From Ectocarpus siliculosus (taxonomy: Eukaryota > Sar > Phaeophyceae > Ectocarpales > Ectocarpaceae), in assembly GCA_000310025.1 (NCBI GenBank), contig FN649741.1:6944714-7008713 (forward strand): DNA of 64,000 bases, in the 5' to 3' direction. The notes beneath the pieces are model-generated. The model was not told where the DNA came from, did not search any database, and was given only the letters and a program-made list of their open reading frames with translations. Position numbers and translations under genes: made by a program. Of the stretch, positions 1 to 64,000 are shown piece after piece (position 1 is the stretch's first letter; each line of letters starts with the position of its first letter).

Positions 1-174
1 CCGCCGCGCGCGATGAAGGTCATGACGGAGTACGTGTACCCGAAGCACCTGGGCATGGCTGAGACCGAGGAGGAGCGTTCGGAGTTCAAGCGCTGGATGG
101 AGCCAGTGACTCACGTGTACTCGAAGGGCATGGCAACTCCTGCCGAAGGCGCAGTCTCCAAGGCGAGTAGATAG
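1..174 (+). CDS. 3' terminal exon of an unidentified gene (partial)
   Basis: The frame is open from base 1 and ends in TAG at 172-174. It encodes 57 residues rich in charged and aromatic positions, including a stretch reading EYVYPKHLGM and a segment reading RWMEPVTHVYSKGMATP. The balanced composition and lack of low complexity look like a real coding exon, unlike the open frames just downstream. The 5' part of the gene lies outside the window, so neither start nor domain can be given. I do not recognise the family. The following several hundred bases are probably its 3' UTR. Confidence 0.55.
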   Translation, partial: PPRAMKVMTEYVYPKHLGMAETEEERSEFKRWMEPVTHVYSKGMATPAEGAVSKASR

Positions 175-1545
175 CTGCTGCCGCTGCCGTGCTCGCTGGA
201 GTTAGATAGTTCTGGTTGCCTTCTCGGAATGCTTTTCGCGGCCTGCCCTCTAGGCGGACTCACGCGCGCCTTGTACAAGAGCTAGTGGCGTTGCAGGCTG
301 CGGTTTCTCACGTCCGTTGTGCAAGAGCTAATGGCGACACGCTTGCGGAAGCTGCGGTTTCTGCGCGAAACAAGCGTGGTGGTGACCGCGGTCGGCCTGC
401 CGACCGTTGGGCCATGTGTCAGATGCCAGCGTGCTTTGCCTTCAGAGAGCGGTATTGTACTCGTGACAACAGTAGTACACCCTCGCTGGCTACTTTTTCT
501 CGTTTTCAGTTTCGGATCGGTGGAGCTCCAACCGACAAAGAGCATGGAGAACGATCTCACATTTTGTCCCCACGACATTTTTTGGTTAGTTTGTCTTGCT
601 GTTCACGGTGCCACCGTTTTGATTGTTTCACGTCCATGTCCATCGATGCGCCGAATCGTTGGATTCCGCCTCTTCAGGAGTATCAACAAGGGATGGATCT
701 CGAGTTGAAGGAGCAGGGCAGCGACCCGCGCATGCGAGCAGCGGCTGCCACCATGTGCGCGAACTACCGCTCCCTCGTCGAACTGCAGCGATGGCGAAAG
801 GAGGAGCAGGGCAGCACGATGGGGACCTGTGATGTCAGATGACGTGTTCTCTCTTGGGCACGCCACTACGATAAGTGGTACTTGGTGGGTATGGTTACTC
901 CGGTTTCTTTTTCAGGGTGGACGAAGCCCTCCTCCCCGAGGCGTGCAGCCCGAAACTCGAGAGGGGCGCTTCCATGATATTTGGGTAGGCGTGATGGCTG
1001 TGGACCTAATTTTTCACTTAGAACTGCGGCGTTCAAGGGTAATTATTTTTTGTGTGCTGAATGAGGGTGCCCGTTGTGTAGCTGTACAGCCCTCTTCGTA
1101 CTGGCAAAACGGGCGTGAGGCTAGAAGGACTTACATGTAGCGCGGGTGCCTGGTGGCCAGAAATACCACTAGCACTGGCCATATACAAAATACACCGAAA
1201 AGTGTAGTACACGTCACACCACGAAAAATGGGGGGACTGTCGCCATAATAAATAGGACGAAAACACACACTGGCCAGGAACCTGGTCGGTGTTGTCGTGT
1301 TGCTCGTGCTATTTCGCCGAGCACGGCCGCCGCTAGACAGGAAGTGCAGCTCGAGACATGTGTGTGTAAGTGTGCTTTGTTTTGTTTTCGAAACTTGCCC
1401 CCTTTCTACCAAGCCGCCGATTCTATAGCAGTAGATACATGGCGTTAGTTAGCGGGTGCGGCGAAGGGCTACTGCATCGAGCAAATCTGCCGCTAGGCAG
1501 GTAATGCAGCTAGAGACATTTGTGTTGGTGTTTTTGAAACTTTCC

Positions 1546-1609
1546 CCTTTTCTCAAGCCGCGGACACTCGCAGGTATCCTTTTCTCAAGCCGCGGACACT
1601 CGCAGGTAT
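1546..1609. repeat. Perfect 32-bp tandem duplication
   Basis: Bases 1546-1577 and 1578-1609 are identical and adjacent. The unit contains CAAGCCGCGGACACTCGCAG. It lies in the gene-poor region and looks like a recent duplication. Confidence 0.9.
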
Positions 1610-4600
1610 TTGGCGTTTGGGATTGGCGGGTGCGGCGAAGGGCGATCGCATTGGCCAACGGGGAGAAGAGTTCTTTGGAATTCATGGCTTGTTCCCCCCC
1701 CCCCCACCGCACGCAGGGTATATATGAGGGGGGGGCGGGGAGGTGCATTGATCCGGCCTTTTTTGTTGCCGTACCCTGCTTTTCCCCTGTCTTGGTTTCC
1801 CGTAGACGTGGTCAATTCCTTGATATTCGATGTTGGTTTGGTTTCCCTCGACTTGATTCTGTATCCTACTTTTAATTGCCTTTGTACATGTTTTGCGCGG
1901 GTGGCACAAGTCTAGTGGGTTCTTCTTGGTCGCTACAGTGTTAAATCACCCGCATCCTTGCAAGATGAACTTTTTTTTGTTTTGTTTTTTTGCTGCATGG
2001 TTCGTTATTTAAGTGTTGCCAACTGTTGAAAATGTGGCGGCAAATTTTGATGTCGTGTGTTCCGCTGGCGTGAATTTGATAATTAAATCCGCATTCAGTC
2101 AGGACTTCCTATCAACATTAGTTCTCCGGCGGTAGCTTTCTTTCGTGGTTGCGATCAAGGAGCAAGGAATGCTGTGTCTCCAACCCTCCTCTTAGATCCT
2201 CCTCCGTTCATTGGTTAGTTCGTGTTGTATGTACAGTACCGTCGGTGAGACCAATGAGACGGAGCACCGGTGCTTGAGGGCCCCGCCCATGGTGGTTCTC
2301 GCGTTTAGCGCTTACGAAACTCAAAACCAAGTTGTTTTTTTTTGCGGTGCAGTGAAAGACTACCGGAATCCACTGCTGTCAGCCATCGTCCACACGAGGT
2401 GTCTCGACGCTCAACTCAACATGCGGGTGTTTGAAGCCCGTTAGGCCACTCTCTGCTGCTCATATCCTGGACCACACGGAACCCTTCTTGACCCCACCCG
2501 CCCTTCGGATGTTCGAAAAGAGGCTTCGCACATGCGACCTCGGCACAGAGGGTTATTTGCACGCATTGGGGGCTTCCTCGGAATGCCTACTTGGCAACGG
2601 TTTCGATGATATTCGGCGTTCGTTTGGGAGGGGTAACCTCCCCGTCGTGAAAACGAAAAAAACGCTATGGGGGGGGGGGGGGCTGTGTCCTGGGCCGATA
2701 TCGACGGTCTGCAATTGCACCATGGGGGAGGTCTAAGTGGAAAAAATACGGTGTTCGGCCGTTGGGATCATGAAAATGTCAGGTCACGCCGCGAGAGGGT
2801 TGCCCTACAACGCCCAGTAGGACGGAAACACCTCGACGTCATGGTCCTGTTGAGACCTGTTTTGAGCAAGGAGGAAATACAATCTTTCAGCCCCTTCCCG
2901 CCAACCAAGACGCGCCCTTGGAACCACCTAGACAAATCGTCGGGGCATTATTGGTTGTTCGAGCACCCAGAAAAAAATCATTGGTCAAGGATTCTGCGAC
3001 TTCGATTTTTACCTTGTAGAACTCTGTTCGCCGAGAGCAAGTACACAAGGTTATCCCACCATTTTCTACCCAGATGAAAAATGTCAGGATTGTATCCATC
3101 GGCAGGGTGCGCTCGGACACCCACATGTGGAACCGCCGCCCCATCTTGTGTACCGCCAATGGAGACCCGGCACTCGCTTCTCTCTAAGGGGGGCACATAG
3201 GTTGGCCACATTCATCACGCTACGGCATGTTGAGGGTCTACTACAATATTTGACCCTTGGAATGAACTATATATTGTAGTTTCTCTCTCTTCGTGCCACC
3301 GCATATTCACGTGAGTGCTGCAGCTGAGGCAAGCAAGTGCATATATTCGGCGCAACTCGTGCATTGCTTGCTCCCGAACGCGATGAGTGGCCAACGGGAA
3401 AGCACACACGGCACCCCCACTCGCACATGACGAAACCAAACCGTGTTTTTCTTTTTACAGAAGACAGTTCTTCTTCGGCTTTTGTTGACGCCGCATGTTG
3501 AACCAAAAAAACGAGCAAAAAGCTTCCCCAAGAACAAGTCCAGCAGCAGAAACTACCGAAGTAGTCGTTCCCCAAGTCACGACATGAAAGGGACACACAC
3601 AAGGAAGCACGAGACAAACACCAAAGAACACGGCGGAAAATGTAAACCCTTCCCAAACGGGCGCGTCAAAATCGAAAAATTGACAGTGGCCACTCGTTTC
3701 TCAAAGCCACATCATCCCCTATCCCGCAAACCCACCGGACAGCGCCATATCAAATAGACCAGCGCGCGTCATGTGATACTATTTAACCCTCGAACCCGCA
3801 AAGAGAAAGAAAAAAAACAAGACGACTCAACGCCTCCCCCTAAAAGAACACATATATGTCGGCTGGAGGCCTGCCTGTATCCCAATCACCTACACAGTGG
3901 TTGGTTGCCGAACTTGCCAGCCCCCCAAACCCTCATCCACCCAACCTTGCCCGCTATCACAGACAAGCGCAGAAAGTGGTGCGCGCCCAGCAACCACCTG
4001 GACCGACGCACCGCACATAAAAACTCTTGTGTGTTTGCTGACTTCGCTACCTCTCTCGCTCACCTATCTCCCCCAAAACACCTGTGACTCTCACTCTCTC
4101 TCTCTCTTTCTGCCTGGATGCGCAGAGGCAATCCATGAAAAAAAAACTGTTCTTACTCTCGCCCCCTCGTTTCCTTCTGTTGGTGCTCTATGGTACACTC
4201 ATTCCACACGCACCCCGGACATGCAGCCGAATACTCTCGCGCCTGTAGTCATCACGAAAATCCACGTCAAGGCTTTAACGAGCTTCTACTCCTGTAAGGA
4301 AACGTACACACTAGCTCAGCTCCCCTTCCCCCCCCCCCCCCCCTGTTACGCATGAAAACCGCCTATTCTCCCTCGTTGTGTCAAAAAGGCTGCCGTTCGT
4401 CATGACTAGTGTAAAATATCGTCACGATAAGACCACCCACCCGGCCACGGATTGAGGCAGGCGGTTTTGCCCATGATACAAATACCAGATTACCTTCGTG
4501 ACCCAAAATCATAACAGCAGCGGAAGGAGCGTTTCCTCTATACCGGCTGAAGGGAATACAACCGACACCCAGACATCGACATGATATGATACCCACATAC

Positions 4601-5110
4601 ACCTATAAGTACCACCTACGGTGCTCCCTCTCTCTGCCCGCCGCGCGCGGCTGCCTGCTCGAAAAACCAACCGAAGCTGGCCGCGCTGCGAGATACCCTA
4701 GCGTGCCGTGGATATCAACATAAAAACTCGAGTGCTTCGTACCGAGATACACAGGTAGATAGATCACCCAACACAAAAAGCTACCCCAAACAAAACACTA
4801 CAAACCTCGACATCAACACCACCATATGCCCTAGTCTCCACACAACACACGGCATACCTACTACTACTGCTGTGGGTTTACATGCGGTAATAAACAAGCT
4901 GCCCTTCGTGTCTCAAGCCGGCAGACGTTGCTTGTTGCCTAGCACTCTTGTGCACCTACTCTCCCGCCTCGAATACACAATAATGCGTGTGATAACTAGT
5001 TCTCAACCGACAGCAGGCAAGCGAAGCGCCGCCGAGAGGCACGCCAGTCCCTGAATATCCGGCACCCTCCCTTTGATACATCATTACAAAGCAGGCACAC
5101 ACTGGTACAA

Positions 5111-5179
5111 GCTAATACTCATCATGATTGCAAGCTATTACTCATCATGCTTGCAAGCTATTACTCATCATGCTTGTAC
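5111..5179. repeat. 23-bp unit, three tandem copies
   Basis: Copies start at 5111, 5134 and 5157 and share the core TTACTCATCATGCTTGCAA, with single-base changes in the first copy and at the end of the third. No gene overlaps it. Confidence 0.85.
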
Positions 5180-6392
5180 CCCAAAAGCGCATGCACCCAA
5201 AAGTCGCGGCACAGGCCAAAACATGTGGTGAAAACATGTGGTCTAACCCCCCAGCGCCTTCGGAATCCCTTGGAAAGAATACTTTTACTGGGGGAAAAGT
5301 CTCACCAAAAGCACGATGTGGTCGAGGACCATTGAAGAAGTCCGGCGGCGGGAGAGGGAGGGGCTAAGACATTCAACACACCCGAAACCAGTGCTGCTCA
5401 TTCTTCCCGCTGGTGCGCGAGCTTTGCGAGGCATACATACGTGAAGCTACGTGTCGGGACTAAAATACATGAAAACACACACTTGGTACACTTGGTACAA
5501 TACCAGCATACCGTAGGATGCATGAAGTAAGATATCACACCTCCTGGACCAATTTTTGAAGCTCCAATACTCAACGACCAAGAGGGTGTCGAAATCAAAG
5601 GAAGCGTTTTAGGAAAGCTCTCTCGACGAAAAGGTTCCAACGCCGCCATTTTCGGCACGGTCACTGATTTTTCCTGCCGACTAATCGACCTTCGAAAAAT
5701 CGGTCCAGGGTGTGTATTATCTTCTTAAAAAGAACGAACCACGAAACGCCGCGGCGGGCGGGACACACATCAGTGGCCTACCAGAGCAGTACGCACACAA
5801 TTACTGCTGTGTGTAACAGCGGGCCCTGCTGCTGTGAAGCAGGAGACGTGCGAGGACGATGCCACTCGCGAACAAAAAACCCCTCGAGTTCCTACTCTTG
5901 ATTCTCACTCGAAGGAATTCTTACGGAACTTACCGCAGGCGCAGGGTTTCGTGCGTAAAGGGGGGTTAGGTAAAAACAAACGACACAAGGAAGGACAAAA
6001 ACAAGGCCCGTAGGGAATGCGCTGCGCGCCCACCAGCTACGGAAAATAAATCAAAACAACCAAAAGCAAAACCAGGAGGGAGAGAGGCACCGCGCGACAT
6101 ACAAAAAAAAAAAATGACCTTGTACCAAATGACACATATCATTTCAAAGGAGGTCGGTGTCCACTGCACCCGCGGTGGTGGTCTAGAATACGTATATACC
6201 AACCTTACTTTCGACCTTTGCCCCTGGCGGACAAGTTGTGGCGGACGACGACACAACAGCAAGAAAAATACTCGCGCGCAACACCGGCGAGTGGACGATA
6301 CAGCATACCTCAAATCCCAAGACAAGAAAAAACAAAGGAGTACAAATACTGCTAGTTGAGACTATCCCGAACCTCTGCCGGGTCTCCTTGTG

Positions 6393-7664
6393 TCAGTGAG
6401 CTGATCGTCTTACCCCCCACTGCCCTGGATGTGCTTGCTGCTGCTCCTGCTCCCCCGCGTCTACAAACCAGCCCCACTCATCTCCTTCGGGACGTCCTCC
6501 GCCCCTGGACGCCTTCCTTGCATCTACCTGCTGCTGCTGCTGCTGCTGCTGGTACATCAGCAGTTGCTGTTGGCGATATTGCTGCTCCAGCTGCGCCTGC
6601 TGCTGCTGTTGTTGCCTACTGCTGTGCCCACCACCACCACCACCACCACCACCGCCACCGACTCCCCCGTATGCGGACCAGCCGTTGCTGTTGCTGGCTC
6701 TAGCCGATCCTAGACTAGAAGCGCCGCCCACCATCTGCTGCTGTAAAGCGTGCGCCGCCGGCACGTTATTGAAGCCCGCCGCGGCCGCGGCTGCCGCGAA
6801 GTCGTGAGCCTCCGGGCTGAAGTGCACCCCCATCCCCGGCTGGGGAGGCGGCGCCACCCCCCAGGCGCCCGGTTGCTGCGAGGGGGACGTTCTGCCGTCC
6901 ACCGAGGAAAATTCGCTCTCGTCGTCTGTTGCCTCTTCCCCGCTGTTGTCGCCCCCAGACGAGCGGCCGCCTCCGGCAGCCACGCCGGCGTGACCGGCGT
7001 GGCCGTAGTACGCCTCCATCGCCTTCTTCGAGGCCGAGGCGTTGCGCTCGTGCTCCGCCTTTCGCTTCCCGTGGCGGGACACACCAGCCCCGGGCACCAT
7101 TTCAGTGCCGCCGCTGCTATTAGCGATGATGACGGCGATCTGTACAGGTAGACAGGTGGCTACTGCCTCTCTGTCGCAAATCCCCGCGCGTTCCGTCTCC
7201 GCTTCTCGAATTTCGGCTTCGCTCGACACAGCCGCCGCCGCCGTCGGCCTATCAAGAAACAAACGCCCAAAGAGTCCGAAACACAGTCCCGAGAGCCAAC
7301 GAAACAGGCAGCAAAGAGATTGGACGTGCGGTCGCGTGAATCCCTGAATCCACTGCAGGGCTTGGCGCCGCTGCCGGTGGCGTGAAAGAGCGGCGCCGCC
7401 AGGATACGATGTATGTTCTACATGTGTTCCACCCAAATTCGCTCTATCTCCCATCAAAGCACCAAGAAAAACTCCGGCAGCCAGCAGCCGGCCGGGCAGT
7501 TGGGAGTTTTGAGCGGCACGACGGGGTAAAGCCGATAGTTGGAACGAAGACGCCAAGGAACGTTCCGAGTGCTCCCTAACGGGCGGAGGGTGTGCAAGAG
7601 CTAGTACGAGGAAGAGGCCCCACCATGGTGATGCATGGAAGAGCAGCGGCACCAGCAGGTGCAC
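6393..7664 (-). CDS. Gln/Ala/Gly-rich low-complexity protein, family unknown
   Basis: A 423-codon open frame on the minus strand. The C-terminal 240 residues look coding: a basic patch (SRHGKRKAEHERNASASKK), a Ser/Asp/Glu-rich stretch, an Ala run, a Gly run and several Gln runs, ending in an aromatic motif DEWGWFVDAGE. The N-terminal 180 residues look less protein-like. A good 3' splice acceptor at 7140-7141 and an in-frame ATG at 7100 make a later exon or start likely. Near the 3' end a GTAAGA donor at about 6407-6413 could splice the message on before the annotated stop. The composition resembles transcriptional or RNA-binding regulators, but no domain is recognisable, so function is not assigned. 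Confidence 0.5.
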   Translation of the reverse strand: MHLLVPLLFHASPWWGLFLVLALAHPPPVREHSERSLASSFQLSALPRRAAQNSQLPGRLLAAGVFLGALMGDRANLGGTHVEHTSYPGGAALSRHRQRRQALQWIQGFTRPHVQSLCCLFRWLSGLCFGLFGRLFLDRPTAAAAVSSEAEIREAETERAGICDREAVATCLPVQIAVIIANSSGGTEMVPGAGVSRHGKRKAEHERNASASKKAMEAYYGHAGHAGVAAGGGRSSGGDNSGEEATDDESEFSSVDGRTSPSQQPGAWGVAPPPQPGMGVHFSPEAHDFAAAAAAAGFNNVPAAHALQQQMVGGASSLGSARASNSNGWSAYGGVGGGGGGGGGGGHSSRQQQQQQAQLEQQYRQQQLLMYQQQQQQQQVDARKASRGGGRPEGDEWGWFVDAGEQEQQQAHPGQWGVRRSAH

Positions 7665-9625
7665 CCATTCTTGACATCCTCGTTATCTGGTGGACCCGGC
7701 TAAACGACAAACTAAGAACACATTTCTTTCCCCACACACCTTGATTGCGCTGGCTGCTTGTTGTCGGTAGGCGTGTATTCGGCCAGCGAGAAGACGAGAG
7801 TAGCTTGGACTTGTCTTCCTAGTGGCTTGTAATTGGAGTACAGCTGTTGGTACGTCGCAGAAGTGTTTCTGGTTGGCGCCGAGTGAGCGTAGTGAAACCG
7901 GGACGAAAGCCCTCAGTCTTTTCCCTTCTGTTTTTTTTTTCAGTGATTTTTTTTTTTTCGGTGTTGATTCAAACGTACACTTTCTGCCCGGGCTATTCGC
8001 TGTTCGCAAGCAGACTTGTTCAAGTAAGTGCGCAAACGTCAAGAGCTTATGCGTGTTCCTTGGTGGTCAAGGAGCTACAGCTACATGGCACAACAGACTG
8101 CCGCCTGTGCGCTTCTTGAGGCCTGTATAGTACGGGTTTACGCCCCTCCACATATATGCGCAAGCCGTGTTCACACCTGGTACACACGATGCGAAGGCCT
8201 CATAATATATATCTAGAGCATATTTCAGCTTTTCGAAAATTCTGGAAAGTTTTCGAAATTACAAACAACAGCTCGTTGTGCACGTGATGTTTGGGACCAG
8301 TTGCTGAAGGCGGCAACGATTTGATTTGTCGCTCGCACGATTCGTCATGCGCGTCACGACAGGCGACGATTCGATCGCAAGTGTTGCGGCTGGTGTGTGT
8401 GCAAGGCGAGTGAACGTGCTTCTTCTTCACCACCAGCTGGCTGGCGCACAAACCGCCGTAGCGACCACGTAAACAAATGCTACCAACTTAACGCGTTGCT
8501 ACTTAGATACCACGTCGCTGCTTCGAATTCCACACAGCAAGCAACTATACAGAGGATGAATGTATGCGTATTCAATCCTGATATCGCCTACACATCGTCG
8601 CCATGGAGGTCGTTTTTTGTTAACCTTGCACTTTATTCACAGCACAAGTTGATGTAGCACCACCACATGACCGTACCGGGGCCGTACAGGCCTTGCTGTA
8701 TAAGTGACGAGGCATATCGAGAGCGCCAGCGAGAGCGAGGATCGAACGGAAGGTTTGATTGGTTGTCTCGCTGAATGTGTCGGTCGATGTGCAAGTAAAG
8801 GCCCGAACCTGATTGGTTGTCTCGCACTGCATGTGTCGGTCGATGTGCAAGTAACGGCCATCATGTGCCTATGGGCCTATGAGCGAACCCAACCGACATA
8901 TATTACGCAGACTGCATAGTATATGGTTCATACGCAGCTACATGTACTCTGAACATTGACTTGGACGGGAGGACACACACCCGGCATCCGGCACGGCGCA
9001 CACCGATTCCAACGAATCCATCATTTATCCAAAGAACATGAAAATATGAAAATAATGAAAGAGTCTATTTTGGGATGGGAGAACTTGTAGGAGAATGAAG
9101 GAATAATGAAAACACACACAGAAAGACTACCCATTCGAGATATACCCACAGTCGAACGGGATGTGGTGGAGTCTTTTCAGTGAGTGGAGGGAAACCAGCT
9201 GGGTACTGGACTTATTTCGAGTCTTTTTAAGTCTATACACTGATGATTTATACCAGTGATGCCAGCTGGTGCTAAGTACAAAACATCTGTATAGGTAACT
9301 TACATTTTACAATACATCCCCTGTAGTTCCAACCTTCAACCGCTTGCCAACCTTTTGTGCCAACCCAATTGGCCAACCGGAAAAATCAAAACGTGCGACC
9401 CCGGTTTCCCGTTCTCCATCAACATGATAACGCCTCCTCGTCTTCGTGCGTACACGTCACCTCGCACCTCGCCTCGTCGCCGTATTCTTCGCTCTTCGCT
9501 CCAGCAACCCCCTCGTTTTCAATCCCCACGCGACGTTAATCCCGGCCCTCTCCTGAAGAACCAGGCACAGATAGCCAGGATAGACACGCGTCAGCATACA
9601 ACTTCCAGTGTGGACAGCGTCGACG
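7665..9625. other. Intergenic region with a 54-bp tandem repeat
   Basis: No supported gene. At 8757-8803 and 8811-8859 a segment beginning GATTGGTTGTCTCGC and containing TGTGTCGGTCGATGTGCAAG occurs twice in tandem with a few differences. The rest is unstructured as far as I can see. Confidence 0.6.
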
Positions 9626-10995
9626 ATGTCTCTCAGCAACTTGTCGGTGGTGAGCAGCGGAGGACGAGCGATACTGCAAGGCTCCAGCAAGCTCAGCAGC
9701 AGGCTCCCTCGCCCGCAGGTTCAGCTCGAGCAGGCTCAGCAGCAGCAGGCCCACCTCGCCGCCCGGGTTCAGCGCATCAACGCCACGATTGAGTGAGTGT
9801 GTCATCAAGGAACAACAGGGAGGGGTTGAAAGACAAGCTCTATTTCGATTTGGACACATGATGTTGAAGCGGCGTATGGTGCCGACCATCAGCGATCTCT
9901 TATTGTGTAGAACCTCGCCCTCCCCCCCACCCAACCCGCGCTCCCCCCCAAGAACCCCACCCCTTCCTCTTTATTTGACGATAAGACGCTTCGTCGGCGG
10001 GGGGCTTCATACAATGTGCTTCCAACACGGTGTTGGTTTATTGGAGGCAGCAGCTGCTCATCCCAGAGATTTGCATCGTTCCTCTCACAGATTCGTCCAA
10101 ATTCGGCCCCTGCAGCTGTGTGCCGGTCTACGGGTCTCCCATCCGTTGTGTTCCGACATTCCGACCCCCCCTGCCGAAGAAGTATCCCGATGACAGAGTG
10201 CTCCATCGTTGAAGCCTGTCCAAAAGTCCAAGGGGGTGTTGTTGGTGTTCTTGGCCAGAACTCGTGTGTTTAGATATGTAGGAAAGCTGGAAGCGCTTGG
10301 AAGACTCTCCGCAGCAACCCTGGAAAACCACAAGTTTTTTTTTTGTCATGATTTTCTACTCCGTCCAAAGCAGACGATTGTACGGGGGGAAACATGATCA
10401 AACATTCCACGTTCACCAACCTGGCGTAACCGATAGACATGTTCAGCCTTTCCCGGCCTGGGATGACCTTTCCTGCATATGTTGCTCCCGCATAGCCATC
10501 CTAGCGTTGACAAGTAGCCGCGCGATGATAATTAGTCTTGGTTTTAGGTGGCGGTACGGGGTGGGATTGGGGGTTAGGGCAAGGGATACGAAATGCCCTT
10601 CTCCATTCCGTAGATTAGTAATAACATGCCAAGACGGTCCGTACTGCTGTTGGTACACCGTCCGTGTTTCCGACGCAAACGGGATTTCCTCTCACCAATG
10701 GAGTGCGGTAACATACATGAGTCTCATACACAAACTCTTCGTAACTGCCCCCCCCCCGCTTCCCACGTACGGAGTACGGTAGCATGCATGAGTCTCACAC
10801 GAACCCTTCCATCTACTTGTACATCCAATTTCTTTTTTCAGAGAGCTGTACCCCCGGACAGCCGCCGTCAAGGACCCGGAGGCCAGGAGGGAGGTGGAGC
10901 TGAGACTGAAGGGACTGGCGCGCCACGGGCTGTTCGTCACCGAGACGTGGCGAGAACTCGACGCGATTCTCGCGGAGCGCGGGAGGGCGTGGTAG
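9626..10995 (+). CDS. Small two-exon gene, 106-residue protein of unknown function
   Basis: Exon 1 is 9626-9792 (167 nt) and ends at a GTGAGTGT donor. Exon 2 is 10842-10995 after a TTTCTTTTTTCAG acceptor and ends in TAG. The phases fit (2 then 1), giving 106 residues. The N-terminus (MSLSNLSVVSSGG) is Ser-rich, with Arg and Lys and no acidic residues for the first 34 residues, which could be an organelle-targeting presequence. A Gln-rich helix follows. The C-terminal half (ELYPRTAAVKDPEARREVEL and onward to ERGRAW) is charged and probably helical. I do not recognise the family. An extra exon inside the 1 kb intron (for example around 10030-10200) cannot be excluded. Confidence 0.6.
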
Positions 10996-13779
10996 AGCAA
11001 GAGCTGCTCTCGAAACTTTCCTTACGGGAGACGGCTCCCTCCCAAGGGACGACAGACATCACCCCCTCTCCTTTTCGTATTTCGGTAGAATTCTCGCCTC
11101 TCGGGGAAACCGGGCCTGGAGTCGAGTAGGCGTTGAAGAAACCCTGAGCCACGGGTGTGATTGCTGCTCTCATTCATGTCTTGCCTATTTTTAGCAGCTT
11201 TCCTCTTTAGTGTTTCGTGCTATTTAGTTGGTCCCTGGGGTTTCCTGTTTTCGGGGAGGTAACGGACGGGACGCAGGTCACACGGAACGAAAAAAAAATG
11301 AGTGATGGGGTGATTTGGTGTCCCGCAAGTCAGCAGCGAACGACCAGCCACCGAAACGCGCATTCGGCAGCCGCGCGGATGGGACGGGGAAAGTTGTGCT
11401 GTGTATTCAACCATGTAAAGATGCATTTCAAGTGAACCACCGGCGAAGGCAATGGATTCGCAAAGTTTGAGAAAAAACAGCAGTGTCAATATTTGGAATT
11501 TAGCCTTTGTATTTTTTACGCCAACCGCGGGGAAATACAGCGGGCAATGAATAACACTGCGCGGGGTGTGGGGGGGTCCTGTGCGAAACGTGTTCTTGGG
11601 TGTGGGTACCATAGTTGTTGTAGGTCTGACCGAATCGGTCGCGTTTGGCTCTGAGTGGCCTTCGAAAAGTCCGAGCTGAAGAGAGGACACGCCAACGAAA
11701 ATTCGCACGCTTTGCTACTCGACGACGGCGAGTGAAACGATTTGGGGTCTCGTTGAATATGTCGGCGATGTTCGCCAGGACACAGCCAAGATGTGACGAA
11801 AACTTGACGAATGGGTGTAGGGATGCTGCCTTGATTCCGCACGTGGTGTTCTCACAGGGAGCGATAAGTTGGGAGTGAAAAACGCTTGTTCAACCCCGGT
11901 GCGCGCATGCAGTGAGATTGCTGCTTGCTATAACTACGGCAGGATGTGTAGACGGTGAACGAACGCGCGCGGAGGCTGGACGCTTGATTTACTTCGCAGT
12001 ACCTTAGCGCGAATGTATTGTTTTTTTGTGTGTGATAAATTGGGTTGTACAATGACGGAAAAAACACCTGGCTCAACTGGCTGTGGGGTCTCGTGAAAAA
12101 GCACGGGGGGAGCTGTCCACGCTACCCGAGCTTGGGTGTATTTTTTGTGGAAAAGGGGGCCGTTGGGGGCCGTATATAATGTACAGCAGCAGCAGTATGG
12201 AGTTCGATGATGTTAAGGACTGTCAACGTGGAGGATTCATTTTGTGGCGGGGCCACGCTGATTGTCTTCGTCCACGTGTACGTGCGCTATTTAGTAGAGC
12301 TCTTGCAAGACGAGCGGATGGATGCGAAGAGCGAGCACGCGAAAACAGGGAAATCTGGGCACCTAAACGGGTTGTGTTGGAAGATTGGTCCTGTTGCTTG
12401 CGCGATTTTCTTGCCGACTGTTGTTGTGAATCCACAACCTCGGTTTTCTGGGTTAGTCAATTCGGGTCGACTGAAAAAGAAAGGTGTTTTTTCTAGGGTA
12501 GTTCTCTGGAGCCACTTGCTTGTTGCGGTCGCTCACGAAAACAGGTTCTGCCGGTCATGGTGGCGGGGGATAAGCTTTCCAAGTATTTCGAGTTTCGAGA
12601 GCTGCAACCGGAAAAAATAGTAAAAAATAGTAAAAAAAGAAGACACCGAAGGCGTTCTTCCATGTCGTGCAAGCAAGACTGGATGCTTCGCTTTAGAAGC
12701 GCGCGAAAGCCATCTCTCGGCTAGTGTAGGCACACGCTAGAGGGTGGATGCTGAGGAGCCTCTATGTGAGCTCTTTCTCTGGTGCATTTCCGCGTCCAGC
12801 ACGAAGGACCAAGGGACATTGTCTTGCATCAACCTACCGGTCTGATGCACAGAGCGCTCCATAAAAATAGAATGGCGGTAGATACGCCTTGTTGAGGAAC
12901 TTCTGCTTGTTCCGGGAGGGGAAAAAAACATTCGTTCAAACTCGAAATCGCGACGAAGGTGATGTGCAACCGCGGTGGCTAGCTGGTTGCGACAAGCACG
13001 AGCACACAGTTAATGTGCCTTGGTCACTCCAAACATCTTCCCCACAAGAATAATTTCCACTTTTCCACACTAACAACCTCTCAATGAGAACACACGCCGA
13101 CTCACGTATGGTGCTCACTTACAGCGCTTCGTTTAGAGACAAGCCCACAAAAAGATAAGGTTCATGTTAAGAACCGTCATGAGAGAGAGAGAACATCTAG
13201 AGCGGTGTGGACCGATCTCCATCACCATGGTGGAGTCTCGGCCCGGGCCGGCGTTACACACCGACCAAGTACCATTGGCAAATCAAATTTATTTCAGCTG
13301 CGCCGGTGTCAACCAATAGGAAACATAGGATAGAGCAAAAGATCCACTCGCTCATTAATTAATGACCCTTTCATCTGTCGGTGGCAATCCAAACGGAACT
13401 CTATGAAAAGCCACACACGACTGCTATCGTTACAACCACCACCTGGCCGGGATAGGTCTCGAGAGAACGTTTCTGCTCTGCTTCTATTTAGCGCGAACAA
13501 CACGCTTGGCATTTCCTTCCGGGACCAAATACTCCACTAAAGCACTGTGTTTGCGGCGTAACCTATCCATCTAGATATATCTATCTATTCTTGCAGGACA
13601 CACATCATTGTCCACACTCGGGGATACTTGAGCCACCAGCCACAAGCATACGGCTATCGCAGCTTCAGCCCGCCTGTTGCTCTTAACAAGCAAGCGTACA
13701 AATTTCACCGTTTCCACGGGCACTAACATCTACTCTGTCAGAGGGGGGGCTGCTTTCCCATGTCCCGTGTTGTCCACTT
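10996..13779. other. Intergenic region, no gene seen
   Basis: Open frames here are short, lack plausible splice sites and have no protein-like composition. A sequence with GTACAGCAGCAGCAG at about 12181 resembles the 13-bp motif listed elsewhere. I see no RNA gene or mobile element. Confidence 0.5.
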
Positions 13780-14964
13780 TCACTCTTTTACCAATATTTC
13801 ACAGCTGCTGCCTTCACCATTCGAAATCCCTTCAACGGGCAGCGGCGTTGACCACACCTCTCCGCTAGAGATGTTGCCACGCGGCAGCTCTCCGTTACCC
13901 ACGTTAAACACCGCTGGTGCTACAGAAATCGCAGCTCTATCTGCGTCCGTTGCTGAACGCACTTCAGCGATCACCACGTCTCCACTTGGGGCGTTGTCCC
14001 CGCTAACGATCGTGTCGCTTCTCCCCACCGCGGTCGCCGGCTCTCCCACGCCCGCCCCCGTGTCGGCGACTGCTACGCTAGTCGCGTCTTCGACCGCTGC
14101 TGCGCCGCAATCTCCCGCCTCTCCGCCGATCGCACTTGCCACTGCCGTCGGCCCGCTATTCGTCACCTCCACACCCCCTCCGCGTGAAATCGATCCCTCC
14201 ACCTGACCAGCAATCCCCCCGTTGGCAATCTCTCCGTCGAGAAAGCTGGTGTCGGGTTCTTCGCGAGAATCTGACGACGACGCGGGCGGAACTTCCGCCC
14301 GTTCTGCAAGCGCCCCGCATTCTTCCCTGGGCGCCTCGCGTGCTGGTGTTGGCGAGGGGTCTTCCTTTTCCGCCGTCGCGCCTGCCAACTCTCCTCGGCC
14401 AGGCACGACCTCGCCGCCACCACCCTCTGCCATGAGCACGTCGTCGTGCTGTACGTCTCCGCTAGGCCCTCGCAGATCCTTGACGTCTCTCCCATCCGGG
14501 CCCGCCTTCTCACCATCAGCATGGGCATGGGGTACCGCTCCCGAGATCACCACTGCGGGGACCCCGGCAGACTGCTCCCGTGAAATCACCGCGAGTTTCT
14601 CGTGCTTGGCAGGCAACGCCACCCTGGAGTGAAGAGTTCCACTCTTCTCCTCCGCAGGCATCCTGCCTGGTCCCGCAGCCGAGGGCTCTCCCTTCTTTCC
14701 GAACACCGCCCGGCGATCGAAGAAGAGGGCCCAAGCGTACGCCAACAACGCCGCCATGGTTAACGCTTTGACCAACGAGCCCCACTCCCCGCCGCCGCCC
14801 CCTGCCGCCGCCCTTGCCGCCGCCGCCAGCGTGTCACCTTCCTCGCTGCTGTCACCCGTTGGCAACAAAAAGGCGCACGGCTTGTCCGCTGAAACGAGCG
14901 GCACCGCCAAGGACGAAGGGAAGAGACGCGCGGGGCGGGGTTCGAACGGGAGGGGTGTGTTCAA
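13780..14964 (-). CDS. Predicted single-pass membrane protein with acidic Ser/Ala/Gly-rich tail
   Basis: A 394-codon minus-strand frame. One hydrophobic segment (SLVKALTMAALLAYAWALFF, about residues 63-82) is followed by basic residues and then about 300 residues rich in Glu, Asp, Ala, Gly and Ser. The ATG at 14964 is only one option: a strong acceptor (CTCGTTTCAG) at about 14900 suggests that the N-terminal 26 residues may be intron and that the true start lies in an upstream exon above 15000. At the 3' end a GTAAAA donor lies four codons before the stop, so the gene may also continue. No domain is recognisable. The codon composition (high-GC third positions) supports translation. Confidence 0.5.
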   Translation of the reverse strand: MNTPLPFEPRPARLFPSSLAVPLVSADKPCAFLLPTGDSSEEGDTLAAAARAAAGGGGGEWGSLVKALTMAALLAYAWALFFDRRAVFGKKGEPSAAGPGRMPAEEKSGTLHSRVALPAKHEKLAVISREQSAGVPAVVISGAVPHAHADGEKAGPDGRDVKDLRGPSGDVQHDDVLMAEGGGGEVVPGRGELAGATAEKEDPSPTPAREAPREECGALAERAEVPPASSSDSREEPDTSFLDGEIANGGIAGQVEGSISRGGGVEVTNSGPTAVASAIGGEAGDCGAAAVEDATSVAVADTGAGVGEPATAVGRSDTIVSGDNAPSGDVVIAEVRSATDADRAAISVAPAVFNVGNGELPRGNISSGEVWSTPLPVEGISNGEGSSCEILVKE

Positions 14965-16207
14965 GGCGGAGAGGCAAGAGCGTCCGTCGAGATAAACCGG
15001 CGACAGCGCTGCAACCGTAGTTTATATGTTGTGTACACTAGGTGGTCCTCGTCAGAAGCCTTTCCGGCAGAGCTGCTGCCGGAGGGCGAAAAGAAAAGCG
15101 GCGGAAGGAAAGCGAGATGACACGTTCCAGACCCCGTGAGGTCGAGCAAGTCAGGCTCGCAACAAAAAGGAGACGCTTCGAGACCCACAACAAGGGCACA
15201 CACGGAAGCGACCCAGCTGCCCATCGAAAGGTACGAGTTGCTACGGCTGTCGGTACGGGATGTTGTGCCTCACAGAAGTCGCTTGAATTCCTCGCGCAAG
15301 GGTTCGATACCACGCAGAGCCGATAATGCCGGCAATGGTCGCGACGAAAAGGGCTGCGCCACCACAATCATGCCTGAGCCATGAAACAGGAAACCCCCAT
15401 CGCGCCATCAGAGATCATTACAGCAGTTACCTCACTGCGCGGTAGGTTACTTAGTCGTACCGGCAAGAAAAATGCAACCCATCAATTTTCAGGGTGTCTG
15501 GAAAGCCCGCGGCGAGAAGAAACACCCCCAACGTCCATAGGTCGACCCGCCTGTAGCTGATGTGCAGAGCAGCGTTTTCAAAATCGCGCAACGACAGTCA
15601 GAAGCTGCCCATCCTCGCCAAGCCCCTTCATAATGGGGAATCTACCTTGCTCTCAGTCGTGTAGGGGGAATCATGGTCTGATCCGCGCAGTCCGAGGCTT
15701 TCTACTGTTTGCCTTGGATGTTAGACCATTGGCCACTTGTGTGTAGTGGGGGGGCTAGACGATGAGGTGCTGTAGGAAAGCACAGTAGTGCAGACGCGTC
15801 AGACACCTCAACGTGCGGCGAGTGGCCACGAGGGTACGAAAAAGGACGTCGCTGGTGCAGCACGCAGCACGAAAAAACATGAACTGGGCGCATTGGTTGG
15901 GTACAACTACAACCGTGTGTATTCCCGGGATCTTTACCGCCACCTAAATCAACCACGCGAAGGCGCATCACAGACTCGGCGCGTTCCAGTTATTTGATTG
16001 CCCCCGCAACAAAAAAATGCTACCCCCCCCCCCCCCCCCCCCCCCCGGGAGGNNNNNNNNNNNNNNNNNNNNNNNNNNNNNNNNNNNNNNNNNNNNNNNN
16101 NNNNNNNNNNNNNNNNNNNNNNNNNNNNNNNNNNNNNNNNNNNNNNNNNNNNCCCCCCAAAAAAAAAACCCCCCCCCCCCCCCCCCCCCCCCCCCCGCGA
16201 GTCTCAC
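14965..16207. other. Region between two minus-strand genes, including an assembly gap
   Basis: It contains the end of the START gene's last visible intron, the gap at 16053-16152, and probably unseen 3' exons of the START gene or 5' exons of the gene at 13780-14964. One minus-strand frame at about 15458-15563 has exon-like composition after the acceptor CAGCTACAG (see findings). Confidence 0.4.
16053..16152. other. Assembly gap (100 N) between C homopolymers
   Basis: Exactly 100 N, preceded by a run of about 24 C and followed by a C-run, a short A-run and another run of about 27 C. It interrupts the downstream part of the START-domain gene. Confidence 0.98.
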
Positions 16208-19200
16208 CAAATCCCCTTCCCTTGCAGGGCATGCTCTTGGTGAGCGCCGCCTGCCGATCCCACTTCTTCGCCACTTCCTCGAGCTTTCTCACGAAGGTAA
16301 TCGGCTTTCCTTCGGCCAGCCAGTTCATCAGCCAGGGAGGTATGTTTCCGCCCGGGCTGAAGTGATGCACCATGGTGAATTCGGAGTGCTTCTTGTTCTT
16401 CGCCGCCTTGATGTGGAACACGCCGTGCAAAATCTCCCCGCGGACGTACTTTCCGCCTGCTGGGGCCTTTTGCAACCAGAGAGCGGCGGCGCGACAGCAT
16501 CCAAAATAGAAAACGCCAGCGTATGTTAACAAAGCGCACATAGCATCGGTAGAGACCTACAATGAGCCAACTGCCAGGCTTTGGACAGATGGATACACAC
16601 GACGCCGCTCTTCGAAAGCATGACCCACACGAGATAATATTTCTTCGAAAGAACGATATGCTTGTGCACGTATCGAACATGGTGCATATATCGACCATGA
16701 CGATGTGCGTGTGAACGTATCGAAGACAATCGGGGGCAAGCCACAGGGAAACGAACGTGGGCGAATCAAGAACAACAGGAAACAATGGCGCTCAAACCCG
16801 CGTGACGATGAAACTGTCACCGCGCCCTACCTTGGGGTGAGAGGTAGCAGAGTTAACTATCGCCACGCTACCGTCCTCGAGGGTGGCCCTCTGGATGTGC
16901 GTCACAAAGTCTCGGGGGCGGCAGGGCCAGATTCCCATCGTCGCACTCCAAGACACCTTGTTGTCCCGGTCTATCACCTCAAGATCAATGCCATCCTCGA
17001 CCAGAGGGTTGTACTGTAGATGCGGCAAGGGGTGGCAGGAACCGAGGTTAACGCTGACAGCAGAAAAAGTGGGCGCCGAGAGCATTCAAAGCAACGAGAA
17101 AGCGTTCTCTCGCAAAAAATCAACCGTGTTGTATTTGAATCTATCCACGAGCAGTCTACCGCTGCCGCAGTGAAGCACGGCCGGTAGCTGACGAGCTCAG
17201 TGCTTCGTTCACGTACCTCGCGAAAAAGTCTTGAAAATTGCACTAAAGAGACGCATGTCAGCACGCCTTTGACTTTGGCACCGGCAACAAAAAGCATTCC
17301 TGTGACACACGAGCGCAGAATGGCGTTGAGAGACACGCCAACAGGGCCGGTATCGGCTTCACGTCCCACCTGTCTGACGATCTCGATGTCGCCGGGCGTG
17401 AGGACCTCAAACAAAGCCTGCGGCGAAACCGCCAAGGACGCCTTGGACTTGATAGCAACAAAATCGCTGTTGGGCATAGATCTCTTCCACACCTGCACAC
17501 CGCGTGGTCAGCAACAACGCATTCATCCCGCTTCAATATTGGACATGTTCCTTGAGCAGACTGTGCGTGTGTCAGCTGGTGTGTAAAATCGAAGAAGTTG
17601 CTAACCCGAAAAATGTGTTCACAATTTCCAACAAAACTAGCCTCCCTCCGCTGTTGTTGTAAAATTTCCTCCTTGGTGTGGGTTCTGGCGAGACTGTCAG
17701 GAACGTTCCTCAGAACGATGGCCTAAGTTAAAATCTGTTTCCTTATTCCGGAAAAAAAAATTGAGTCCGAATTTGTCTATTGTGCCGGTTGGGAGACGTG
17801 TTCCGCCGATTCGATCCACGGGAAGCGGATGCTTCCTGGCGCTGACCTCGCGGATGTCGCGTAGCGGGACGCCTCACAGGCACGTTCTGTGCCGTTTCTG
17901 AAGAACGAAAAAACGCGCAGACCGTGTCTCCAAGGAATTCCGTTGACGCAGGGTCCGCAAGGCCAGCGCCGGGGAGCGTTGGCTGCCCGTGGGATTCCCC
18001 ACCAAAGTCTTGTTGTTGTTGTTGATGTTGTTGTCTTCACAGTAAAAGTCATTCCAAAGTCTGGCGAGAACTGTAAAACGGGTGCTGAAGTCAACAACCG
18101 CTCGATATGAGCAGCAAAGGAGGCCTCGCTAGACACACTGCTGTTCCGTCCGAGTTTGATCGTCTGATCGCCTCGGAGGAGCACTTGAAGTTTTTTTTTT
18201 CTGTATGGTAGACCGACCAAGAAACCTGGAGGGCTACGAACCACCGTCAAACTACCAGAAACTCAACCGCATCAGCAGCTTCAGCCAACTGCTTGATCCT
18301 CGTGTGGATGAGATCGATGAGATCACGACCAAACAGCACCAGGGCCCAAGCCGTCATCGCGGTAGTCCCTTTGGTATTGACGAGTGACGAGCGCCGTGGA
18401 GAGCGGGAGTTTTTCAGCAGGCTGAGGACGAGGATGCTGTGGCTCGGAGTGTCGGTGCTTCTCTTGCGGAGGCGCTTGGTGGCGGAGTTAAAGGCTCTGT
18501 GTAACTGATGCCCACCGATGTTGGGGGGGGTTCACTTATTTTGCCGTTTCGGGTGCCGGGAGTGCGAAGAAGATGGCTTCCAACACATCAACAACAAAAA
18601 CCTGCCAAACTCCTGTCAAACCACACCATTTTGGTATGGACATGCTGTGCAACGGATGAAAGAAACTACGCGTTGTTATCAACACCATTTCCGACATTTT
18701 GGTCATTGAATTAGGAATTAGGTACATCACTCAGCGTGGGATGCTCAAGGGTGCTAATGGTCAAATGATGTTATGCCGTGCATGACACCTGGCTTGCGGT
18801 GAAAACAGGTGATTGTTGCTGTTGCCGTATACAGATGAGCGTGTCTCGTGTGATCTGGCGTTGTTTGTAGTTCGTCACGCTATTTCAGGCGTGCAAAGAC
18901 ATATCAATGCCAAGCGCCAAGCAGCCCGGCGCACGAGGGTCAAGGAGGGGGCCTCGGAAGCTCCCCCCTTACAACATGTGTGTGTACCAGGTTTGACAGC
19001 TGACACACCTGAACATGGCCGTCATCCCTAACCGGCTTCCAACCCCCATCACTAGTGTCCTCCAGTAGCCACGCAACGTCTTCCTTAACCTGTGAAAATG
19101 GTGGGCAGCATCAATCAATGGAGAGCACCGGCGGGCGGAAAGTTTGTGTACAGCAGTAGTATCATGAGAGCACACAAAGTCACATGAGAAGACGGGAAGG

Positions 19201-19537
19201 GAAAGAAAGGTGCCGAAACTCCCACGTTGAACACAGAATACCACAGGGACGTTCATGATTCATACACAGATACACAGCAGAACCTGGTGGAAACAGACCA
19301 TGGGGCATCGGGCATCCTCATCCTCCCCATCACACACCGCAGTCCCACCTTCCCACGCTTGCCGCCCTTGCCGAATGGGACACCTCCGGACGGCTGGACC
19401 TCCTTGCTATTCGTACGTTTCCGCTTGAAGAGAGACGCACCAGTGGGACCCATGACCGTCAACAACAAAACAAGGCCTAGCACTAGCCTCGCTGCTGCTG
19501 CACTACCGTTCCATCGTCTCCTGGGTGTCGGCGCCAT
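16208..19537 (-). CDS. START-domain lipid-binding protein with N-terminal signal sequence (3' end missing)
   Basis: START domains form a deep pocket that carries one lipid molecule between membranes. Exons, 5' to 3' on the minus strand: 19537-19349, 19089-19009, 17492-17370, 17013-16831, 16466-16208. All have canonical GT-AG sites, and phases match (0,0,0,0, then 1 at the last donor). Exon 1 encodes a signal peptide or membrane anchor (MAPTPRRRWNGSAAAARLVL, then a hydrophobic core LGLVLLLTVMGPTGA). START hallmarks follow: WKPVRDDGHVQVWKRSMPNS, ALFEVLTPGDIEIVRQ, YNPLVEDGIDLEVIDRD, the segment RPRDFVTHIQRATLEDGSVA, and the C-terminal helix region FSPGGNIPPWLMNWLAEGKP. The last visible donor (TTTG|GTGAGA) points to at least one further exon in or beyond the assembly gap. 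At least 278 residues are seen. It is divergent from TIM44. Lipid specificity cannot be read from the sequence. Confidence 0.85.
18030..18245 (-). pseudogene. Degenerate Ty3/gypsy-type reverse transcriptase / RNase H fragment
   Basis: Minus-strand translation shows a segment matching the reverse-transcriptase to RNase H junction of Ty3/gypsy elements: ERLLTSAPVLQFSPDFGMTF followed by TVKTTT. In active elements the motif LTSAPVL..PDF..PF is followed by a TDAS-like catalytic region; here that part is lost (TTTSTTTT). There is no long open frame, LTR or integrase nearby. It lies in the intron between exons 2 and 3 of the START gene, in the same orientation as that gene. It is read as a relic. 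Confidence 0.45.
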
Positions 19538-19975
19538 CTGCCGGAGTTTCCCCCAACAACTACTCGCGTCCGGTTGAGTGCTGGGGATACACCAAGCTGG
19601 ATGCACAGAGAGGCCCCACCTCCACTGCAACCAGAGTCGGCCCCCTCTGATTGAAGAGGTGAAAGACAAGCCCTCCGTGGAATCTCGGAGCCGTGAAAAC
19701 ACCGACCAATAGAGATCCCCGGTCCCCTGCAGACGCTGCGTCGGAGTTAACCACGACAGGTGGCTCTGATACCTGATACCAGCACCGTGGTGAACGCGTG
19801 CTGCTGGTGCTGGTGCCTGCTCTCACCCGCCTTCGGGCCTCGTGGTCTAGGTCCTCCCCCCAAAAAAACAGCACCATCGTCCGTCCCCCTACAGAGAAAT
19901 GGCAATGATGAGAGAGCACAGCACACTTGCTGTGCAGCAGGCAAACGCAAGGAACAGAGAGCGTGGTTGCACACG
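19538..19975. promoter_or_regulatory. Shared divergent promoter region of START gene and TIM44
   Basis: The 438 bp between the two start codons must contain both 5' UTRs and both core promoters, since the genes point away from each other. Both flanking frames stay open upstream of the chosen starts (to 19702 on the minus strand and 19760 on the plus strand), so longer N-termini are possible. The chosen starts are the ones followed directly by a signal peptide and a mitochondrial presequence. No clear TATA element is seen. Confidence 0.6.
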
Positions 19976-22900
19976 ATGCTGCGACTAGGACGGCATGGCT
20001 CTACCCTTAAGGCCTGTTCTCTCCGTCAACCGGCAGCAGCTTACGCGAGAGCGACCAGACCGTCCTCAATTTGGCGAAGAGACCCGATCGTCCCGTCTGG
20101 ACCGCACGACAACATCGTGCGCGGCATCACCACCAACACCTTCACCAACACCACCACCAACACCGAGCAGCAGCGATCAGTGGCCTTGTCCCGATGGATC
20201 CAGGCTGATCGGCGAAGAGGGCCGCATGTCGGGCCTGCACCAGCAGCGTCGGTGACGCAGCTGCAGCAGTGGAGAGGTCTGGCATCTGGCTCTAGTGGGA
20301 AGGGCAAGGGCGGAGAGGAGGAAGGGGGGATGTTTGATCGCCTCAAGAAGACCTTTACGGAGGAGATAGACAAGGTGAGCGCGGCGGCTGCTGCTGCTGC
20401 TGCTGCTACGATTGTGACCTCTGATTGTATTGTATTGTACTTTGCATCAGGGTTTGTACTGGTGTCTACAAAGGATGCAGAAGTAACAACCGCTGCTTGA
20501 ATGGTACATGCTCTTCTGGAAGCGAACGGCAGCAGCACCACGCTGCGCGTTGCAGTACAGCAGTAGTACGACTGTACTGTAGCACACCTACAGTGCACCT
20601 CACCTCACTTCGAGTCTTCCCTACCGGACAACAAAGACGTGAAAAACTCGTGTTCTGGTCCTATGTTGGGATTTTGCAGTACAGCAGAGTGGGGGTGAGG
20701 ACGAGACGGCTGATTCGGCGTTCGCGCCTGACGTAGCAAGTAACATGTGGAAAATGGTCCACCCCTTGACGTTCAGCCCCTTCCAGAAATTATGCAACAA
20801 AGCCTGTTGTATTGTACCCGCAAAGGCGCGATCAACGAGCAACGTACGATATGTCGCCGAAGATCCTTCAAACCTTGACATCGACTTCGTCGCCTCAAGG
20901 TGTCGCTCACCGAATATAATCTTTCAAGCCTGTACTACTGCTGTACTTGAAAAAATATCGGGCGGCGTCATTGAACCTTCACTTACAACGACATCCATCC
21001 CCTGCCAATCCGTCGATCGAATCACTTCGCAGAACCCGAGCCTGAAGGAGAGCCTGTCCAAGCTTAAGGATGCGGAGCAGAAGCTCAGGGAAAACCCTAG
21101 CGTTAAGGAGAACCTAGCTAAGCTCAAGGAGGCCGAGAAGAAGTTTCGGGAAAACCCCAGCGTCCAGGAAAATTTGTCCAAGCTCAAGGATGCGGAGAAG
21201 AAGTGGAGAGAGGACGCAAAGAGCAAGCAGGTGCATGTATGTTGCTATTTAGCGCCGCCGGAGGTCAGCGTGACTCCTTTCGGCGTGGTTGGACGCACAC
21301 GGGCCGAGGATACATAGAAGGAATGAAGGACACACGTTTTTTTGGGTTTTTTTCTGTTCCAACGTTTCGCGGATTGGAGGCAGAAATGCTGTGATCCCTG
21401 TTTTTTGAGTGGTTGGAAAAAAAATAGTAGAAAATTGACTCGATGAAGCGGTCATGTCGGTATTGTATGAAGCTGGCTGGCGTCAATCCCTCACGTGGTA
21501 TGCATATTTGACTTCGGAGTGATTTATGCTGATCGGAGGACGGGGGGCGACGCCTGTCCGACTGCGCAATCTCGTGTTCTTAGAAGCTTATCATTTTTCT
21601 TGCTGTCGTCACTCCCATGCGTTTGTTCTGCAACCGCCGTTGTGTGTGCCTGGGGGGTGGGTGATACATTTCCCCCCGCAGGGTGAGTTTGCCGAGCAGG
21701 CGGAGAAGGCGAGGGAAAAGGCACAGCAAGGCGGAGGAGCTTTCCAGGAAAAGTTCCAAGAGCTGAAACAAACGTGAGCTAGCTATCGTTGTAGGTAGTA
21801 GATAGATGCTTAGGAAAGAAATCCCGTGGCCGCAGGAAAAGCTTGCAGTCTCAAGAAGCGATATGTAGGTGTTAAAACGAATGCTAACCCTAAACCTCTA
21901 CCAAACATTTTGAGACATGCGAACCTTCACCTAAGGGCTATAAATAGCTGTGTCCTAAATCTACCCAAACATCGCATCGGGCTGGAGCACTCGTGCAACT
22001 GGGAACACAGGCAACACGCATGAAACCCGTTTGATGCCTCATCGTCCGCCCCGTCTCCCCCTTGGTTGTGTGCCCCCGCCAGGCTCGAAGAAAAGCTGGG
22101 AAAGGTGGGCGGGGAGAGCGGCGACGGGAAGGACGGCGGCGAAGGAAAAGACGGCGCGGAGAACGAGTTCGTGCGGGCCTCGAAGGAGAAGTTCTCGGGG
22201 GCACAGAAGGCGCTAGACGAAAATTCGCTGTTCTCCAAGCTGAGGTGCGATTTCAATCGTTGGGAGGCTTGGGTTACGCAGACTCTGGTGCTGGTAGGAA
22301 CGGACTGCTTTGGTTGCGCGACAAAATGGCAGTATTGTACGGGCGCCGTGTGCTGTGCGTGTGGATTGGTCGAGCGAATGATATGAAAATAGTTGTATCA
22401 GGCTGCCCGGCGCGGGGAGGGAGAGTTCTGTGGAATGCGGGCGGTCCGCACGCACGTTCCTTGGGGCGGCACCACACGCGACCCTCGATCTTCGATCACC
22501 CAGGCCTATCAATAGTGCTGTGCTGTTGATGGAAATGTCGGCTGTGTGGTGACGCCGAGTTGAAAAAAAGTTTCCAAGCCCAGGTACGTTCGTTCAACCT
22601 GTAGCAGCCAAGCGTCGTCCGACCGTACGGAGAATGGAGGGCGGTGTCAGCGGATGTGTCTTTTCTATTAACATCGACCGCGCTAGCCGGTGACGAATGA
22701 AAAGACGTCAGTCTCAGTGCGGTGGAAAACACAACACAAAATTCTTCTATCGGCCACGATCTGGGACCCCGTGAACGAGCGTCATGGGGGAGTCTACGCT
22801 TCTCTCCGGAGTAAAGACAGATACTGCTGCAGTAACAGAAGAAAACTGGATGTGTGTGTGTGTGTGTGGTGTGTGTCTGTTTTCGCGGGTGTGTATTGCT

Positions 22901-25900
22901 TTCCGCGGAGGTGGTGACCCCGCCCCCGTTTACCGCAGAGGCAGCGGCTCTCGGACAAGTTTCTACCCGGGGTTTAACTCAATCGATTTGCATGACGGGA
23001 AAGCTTGACGTGAATGAGACGGGGGTTGTTCGCTAACACCGTTCTGCATGCTGTAGCTGCTGCTTACGTCGTACCGTCGTCTCGCGCTCTGCGCGGCAGG
23101 GTCAAGACCCAGGCTTTCCGAGAAGCCGTGGCGGGCGCTTCTTCCGAGCTGTTCCCTTCGGAAGGACAGAAGGCGGAGAGCGCGGTGGTGAAGAAGCTCA
23201 AGCAGCCCAAGAAGGAAAAGAAGAAGAAGAAGAAGAAAAAGGACGGCAAGGAGAAGGCCCCGGTAGAGGGAGAGGACGACGAGGAGGAGGAGGAGGAGGA
23301 GGAAGAGAAGGGGGGAATGGGAAGCCTGATGATCGTCAAGACGGCGGGAGAGGCGTGGGAACGACTGCAAGAGAGGCTCAAGGAGTCCCCCATCATCCAG
23401 GTCAGAGAACTTCTGGTTGCCTGGCCACCACGTCCCCGCCTTAAACACAGAAATAGACGTTCAGAGTATTGGTAAGTGGAGAGGGGTTCAGAAAATATCG
23501 CAGGGATGAAACTAGCGACGAGCGCAATGGACCGAAGACAGAGAGTAACGACCGCAGGAGGAAGCTCGGCATGGTGTGTTGTGTGTTTGCTTGTGAGCAT
23601 CTGAACCCGGAGACTGGACCCCTGTCGTCCAACCTCCGCCGCGGCCGTCCTGTCGGGGGAGCCGCGGACCAGAAGACCGTTTCGCTGTTGTTGTCCCGCG
23701 ATATCAGACCGACGTCTTTCCATTGGCCGGTCGGTGGCCGCTGCCCATGCTGCTAGGTAAAAGGTTTCAACATAAGAGACACACACCTGATTGTGCGGGC
23801 GTACACAAGGGGATCGGTATCCCCGAGACTTAGCGATCGAGCACACTAGACGGCTGCAGTGCCTCGCGCACCGACAAGAGACGGCGCGGACGGACGGCTT
23901 GCTCGCGCGCATTCACGACCGATTCGTTTAACCTCTCGCCTCGCTCGGAACCCGGGTTGGTCTCGCAGGACCTGCTGGGAGCTTCTAGAGTTGTGGCCTC
24001 GGGGTCGCTGGGACAGGGGGCCAAGTCTGCGAAGGACACTGTGAAGGACAAGGTGGAGGACGTTCAGGAAGCCTGGGAGACCAGCCAGGTGAGCAGTCGG
24101 GGGAGGTTTCCCGTGCCCCGGTTCGGCGTACCGCCCTTTGCGTGTCGTCGTCGTCGTCGTCGCCTAGATGGTATACCTCGTGCGTGATACTGTATAATAC
24201 GCCCGGTATTTCACGGCGCCCCTCTCTATGAAAGCACTGGGAGCACGGGCGTTGCGAGCGACAGAGGCTCAGCGGGTCGCTTGGGTCAACTTTGTTTTGG
24301 CGACGGAGGCCTGGTCAAGCCAATAGCGCTCCCCTTTCTGTCGTGTTCACGCGATGCTCTTTCGCCCAATAAATTGGCCCACGTTTTTTGTCGCGCAGCA
24401 CCCCCTGGTGTACAAACTGTCCTCGGCGTGGGATAGCTTGACGGCGGAGAGTGATGAGGGGATAGGGGTGAGGGAGCTCCGGCGGCTTGACCCGTCGTTC
24501 AGCGTGGAGGACTGGAAGAGAGACATCCAGGAGCTGTTCCTGCCGGAGTTCATGTCCGCCTTCTTGAGAGTGAGACTCGAAAATTGACTCGAAAATTGAC
24601 TCAATTTTCCTTTTTTTGATTTTTTGGTCTTTATTGTTGTCGTCGGTTCGACGTACAAATCACGTACGCGCGAAGACGGAAATTTCGAAGAAATGAGAAT
24701 GGTACAGAGACGAGTCAGGGTAGGGTGGGGAAATAGGTCGGAAGGAGAGAGAGCCCGTCGCCCAAACTCGGAGGCTGTGTTTCAGTACGAAACTCTGCCG
24801 TGGGAGCACAACTAGAAGACATACATATGTGCGCTCCCGAATAAGCTATCTATGCCCCCCCTAAGATGGCTTGCCGCAGACACGGGCCAATGGTCAACTG
24901 CGGATGACTCTTTCAAGAGTGTTGATATAGTGCGACACACGAAACAGTCAACCTCTGTGTGTGCAGTGACAAATATTTTGAATGAGGTGTGACAAAGGTT
25001 GTGACGGTTGTCGAAGGCGAAAAACGCGTGGATGGATTCTACTTTCCGGCGGTTGTCTCTCTCCCAGACATGGAGCCAAAATAGAGAAAGTGAAAGGGAT
25101 GAAGCCGCCCTTTCGTGCCTCAGTTTAGCGGCATAGGCTCTCTTCTGAGCGTGTGGTGGCAAGCCACACGCGCGACACTCTCTCGTCTGATGGGTCCAGG
25201 CCTGAGGATCATGAGCCTCAGGGGACGCACTCGCCTGCAGCAATACCAACTGCTGCAACGTTTTTTTGTCCATTTTGTCAGGGTAGCTTCTCCGGCCTAA
25301 CCTACTTTTACCAACGTTTTTCCGACATGCCGGTGTTGTTGATCCCCAGGGCGACGTTAAGTTGCTAAAACAGTGGACGGGGGAGGCGTGCTACAACAAA
25401 CTTGCGTCCGAGGCTAAGCAACGAAAAGCCGACGGCATGGTCTTGGTGAGATATCGCTTTTTTTAACAGGCATTTTTTTGTGGGGGTCAGATGTGTTGTG
25501 GGAGTTCTCCAGTAAACGGACAACGCGGCTGCATGTTTACAACGTTGATCTATACCGGACCATCTCGCCGATGACTGCGTGAAGCGTGGGTCACATTCGA
25601 TGACCTGCCGGGGCGGCGTATCGTGAACGACAGCTCGACATTTGTAGGATTGGTCATGTGCTGCTTGCTGGCTTCTGGCGACCGAGGGATGCGTTGTTAT
25701 TTTTGTTAGCCTCGAGACGACACGAGAATGACGAAGGGCGATCGAATCTTGGAAAACGTGGCAATTCCAGCGTCCCCTGTTCGGTGTAGTTTGTTTTTTT
25801 TGGCACACCTCTTGGTCTCGTACTATGTGTGTGTAGCGGTTTGCCGTTCGGAGTATAAATCAGATATCGTTTAGTTTCTGCACGGGGTGCTCGATGTCGT

Positions 25901-26908
25901 TCTTCGCCTATAGACTCTTGTGTTTTTTGTCGTTTGTGTGTCTGGAACTGCGCGGGTGGTTGGGCAACCTTGATTTTCCGATGATGGTACGAACTGCCTG
26001 GGTTTGATGGTCGCTCACAATTTTGACGGTTGCTTGCAATTTCGACGCCTCTTTTGTGCTTTTCGACGCGCAGGACCCGCACGTACTGGACATCCGGCAG
26101 GGGGAGGTGCTGGCCATCAAGGCGGACGCCGGGAAGGCCAACCCTACGATCGCGTTGCAGTTCATGTGCCAGCAGATCAACTGCGTCCGCAATAAGTGAG
26201 AGCTGTTTGCGGTGTATGGCACCCGCATGTCCTTTTTGGGCGGCCTTTCGATGACCTCCTGCTGTGAATCAATGGGATGACACAAGACAGCTTCCCCGCG
26301 TGATCCTCCCTCACGGGCCCCCCAGATCTTGGAATTTAGAAGCGTTTCCCTTTTTTACCCGCACTGAGACAGACGTATTTTGATTGGTCAGCCGGTTGAT
26401 CCTAGAAATGAACACACACAACACACACACACGCACGTTAGGTGGTAGCTTGAGTGAGCTTGTCGCTACTTGTCTTGCGTCGTGGCAGAATAAAAGAGTA
26501 CAGCTGTTCGACACGATACCATGGCGGCGCCAGACAATAGTGTTCGATTCGAGACTTACTCGTCAACGAAACGAGAGAGCCTCCTTAACAGTATTTTCGG
26601 TGCCGTGTTGCCCAGATGGCGTACGCATCACAAGACGTTTATTCCGAACCAAGGCGGTGTAATCCACACGTTTGATTGGCCCCTCTCTCGTTTTTTACCC
26701 CTGTCCCCGGTTTCGGACATCCGCGGTGTGTCTTCGGCGTGACGGTCCTCCGTCGCCCGCGGCAAGCAGAAAGGGCGAGATTCTGGAAGGTGCCGAGGAC
26801 GACATCCGCGCGACGTACTACATCCTGGCGTTCCAGAGGGAGTTTAACGACGACGAGGCCGAGCTGAGGTGGAGAGTGGTGGACATGATGGTCGTTGGAG
26901 GTGGGTGA
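19976..26908 (+). CDS. TIM44: Mitochondrial inner-membrane import subunit TIM44
   Basis: TIM44 anchors mitochondrial Hsp70 at the TIM23 channel on the matrix side and couples ATP use to protein import. Exons: 19976-20374, 21033-21230, 21682-21773, 22083-22244, 23100-23400, 23969-24088, 24399-24569, 25350-25445, 26074-26195, 26770-26908. All have GT-AG sites and the phases fit throughout, giving 599 residues. Residues 1-35 form an Arg-rich presequence without acidic residues (MLRLGRHGSTLKACSLRQPA). Coiled-coil and charged regions follow (exons 2-6). The conserved Tim44 domain fills exons 7-10, with LFLPEFMSAFLRGDVKLLKQ, GEVLAIKADAGKANPTIALQ and YYILAFQREFNDDEAELRWR. The protein is longer than yeast or human TIM44 (about 430-450 residues) because of repeats in exon 2 and a Lys/Glu tract in exon 5. 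The stop at 26906 follows a GTGGGT donor-like site, so a short extra exon cannot be excluded. An upstream in-frame ATG exists at 19760. Confidence 0.93.
21033..21212 (+). repeat. TIM44: 60-bp coding repeat, three tandem copies in TIM44 exon 2
   Basis: Exon 2 encodes three 20-residue units in tandem: NPSLKESLSKLKDAEQKLRE, NPSVKENLAKLKEAEKKFRE and NPSVQENLSKLKDAEKKWRE. They are amphipathic helix repeats with a conserved NPS cap, and DNA similarity between units is high. They fall in the N-terminal region that in known TIM44 proteins contacts Hsp70 and the channel. Confidence 0.9.
22700..22770 (+). repeat. Dispersed repeat copy (partner at 63844-63907)
   Basis: Contains GACGTCAGTCTCAGTGCG followed by an A-rich stretch and GGCCACGATCTGGG. 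The same order of blocks occurs near the end of the window. It lies in TIM44 intron 4. Confidence 0.55.
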
Positions 26909-29900
26909 AGCGACTGCTCTGGTTTGGGTGTGTTGGGTACGCCGGCTTCTTGGTAGTCGTTTTCGTTTCTGTTTGCGCGTACAGCAGTCTTGGCACACCC
27001 GCGTATCGGAGGGCGGGTGGTGTTTGGTTGGTGTTCGGGTCAGTTGGCTGCGGCAGCCGTAGCAAGACACGTGAACGACCCTCCAGGGAGGTGCACAGAA
27101 GGGTAGCGGGTGTGGCCATGGCCAAGAGGAAAAGGCAACAACTTTTTCGAGCCTTTTGTCCTTGAAACGTAGCAAAGCTCCATTCCGTACCTTCGCTCTG
27201 TACGATTGTTGTCGTGTTCTTGGTTGGTTGCCGTGAAGCAGCGCTTAAGGCGGTTCTTCTTCCTCCCTTCACCTCCGGGACCGTTCCTGAATCGCTTTTC
27301 CGCTTGCCCCTCTGCTGCCTCCGCGTGCTGTTCTGCGATGTTTTGCCGACAAACTTCTCTGTGTGCCACGTACAGCCTTCCCGTGGTACTAGGGGGCTAC
27401 GTTGCAATGTTAGCGGAGGCCGCACAGAGAAGTCGCGACTGTCGTGATGACGTAGGTATATAGATAACACACACACTCGGTATGGCAGCGTGAGTTCGGC
27501 AAATCCGTGGTACGACATGTGCGAGAAGGGAACGGCATTCCCAAGGTCGTGGTGAAGAGCTGCATAGTCGTCGGGGGGCGAAGCGCGGATGGAATTCGTT
27601 GGTTCGGAGTCACGCGGCGGCGACGGCAGTTGGTAGCTCGCGGCACATGGGGTCATGACTCCGGAGTCGCGACGCGACGCTTAAAAAAGTCTCCCCCAAA
27701 CCAACAACCCCTTTTGGATGGCGTGGTCGATTGCAAGAGAGGGCCGTGGCCTCACAAGTAAGAGAGAACCTACCCATTTGTGGGAAGGGGAGCAACGTGC
27801 CCATGTGCAGCAGCTTTCATTGGAATATTTTGTGATGTTGCTGCGTGTCTGTGGTAATGTGCCCGAGTCAGGCATTTGCTTGCAGGTTGGAGGTGGTCCA
27901 ATTACAACCACATCAGTGCGATCTTGACGGTGGTCTGGAAGTGTCTTCGTAACACTGCGAGTACGCTGTCGGCCATCAGGACTGCCGTATGTTCGTCACA
28001 TTGCCCGTTGCCATGTCGCCTGTCATTGGAGGGGGGGGGGCGGAGAACATGATCAAACCACGCTCAGCTGTTCCAGCCCGCCCTTTCGCAGAGCAGTCTG
28101 CAACTGGTGAACACAACTCGATCTTGGCTCACGCCTGAACCTCTACCTCGTAACGGAAGCGTCAAAATCAACGCAACAGGCCAGCGTTATAACACCCATG
28201 CGATGACCCAGTTGTTGGTAGATGAAATGCGACAAGATCGAAGCAAGGCGCGTCCCACGCCACGACGTGTGTACGGGTTCACGCAGGCATATCTACAGAC
28301 TTCATCGAATCTGCTGCATTTATTTATCTCCCCCTGCTGCTAAATACATACACCTCAAACATGAACAGAAAGTCATGCTGGCGCTCAAGAATGGAACTTA
28401 TTATGTAGGGTGAAGACACGCACACGAAAACATGTTGAAGCTATTAGAGTTACAAGCCCAATCGCAGACAACGAGATCGGAAAGGGAGTAGACTAGTCAA
28501 CTTCACTGCAGAACATGCCAGAGTTTTTTTTTTTATGTTGTGTTGCGGTATATTCTCCTCTTGCAAGTACTCTGAAGAATCCGGAGACTGTACCCTCTCG
28601 TCCAACCTCCTCCGAGCTCCCCCGGCCACGTTGTGTCCACATTTCCCGCGGCAATGGTTGCGGTTGTCTTCACATTGAAAGCCGCTCCGATCTCCCCACC
28701 CAGGTACTTCCATCTCCCCGTGCTGATCAAACACTTGACCGATCGATTCCCCTCGTGGTCACAGGCTAACTTACCTAAAATCTGTCCCGAAACAGCGTTG
28801 ATTCAATAATAATTTGCGAAGGAGGTTCAAAACACGAAGAAACGGCCGAGTAATAAGTTTTCGTCCTACCTTGCTGGGGTCTTTGTTTGGTGCGAGTTGT
28901 TCTCTAGGGCGGGGGGAGAGAACAGAACAATGATGCAATTAATTGGGTCGACCCTTTTGAGAGAGGAGAGATAGATGCAAACAAGAAGATAGTCTGGTCT
29001 TGGTGCGATGATGGTAGTCAGTCGCCCACGGTCAAATTGTCAAACTCAAATTTTTGAATCTAGCCCAGGGAGAAGTGGCTTCTCGGCCGTGGAGGACGTC
29101 ATCGGCCGACCACGATTTTTTCGCCGTTCTTCGGAACGGTCCTGGCAAAAAGATTGACCGATAAGAAAGCTGCGGGCACCTTTTCTCTCTCTTCCCGTCA
29201 AGTCTAATACCATCACGACCCTCGACCCGTCGGCGCAACAAGCAAGCCTGTGTTTTTCTCTTTCGCTCATCGCCCACGTACCTCCCGTTCATGTTCACAC
29301 GGTCCCCCCCTCCAGCTGAAGAGTTCCGATCTTTGGGACACGGGGGATAACTACTCTGCGGTGCACCCATTGAACCCTCATCCCGTTAAACTGTGAAGGA
29401 GTGGCACAACTGGTTCAGAATGTATGTAGCAAACGGAACTGTTTCGCAGAACGGGCTCAAATTAAATCGAAATTGCTGGGGTTCGCATCGATCGATCGGC
29501 CGAACAGCCGTCCTACAGATCAGAGAAACCGCATAGCGCGATGTTGAAAATCCTGAGTCAGAAGAGCAACATGCGGTCCTTCTCAAAAAACGTGGTTTCT
29601 TTCTTCATTGTTAAAAACGCACGGTGTACATCAACAAACAATGCGCTGGACGAAGACTGCATCAACTCTCCTTTCATTGTTACAACAAACGGTCGCAAGA
29701 ACCTTACAGGACAGCTTACTCAATGTTTTCCGACATAGATTCGACAAAGAGTCTTGCGATCAGACCACATCACAACGTGCAGTTCAGAATTTGGCACAAG
29801 ACAACACATCCACATGAGACAAATGGCAATAGTTTTCCCGGGTCAACATGGGCCCAAAACATTAAACTACCCTCCGCCGTATACAATTGTAGGACGACAT

Positions 29901-30099
29901 AATACGAAGATGCCACACACACCACGTTGAGACACACCCGGTGAATCTTTCTACAAACAAAATTGTTTTCAACACCGTGGGGGGTTTTCTTAAGCCGCAT
30001 ACGTACGACTATCGGAACCACAAACAAACATTCGAGCGCATTTAAAAACAACAATTTCGGGGTTTGTGCCCCCCCGGCAAAACACGCCAACGCAACACA
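26909..30099. other. Intergenic region between convergent TIM44 and ABCA genes
   Basis: No supported gene in 3.2 kb. It must hold both 3' UTRs. A G-run lies at about 28030-28039. A segment at 28572-28616 is similar to 23601-23641 in TIM44 intron 5, which suggests an old dispersed repeat. The short frames have no conserved features I can identify. Confidence 0.55.
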
Positions 30100-33000
30100 T
30101 CATACAAGAAGAGCCGCATTTTCTCCTTCCCCGGAACGGAACACTTCTTCGACATGGACCACTTCTTCTTCTTCTTCTTCTTGTGAAGAATCTCTTTCGC
30201 GGGAGCGGCATTTCCCTCCCCCAAGCCTGCCCATTTCCACGTCCATCAACTGGGGAGAACGGGATCGCCCTTGCCGCACGTCGCCGCCGCCGTCGCCATC
30301 GCCGCTGTGGCTGTTGCCCCCGGAGGATAGGCCATGGTGCTGCTCGCCGGCGTCGACGTTTCCGGCATCGCTGTCGGTGTACTGCACCCCCGGAACGCTA
30401 GCGACCTCTTCCTCCTGGTGCTTCGCGAAGCTCATGAAGATGGTCTCTAGCGTCGCCTGACTGATGGAGTAGTCCCACACCTACAGAACAGCGGAAGCGG
30501 GGGAGTGCGAAAAAAAAAGTACGATCATTCTGCTTTCTTGGTCCCGGCGGGTGAAAGACTTAATGAGAGCAACTTGATTTCGTAATATTCCGTCCATCAA
30601 ACCGAGGATAACACAAAAAAATATGTTCTCACCTGGAGTTCGGTCTTTCTAGACTCGATGGTCTCGAACGCCTTGGACAGACTTAGCCCCCCCGTCGCCA
30701 CTTCCCCTGTTACCCCTTCGCCGAAGCCGGTTCTGGCGGGGGGTCGATCGCCAAGCTCTCCCGCCGCCGGCACGCTGAACTTTGCCAGCGAGGGGTGCAT
30801 CTCGTCGAGCCTCGCCAGAGGGGACAGGGCCCCGACCATCTCGGTCACTTTCGGCATGGACTCCGAGGGACAGCGCACCTGCAGAGATTACGTGTATACA
30901 GGCACAGGCTTAAGAGTGGGACATCGGAGCTACAGAGATAACATTCGTTTCCAAACACAGGTTTACATAGCGTGGGACAGCGCACCTGCAAAGATCGCGT
31001 ATCCCAAGCACAGGTTATGCGGTACCCGTTATCGATACCAGGACTAGTGTAAATGTTGCGACAAAAAGGGACCTGCAGAGACAACGGAGACGGGCGTGGT
31101 GGGCCTGGTTCAGCGATCCCGTCGTTGTTATTCAGGGTAGGTCGCTATCGCCGGGATAGCGGCGATTAGTTGGGGTGCAGCAGTCGTGCCACGCAATGTT
31201 GTGGTCGCTATATGGGGCCGGCCGCTTAGCAGGGGATCGCCACTCCGGGCCCACCGCTGTTGTAGAGTCAGGCGGGCTCCAGAAAAGGGCCAGGATGGAC
31301 GCAAGTGCTGTAAATTCAGGGTTAGGGGAGAATGGGTATGGGTCGACGGTATGCATGCAGTACAAAAGCGCCGGACGTCTTGTTTCGTTCTGCCTTTAAA
31401 CCTGAGCTTGCCTCCTGGACTTGAAAAATATTCATCGTGGAAGAGGTGAAGGATGTTGCTGTTGCTGCCGCCGTGGCTGTTGCTGTTGCTGTCGCTGTTG
31501 TCACCCCATGCGATTTTTTTTTTTTTTTTTTTTTTTGTTCTTCACTTCAAATCAGCGCTCACAGCACTAGTGCCGTTTATTCCGACCCGTGGTCACACAG
31601 AAGAGCCTCTCTCTACCCTCCCCTCCTGCGGTACTTCGCCTTCAATTTTTAACGCGACAAGAGTTCAGCACTCTCTTCCCTCTGTGTACACACGAACTAG
31701 CGCTATCCACTTGGCCAAGAGCGGAAGCGAGAGAAAAACTCACTTTGCAAGAAAAGCTCGCCTACGCCGGGGTTCGAACCCCTGACCTGACCTCTAGAAG
31801 GTTACGAGGCTACCAAGTAGACCACCGGGGCGACCGGCTAATGGTGACCCCATACGATGGAGCGGGTGAAAGTCAGGTTTGCCATGCGTGCATAATCGAA
31901 GGCTTGCTACGACACCCACCTCGATAGAGTAGCCACCCCCGAACCGCCCCTTGAGATGCTGAGAAGTGCCGATGCAGCGCAGCCTCCCGCCGACCATGAT
32001 GCCAAGCCTGTCGCACACTGCCTCGCACTCCTCCATGCTGTGGGTCGTCACTATGACGCTGCGAGACCGCGACAGAGAAGAAATCACCTCCCACATTGAC
32101 CTGTGGGCGGCAAGAGGATGAGGCGAGCACCATGAGTGTCAAGAGCACGTGGCGGAGGGAAAGAAGCCAACGAGGGAGCAGCGGCGAGGGGAGACAGAGA
32201 GAACAGAGGCAGGCACATAGACGGACGCGGGAGGGTTTGGCCCGAGTACATGGCGATTATCGTGACAGACACGAGCGTGACACGTCGAACGTGCAGACAC
32301 AGCCATGGCGGAGTCAAAGTGCACACGGACACCCAAAGAGAGGGCAAGCCGCGGCCCTGAAATCAACGAGCCGGACAACAGGGTTTGAGCGTTTGTGCAA
32401 CGCCTCAAAAAAAAAATCCGCGTGGGGGCCCTCTGGCAAGACCGAACCCGCGAGGATACGACTGCACCTCGAGACTGCTGTGCCGAGGGCGTGACCAGCA
32501 ACACGTTTTGCGCAACACAAAAACAATACTCCGGTCGAACATCGCACGCAGCAGCAGTATAATAGTCCAAAAAACAAACCCATCACCTTCGTGCCCCGGG
32601 ATCCATCCCAGACGACGGCTCATCCAACAGCAACACGGGCGGTCCGCCAATCAGCGCCACCGCCAGCGACAGCTTTCGCTTGTTGCCGCCGCTCAGTGTC
32701 CCCGCTGTTTGGTTCTCCGTGGGGCCCAGGCTCACGGCGGACATCGTCGCCGCCGCCGCTTCGTGGAGGGCAGTCTCGCGCTCGTCGTCGTCTTCAAAAA
32801 CGGCGGCAAAAATGATTTTCCGTGGTGCGTAACAGCGGGCATCGGTGGGGTGCCCAAGGTAGGATACACGGTGGGAATGTCAAGCTAAACAGGGGGGGGG
32901 GGGGGGTGTACTCATAGTCGTGCATGCCGTAGTCGTTTGACCATTGACCTCGCATCCCTACAAAGCCGGGACGGAGCACGCCGGGTTCTCACCGGACCAG

Positions 33001-36000
33001 GCTCTCACATCACCAAGCGCGAAGCGCCGTGAGGTATTTGGCGAGTCGCATGAAGGGTGAGCTGCATCCTGCTAAGGGTGTTCGGCATCTTGTGCTTACT
33101 TCCTTGCGTACGGATGACAGCTACGTATGACTTAATTTATTTTCTGGTGCTTTCACTTCCAGAGACAGTTGTAAGCACTGTGTAACTGCCTCGAGGAAGC
33201 TTGACCATTTTAACACAACGTGGTGCGATCATCCCCCGTTGCGCGGAGTGAGGTTTCTCGACCCCGCACAACATGATCTACTCGACCACCATTATGGTTA
33301 CCGCCAAAAAAAAAAACGAGGTAAGAAAAAAAAAACGGTAACCTGGTTGCCGAGTTCACGAAGTGAATTGGCTTGTTTTACAACGTCGTTGCCAAGCGAC
33401 GAAAACCCAATCCCGATGGCAAACACCGAGTGGGGGGCTTGTTTTACAACGTCGTTGCCAAGCGACGAAAACCCAAACCCCGATGGCAAACACCGGGGGG
33501 GGGGGCGGCTTGTTTTACAACGTCGTTGCCCAAGCGACGAAAACCCAACCCCGATGGCAAACACCGGGGGGCCGGGGGGGCGTCATTGCATCTTGACAGA
33601 GGCTGGTTTTGGACGGAATGTACGAGAATCGTGCATAGCTCTTGCATGCGATCAACCTACGGTGTGTGGTTAGCCTACATCACATCTAACACGCGCGACC
33701 CTCGCCCCCTTGCTCCCGCGCAGGAACAATGTAACGATGCACGACACATTTTGGGCCAATGCTCAAAAAAGAGGCACAAAGTGCTCAACATTGTCAACAT
33801 CACCCAGCACGAATCGCACTCATCTCCTGAACGGTGAACCGCTAGTTGGAAAAAACAAGGAATCACGTATGGTGTACAGCAGCTTCCTCCGATCTGTTGG
33901 ATAAACCCAGACAAACCTGCTATGCATACCAGGTGTAAAGCCTTATCCTGCACAGTAGCGGCTACGGTCCCAGGACAGGCCAAAAACACTCTCATTAACC
34001 CGGTTTCGTTTCAACCTAAATACGTAAAATATTTTTATGTTATTTCGCGGCCGGGACAACCCTGTTCACTCTGACAAATCCGTACTTTCTCCTAAAATTA
34101 CCCCTACTGAACAGTAGGCGCTGCTGCCGTATAGGTACATGATTCTACCATTTTTCGCCGCCGCCCGCGACGCGACGATGCGGCTGCAAGCGAGCGGCGA
34201 GCGCGCGTTTTCTCACCCATCATCTCGGACCCGATCCCCTTTAGACCTCCGTAGAACAGGAGGGTCTCGTGCACGGTCATGAGGGGAAGGAGGGGGTCCG
34301 TCTGGGGGCAGTAGCCGACAAGCCGGCAAACCGCGCTGTTTCACGTGAAACGGTACGTGCAGGTGTCCGGTAGGGCGGGCGGGCGGGGGGGTCCACGCGC
34401 GCGCAAAGAGTTTGTTTCGTTTCTTACTATTTCCAACAGGAATAATCCATCCTTATCCTCAGATGAGAGTCCAGGATACACCAGAAATGAATCCATCGCG
34501 TTGTAGCGGAATAATTACCAGTGTTGGACGCTAGCAACAACGACAAGATGCGGGTCGATCTATGGGGTGACGCGGACCGGAATCCGTCGCGATACGTACC
34601 AGTCAGCAGAAAGAGATAACCAGAGGGGGACACCAACTAAATGAAACCACAGACATAAAGTACCCTTGCGGTTCGGAGCATACGGCAGCAAATGAAGCGG
34701 TTTCTAGAGTGGGAATCGCGTCTCGCGAAACGGAATCGGAAGCAGCGCACACAGAAACCCGCCCCATAGCTCTCTCCGCGCCGCGTAGACATGCACATTA
34801 TCCCGCACCAAGCACACGCCCTGCGCTTTGCGTCAATCAATCAAAGCAAGCACCTCGAGGTGATGGGCTTTCCCTCCACGGTGAGCTTCCCGGCCGTCGC
34901 TTGCAGGTCTCTCGTCAGGATCTGCAGCGTCGTCGACTTGCCGGCACCATTGATGCCTGCCATTGCGTCGTAACGGGGACGTTTTGCGTACGAACGTCGC
35001 CGGCATTGCCCAACGGCATTGCCCAACGGGAGGAGATTCAGCGAGTTGGTTGGCTCAGGGGAAGGAGAAGCTGCGAATGGGCCAAAATTGACGCGCTACA
35101 GTAGTTGGTTGGCTGAAAGAAAGGAGAGCGCCACCGAGCGGAGGAAAAAAAGGGAGCGCGTGGCTGTCAGGGGGCCGGTAGGCTCAAAATAAGGCAACAA
35201 CAGTCGGGGACAAGGTTAAATTTGTCAAAAACGTGTCTCACTCCGTTGCTGCAGCAAAGTTGGCCCCCCTTTCTTGTTTCGGGTACAAACTGAGCAAGAA
35301 TCGCAAACATCTGCGGGTCGTTTTCTTGGAGACGGGCGCTACTTGCCGGGGCTAAGACGAGAGAACAACGGGAGCGGCGGTGCCCCGTCGATGAGTGCTC
35401 ACACCGCGTTGGCGGCTCCGCTTAAAAGCGCGTACGTGCACAGGAGGAGAGACACTGCTCGGTTGCTCTCGGTCTCTCGACCTCAAGAGTCTCCGAAAAA
35501 GAGCTGCCGCCGGACAAAAAAAGGATGCCAAGAGCCACACCTATTAGGCGAACCTCTCAAGATCAGGGAAAACAAACCCCTTACTTTTGGGGGGGCACGG
35601 GTCTATAGGCAAATACCAAAGGTGACGACTCATGTAAGCGCGTCTAGTTCGTGTGGGTGTTCCACCTAAACGCGGAGGCGCTACTCGCCTAGCAGCCCGA
35701 AGCACTCCCCCCGCTTCACGCCGAGACTCAGGCCCCTCACGGCGCACTTGGGCCGCTGCTGGGCGGAACTCAGGGGGGCCGGGTACACCTGCAGAAAAAA
35801 ATGAAAAAGACGTTAAAGATGTCAACGTACATGCAGCAGCACGCAAGTACGACAGCATGTGCATCGAAGGGGGGGGTGGTCACCGACCGCAGGCGAAGCT
35901 CTCGGACGGGAAATAGCGAGCACGTAACGAAAATTTGCAGAAACATTTCCCCCCGAGATGTAGGACAAGCTCCCACGCGCAATGTTTGCGTAGAAGCGAT

Positions 36001-37444
36001 GACCTTGTCCCTCTACACACGCGCCGGTCTGTCTTGTGACCGAGGACAACGAAGTCTGTCGGTCGCGAAAAATAGACGATCGCAACTAAGGCCTGGAACA
36101 ACGATACCGACGAGAACAACCCCTGCCGCCATCATCGCGTTGACATCTCTCTCCCTGCTCAAACGCCCTATACACAGCAGCAGCTGCGGTAGCAGAAATA
36201 AACCCACAGCCACGCAAGGTAGTATAGTATAGTATAGTATAGTATAGTAGCGATCACCACCACCCCGGAACACCACGGAAAGATGCCTGTAGCTCTCACA
36301 AGCATCGCTTCCCACCTTCGTGAGGTCGCTTATGAGCACCGTGTCTACCTCCTCCTCCTCCTCCTCCTGCTCCTGCTCGCCCACCACCACCCCGCCCCCC
36401 GATGCCCTGGCCATGGCCCTGCAGACCTTATCCCTCTCCTCCTTGACGTCTTTGTCCTCGCCAGGTCCCCTCGAGGCGCGGAGCATTTCGATCAAGTCGC
36501 GGTCCGACCACCCCCCCAGCCACAGCCTCAGGCGGTCCGCGTAGGCCCTTACCCCTGCGGCAGGGCTGTACTCCACCACGAGCACCTTCGGCGATTCGTT
36601 CGATTGGAAGGGTCCACGCAGGTGGGGGGGGGGGGGGGGGGGNNNNNNNNNNNNNNNNNNNNNNNNNNNNNNNNNNNNNNNNNNNNNNNNNNNNNNNNNN
36701 NNNNNNNNNNNNNNNNNNNNNNNNNNNNNNNNNNNNNNNNNNNNNNNNNNTGGGGGGGGGGGGGGGGGGGGGTACTTGCACACCTTAGTTTTTTAGACCA
36801 TTGACCACGCGTCCTCGAGAGGACGGAGCACTGCTGTTCGAAAAGGATCGATCACCGATGGCCAATCGTTCCTTCCTACAACTGTGCCAAAGTGGGGGGC
36901 AGTTGTAGCAAACAATGACCGGGCCACGGCAAAGGGGTGGCCGCAAATTTGACAGATACCTACGCCTTTTGCGGGGTGACTTGAACATGTATCCGAGAGG
37001 AAAACAATCGGTAAGGTGTCCCTTGCCACTCGCTTCTCTCAGTTGCAGCAGTAGCGCGAGAGGGACGTTCCCGACCCTCAAAATCTCAACCTACATGTAC
37101 TACATTTCGTTTCATGCACGGGGCATCCCGCACTTGGTTCACCGCAGGTTCCGGGTGGCCGTGATATCTTCTCTGGTGGGCGGGCGCCGGCCGTATCCTG
37201 GCCTAACCTACAGCAGTAGCGGCTTACGCTGCCAAAACAAAACTGATGGCACTAGAAAGACACACACACGAAAATCCAACACCGGCCGTCCTCTGTGCCC
37301 CATTGGGACGTGTCAAACGCGAGTCAAGCCGGCGAGAAGAACAGTCACGATTGAGGGACGGCACCTGCGGATCTGGGTTGGATCTGACGTGCTCCTACAA
37401 GCTGGTTTTCGCAAGCGCAGTCTAGGGCAAGCAGCGGCGATGCT

Positions 37445-37479
<35 letters not shown>

Positions 37480-40400
37480 GAAGAATCGCAAGCACGTGCT
37501 TCCTAAATAGACAGTCGCGGCCGAGAGTGATACTACAATAAGAGACCAGAGACAAGAACAAACAAAAAAAAATGTTGGAACAAATAACTCACCAAGCCCA
37601 GGTAGGCCAACGCCTCCAAGCACATGTAACAAATCCCTCGTCCCGCCACGTCCCACGCGAGGACACCCCCCTCCCGATCCATACCCATCACCTCTCGCAC
37701 GTAGAACTCAGACGACACCTGCGCGCAAAGCAAGTGCATCGCAGCGTACATGTAGACATCGATTCGGCGAGGTGTGTTTCGATCGCGCCGCATCGCAATC
37801 AGACATGATAAACAAGAATAAGACAGCACTCCTTCTGCGTCGTGAAAAATCACTTCGTGGAAGCAAAAGACGCCAGACATGTCACCTTCCACGAAAAGAG
37901 GGAATCACCCCCAACTGACGTTGGGGGAGATGCAAAAATGTGTATGTTCCTCCCTATCTATTATGGCGCCAGTCTACACACGGTTTTCGGTTTGTAGGTT
38001 TGACGTATCAGCCGGCGTCACACGTGAGGAAGGTGGGGGAATCATAGACGTCACCCCCGCATGCAGAGCTAGCTAAATTACAACGTCTGGCCGAGTCTCT
38101 CCGGCGTCAGCACGCCATGACCGGTAAGTCGTGCGGCATACGAGCTCGACTGCAGAAAGCGCTCGGGAGGGTGAAGCAGCATCAAACACGCTGGCCAGCG
38201 TTCCCACAGACTCTCCAGGCGAAGCACACACGCGATATGGAAACCCTGGAAGCCCCAGGGGAGTGGGGGGTGGTCGTTCTCTAACCGCTTGCCGACATCT
38301 CCGACGTATCTCAGCACACTCGTCACCTTCAAGAGTAATGGAGCCATGTCCCCACCACCAATAAAAAAACTACCAACATGGGGGGGGGGGGTTGAGGGGG
38401 GCGAAGCCGAAAGCCAGGGGGTACAGCAGTAGTACCCTCGAGGATAACCTCAAGAGACGACCAATAGAATGCTGCTAAAGTTGATGGAAGAACTGCGTGG
38501 CGAGCGAGAGAGTGTTTTTACCCGGATTAGACCGTCCCCAAGGAGGTACGGCGGGAAGAGCCGGAAGATGTGCTGCGCCTTCGCCGCGAACTTGACGGTC
38601 CTCTTCAGGGTCGACTGCGGCAGCCCGAAAAAAAAATAAGAAAAAAACGCGGGGGGACGGAGAAAAAACGGTCAACCAATCATGCCACACAAGAAAAAGT
38701 GCGGTCAAAATACAGAACGATATACAGGGGGTTAGCGATCGAGTCATTGCGGAGCGCCGTTTTAAGGGATGAGCCAAGTCGCCTCACAAAGTAGTCTACG
38801 CAGCAAAATTGACTAAGCAAACATATGGGATAAAGTATTGAATCCGTGCTTCGGGGTTAGGGTTAGGGTGAGGGATGCGGTCTGCGTGCCCCCTCTCTAT
38901 TCTCTTTCATGTACAGTAGATACTATTAAAATCCTGCGTGGGCGGTCCCACAATCCTTAACCTCCTCACCAGCACCGCGTAGGCGACCACGAAGCCGAAG
39001 CCGGACAGAAAGTTAACCCCGGCGATCGAGATCTGCGCCGCCGAGGGCCCGTCGAACGCGAACGAGTAGAGGTAGGACAGCGGCAGTGAGGAGAGGCCGT
39101 ACGACAGGAGGAGCCCCCAGGTGCCGAGGAGGGCGTCCCAGCGCATCATGAACACCTGGGAGTTTTTCAGCACCATCCAAACGCGGAAAGGGGAGCGGCG
39201 TGCTCATGTTTCGTACATGCCATAGCGGTTAGACCATTGACGACGCGTCCTGGAGAGGACAGAGGGGGGAGGGGAGGTCGCTATGATGCTTGGCACGTGG
39301 GGCTGACGAACGCCATACTGGGCGATTGTCCGAAGCGGGTCGGGGAGGGGGAGGTCTGGCCCTTTAGAAGAGTGCGTTGGTGCAATTTGAGGGGAAGGCT
39401 CATGGCGACAACGAAAAGCCATTCCTGCGATCCATGATGATCGAAGCTATTCAGTCGAGATAGGCAAGACCTCCGATGAATGATGATATCAAACACACGC
39501 CCAATACTGGAAGCACATACATACGCAGCAGGTAGGTCGTGCCCGGTATGAACACATCACGATCGCCAATCTCTATCCCCACGGGCTTGACACGGAACAA
39601 GTAGCGATACTGGAGAACATACCTTGGAGGCGTCTTTGCCGTAAGCGGCGAAGGTGAGCATCACCAACACGGTCAGCACGAAAAACAGGAGCGCGTCCCA
39701 CAGGTAGGTCGACGCCCAGTACGCCAAAGGGCTCGCCCCCGAAACGAGCTGCACCTGCAGTCACATGTCACATTGTTGTTGTTGTTGTGATTGCTACGGC
39801 AATTTCTTGTTTTCCTGTGTTAGTGTTGGGCTGACGATAACAAGTACGCGGACAACGAAGTCCCCACGTTCGAGCAACCACAAGCAATAGCAGTTCGTGT
39901 GGGTCTACTATTGAAGAAAATCAGGCAGGTAACCAGTCCAAATCAGGTACACTTCCATCGAAGTGCCCACATTCAACAAACCAGCACAAGAACAGTTGAG
40001 AATTGGCTGCCTCAGAAGAAAAGCAGGCAGGTAACCAGTCCAAATCAGGTACACTTCCATCTAAATCCCCACATTCAACAAACCACAAACAACATGGGCA
40101 TTGGCTAGGCGGAGACAGGAACACATACATACCCGCTTGCTCTTGCAGGCCCTCTCCCGGACGAGGAAGGTGACGAAGGCAGCGGGGGCGTAGCACAGCG
40201 GGATCGTCACCAGGAGGCTCACCAAAAGCGAGAGCATCGTCTGTACTTCCAGCGACTGCAACGGGCCGGGACAACAAAAAAAGGTAGAGGGAGAGAGAGA
40301 GCGGCGTCAGGATACCGGGTCAAGGCAGATGGTGGCAGTTGGTGAGAACCTTCTGCACCTCTGCGGTGATTGGACGGAACGAGGAAGCGCAAACAAATTG

Positions 40401-43400
40401 AGAACATGACATAAATGTTTTCATCAGGACATGAAATTGAATCACGTTCAGGTCGCCATGTTGAAGACGGAGGTTGATGTCGATAAGAATGTCCGCATTC
40501 AACAGCTTTGTCTGTACCTCCATCGAGCGATACATACAGAGTACCTCTGTCAAAATATGGTGAGACACAGACAGACACAGAGGTATAATTGATTTCGAGT
40601 TTCCTATCCTGCAGCTGTGCACAACACCGCCATCGGCCCAAAACTGGTGTACAGCAGGACAAGGCGCATCGAGACCGCGACGAAAACGCCCATCTTGCCG
40701 TCGTCACTGGCATGTATGTACTTTTTAGCGTTGAGTGCCGCGTTCTCTGTTTTTCTTTCTGAAACAAAACAAACTCATCTACATAGGCACATGAAGAGTG
40801 TCCCTTCCTTGACAACTCGACGTGAGCGTTTTCTCGATCGACGTGAACGAATCCAACATTTTTTCTGCCAGAGAAGACGTCCACGGCACACACCGCACAC
40901 CAGACTCACTCCTGTCCCAGTGCGTCAAACTCACACCGAAAGGCCCTGTAGACTGGCGCCCAGGCAACATGGGACCAAAAGAAAGCAAGCGAAAACAATT
41001 CATTCAGAGGAAAATCTTGCTTATCTCGTATTTACCTCGGTCGCGGTAAGCGGAAGTGGGTGACTCCTGACAGTGTACGAGGCTTGTCCCCCTTCCAGGC
41101 CTCTGTTCGTGGCACAGGCCTGGAATGTCCTGGCGGTGAGCTCTCCGACCCAAGCGGGGAGGGCGTGAGGGCTGCCAGACAGACCGCAATGTGAATGTTG
41201 GGGAGGGGGGGGGGGGGATGGGGATCTCGCGGGAAACAAGCAGACTCCACCCGCATATATGGAACTTACTTCTAAACATAAAATGTGGCACGCGGTTCTC
41301 TTCTGCGAGTGGTGAACCGGTTCGCACGTCGTGACGGGTGACTTCCGGGCTGTTCCGTCATGTGGTGGCGTTTGACGTTAGGTCCGCGGTGTAAGGTGGT
41401 ATGTTCGAGGGGTCTACGTTGTCGTGATACCGGCTGGAGTTCCACTAATACACGCGCGTGGCAACTCGAGCAACCCACAAAAGCGCCTAAGATTTACCGT
41501 TTAAATAGCTGGAACTTCGAGTCCATCCCGTGTCACTCGTGTGCCAAACAGGTCAGGAATTCCCCACTCGCCGTCCTCCACACCACCCAGAAAGGGCCCA
41601 CGTTATCGTCAAAATGGCGGAATTCCACATCCATCCCGTATCACTCGAAGAACCACCAAGGGCCTCTACTTTCTTTGTCGTGTATCGGAACGGGTTGGAA
41701 TTGCTCATCCCCGGTCTCTCGAGTCAAATCACCAAAACGGGGAGCGAGCCATCACGTGATTCAACACGAGCCAACCGGTGATTCGAAACACGACGGAAGA
41801 AATGAATCAGCCTGAAGTAACATTCAACACGACTGAAATCGCTCAAAACAACCAAAACCATTTAGATCACGCCGCATCCCTCTTGCCAGCCCAAAAAAGA
41901 ATCTAGCCAAGCGTCTTCTTGCTGATGTTCATTTTCTTTTTCTTTTTATTTCCTTTTGTTTAAGAAAGAAGACCCGTTCGACCTACATCTACGGTCGAAT
42001 TGGGATGGGTTGGAAGTCACAACAGTAAAAAGGGGAAACTTTGTCAGATCAATCAACTCACGCGGTGCTGTTGAACATAACCGTGGTGAGGATGCGGTTA
42101 GGCTGCAGCACCCCCTGATCGTAGCGGACGGTCCCTGGGGGAAGAGCGGTGAGCACGTCATCCACGCTCAGCTTCACCTCTCCTAGCTCTAGGTCCTGCG
42201 TCTGGTTGTCGACCCTCACAGAGAGGACGACTCCGTCCAGCTTGAGCTGTGTATTGTCGGTATTTTGGTTTGTTGAGGGCGGATTGAACCCGCGGTTTCA
42301 GGAAAGAGGAAGACGGAGGGTGTGGGGGAAAGGGGGAAAATATAAATAAAACGACAGGCGAGAATGAACATTTTGTAGGAAGTCGGCGGAAACTCCGAAG
42401 ATCGTTCCCCGCCTTCTTTCCGCGTACTACAGTACTCACACCGGCGACAGTGTCTCCACCTCCATACGTGGGCAAAAAAGTGGGGGAGCGGCGAAAAAAA
42501 CAGCGGGAGGGGGGGGCTACTTGCCACCACTGTGTAGAGGCAAAGCCTCATAAATTCGCTACGGACCCCCAGCATCGACGAACCTTTGTTCCTGATAGAC
42601 GTTATTTTGGCACGGCCATGACCGAAACGCATCTGCGTCAAACTCGTGAGTGTTTCTCGTGCAGCTATATCACGGTAGTAGGTACGAATTGGACCCGGGT
42701 TGCTGGCTCGCGGCCACCATGCGTTTAGCGCTCTACGTACGCATCGAGCTACAACAACAAATAAAAGGACACCGCGAGCCGTGCATATATACAACAGAAC
42801 AGAACAGAGGGCACCGTGTGCCATGAACACAGCACTCTTTGCTCCACCCCGCTAACGCCGAAAACAATCTCCCAAACACAACAACCTGAGAAAGAGGCCA
42901 AGAAAAAAAGCCGCGTGTTCCTGTTCGACCAAAAACAGCAAAATGGCTATCTCTTCTCGTCCCCTCCCACCATGTTCTCGGAACCGGCGTTATCCTGGCA
43001 GGGGGGCCCCGTGAATCGAACCGGAAAAACGGCCCTCACCTGCGAGGACTGAGGCAGGTACTCCGCCTCCGTGAAGCGAACCGTTGGGTCCTCGTCCACC
43101 AGGACAAGCCACTCGTTGGTCCAGTTCCTGCCCCTGGCCCACGCCAGCGCGTCCTCGAGAGCTTTGCTGGTGTTAGTGTTGCCGGCGCCTGGTAGGAGGG
43201 CCTCCACGGCCTGCGGGAAAGTCCAATTTGCGGGGGGGGACAGACGCGGCGCAATTAAATGCATCGCCAAGTGCTGAATGGTCTGTTCAGTTAACTATTA
43301 TACCTGGTGTTGGGACAGATAGCTTCAAACCAGATGGGACCGCAACAACAGCAGACGTGTCGGACAGTTTTTCACAGCGGCAAGTTTTGCCGTTTCAACC

Positions 43401-46400
43401 GCCGTAGATGCATCGGAGTTGCCCCTCACATCTTGGTCTCCTTGGTCGAGTTGATCGAGCCTCCCAGACCCCTCAACAATAAGTCTTGCGAGATCCTTCT
43501 CGTCCACGCCCGTCGCATCCACCAGCCCCTGTAGTCGATTGACGACGCCATGCCGTGTCAAAAACGTCGCGTAAGGCAGAACAAGAGAGTGTCGAGATCG
43601 GCAATTTCGCCTTGAGCTATGCATACTTCACCACAAGAGTTGACTCGGTACGGGGCAACAAAAAGGTCTAAGAATGTGTAACGCCCCAATGGGTTTGCGC
43701 GTGGCATTTATTCAGAATAATGGCAAGATTGTGTTTCCGACAGGAGCAGCAGCAACAACCGTTTCTAACAGAACCTTCTTGCACCCCCCGTTCTCGCCTA
43801 CACGACATCTCCGCCGAAACGACCATCTCCGAAAAAAGCGAAACATGTGCCCAAATAGGAGATTCCTAGAAAAATAACATCGCAGCTAAAAAACGCCCGT
43901 CACTTCTCGGCTCTCCATGTTCGAGCTCTCGCGCAAGATGCGTGTCGCACCTCTCGCGATCAAACAATGCATGTCACACCTCTCGCGATCAACACACACG
44001 CCACAGCAGGGTTGGTTGGACAAACACGCTCGAACCTGGAGATCGAACTCCCCGCCCTCCGCCGGAATGACGTCATCGCCGACGATCTCCAACGCCGACG
44101 CCAGCATCTCCGGGTTCTCCCGAAAGCTGTCCCAGTCCACCGTCAAGTTCACCGGGATGCGGTCTCCGAAAACGAAGGCGCCGTAGCGAGGGGGGCGGCC
44201 GCCGCCGCCGCCGCCGCCGTCCAACGGCGTTGTTGCTGCTGCTTCATCAGAGGTGTCGGTTTCAACGGACACGTCGACGTGATCCCCATCATTCGAGGAG
44301 ATCGTGATCATCCCGCCGGTATTGTAGGTTTCGAGCATGAAGCGCGAGAGGCCGGAGCTGGTAGGGGCGGTGAGACCCGCCCCTGTTAAAAAGGAAGCGA
44401 GAATGGGGTAAAGAGAGTAGGTCGTTCCGAAGGTTCGAAGACGTGAGAGTGGCAAGGGTAGAGGTGGGAGATTCGGGTACCCACCAAACAAAGAAGGCAG
44501 TGTGACTGGTCGCCATGCAGCTGTTTCATCGTCTGCCATGCCGACATACACAGCGAAAAAATAAACTACATAGGCGGCGTGCCTTTCTCTCGACGTTGGA
44601 GCAGCGCTGGCAAACTACGGTATACATGTGACAGAGGACAAAGGGTTCGGCTGCTCGGAAACCTAAACCCCGAAACGAACCCCCCCTTCCGACGAGAAAA
44701 CATGCGTTCTGTAGTGAATGTTTTCCGGCCGACACCACCGAGTTCTCAGGGTGATGACGTGGATAGGCTAAACTAAGTCAAGCATCTTCCAGCACGTGTC
44801 CCTCAACCCTCGTTGTAAACTCTACAGTACACCCTCCCTCTCCTCCCTCTGGGCAATAGCTAGGATGGGCCGTCCTCTCCGCGGTGTGCCGAGCACTTTC
44901 TGAAAGCGAGGGAACAGTTTTCCTCAAGGAGATCGATCTACAGACGTGCGCCTTGTACCTCCGTCTACTCGCGTCCAGGCCTCCGTCTCCTCGGCGACGT
45001 TGCCAAACGTCTTTCCTTCGGGAAGACCTTCGCCATCGCCTTCGGTGTACAGCACCTGCGTTCGGCGAACCACGTACCGAAATTTAGAAAAGGCAGCGGA
45101 GACGCGATTTCGCACACAAGAACCAGAGAGGGCAGGGCATGTTCTCACACTGGGTCCATCCACTCCGAACCATCGTGACGTGTGCGGATGTGTGCGCGTG
45201 GTATATGCTAGCGAGTCGCCTTCTTTTTGGTGCTTCTGTCTTTCGTGAAATTCGTCTGTTATGTTTACCTGCTGCACAGAAAGTGAGAGCTGTTGTGACG
45301 TGTGGTGTGCAGGTGCGGCACAAGTTGCACGATTCATAAATCTCAGAATTTTAATGGACGCCAAAGGCTTCGTGATATTTAGCACCAGACGATCCAAATC
45401 CACTCACTCCCATGGCCACACCGCACGATAAGGGAACAAAACCTTCTCCTCCTGCTATCTTCTCTGCACTCCACCCACCCCGCCCCCCGCTTCTTATCGC
45501 CAAATGACTGCGCAGCTTGCGTCAAGCGGGAAACCCATGTTGTTACTACTCTACACCGCGAGCAAAAACAAAGCCCAGAGAGAGACATGCATACACACAT
45601 ACATGGGCATGGCATGGCCTTCTGGGCGACGCCTTTTCTTGGATCTATGCCCATGCCCCCTTCCGGTGGCCTTGATGTCTACCCGCAGACACATCATGTC
45701 TTCTCAGTGGTCAGCCGGTTTAGCGTGGTCGATGTATCAAATAATTGCACACACAGACGTGCCGGGGGAGCCCGTTGACTAGAAAGCGTGTTCGCGTGGT
45801 CTATATTGCTTGCAAAGATTCGCGTGGTCTCATTGATCAGCTGGACATATATGTAGCGATGCTACTCAAAGGAACACTCAATTCACACCCACACGTGCCA
45901 CACAACATCCCTGGGAGCCTTCCTTCGCCCGACACCCATTTCGCCGCGGACCCCCCACCCCCCCTCCTCATATCCCGTCACCCCCTTAAAAAAAATATTC
46001 AGCCCACCTGGGTAGGACTCCCAAACATCCCAGCGGACATGGCGAGCGGCGGCCCAGCCAGCTTGACGTCGATGGTGAGCAGAACCAGGACGAGGGCAAC
46101 CATCACGGCGGGCAGGACGATCTGATACAGACCCCCTCGCCAGTCCCGCTGGGCCACCACCCTCCTCTTCCACAGCAGCCAGCGCAGCTGCTCCCTCAGG
46201 CCTGCCCCCGCGGCGACCCCCTTACCCCTGCCCTCGCTCCCGGTCGCTGCGCCCCCCTCCCTCCTACCAGCAGACGAGCTGGTCGCCTCGGCTGCCTGTG
46301 CCGCCCCACCGCCGCGCGTCGCGCCCGAGGGCGATTCTGCGTCGCCCCCGGGGCCGTCGTCGTCCTCTTGGGCCTCCGCCAGGATGGAGGCGAGCTCCTC

Positions 46401-49190
46401 CTCGTCGCGGGAGAAGCCTGCGTAGCCAGGGGCGCCTCCTGCCTTGCTCGGTCGATCGTCGTGGTGGTCATTGCCCCCGTCGCCGCTGTGTTTCCCAGCC
46501 GGCGGCATCTGCTCGGCCTCCACCGCCGCCGTCGCCGGTGCCATGCTCCGCATCTCGACCTCGCACACCTGTCCCGGTGCCGCGCTCGCCCACCACCCTT
46601 TGTTGCCACCGCCGGCAGCGTTCGAGTCTCGCCCGAAGCCTCGCCGTTGCCGAAGGCTCCGCCCTCTGCCGCGGCTGCTGGCGGGTACTCCGCCGCCTGC
46701 CGTCCCGGCAACCCCTTCCTCGCGAGTGAAACCGTCGCCGGAGGCGTGTTGTTGTCGCCCACCGTTGCCCTGGGCGGGCTGCTGAGCGTCGGTCATCTTG
46801 CCCTCTCTCTCAAGGCTGAGAAAGACCTGATCGGGAGGTGAGACGGGTAGTCGTGAAGACAGGGGCTTTGCTTAGCAAGAACGGATGGATCGGACACGAT
46901 AAAAAGAATACTTCAACACATCCCCTTCGACCGCAGCATTATCTCGAACGGGTAGTCGTTCTGTGGTTATTTGTCAACTATAAAAAAGACACGCAAAATA
47001 TCTGTGGTTGTATGTAGCGAAAAAAAAATAAAAAAAAACGAATAGCACAACATTTTACGATGCAATCAGAGAGGTACTTACAACTGACCGCTGTGAAGAC
47101 CAAAGATCACGAGCGGAAACCGCTCTCTGGTCACTCCCCCAGGCACGGAGCCCCAGAGAGGCGCACCCACCTCTTCCAGGCTGGTGATCGAAACGCCGTA
47201 ACCCCCGACTCCCATCGCTTCCCTCCCCGCCTCCAGGGCTCGGAACAGACCGGGAAACTTCTGAGATTTTTCTCGGGGCAACCTGAAGGAAATCTCGCCG
47301 CCCGCGGCAGAGAGCATCTCGGCGTCTTCGACATGCGAGAGGACCAGACTAGTCAGGCTGTTGGGCTCGAACGATTCTCCGGCCTTGACGAGGGTCAGCT
47401 TGTAGCCCAGACCGAACCTGATGTGGAAAATTCATGACAACGTGCGAAAGCGGCAGAGGTTGTTGGCTTGCCCCCCACCGGTTATTTTTTTCTAGGTGCG
47501 GGAATGTAGAGTTGCCAAACCTAGAGATGAAGCGTTGTATGGCGTATGGCGCGTGGAGTGTCGGTGTAAGCAGAATACCACTTGAGCAGCAAATTTTCTT
47601 GTGACATTTTCAGAGCAAGAGCATCGCCGTCGTAGTTACCGTCCTCCGGGTTTACAAGCCGCTTTGAAAATACTTTACCCTTGCATGTACCCACCACAAC
47701 AGCGGGAAAAAAAATCAATACCGCCTCGACGCCACACATCAGCCTTGGGAGTCAAGACCAAGCACGGAATACACAAACAAACAAAAATAACAGTAACAAA
47801 TTTGAACAAGATGCGTTATTAGCATGTCGTTCTTTCTCACCGACTCTTGAGAAACAGAGGGCTCCCAGCGCATCTAAGCTTCCCCTTTCGCAGCATCGCC
47901 ACCCTGTCCCCGAGGTGATCGGCCTCCTCCATGAAGTGCGTCGAGAGCAAGGTGCACCTACCCGCCCGCCCTCTCCGCAGCAGGTCCCACGTGAAGCGCC
48001 TGGAGTATGGGTCCATCCCTGAGGAGCAGCGTGTACAACCACAGCAGTACCCACGATGAGTCGGCAGCTGGCAGTTGTTGTCGAATGTTGTGGACGTCGA
48101 AACTCGTGTATTAGAGAGTAGGGAACGAGGGCGTTCAGAGGCCTGGTGATCCCTCATGTCCATTTCCAGCCAAAGTGCAATTGCGAGGCATGGCACAGAC
48201 ACATTATGCTCGTATGCCAGTCCAATCTGCCCTTGGCCACCACCCATTCGTGCGGCACGGGAGCAGCATGGAACATACCCCCGCCATCGGCAACCGAGCA
48301 CAGTCTCGCTACTCTGAAAAACAAAGGCGCGGTCCCTCCCTCACACAACCTGGGTATAACCCCACACCAGCTTATACACCAGGAACGCGTTGGCCTGTTT
48401 TTATCCCGCTACATATCGTTCCGCTCTGGCACTGGCGTGCTTTCATGTTTCCAGCCGGATGGCGCGGTACATGCCTACTAAAGCAGACACCCACACAAAA
48501 TGTTGACCATCCCGCAGAAAATTACTGACGCAATTTCATTGGTCCAGCCGGTTAACATGGTCGATGCTAACAACAACAAAAAAAAAAAACACGCGCGCGC
48601 GCACACAAGTCGTTGTTTAGTAGCCGCACACACGTCATTGGCCCATTACCACGGTCGATACCAACACACACACGTGCACACATACATGCAGGAGAGCCAA
48701 GAGCCTTCCCATCTCGTACCAGAGGTAGGCTCGTCCAAGATGCAGAGAGCGGGGGAGCCCGTCAGGGCCAGCGCGACGCTGAGCTTCCGCTTCTGCCCCC
48801 CCGAAAGGTTCATGGACGGGGTGTGCTCCTTCTCCAGCAGGCCCACCTCACGGAGCTTCTTCGTTACCAGGGGCCTGGACGATCAACCATACCATCCATA
48901 AAAAAATAATTTTGTTGTTTTTTCTTTTTGTACAGACTACAGCAGCAGCAGCAGCAGCAGCAACCTTTAGACTCCTTCGCGAAAAGCATGGCTCCACAAT
49001 GTTTGCAAGGGTCAGCAAGTTCCACCGCTATACACCCATTTCGTCGCGCGCATGAAAGAGTTCTTCACGTCGCTGGGTGATGGCGGTGTTCAGACGCGAT
49101 AAAATCCCCTTGCGTGAGCATGATGTTGTGGATCGTCGATTCAGCCCCTCGAGAACTAAACAACAACAACGACGACGATGACGACAACAA

Positions 49191-49240
<50 letters not shown>

Positions 49241-52200
49241 GATCGGTCATGGGCATTGAGCCCGTGCAAGGAGGCTTCCCATTCTCTGGGCTGGTACCGT
49301 ACATGCTGCGAAAGCAGGGTAGGGCACAAGAACAATCATTGACGTGGTCTTCTCTTTGCTCTATGGAGGGAAAAAAGGCCAACAACAACGTCTTCTGTCG
49401 TGAGCACACTTGTCGTCTATCTATCTCACCCCTTGAGGTCTGGGCTCATGCCCTTGATGTCCATGTACATCTCCATGTGTTCCCGTGCGGTCAGCAGCGG
49501 CATGAGGGCGTCGTGCTGGGGACAGATGCCGATGCTCTGCCGAACCTACGCATCATCCACCAAGTGCAACGGTACATAATCGCCAAATAGACAAAAAGAC
49601 CAGACATTAATTTGTTCAGTCATTCCTTCAGACAGACACGCAGGCCCAGCCAGACAGAACGTGACAAACAAAGCCAATCCGGGTGTAGGAGCTGTCCAGG
49701 GAAGATGCCGTAGTGTGACAATATAGTGCTGCACTACCACACACGTCTTGGGGAGGGACAGGACATTCTCCGAAAACCTTTCTCGCGACAACCTAAGGCA
49801 TGCGCAGCAGAGGAATCGGTTAAATCTTTCGTGTGCCACCTCTGGCTTGCAGATCTGGCTCCTCAGCAGAGACGGGCGCGTCCTCTCGTACAGTACGGTA
49901 GATTAACAAAGTACGACGCCGTGGTGGGTACAACAAGTCTTGGGGGCAGGGGGGGGGGGGCGGGACAACTACCACCGTGAGGGCGGAAAGACAAAGCGGC
50001 AGCACATAGGCGGCGCAATAGTGTGCCCGTGGGGTACATACATACTACATACATACCTTGTGCAAGTTGTCCCGCACACTGTGCCCCCACACGAGGGCAT
50101 CTCCGCTGGTGGCCCCCAGTTGCCCCGTGAGCATCGAGATTGTCGTCGATTTTCCTGGGCAGCACGACGAGCGGGGGGGCGGGGGGGGAGTCACAGTACC
50201 GCGGCGTTCGCGTCGGCGATTTCCGGTCTGCCGAAGAAAACCAAACAACACTTTTGCAGGAGGAAGGTGCGGGATAGCGCTGCTGGCGGTAGACGCGTGT
50301 TGTAGCTGCTGGGCACCAAAAACTAGGGTAGCAACCATGGGTGTGAAAAAAAGTGGCGCTTAGAATATAAAAAAAACAGTACGATCCGGAGTGTGAAAAG
50401 TCGCCCTCAAATACCAAAACAAAAAACACGATATACTCCAGCAGTAGGAGGTCCGCTATTTGGCGCGCAGTTACGGCAGCTGCCAAGAAAATTATGCCCT
50501 CCTCCGCGGCAAGGCTAGCGCGAGGACAAGAAACTGCTTCGTTGCGAAACCAAATACTTCGACCCGAGCATGCAATCCACATCTCTTAAAATTGCTCCAC
50601 ACACAACAAGAGCGCCGCCGCAAAAGACTCGACCTCACCGGCCCCGTTGTGCCCAAGAAGACACGTGATGTCTCCCACGCGCAACCGCAGGTCCAGCCCC
50701 TCAACCGCCACCTTGCCGCCGAAACTCCTTCCTCAACCGCTTGATGACAACGCCCTCCCTTCCCCCCTCTTCTTCAGCCCCCAGCGGCTCGAAATCGGCG
50801 GCGCCCCCTTCCACCCCGACCCCCCCTCCCCGTGGCCGCCCCTCCTCCGGCGATGGAGCGTCGTTCCCGTTATCCCGGTCGGTCTGTGGGACGGGGGCCC
50901 ACCCGCGGGAAAAAAAACGCGCCGGGAAACCGTACCGCGAAACCCGCCGGAAAGCGGCTCGTGGGACGGACGTGAGGGCCTCGAGCGGGTCGCGAGAAGT
51001 GCCGAACTCCGGGGTTACCACCTTTCCCGTGTGGCAACGGGACCGCAACGTCGAGAGGGCGAGGGGGGGGGGGGGCGTACTCAAGTTATACATGCCTCAG
51101 AGGTTAGACCGTTGACCACGCGTCCTCGAGAGGACGGAGCATCGTTCCCACGGGGCCAATCACCGATGGCCAAACCTATTTTGTCTCCGATGGCTCAAAA
51201 CTGTTTTCCCTATCATATCCATTGATATCGGGGAGGGGGGGGGGGGACGCAAACCGGCTGGGCTGATGTGCGTAGTCACGCTTGAGTGATGATTGGACTG
51301 GATTTCTTGCTGCTATACGCTTGCGGCGGCTTCGGACACGAGGCTCGGAGATGAACGAAAGAAAAGAAAAGAAAAGAAAAGAAAAGGGGAGGGTCTATGA
51401 CGATGACCGAAGCAAAGCTGCCTGTCTGTGCCCGTCCACACCGCGCACACACAAAAACCTCATCCACTTAATTCAAACAAGTAAAATGAAAGCACGCAAC
51501 GAATTACGTACGGCGCGTGGCTCGAGCGCGCCACAGTAGGAACACCAAATTACGGCTCAAGGCAGTTCGGTGCGACCTAAGCTACACCCGTGGTTCCAAA
51601 CATTCATCTACTACCAAACACGACCCTTGCGAGGCGCGTGCTTGACCCAACGCCTGAGTGTACGGGCGAGAGGGAGGGTCGGGCGGCACAAAACGAAAGG
51701 CAAGGAGAGATGCAGAGACAGGCAGGGAGGACAAGCCCTAGCCGTGGCCTGTGGCCCCGAATCAGGCCCGTGGCGTCTATATACAACCTGAGCGACAGCA
51801 GAGAAGGGCAAGCGACATTTCACGTCTACATAGAATACGACAGCAGTAACAAAGCAAGAAGCTACAAACTCATCACAGCATACAACTCATGTCAGCCATT
51901 GCCGCAGCGAAGGGCGTACGACACTTCCACGTCTACATAGATTATGTATGACATCAAGTCAAATAACTCATGTCAGGAAACGGGGCTAACCGGAAAAACA
52001 GGAAAAAGGTTCATTACTGTAGCTAAAGCGCTAGCATATACCTACCTTGTCCAGGTACCATGCGAGGAGGCCGTACAGCACGGCGTCGAAGAACATCATG
52101 GCGATGGAGGTGCGGAGAGAGTACTCCCCCTCGTCGTAGTTCCCCCACCCGACGCCGATGCCAGCGTACTCGTAGTCCGCGATGAAGTCCGCGCCGAAGG

Positions 52201-55200
52201 TGAAGGCCGCCGGGGACAGCAAAGACGCGACCGTCTTCGATCTGCCCCCCCGTCGAAAAGGACACGAGAACGAGCCAGTCAACGTCGTCTCGGTCGTCGT
52301 CGTAAAGGTGTTAGGTAGTTAGCACCGCGTGTGCGCAAGAGAACGCGTAGATCGCTGCAGGTGCCAGCAACAACGGCAACCTACAACGGCAACATGGGTT
52401 CGCAGGCCCAGTCGCACAGGCGTACCTACCGTATACTCCTGGAGTATGACACAAGATAACACACGCCCTGGACCGACTTTCATATATGTACTACAGTAGG
52501 GGCCCGGAGATTAAGAGGCGTCGGTATCAGGTGGAGGCTCAATTTTGTATCTATTCACAATCTTCGAGTAGATACAGGTTAGGGTGTTAGGATAGAGGTT
52601 AGGATACAGGTTAGGACCCTCGGGCTGAATCTGTGCTGCTCAAGATTTTCGTTTTCGCGAAGATTTTGAGCCATGTGTTGTCGACGGCATTTTGTATTTA
52701 ACTGCGGACCCGCACTGCTGTATCCTGCATCAGGCTCCAAATGAGGAGAGACCCTGCACTCTCTACTCTCGGCATCTATAGTGACAGCTGTTTGGGGTGC
52801 TCGGCAGAGTGTATTGTCTACGGGGCCTCCGGGGGATACGCGGATGGTATGTATTGATGGACATGCTGCATGGCGATGGTGTGGCCTACCGCATGTCTCT
52901 CACTCTCTCAGCAACAAGGTCTTGAATCAACCTTCTTTCTCTTTCGGCCTCTGACGAGCTACCGCACCCAAACAGAGGGGTTCGACGCACCGTGGAGCCT
53001 CGTGTCTGTTCGACCCGTAGAAGATGTACCTCGGGAGTACCCCGGCGAACAACACGCACGGTGCCGCAATCGACGCTAGCTTCGCCTGTTTTGTTTTTGT
53101 CGGCGGCAGATTCAAGTTTATACGCGCGTCAGGGGGGCAGCGGTCGGAGGTGCGAATAAAAACGAACAACCATCCAAACAGAGGTCACCCTGTGATTGAT
53201 GTATGCATACGTAGTCATACCTGCGCACGTGTCGAGCTCGAGCACCGCACCCGCACAAGCACAAGGTTGTTGATCCTGCCCGTGCTTGCACTCTTCTTAA
53301 GTGGCTGCGCAAGAAATATTTCACCTTCGGTTACCTTCGGAAAAAAAAAAAGAGGCCACGAATAGCACCATGCCGGCCTCACGTTCGGAAAATATTAGTC
53401 ACACACCCCCTTCCCAACAAAAACTCCCCCCCCCCCCCCGAAAAAGGAAAGAAACAAAGGTCCTCCTTACCCAAGAACAACAACAAACACCCACGTCCTT
53501 CACCTTCGAAAACACAGACGACACCAAGAGCGCCATGCCGACCTCGCTGAGCGTGAAGGAGGCCATGTAGACCAGCACCAGGCTCCCGTCCGCCAGGGGT
53601 AGGAAGGTCCACGACAGCAGCGCGGCCACCGTGACGGCGATGAAGGCGAACACCGCGGCTCCAGTGATGAGCCAGGAGAGCTCGTGGCACCACACCCGGA
53701 GGCCCATGATGCGCATCGTCTCACGCACCTGTTATTGCGACGGGCCGGGAGAGAAGAGAGGGGGAGCGGCGGCGGCGGACACAGAGTTTTCGGCATAATA
53801 TTTTCATGATTCGATTGCGCCGCACAAAACCACGGTTTCGTTACGGCCTTGGATTTGCCACAGGTGTTAGTGTAGCTTGTGGCTTCACCCCCCCCCCCCC
53901 CCCCCCCCACGAAACAGATTTTGTTTCTTCTAGTTCGCATACATAAACGCTCCCCGTTATCTCTGGGTTGAGCTGTTGCTCATCGCCCATCTACGGAGGC
54001 TACCGTGCCGGCCCGCTGATAAGAAACACCCAAACCTTACTTTGTATTTGTCCTTACCAGTGAGCATAAGGTTTCTAAATAGGAGTTAGTAGAGCGCCGG
54101 TCGCTATGCTCAATTTTCATATGGCAACTTTCTCACGTTTGTCAAAATCTGAGCCTCGGTTTCCTGCATTACGAACATACTTCTTACGAGCGGGCCGGCG
54201 CTGTATGACAACACCGATCAAGTCGTTGAACGCATACGCGTTTCAGCTCACCCTGCTCTCCTTCTCCTCCACGATTCCCTTTACCAGCCGAGACAGCGGA
54301 TACATCGTGCTCTGGAGACGAGTGCGGCAAACAGTACGGGGCAGCCGCCGCGCGGTGATCAACACAACGCCCACCCGGAAGAAGCCGTCGGGGTGAGTGA
54401 GTGACATGGCTGTAGTGATGCAAGCACGCATTCAAATGATGGAAATCGAGCGGCATGCGGTTGCACGAGTAGAGCACTGAGTACGAACAAAGCCGTGCTG
54501 CCTGACAATATCTGCCACCGCCGCACCCCCCCCCCCAAAAAAAAAACAACAGTTTTCTCAATTGGGGGCAAAGCAAGAAACATGCAAATGGTGAAACAGT
54601 CGCCGGCTTCACGCTATCGCGGGAGGCAGCAGTCCGCGAGAGAACTAGCGCGGGGCACCGTGATCACATCGAGCGGGTCGTCAATCCCGACGCGGGTCGT
54701 CAACCCGGACGGGGTACTTACCATGGTCATGGCGAGTCCCAAGAGGTAACCAACGGCGGCATAGAACAAGTTCTGGTCGTACGCTGCCGTGGGAAAGGGC
54801 ACCCCAACGACGTCGGGCGGGACGCACGCGAAACCGCCGGATGGTTCCTCGGATCCTTCCTCGGATCGTTCTTCCCCGGAGGGTGATGATGCGGCCGGCA
54901 AGGCGCGGTCGAACATGAATCGGTCGAGCGTTGTCTGCAGCGTGAGAAACCCGCTCAGGTAGTACGACCGAAAGCTGTGTCCAGTGGGATAGGAGAGGGG
55001 CGCCGTGGGTGGGGTACGAACGGGGGGGGGTGCGGGTGGGCATTATACCAACGGGGTCGGCGTTCAAGGCAAGCCAGCCGCCCGTGGTCCAAGTTTCAGG
55101 AGGTGCGAATTATTCAACCACTCGCTAGAACGTTCATAGCTCAGGTTCGCTGGTAAAACTGTGTGGTTTAGGTAGAACACCACACAACAAAAAGGCGAAC

Positions 55201-58200
55201 GAAATTAACCGTACGTCTGTCTTGGAAGAGCCCTTTCGCAAGCGACGTTCAAAACGACGCAGCGCCGCCCGCAGCAACGCGGGAAGTACAAAAAGTAGCG
55301 GCCGGACAAGAAAACGTGTGAACAAACACCACCCTCCTCCCTGGCATCTCACCGTCCCGCCAGGAAAGGTCCGACCTACCTCGGATCCAACCCGATCGCG
55401 ATCATGTCGACGACGGTGTTGGTGTTGGGAACCGTTGTGAAGTTCACGCGGATGGTGTAGTCGACCCTCCCGTCGGCCGCCTCGTCGAGCGCGATGACCG
55501 CCCACGTCCTCTCCTCGAGGTGGTCCAAGGCGTAGGCGACGGCATCGTCCTGTGTGACGAAAAAAATCCCCCCACGTTGTCGGTCGCCGGAGCGTTCGAT
55601 CCGGTGTGTGTTTCGTTATTAAACACAAGACGACTTCGAGCACGTGTGTTAGGCATACAGCAGAAAGGTGAATGGGCGCCACGTGCACCTCTGCTTCGGG
55701 TATGCCTCTGTACGATATTGCCCCGTTGACGAATTGGAGGCTATGTAATAATATACAGCTCGTTCACACAACGTCACGGCGCGGTACGCTTACGTCTGAT
55801 TCGTAGACGCGCAAGCCTGCTGCTCTGTACTACATTGCCCAACTACCCCCGTTGAACGATCAGCTATGAAGCTCGTTGACGGAGCGGCATGCTGCTGCGA
55901 CTCTCTTACCTCTGATTCGTGGACGCGATGAGTCAAACGGTCGAACCCGGTGGTCGTGTTTGACAGCCAAGACACCAGTTCGCTGTGCAAACGCACGGAA
56001 CGACAAAAGGGAAGCACGCGCACATCCCATCCGTTGGCGCGCGACAAAAAATCGGCCAGCTGTATACGTCCGTCCGTTGAACGCGCGACAAGTTGCCCAG
56101 TTGTACATACAGCAAAAGACAAAACGAACGCCTTGCGCAGGCAGGGAAGCAGTCCACATTGTGTCCCCAACATCATACCGGAGGTACGGTAGCACCATCC
56201 CCGTATCAAAAACGCCGACACGACTCACCCCACAGCCGGCTCTCGCTCAGGAGCGAAGTGCAGAGTCCCTTGGGTGATCAAGTTACCAAACACCCACCCG
56301 GACTCCATGCTGTTGACCACCGAGGCGTAGGCGTTGTCCGCTAGATCCCGGACTACGGCCGTCCCAAGCCCGACAAACTGATCGAGGTTCGGCACCGCAC
56401 AAGGACCGTCCAACAGGCCGGTCATCTCCTTGAAGATGTCTCTCACGTCCCCAAACGCCAGCCCGTCGGCTTCGCCGCTACCGTCCAAGCCGCCCATGCC
56501 TTCGTCGGCATCGACGGTAGAATTGGGGGCTGCCCCACCGCCGTCTGTTGCGCTCGACTCCCCTACAGCTGGCAGGCTGGCATTCGCTGGGTTCTGATAC
56601 GAAGACGGCGCACGGTGCACAACGCGCGTCGTATCGCGGTTCGATACGAACAAGGGGAGGGGGGGAAACAAATCTTGGACTGCGGGCGTGTTTCAGCTCT
56701 GATGGACCGTGCAATCTCAATAGGCAACACAGGGAAGCGCTTCTAGAAATGCGCAGGCGGGCATTTAATCAATTGCCGTTGAAAAGGCTGATATATATAT
56801 ATATATAGTGTAACCAACGCTATTAGGCCGACTCCTAGGAGGTCTTGCTCGGGCACCGATGCATTGCTAGAGGCTCCCTCACACCCTGCGGAGCGGAAAT
56901 TATCGGAAAAAGAATGAATGCACCACGCGGAGGAGGAGGAGGTAAACCCCCAAAACAACCCAGCTGTCCCAAAGTACCCCTTGATTACCTGGCTGTAGAG
57001 GTGGGCCAATGGAAGCAGCCTGCCGAAGCCTCCAGGAAGGTCTAGCCGGACAGAAGAATACACCTTTGGATCGTAGGGGCAAGACGGCGCGTCAGCATGC
57101 ACGCGCGGCTTTCGTTGGACGGCCGGACAGGTAAATCTACCCAGCGGTAAGCGTCTGCACAGCGAGCATGGGTGATGCGAGACCTTGAAGTACTCATGTT
57201 GGGGGGCTCTTTCGCAGACCCCCGCGGTGGTGGTACTTGGACCCTTGGACCAAGATACCATCTGGGCTGTCAGCGAGGAGGTGTGGGTACCATGACGACC
57301 TGTTTCCAACAGGCGAACTAATGCCTCAGCTGACTGGGCATTCTTCTAGTTGATGCTGGCATGCTCATGAGCGGACAGGTGCAACCTGTGTTGGCAGAAA
57401 TGACACGTTCGCACTTGTGGGGCTAGGCGATGGATCTCCTTGCAACCCGTAATACACTTTCTTTGACATCAACAACCGATCCTGATATTTTCCCTACAAC
57501 GTTATTGAGTGTCCGCGTGACGAGCCTACGCCGTCCGGAAAATGGGGTGGAAAGCACCTTAGGCGAGAGCAACGGCTCTGCCGTGTGAAATGTGCCGCGA
57601 CGGGTAGGTCTGTGTACAGCTTGTCTACAGTACTGCTGTAGTGAGGAAAATCTTCATGAAAACCACATTGTCGTCGTTGTTGCGTTATTACAGCAGTAGT
57701 AGGTCAAACGGACCGCCCCCCTAGAATGGGACTCAAGACTTAAATGCCCAACGATTGAAGCACGTGTGAAATGCCCTCGTGTGTTCGAGCCTGCCGTCGA
57801 GTATGTTCGAGCCACCAGTGCACTACAGCAGTGGTTGATTAACGAACCGCGCGTGACACGCCGTGTGGGGGTGCCTTCGTGGCCACAGCCACCATCGAAA
57901 ACTTTTACAGCAGCATCAACCACCCAAATCAGAGAATTATCTCCCACCATTGTTTTTCGTCAGTACGGCAGAAGTAAAAGGTTTGGTGAAGTCTGCAGGA
58001 CCAACAACATCCTTCTGTCGCACACAGCAGCCGTAAAAGCGTAACGTTGAGCGACGTACATGCTGGATGGATCCTGAAGTAATCACCGCTCAGATACACC
58101 CGGAACGAGACTTGCTGACACGCACCCCCACCCACCTTCTCTGGGAAAACTAGCACATCCGATAAATAGTAGCCGTAGACCAGAACACACAGGAGAAGCA

Positions 58201-58832
58201 CAGGACTGCAAAGCTCGCAGAAGGTTGTGCTCTTCGTTCTCCGACGCTCCTTTCGACACGATTTGCCAAGCAAGGCACCCAAGGCACCCGACAGCAGGTG
58301 TATCAAAAATAACGGGCGGACAAATTATTCAGCGGGCGGGTTTTAGGAATAGTCTATGGTACTTCCTTGATTTGTACGTCCACGCGGCAGACGATCAACA
58401 GATGGCCACGGTTTCGGACTTGACTCCTTGCTCTCTCCCTGTGCTCAGTCGAGGGAAGGGTTTGAGGGGCGAACAAGCTGCACGCGGTGATGCAGAGATA
58501 CGTGTATAGCAGGTGGAGCTCAAACTGCCGCGGAATGAAACCAAACGCCGCATGTACAACCACACTTACTTCATGCTGCACACTGTCAGGTGGCAGTAGA
58601 ATTTTCCACGGGCGTCTACAGTACAACAATGGCGACGACGAAAAGAAAGGTTAACACGTTCGGGCAGGTCGATTGCTATAGGCGCATGGCCCCACCGCAC
58701 AGCAATGAGACCTCTGGCGTGCTGCATGCACCACAGCTGCAGCGGCCGCAAAAAGCTCACAATGGCATTCCTTCTCAAGAGCGCTGTGATCTCCGCCCCT
58801 GCGTTCGGCGCTCTGTCCTCTTCAATCTCCAT
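30100..58832 (-). CDS. ABCA: Full-length ABC transporter, subfamily A (36 exons)
   Basis: ABCA proteins use ATP to move lipids across or out of membranes. Exons in coding order (minus strand): 58832-58761, 58249-58136, 56593-56229, 55982-55910, 55549-55380, 54953-54722, 54311-54252, 53728-53504, 53085-52991, 52241-52046, 51021-50639, 50154-50057, 49545-49430, 48874-48720, 48018-47841, 47417-47171, 46826-46008, 45055-44959, 44382-44036, 43210-43040, 42240-42062, 41171-41036, 40693-40628, 40255-40133, 39754-39623, 39155-38970, 38614-38522, 37718-37593, about 36620-36316 (5' edge in the gap), 35788-35689, 34956-34854, 34335-34217, 32791-32587, 32100-31920, 30878-30633, 30480-30100. Phases agree at all complete junctions except one apparent extra base at 50722-50724. 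Order is TM1, large extracellular loop, TMD1 ([16 protein letters not shown]), NBD1 ([56 protein letters not shown]), regulatory domain, long linker, TMD2, NBD2 ([58 protein letters not shown]) and an acidic tail. About 2,300 residues. Both ATP sites look intact. Confidence 0.93.
31514..31843 (-). mobile_element. tRNA-derived SINE with poly(A) tail and target-site duplication
   Basis: Read on the minus strand, the element starts with a tRNA-like head (about 31843-31755) containing an A box (TGGTCTACTTGG) and a B box (GGTTCGAACCC). A unique body of about 215 bp follows and ends in 23 consecutive A (T-run 31514-31536 on the plus strand). The flanks are near-identical 15-mers: GTCACCCCATGCGAT (31500-31514) and GTGACCCCATACGAT (31844-31858), with two mismatches. 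These are the hallmarks of an RNA-polymerase-III-transcribed SINE inserted by a LINE machinery. The head does not fold into a good cloverleaf, so it is not a functional tRNA gene. It sits in the ABCA intron between the exons at 31920-32100 and 30633-30878. Confidence 0.8.
32892..32990 (+). repeat. Dispersed G-run repeat, copy 1
   Basis: A run of 15 G followed by TGTACTCAT, then CATGCCGTAGTCGTTTGACC, ATTGACCTCGCATCC and CCGGGACGGAGCA. It matches copies at 36752, 39198, 51062 and 60400 (inverted). It lies in an ABCA intron. Confidence 0.75.
33371..33573. repeat. Minisatellite, three copies of a 66-71 bp unit
   Basis: Units start at 33371, 33437 and 33508. Each contains GCTTGTTTTACAACGTCGTT, AGCGACGAAAACCCAA and GATGGCAAACACCG, and they differ mainly in the length of a G-run at the junction. 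Intronic in the ABCA gene. Confidence 0.9.
36221..36250. repeat. Pentanucleotide microsatellite (AGTAT)n
   Basis: About six units of AGTAT/GTATA in an ABCA intron. Confidence 0.9.
36643..36750. other. Assembly gap (108 N) between G homopolymers
   Basis: The gap is bordered by G-runs of about 19 and 21. It removes the 5' edge and acceptor of the ABCA exon that ends at 36316. Confidence 0.97.
36752..36895 (+). repeat. Dispersed G-run repeat, copy 2
   Basis: Follows the G-run after the gap. It contains TTAGACCATTGACCACGCG, the palindrome CGTCCTCGAGAGGACG, GGAGCA, and then ATCACCGATGGCCAA, which is shared with copy 4. Confidence 0.75.
37446..37480. repeat. (CAG)n microsatellite
   Basis: About eleven CAG triplets, intronic in the ABCA gene, between the exons at 37593-37718 and 36316. 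Confidence 0.9.
38856..38880 (+). repeat. Short interstitial telomere-like repeat
   Basis: GGGGTTAGGGTTAGGGTGAGGG contains two exact TTAGGG units and degenerate neighbours. It is intronic, and far too short to be a telomere. Confidence 0.7.
39198..39275 (+). repeat. Dispersed repeat, copy 3 (no long G-run)
   Basis: Contains TGCTCATG, GTACATGCCATAGCGGTTAG, ACCATTGACGACGCGTCCT and GGAGAGGAC. The long G-run is absent and the palindrome is damaged. It lies in an ABCA intron. Confidence 0.7.
39855..40105. repeat. About 102-bp tandem repeat, two full copies plus a partial one
   Basis: GGCAGGTAACCAGTCCAAAT and AGGTACACTTCCATC occur at about 39924 and 40026, each followed by CCCACATTCAACAAACCA. A diverged partial copy precedes them. 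Located in the ABCA intron between the exons at 40133-40255 and 39623-39754. Confidence 0.85.
49181..49240. repeat. (AAC)n microsatellite
   Basis: About 18 AAC/ACA triplets in an ABCA intron; the poly-Asn frame across it is not coding. Confidence 0.95.
51062..51200 (+). repeat. Dispersed G-run repeat, copy 4
   Basis: A run of about 14 G followed by CGTACTCAAG, ATACATGCCTCAGAGGTTAG, ACCGTTGACCACG, the intact palindrome CGTCCTCGAGAGGACG and ATCACCGATGGCCAA. It lies in an ABCA intron. Confidence 0.75.
55707..55927. repeat. Imperfect tandem duplication carrying the 3' end of ABCA exon 4
   Basis: Segments 55707-55811 and 55824-55927 align over about 104 bp. The second contains the last 18 coding bases of exon 4 and its GTAAGAG donor (55910). 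The first, 3' of the exon on the minus strand, keeps the matching exon-end sequence (CTACGAATCAGAC) and a working-looking GTAAGCG donor, but no acceptor is visible. Confidence 0.7.
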
Positions 58833-59190
58833 GACGATGCCCGGCTGCTGCTGCTTTCATCGGTGTGCTGCTGACCCGTGGCGTAAATAAACCCGCACCC
58901 AGCGAAGAGACAGAGCGTCGGGAGCAGCAGAGCAGCAGAGCTATACAGCAGGTTGTTTGAAAAACGGTGCTGCTGGCTGCTGCTGGCTCAACAAGCAATT
59001 CGAGGGTGACGGACGGGTCAATGCGGCGTAACTACGGTATCCCCGGTCCCCCAGCCACCATAACGCACTTTCAAGGACCGGTCCTCAGATTCAGATTTTC
59101 AGCCAGCAGCCAGCCCCCTGGCCCACTTCGCGCAATTCCATCCTTGGTTGCTCCTATTTGCGCTGCAGAGGGCAACACAGCACCAGCAAC
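58833..59190. promoter_or_regulatory. Shared divergent promoter of ABCA transporter and scramblase
   Basis: Only 358 bp separate the two start codons. An in-frame stop lies just upstream of the ABCA ATG, which supports that start. The spacer holds CAG/CTG-rich stretches (58921-58989) and a perfect 10-bp palindrome GGACCGGTCC (59075-59084). No clear TATA element is seen. Both core promoters and 5' UTRs must fit here, unless an upstream untranslated exon exists. Confidence 0.65.
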
Positions 59191-62100
59191 ATGGAAAATG
59201 CCTCTGCGCTCGCGGCCAAGCTGGGAGACATGAAGCACATCAGAAAGGTGAGCCCATCGACTTGCTCTTGCATTCGGACGACTGCTGTGAAGCACAGCGA
59301 CGACACAGCCTCGTTTTTTCTGCCCCTGTGCGCACAACTCTTTTTCCCTTGTTTCGTAATTGAACCTGCCGCACAGCACCACCCCCGCCCGACGCAACGA
59401 TACTGCTTTCGCCACACACGCACCTCTCCTTCAGCCCTTACTAGGCGTGGGGGACGTGGGTGTGGTATTCGTGCAAGCCGGACGATTTTTTCCTTGCTAT
59501 CCAGTTGCGGCAGCAAAAGTGCCATTGTTGTTTTTCCGGGGACCCCCGTTTTCCGTCAACTACCAACTTGGTTTTAGAGAGAAATCGAGAAGTAAAATTA
59601 CGTTTGTCCTAAACGGTCGTTTTAGTTGTGTGTGTGGGACGTGTGTTGCGGAGAGAGTCGGTCGGAATGTCGCACAGCGTGTGCTGGCTTGCTCGTTGGT
59701 TGTCGGTGTCGTGCTATTAACGAGAACGCGCCAGGCAGGAAGCAGTGCATGCGTGCCTTGATCCGATGAAACCTGTGCTATTGCAGAACGGAGTATTGTA
59801 CGCACCAGACACGCACTCGCAACGGGCGTTGTTGTTGAAGACTACAGCAGTACACTCAACAAAGCTGCAGAGATAACCGGCGACAGCCGTGCAGCACCAG
59901 CCGTGGTTCAAGGTTTTACAACTCTTGCCTCTCGCATAAATTCTGCCTCGCGGCAGAATCCGCACCCTCCAACGTCTCGACCCAAGCCCAAGCTCGTGAT
60001 CCCCGTGAAGCTTATCACGACGGGAATACATACCCCGACTAAATGCTCTCGTACGTTGTACGCGTTTCCTTATGTCATGGGGCATGGGCCTGTGCAGCAT
60101 TAGATGTAAACATCGCAGTATGATGAAGGCGGGACCTGCTCGTCCGGCGGGTTTCCGCACGCTGCAATCTTGTTGGCTGCGGCGGCCTGCGCTTTCTCTC
60201 TCTCCCTCACTTCCATAGGCGGTAATTTTTCTCACACAAGTGCCTTGTGTACTGCTGTATATTGGTATTTTGGATGTCGCTGCCGCGAAGATCCACCCCC
60301 GGCATGCCCATTCCACCCATGGCGTTTATCTGGTGTGGCAAGAGCAAGCGCTAAGGATGAACCTCCTTTTGAAATGTACGCCTGGGCCTCAGCGAAAACC
60401 CGGCATTTCGCTCCGTCCCGGCACTTTAGGGATGCGAAGTCATTGGTCTAACGACTACGGCATGCGGCATGAGTACACACCCACCCACCCCCGCATGTTT
60501 CGAGCAGCTGTGCGTAGGTTACGGTTCACCGCACACAGGCGCGGGGGGGGGGGGGGGGGCTTGCGGCACGTGTGCATGGGCGGTCAGCCACTGTCCCGTT
60601 CCTATTCTATTCGCACTCGCCATGCCGTGTACATCGCCAGTACACCCATCGTATGGAGTCTGCGCTTTGATCCGGCAGTTTAGTCTCGCGTCCGCTTGTT
60701 CTTCGCTTCTCCTCTCCTAGTACGGTACGCTTTGCTTGACGTTCTTTGCCCATGAAATTAATTAACCGCATCCAATACCTGCGCGTGTACATACCTATCC
60801 ACCAGGGCCTCGAGCTGGCTAAGGTCGCCCAGCAGTACGCCCAGCAACAAGGCGTCCCTCTCCCGAGTCTATCCGGCAAAGAGCAGACGATGGACGACAC
60901 GATGCCCGGAGCTTTCGGCAGGACGCAAAGCCGCGGAGGCTTGGACGGCTTGCTGGAGCGCGCGTCTTCCGTGCTAGGCGCCGGGAACGGTGGCGGTGGC
61001 GGCGGCGGCAGCGGCGGCTTCGGCAACCAGGGTGGCTTCGGCAACCAGGGCGGCTTCGGCCAGGCAGCGGCGGCGGCTGCGACGGCGGCGGGTTTCGGCG
61101 GGATGTCGCACCTCGCCGGCAGGAGGGGCTCGGGCCAGCAGCAGCAGCACCAGCAGCAGCACCAGCAGCAGAACCGGTTCGGCCGAAGCAACTCTTTCGC
61201 CGGGACTTCGAGCAACAGCTTCGCGCAGCAGCCGGAGTTCCAGCAGCAGCAGCAGGGCGGGTTTCCCGGGCAGCAGCAGCAGCAGGGGTTTGGCGCGCCG
61301 GGGACGCCAATGGACTTCGGGCCGAGCCCCGGCGGTTTCGGAACGCCCGGAACTTACGGACCGCCGACTCCGCTAGCAACTCCCGGCTTCAACGGCCAGC
61401 AGTACCCCCCGGCGTACGGCGTCATGGACCCGCCGCAGTTCGGCTTCAGCGGCGCCATGACGACCCAGGGGCAGCAGGGCTTCGGAGGGCAAGCCTACGG
61501 GAGCGGGCAGCAGGGGTGGGGTCAACAGCCACAGCAGCAATTCGGCAACAACGGAGGCTTCGCGAATCAGATGTCGACGCAGCAGTCCGGGTTCGGCTCC
61601 TCGGGGTTCGGGCAGAACGGGCAACGGGGGGCCGGCGGAGGGGAATACTGGAACTCGGCGGGGGTCCTGGCCGGGGCCGGCCTGGCGGGGGCCGGCCTGG
61701 GGGCCGGCCTCGCCTCGACGTACAACAGCGCGTTCGGGAACGGGGGAGGTGGTGGCTATGCGGGCATCAGACAAGGCTACGGGAACCCCGGGGGCGCCTA
61801 CGGCGGGCCGGCGCTACCCCCGCCGCCCGGGAAGGGGAAGAAGAAGGGTGGCGGGGGCAAGAACAAGGGGGGGGGCGCCGTTACCGATCAGCCGCCGCCG
61901 GGGCCCGCCCCGGTGGAGGGGTGGCTTGCCATGCCGGTCGGGTACGAGCTTCCCGAGGGCATCCCCAAGGGTTTGGAGGTGGGCTGGGGCAGGTTTTTGT
62001 TTTTTGGGGGTCGTGGGTTGGGTTGAGTCGGGGGCAGCGAGCGGGAGCGGCTTGGCGGACTTGCGTTGTGTGTCTTCTGTGGTTTTTGTCGATGTCGGGT

Positions 62101-63390
62101 CCTGCGTTTGGTCGTGGAGTCGCTCTCTTTGTTGGTTGGTGTCTCGAGTCGGTGGTGCAGCCATGTGTGGTTGTTCGGGTGTCTGCCTGCCTACAGAAAA
62201 ACCCCACGACATTCACACGTCCCACCTACACACAGTCACCGCGCCCTCCCCCCCTCCCCCCCTACATGTTCTTTCAGATTCTGGCGATGGTGGACGGGTT
62301 GATGGTGCACCAGGAGGTGGAGACGTTGGAAGCTATCGCCAACGCAGTGGGGATCGGATACGAGGGCAACAACCAGTGAGCACCGTAGCCGCCTGCTCGT
62401 GTCGGCCGTCAAAACCGTAGCCACCTATTTCCGGCGTGTGTCTCTATTTAGCTACATGCAAGTGTGCTCGATCGGGATTGCGGCGCTACGTTTGGGTGTT
62501 TCAGCTGGAAGAACTACTGGTTGCCGAAATGCGTGTCAAATGTGTGGGTAGGCTAGTTAGTGCCTGCTATTGATGACGTCATCTCCTTGTCCCAGTGGGA
62601 TCCGTCGTCGGTGGTTGTTTCGCCGAGCGTCCGCGGCCTCCTGAAGCGTTGTTTTTCTGACTTGACGATGATGCACAGGTACAAGATCAGCAATCGGGCG
62701 GGAGTGCACGTGTACCAAGCAGTGGAGGACACGGGCTTCTGCTGGCGCTGCTGCTGCACGCAGCTCCGGCCCGTACACATGAAGGTGTACGACCAGACAG
62801 GGAGTCAGGTGCGAGGGATGAGAAAACGACACATGATTGGCGAGGAGTACTTGGGAAGTATTTTATTTGTGTGGAGGGACTGAGGAATGAGCAAACGAAC
62901 GCTCTTGGGGAGGATAAGCTATTATAGTGCGGAGGGGGCAGCAAGCAGCACTTCATGCACCGCCGGCGTACCGCGGGGTTGCTTGCGCTTACTGCAGTGG
63001 TTGCTTCAGCTCAGCTCAGTGGTCAGTTTCATGCCAGTTGTTGCGCTTGCATACATTAATAACACACACTCCTTCCTCACGATCTGTTCTGTTATTCCCT
63101 ACCATAATCTGTACCACGACCGAACAGGTCCTGGCCTTCCAGCGACACTTCCGGCTCTTCCCGTGCGCCTGGTTCGAACCGTGCCGCGAAAACGTGACGG
63201 TATTCCACGGGCCCAAGGAGGACGGGAAGGTTTTCGGGAGGGTCACGCAGTCGTGCTGGGGGGGCTGCTGCACGCCCAAGCTCAACTTCTTCACCCGAAA
63301 AGGGGCCGGGGAGTTGTTCGTCAGGGGCCCGGGCTTCTTGGGGGATTGTTGGGGGGGGGGTTTGGATGTGCTCACGGACACCAAAAAGAG
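59191..63390 (+). CDS. Phospholipid scramblase with large Gly/Gln-rich N-terminal domain (3' end missing)
   Basis: Scramblases move phospholipids between bilayer leaflets without ATP, usually on Ca2+ rise. Exons: 59191-59247, 60806-61978, 62278-62375, 62679-62808, 63128-63390, with GT-AG sites and consistent phases. Exon 1 encodes MENASALAAKLGDMKHIRK. Exon 2 (391 codons) holds a Gly/Phe/Asn/Gln-rich region with repeats such as GGFGNQGGFGNQGGFGQ and poly-Gln runs, then WLAMPVGYELPEGIPKGLE. The scramblase core follows: ILAMVDGLMVHQEVETLEAI, YKISNRAGVHVYQAVEDTGF, a Cys cluster FCWRCCCTQLRP, a second one (FPCAWFEPC) and CWGGCC. The typical C-terminal part (the FPxDLD-type calcium-binding segment and final membrane helix) is not seen. 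A GTTAAG donor at 63391 suggests that it lies in exons beyond the low-quality end. If the frame reads through instead, it stops at 63419-63421. The gene is divergent from the ABCA gene. Confidence 0.88.
60400..60488 (-). repeat. Dispersed repeat, copy 5 (inverted)
   Basis: The reverse complement reads GTGTACTCATGCCGCATGCC, GTAGTCGTTAGACC, AATGACTTCGCATCCC and GCCGGGACGGAGCG, closest to copy 1. It lies in scramblase intron 1; a separate G-run is at 60542-60560. Confidence 0.7.
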
Positions 63391-63421
63391 GTTAAGCTTG
63401 GGGGGGGGGGGGGGGGCGTGA

Positions 63422-64000
63422 ACCCCTCGGGGCAATGCACTCATGCAACCCGGTATAATAACGTTTTTTGAAAACGCAATTTTTTGGTATCCAGAAGTTT
63501 GTTCCCACTAGACCGCTCCACCCTGTATTGTCGAGCACCTTTCCCCAAAGCCGAGAACCGCTTATTTTCAACCGTGTTTTCCGCACGTACACTGTGTCCG
63601 GCTTGATCAGGTTTATCAGCAGCATGCAGGGACACGAAGAATTTTCGACGCAACACATTTTCCCCCCGTTGTCTCGTGCCGTACGCTTCTTTTTTTTGTT
63701 GCCCTCCTATCTGATTACGTACATCCACGCATGCGTGCGCGGTTTTTGATGAGTTCACAACTATGGACACAGCACACAGAGTAGCGTTTTTTTGTCCCCA
63801 GGCCCGCAGGAGACAGGCCCACAGGAGACGGTGATCGACGAAATCAAGAGACGTCAGTCTCAGTGCGAGAAAAAAACGGAAATTCCTCTAAAAGCCACGG
63901 GCTGGGGGGGGGGGGGGGGGGCCCCCCGGGAAGTACATGGGTTTTTTTTTTTGGGAGGGAAAAACCCCGGGGGGACCCCCCCCCCCCCCTTCCCGGGGGT
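63422..64000. other. Contig end: intron or untranslated sequence, low-quality homopolymers
   Basis: No further scramblase exon is recognisable. 63844-63907 is a second copy of the repeat at 22700-22770 (shared GACGTCAGTCTCAGTGCG). From about 63903 the sequence is almost only G, C, T and A runs, which is typical of unreliable consensus at a contig end. Confidence 0.7.

What the first reader, a model, noticed from the sequence alone, without database searches (positions are those of the whole stretch)
58833..59190. ABCA lipid transporter and phospholipid scramblase share a 358-bp divergent promoter
Two proteins that act on the same substrate class in opposite ways (ATP-driven transport against passive bidirectional scrambling) start 358 bp apart in opposite directions. 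The spacer contains a 10-bp palindrome (GGACCGGTCC, 59075-59084) and CAG/CTG-rich elements. Seen: the two starts and the distance. Known: the functions of both families. Inferred: co-regulation of a bilayer-asymmetry module.
Basis: partly seen in the sequence, partly recalled or inferred. Interest (0 to 1): 0.8.

Follow-up and report, generated by a model that had tools for sequence, protein, structure and literature searches.

The report
Ordinary head-to-head algal gene pair
Two brown-alga genes, an ABCA-type transporter and a protein of the so-called phospholipid scramblase family, really do start 358 bases apart in opposite directions, but that arrangement and spacing are typical of this alga's genome and are not evidence of a shared lipid-control module.

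Summary
The ABCA start codon (minus strand) begins at 58832, the scramblase-family start codon (plus strand) at 59191, and exactly 358 bp lie between. The GGACCGGTCC palindrome is chance level: about a third of 358-bp stretches of this window, or of shuffles of the spacer, hold a 10-bp palindrome. CAG/CTG richness is real (30 against a window mean of 12), exceeds every comparator measured, and stays unexplained.

A polyketide synthase of the same assembly matches the solved Ectocarpus siliculosus enzyme at 288 of 288 residues compared, so the genome is Ectocarpus. Published work there puts 61.7% of the genes flanking TSS-adjacent intergenic regions in divergent pairs, with a median spacer of 409 bp. 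Pairs closer than about 600 bp share one nucleosome-depleted region, yet their transcript levels are uncorrelated (Pearson 0.054). Six H2A/H2B pairs in this assembly have spacers of 350-389 bp.

A co-regulated bilayer-asymmetry module has no positive support, and the in vivo scrambling role of the PLSCR family is disputed. Co-expression of this pair and its conservation in other brown algae could not be tested.

The parts
58833..59190 (.). 358-bp spacer between the two start codons; holds the 5' leaders and the presumed divergent promoter
   Evidence: one match in the genome, itself
59075..59084 (.). 10-bp palindrome GGACCGGTCC, chance level
58761..58832 (-). ABCA transporter exon 1 ([24 protein letters not shown])
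   Evidence: phase 0, donor GTGAGC, joins exon 2
58136..58249 (-). ABCA exon 2, first hydrophobic segment
46900..58135 (-). rest of the first ABCA half: extracellular part, TMD1, NBD1 (exons 3-9 placed; NBD1 pieces read by eye)
32553..46871 (-). probable second ABCA half (TMD2 start, judged by eye, within ORF 45999-46871; NBD2 piece at 32553-32735)
   Evidence: that it is one gene is inferred
59191..59247 (+). scramblase-family gene exon 1 (MENASALAAKLGDMKHIRK)
60806..61978 (+). scramblase-family exon 2, Gln/Gly-rich N-terminal region
62278..63390 (+). scramblase-family exons 3-5 (62278-62375, 62679-62808, 63128-63390) with the PF03803 domain; the profile's last 67 positions are unmatched and a 2004-N run follows just after the window

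Best explanation
An ordinary closely spaced divergent gene pair of Ectocarpus. Shown: two genes on opposite strands, start codons 358 bp apart, in a genome whose published norm is divergent neighbours about 400 bp apart. Inferred: the two transcription starts sit at the edges of one nucleosome-depleted region, each with its own core promoter and leader, and the two genes are regulated independently. Transcription on each side may help to keep the region open, which would explain why such pairs are common without a functional link between the products.
For: Species: 288 of 288 compared PKS III residues identical to PDB 4b0n, an E. siliculosus enzyme (PMC6274091, passages). [quoted passage not shown] In this assembly 12 of the 25 listed histone matches form six close head-to-head neighbours; all six are H2A/H2B by N-terminal peptide (labels recalled) with ATG-to-ATG spacers of 350-389 bp. 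One scramblase match over the cut-off, ABCA-type NBD matches on four other contigs and weakly on a fifth, no second copy of the spacer.
Against: The spacer's CAG+CTG count (30) is higher than at every comparator: 17 other putative starts with a full 358 bp upstream, taken without selection (median 14, highest 22), two H3 genes (14, 14), one putative window gene (21), and six H2A/H2B spacers (5.0-15.7 per 358 bp). 'Ordinary' does not explain that. No expression, chromatin or TSS data for this pair were available. The H2A/H2B pairs show that some divergent pairs in this genome are functionally linked. The genome searches can miss matches, so 'seen once' is not 'occurs once'.
Confidence: 0.87

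Rival explanations
1. A co-regulated lipid-asymmetry module: one bidirectional promoter drives an ATP-driven lipid transporter and a scramblase together.
For: Both genes are real. The spacer is CAG/CTG-rich beyond its comparators. A review abstract calls lipid translocation the main function of PLSCR1 (PMC12003403, listing), and overexpressed PLSCR1 gives weak scrambling in TMEM16F-knockout cells.
Against: Divergent pairs in Ectocarpus are transcriptionally uncorrelated on average. The pairing was seen once. PLSCR scrambling in vivo is 'skeptically argued', and PLSCR1-knockout A549-ACE2 cells expose phosphatidylserine normally. The palindrome is chance level.
Confidence: 0.06
2. The scramblase-family transcript starts elsewhere (ATG at 60752 or a distant upstream exon), so the true spacing is about 1.9 kb or undefined and there is no shared promoter.
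For: Exon 1 is only 19 codons and has no cDNA or homologue behind it here; an alternative in-frame ATG precedes exon 2.
Against: Codon score +6.3 against -5.5 bits, phase 0 junction with GT donor and AG acceptor.
Confidence: 0.07

Closest known systems
[quoted passage not shown]
   Same: opposite strands, head to head, spacer under 600 bp and near the 409-bp median, same genus
   Different: nothing shown to differ; TSSs, chromatin and expression of this pair not seen
ABCA subfamily of ABC transporters (ABCA3, ABCA1, ABCA4, ABCA7 among the PDB matches)
   Same: NBD1 aligns over residues 2-291 of 291 with ABCA3 (E 2e-142); a sub-threshold ABC2_membrane_3 match in TMD1; a second NBD match further 3' on the same strand
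   Different: substrate untested; one apparent frame break in the NBD1 exon of this assembly
Phospholipid scramblase / Tubby-like superfamily (PF03803)
   Same: PF03803 at 87 bits against a cut-off of 25.4
   Different: long Gln/Gly-rich N-terminal region; the last 67 profile positions not matched, with an assembly gap following; no solved relative at E up to 1 by sequence
H2A/H2B divergent histone pairs in the same assembly
   Same: same geometry: spacers 350-389 bp in six of six measured
   Different: recur six times and are functionally linked; low CAG/CTG (5.0-15.7 per 358 bp)

Membership tests
Ectocarpus close divergent gene pair | adjacent genes on opposite strands, 5' ends facing | tested here: met
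Ectocarpus close divergent gene pair | spacer under 600 bp | tested here: met
   358 bp between ATGs, so less between TSSs unless a leader holds an intron
Ectocarpus close divergent gene pair | shared nucleosome-depleted region with double histone-mark peaks | not testable with these tools
   no chromatin data held
Co-regulated bidirectional promoter | correlated expression of the two genes | not testable with these tools
   no expression data held; the published average for divergent pairs is near zero
Co-regulated bidirectional promoter | pair conserved in related species | not testable with these tools
   the collections offered hold prokaryotes, viruses, plasmids and this one algal genome
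Co-regulated bidirectional promoter | pairing recurs among paralogues in the genome (as H2A/H2B does) | tested here: inconclusive
   one PF03803 match over the cut-off; four weak protein matches (C18, C462, C86, C26; E 0.02-0.23) not followed. ABCA-type NBD matches on C33, C20, C109, C457 and weakly C25. A single-copy partner cannot recur, and the neighbours of those ABCA loci were not read
ABCA transporter | ABC ATPase domain with Walker A (GHNGAGKS) and signature (LSGGQ) | tested here: met
   (GHNGAGKST read across an intron; NLSGGQKRK)
ABCA transporter | ABC-2-type membrane domain | tested here: inconclusive
   ABC2_membrane_3 E 1.7e-5, 24.6 bits, below the cut-off of 31.6, on a hand-made exon join with two phase gaps
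ABCA transporter | two TMD-NBD halves in one chain | tested here: inconclusive
   second NBD match at 32553-32735 on the same strand; continuity of the gene not shown
Phospholipid scramblase (PLSCR) | PF03803 domain over the curated cut-off | tested here: met
   87 bits, profile 5-154 of 221
Phospholipid scramblase (PLSCR) | C-terminal calcium-binding segment and hydrophobic helix | not testable with these tools
   N run at L001 715-2718, just after the window; the stretch beyond it was read but not analysed
Phospholipid scramblase (PLSCR) | lipid scrambling activity | not testable with these tools
   biochemical

The most novel reading that the evidence does not exclude
The pair is a conserved, co-regulated membrane-lipid unit of brown algae, and the CAG/CTG-dense 358-bp spacer is a real regulatory element read in both directions, or a pair of CAG-rich leaders that tunes translation of both mRNAs.
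Probability: 0.06. Interest if true: 0.45.

Novelty: new member of a known kind. Interest (0 to 1): 0.1.

Why it matters
It shows how easily a pleasing functional story arises in a genome where 61.7% of the genes flanking TSS-adjacent intergenic regions are in divergent pairs (PMC7784034, passages). In Ectocarpus, head-to-head order at about 400 bp is the background and cannot by itself suggest co-regulation. If the pair were nonetheless co-expressed and conserved, it would be a lead to lipid-asymmetry control in brown algae.

Tried and rejected
Palindrome as a binding site: rejected, chance level.

CAG/CTG as a general leader feature that would explain the spacer: not supported when counted without selection. 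I fetched 20 of the 65 Ras-family matches (20 of the 23 that begin at profile position 9 or lower), 10 of 38 proteasome matches (the ten beginning at position 5 or lower), six H2A/H2B pairs and two H3 genes. By eye I first kept four starts (L012, L015, L017, L032), two H3 starts (L041, L042) and one window gene (ATG 19976). CAG+CTG in 358 bp upstream was 22, 14, 22, 16, 14, 14 and 21; sense-strand CAG in the last 100 bp was 9, 1, 8, 6, 1, 0 and 5, against 8 for the scramblase and 5 for ABCA. That choice was subjective: several dropped loci do have an in-frame ATG, and the gene at 19976 was picked after I had seen it in the list of CAG/CTG peaks and had no family search. Recounted without choosing: 12 of the 30 Ras and proteasome loci have no in-frame ATG. 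Of the 18 that have one, 3 (nearest ATG) or 4 (furthest ATG) hold 5 or more sense CAG in the last 100 bp, against 4.3% of 2556 window positions; of the 17 with a full 358 bp, the median CAG+CTG is 14 and the highest 22. Some of these ATGs are surely not true starts. Maximum CAG+CTG per 1301-bp Ras locus was slightly higher than in 49 tiles of the window (median 20.5 against 17; Mann-Whitney p 0.02). So CAG-rich leaders occur in some genes and not in most, and this spacer remains the richest measured.

Conservation in other brown algae: not tested, no such genome is offered. Searches for the pair or for scramblase/ABCA in brown algae (listings only) listed no paper on it; they covered the open-licence library only and 12 listed papers each. 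UQ_con: none of the 29 matches began before profile position 11, so it was not used. Assembly version: the Ectocarpus v5 assembly is given as 200.2 Mb (PMC12477816, passages), which differs from the 189.5 Mb here, and (listing) did not settle it. Primer sources to identify the species did not help; the PKS III comparison did. NCBIfam added nothing: no family shown reached its cut-off. PMC13076208 (passages) has nothing on divergent gene pairs in the passages shown.

Full report
What was claimed. An ABCA lipid transporter and a phospholipid scramblase start 358 bp apart in opposite directions, and the spacer has a 10-bp palindrome and CAG/CTG-rich elements.

Observation. The minus-strand ATG lies at 58832-58830 and the plus-strand ATG at 59191-59193. 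The interval 58833-59190 between them is exactly 358 bp and the palindrome sits at 59075-59084. Each ATG is the first one after an in-frame stop. ABCA exon 1 ends in phase 0 at a GT donor and continues into exon 2, which carries the first hydrophobic segment, although exon 1's own codon score is only +0.7 bits. The scramblase-family exon 1 codes 19 residues and joins in phase 0 to a 1173-bp exon; a rival ATG at 60752 scores far worse as coding sequence. The families are right: PF03803 at 87 bits, PF00005 at 98.6 bits, and NBD1 matches ABCA3 with E 2e-142. The ABC2_membrane_3 match is below its curated cut-off. A second ABCA-like NBD piece lies at 32553-32735 on the same strand, so the gene is probably a full-size ABCA of at least 26 kb; that joining is inferred.

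Chance. A 10-bp palindrome occurs in 397 of 1254 overlapping 358-bp windows of this sequence and in 361 of 1000 dinucleotide shuffles of the spacer, so it carries no information. CAG+CTG is 30 against a window mean of 12.3 (sd 4.5); the shuffles average 20.0 and none of 1000 reaches 30. The two richer non-overlapping stretches of the window (6391-6748 and 60951-61308) lie in glutamine-rich reading frames. A DNA search of the genome returned the spacer itself and no second copy (that search skips simple repeats and very common words).

Which organism. The window is at C16:6944714-7008713 of an assembly of 189,456,909 bases in 492 contigs. [quoted passage not shown] exons) is identical over the 288 residues compared to PDB 4b0n, which a review names as an Ectocarpus siliculosus enzyme (PMC6274091, passages). 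The genome is therefore Ectocarpus; strain and assembly version were not identified.

What is normal there. [quoted passage not shown] Divergent spacers have a median of 409 bp against 2293 bp for tandem pairs. Below about 600 bp the two starts share a nucleosome-depleted region, yet transcript abundances are uncorrelated (Pearson 0.042 overall, 0.054 below 600 bp); the authors conclude that the two genes are independently regulated (PMC7784034, passages). As I understand the passages, those distances are between transcription units, while 358 bp is between start codons, so this pair's promoter would be shorter still. In this assembly, 12 of 25 listed histone matches form six close head-to-head neighbours, all H2A/H2B by N-terminal peptide (labels recalled), with spacers of 350, 356, 364, 368, 376 and 389 bp. 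These were picked because they are adjacent and opposed, so they show that such spacing is usual here, not a base rate.

Is there a module? One match passes the scramblase-family cut-off. A protein search finds the same gene plus four weak matches (C18, C462, C86, C26; E 0.02-0.23) that I did not follow. ABCA-type NBD matches lie on four other contigs and weakly on a fifth; I did not read their neighbours. The scrambling role of PLSCRs in vivo is described as 'skeptically argued', with normal phosphatidylserine exposure in Plscr1-/- mice and TMEM16F and Xkr8 named as genuine factors, though in vitro activity is reported (PMC4725246, passages). PLSCR1-knockout A549-ACE2 cells show no defect, though overexpression in a TMEM16F-knockout background gives weak activity (PMC10371867, passages). 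Against this, the abstract of a 2025 review calls lipid translocation the main function of PLSCR1 (PMC12003403, listing only). So 'opposite actions on one substrate class' rests on family names. The C-terminal part of this protein, where the calcium site would be expected (recalled from the family), was not found; a 2004-base N run follows just after the window.

CAG/CTG. Sense-strand CAG is frequent in the last 100 bp before the ATG in both genes (scramblase 8, ABCA 5) and at L012, L017, L032 and a putative gene at 19976 (9, 8, 6, 5), but not at L015 or two H3 genes (1, 1, 0). The 19976 gene was chosen after seeing its CAG/CTG peak. An unselected recount over 30 Ras-family and proteasome loci gives 3 or 4 of 18 loci with an in-frame ATG at 5 or more, against 4.3% of window positions. 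So CAG-rich leaders exist in some genes and are not a general rule. The spacer's 30 exceeds every comparator: 17 unselected starts (highest 22), two H3 genes (14, 14), the gene at 19976 (21) and six H2A/H2B spacers (up to 15.7 per 358 bp). Two leaders lie in one spacer, which may add to the count, but I have no full explanation.

Verdict. True observation, ordinary arrangement. Shared open chromatin is likely, co-regulation is unsupported, and conservation and expression are untested.

Noticed in passing
window 50722-50724 (minus strand, ABCA NBD1 exon): The frame that reads ...VVIKRLRKE and the frame that reads [12 protein letters not shown]...GHNGA are offset by one base near this point with no evident intron between: assembly error or disrupted allele.
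   Followed up: partly
L001 715-2718 (just after window end): Run of 2004 N with long poly-G and poly-C stretches just before it; it probably hides the C-terminus of the scramblase-family gene.
   Followed up: no
58833-59190; also L012, L017, L032 and window 19618-19975: CAG on the sense strand is unusually frequent just upstream of some start codons in this genome, but not of most unselected ones. The ABCA/scramblase spacer is the richest measured.
   Followed up: partly
window 60806-61978: Scramblase-family exon 2 codes a Gln/Gly-rich, low-complexity region of about 390 residues ahead of the PF03803 domain.
   Followed up: no
G000 C27:155150-156054, C27:197044-197956, C27:583662-584562, C464:525578-526470, C241:268057-268943, C150:80745-81670: Six H2A/H2B head-to-head pairs with ATG-to-ATG spacers of 350-389 bp.
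   Followed up: yes
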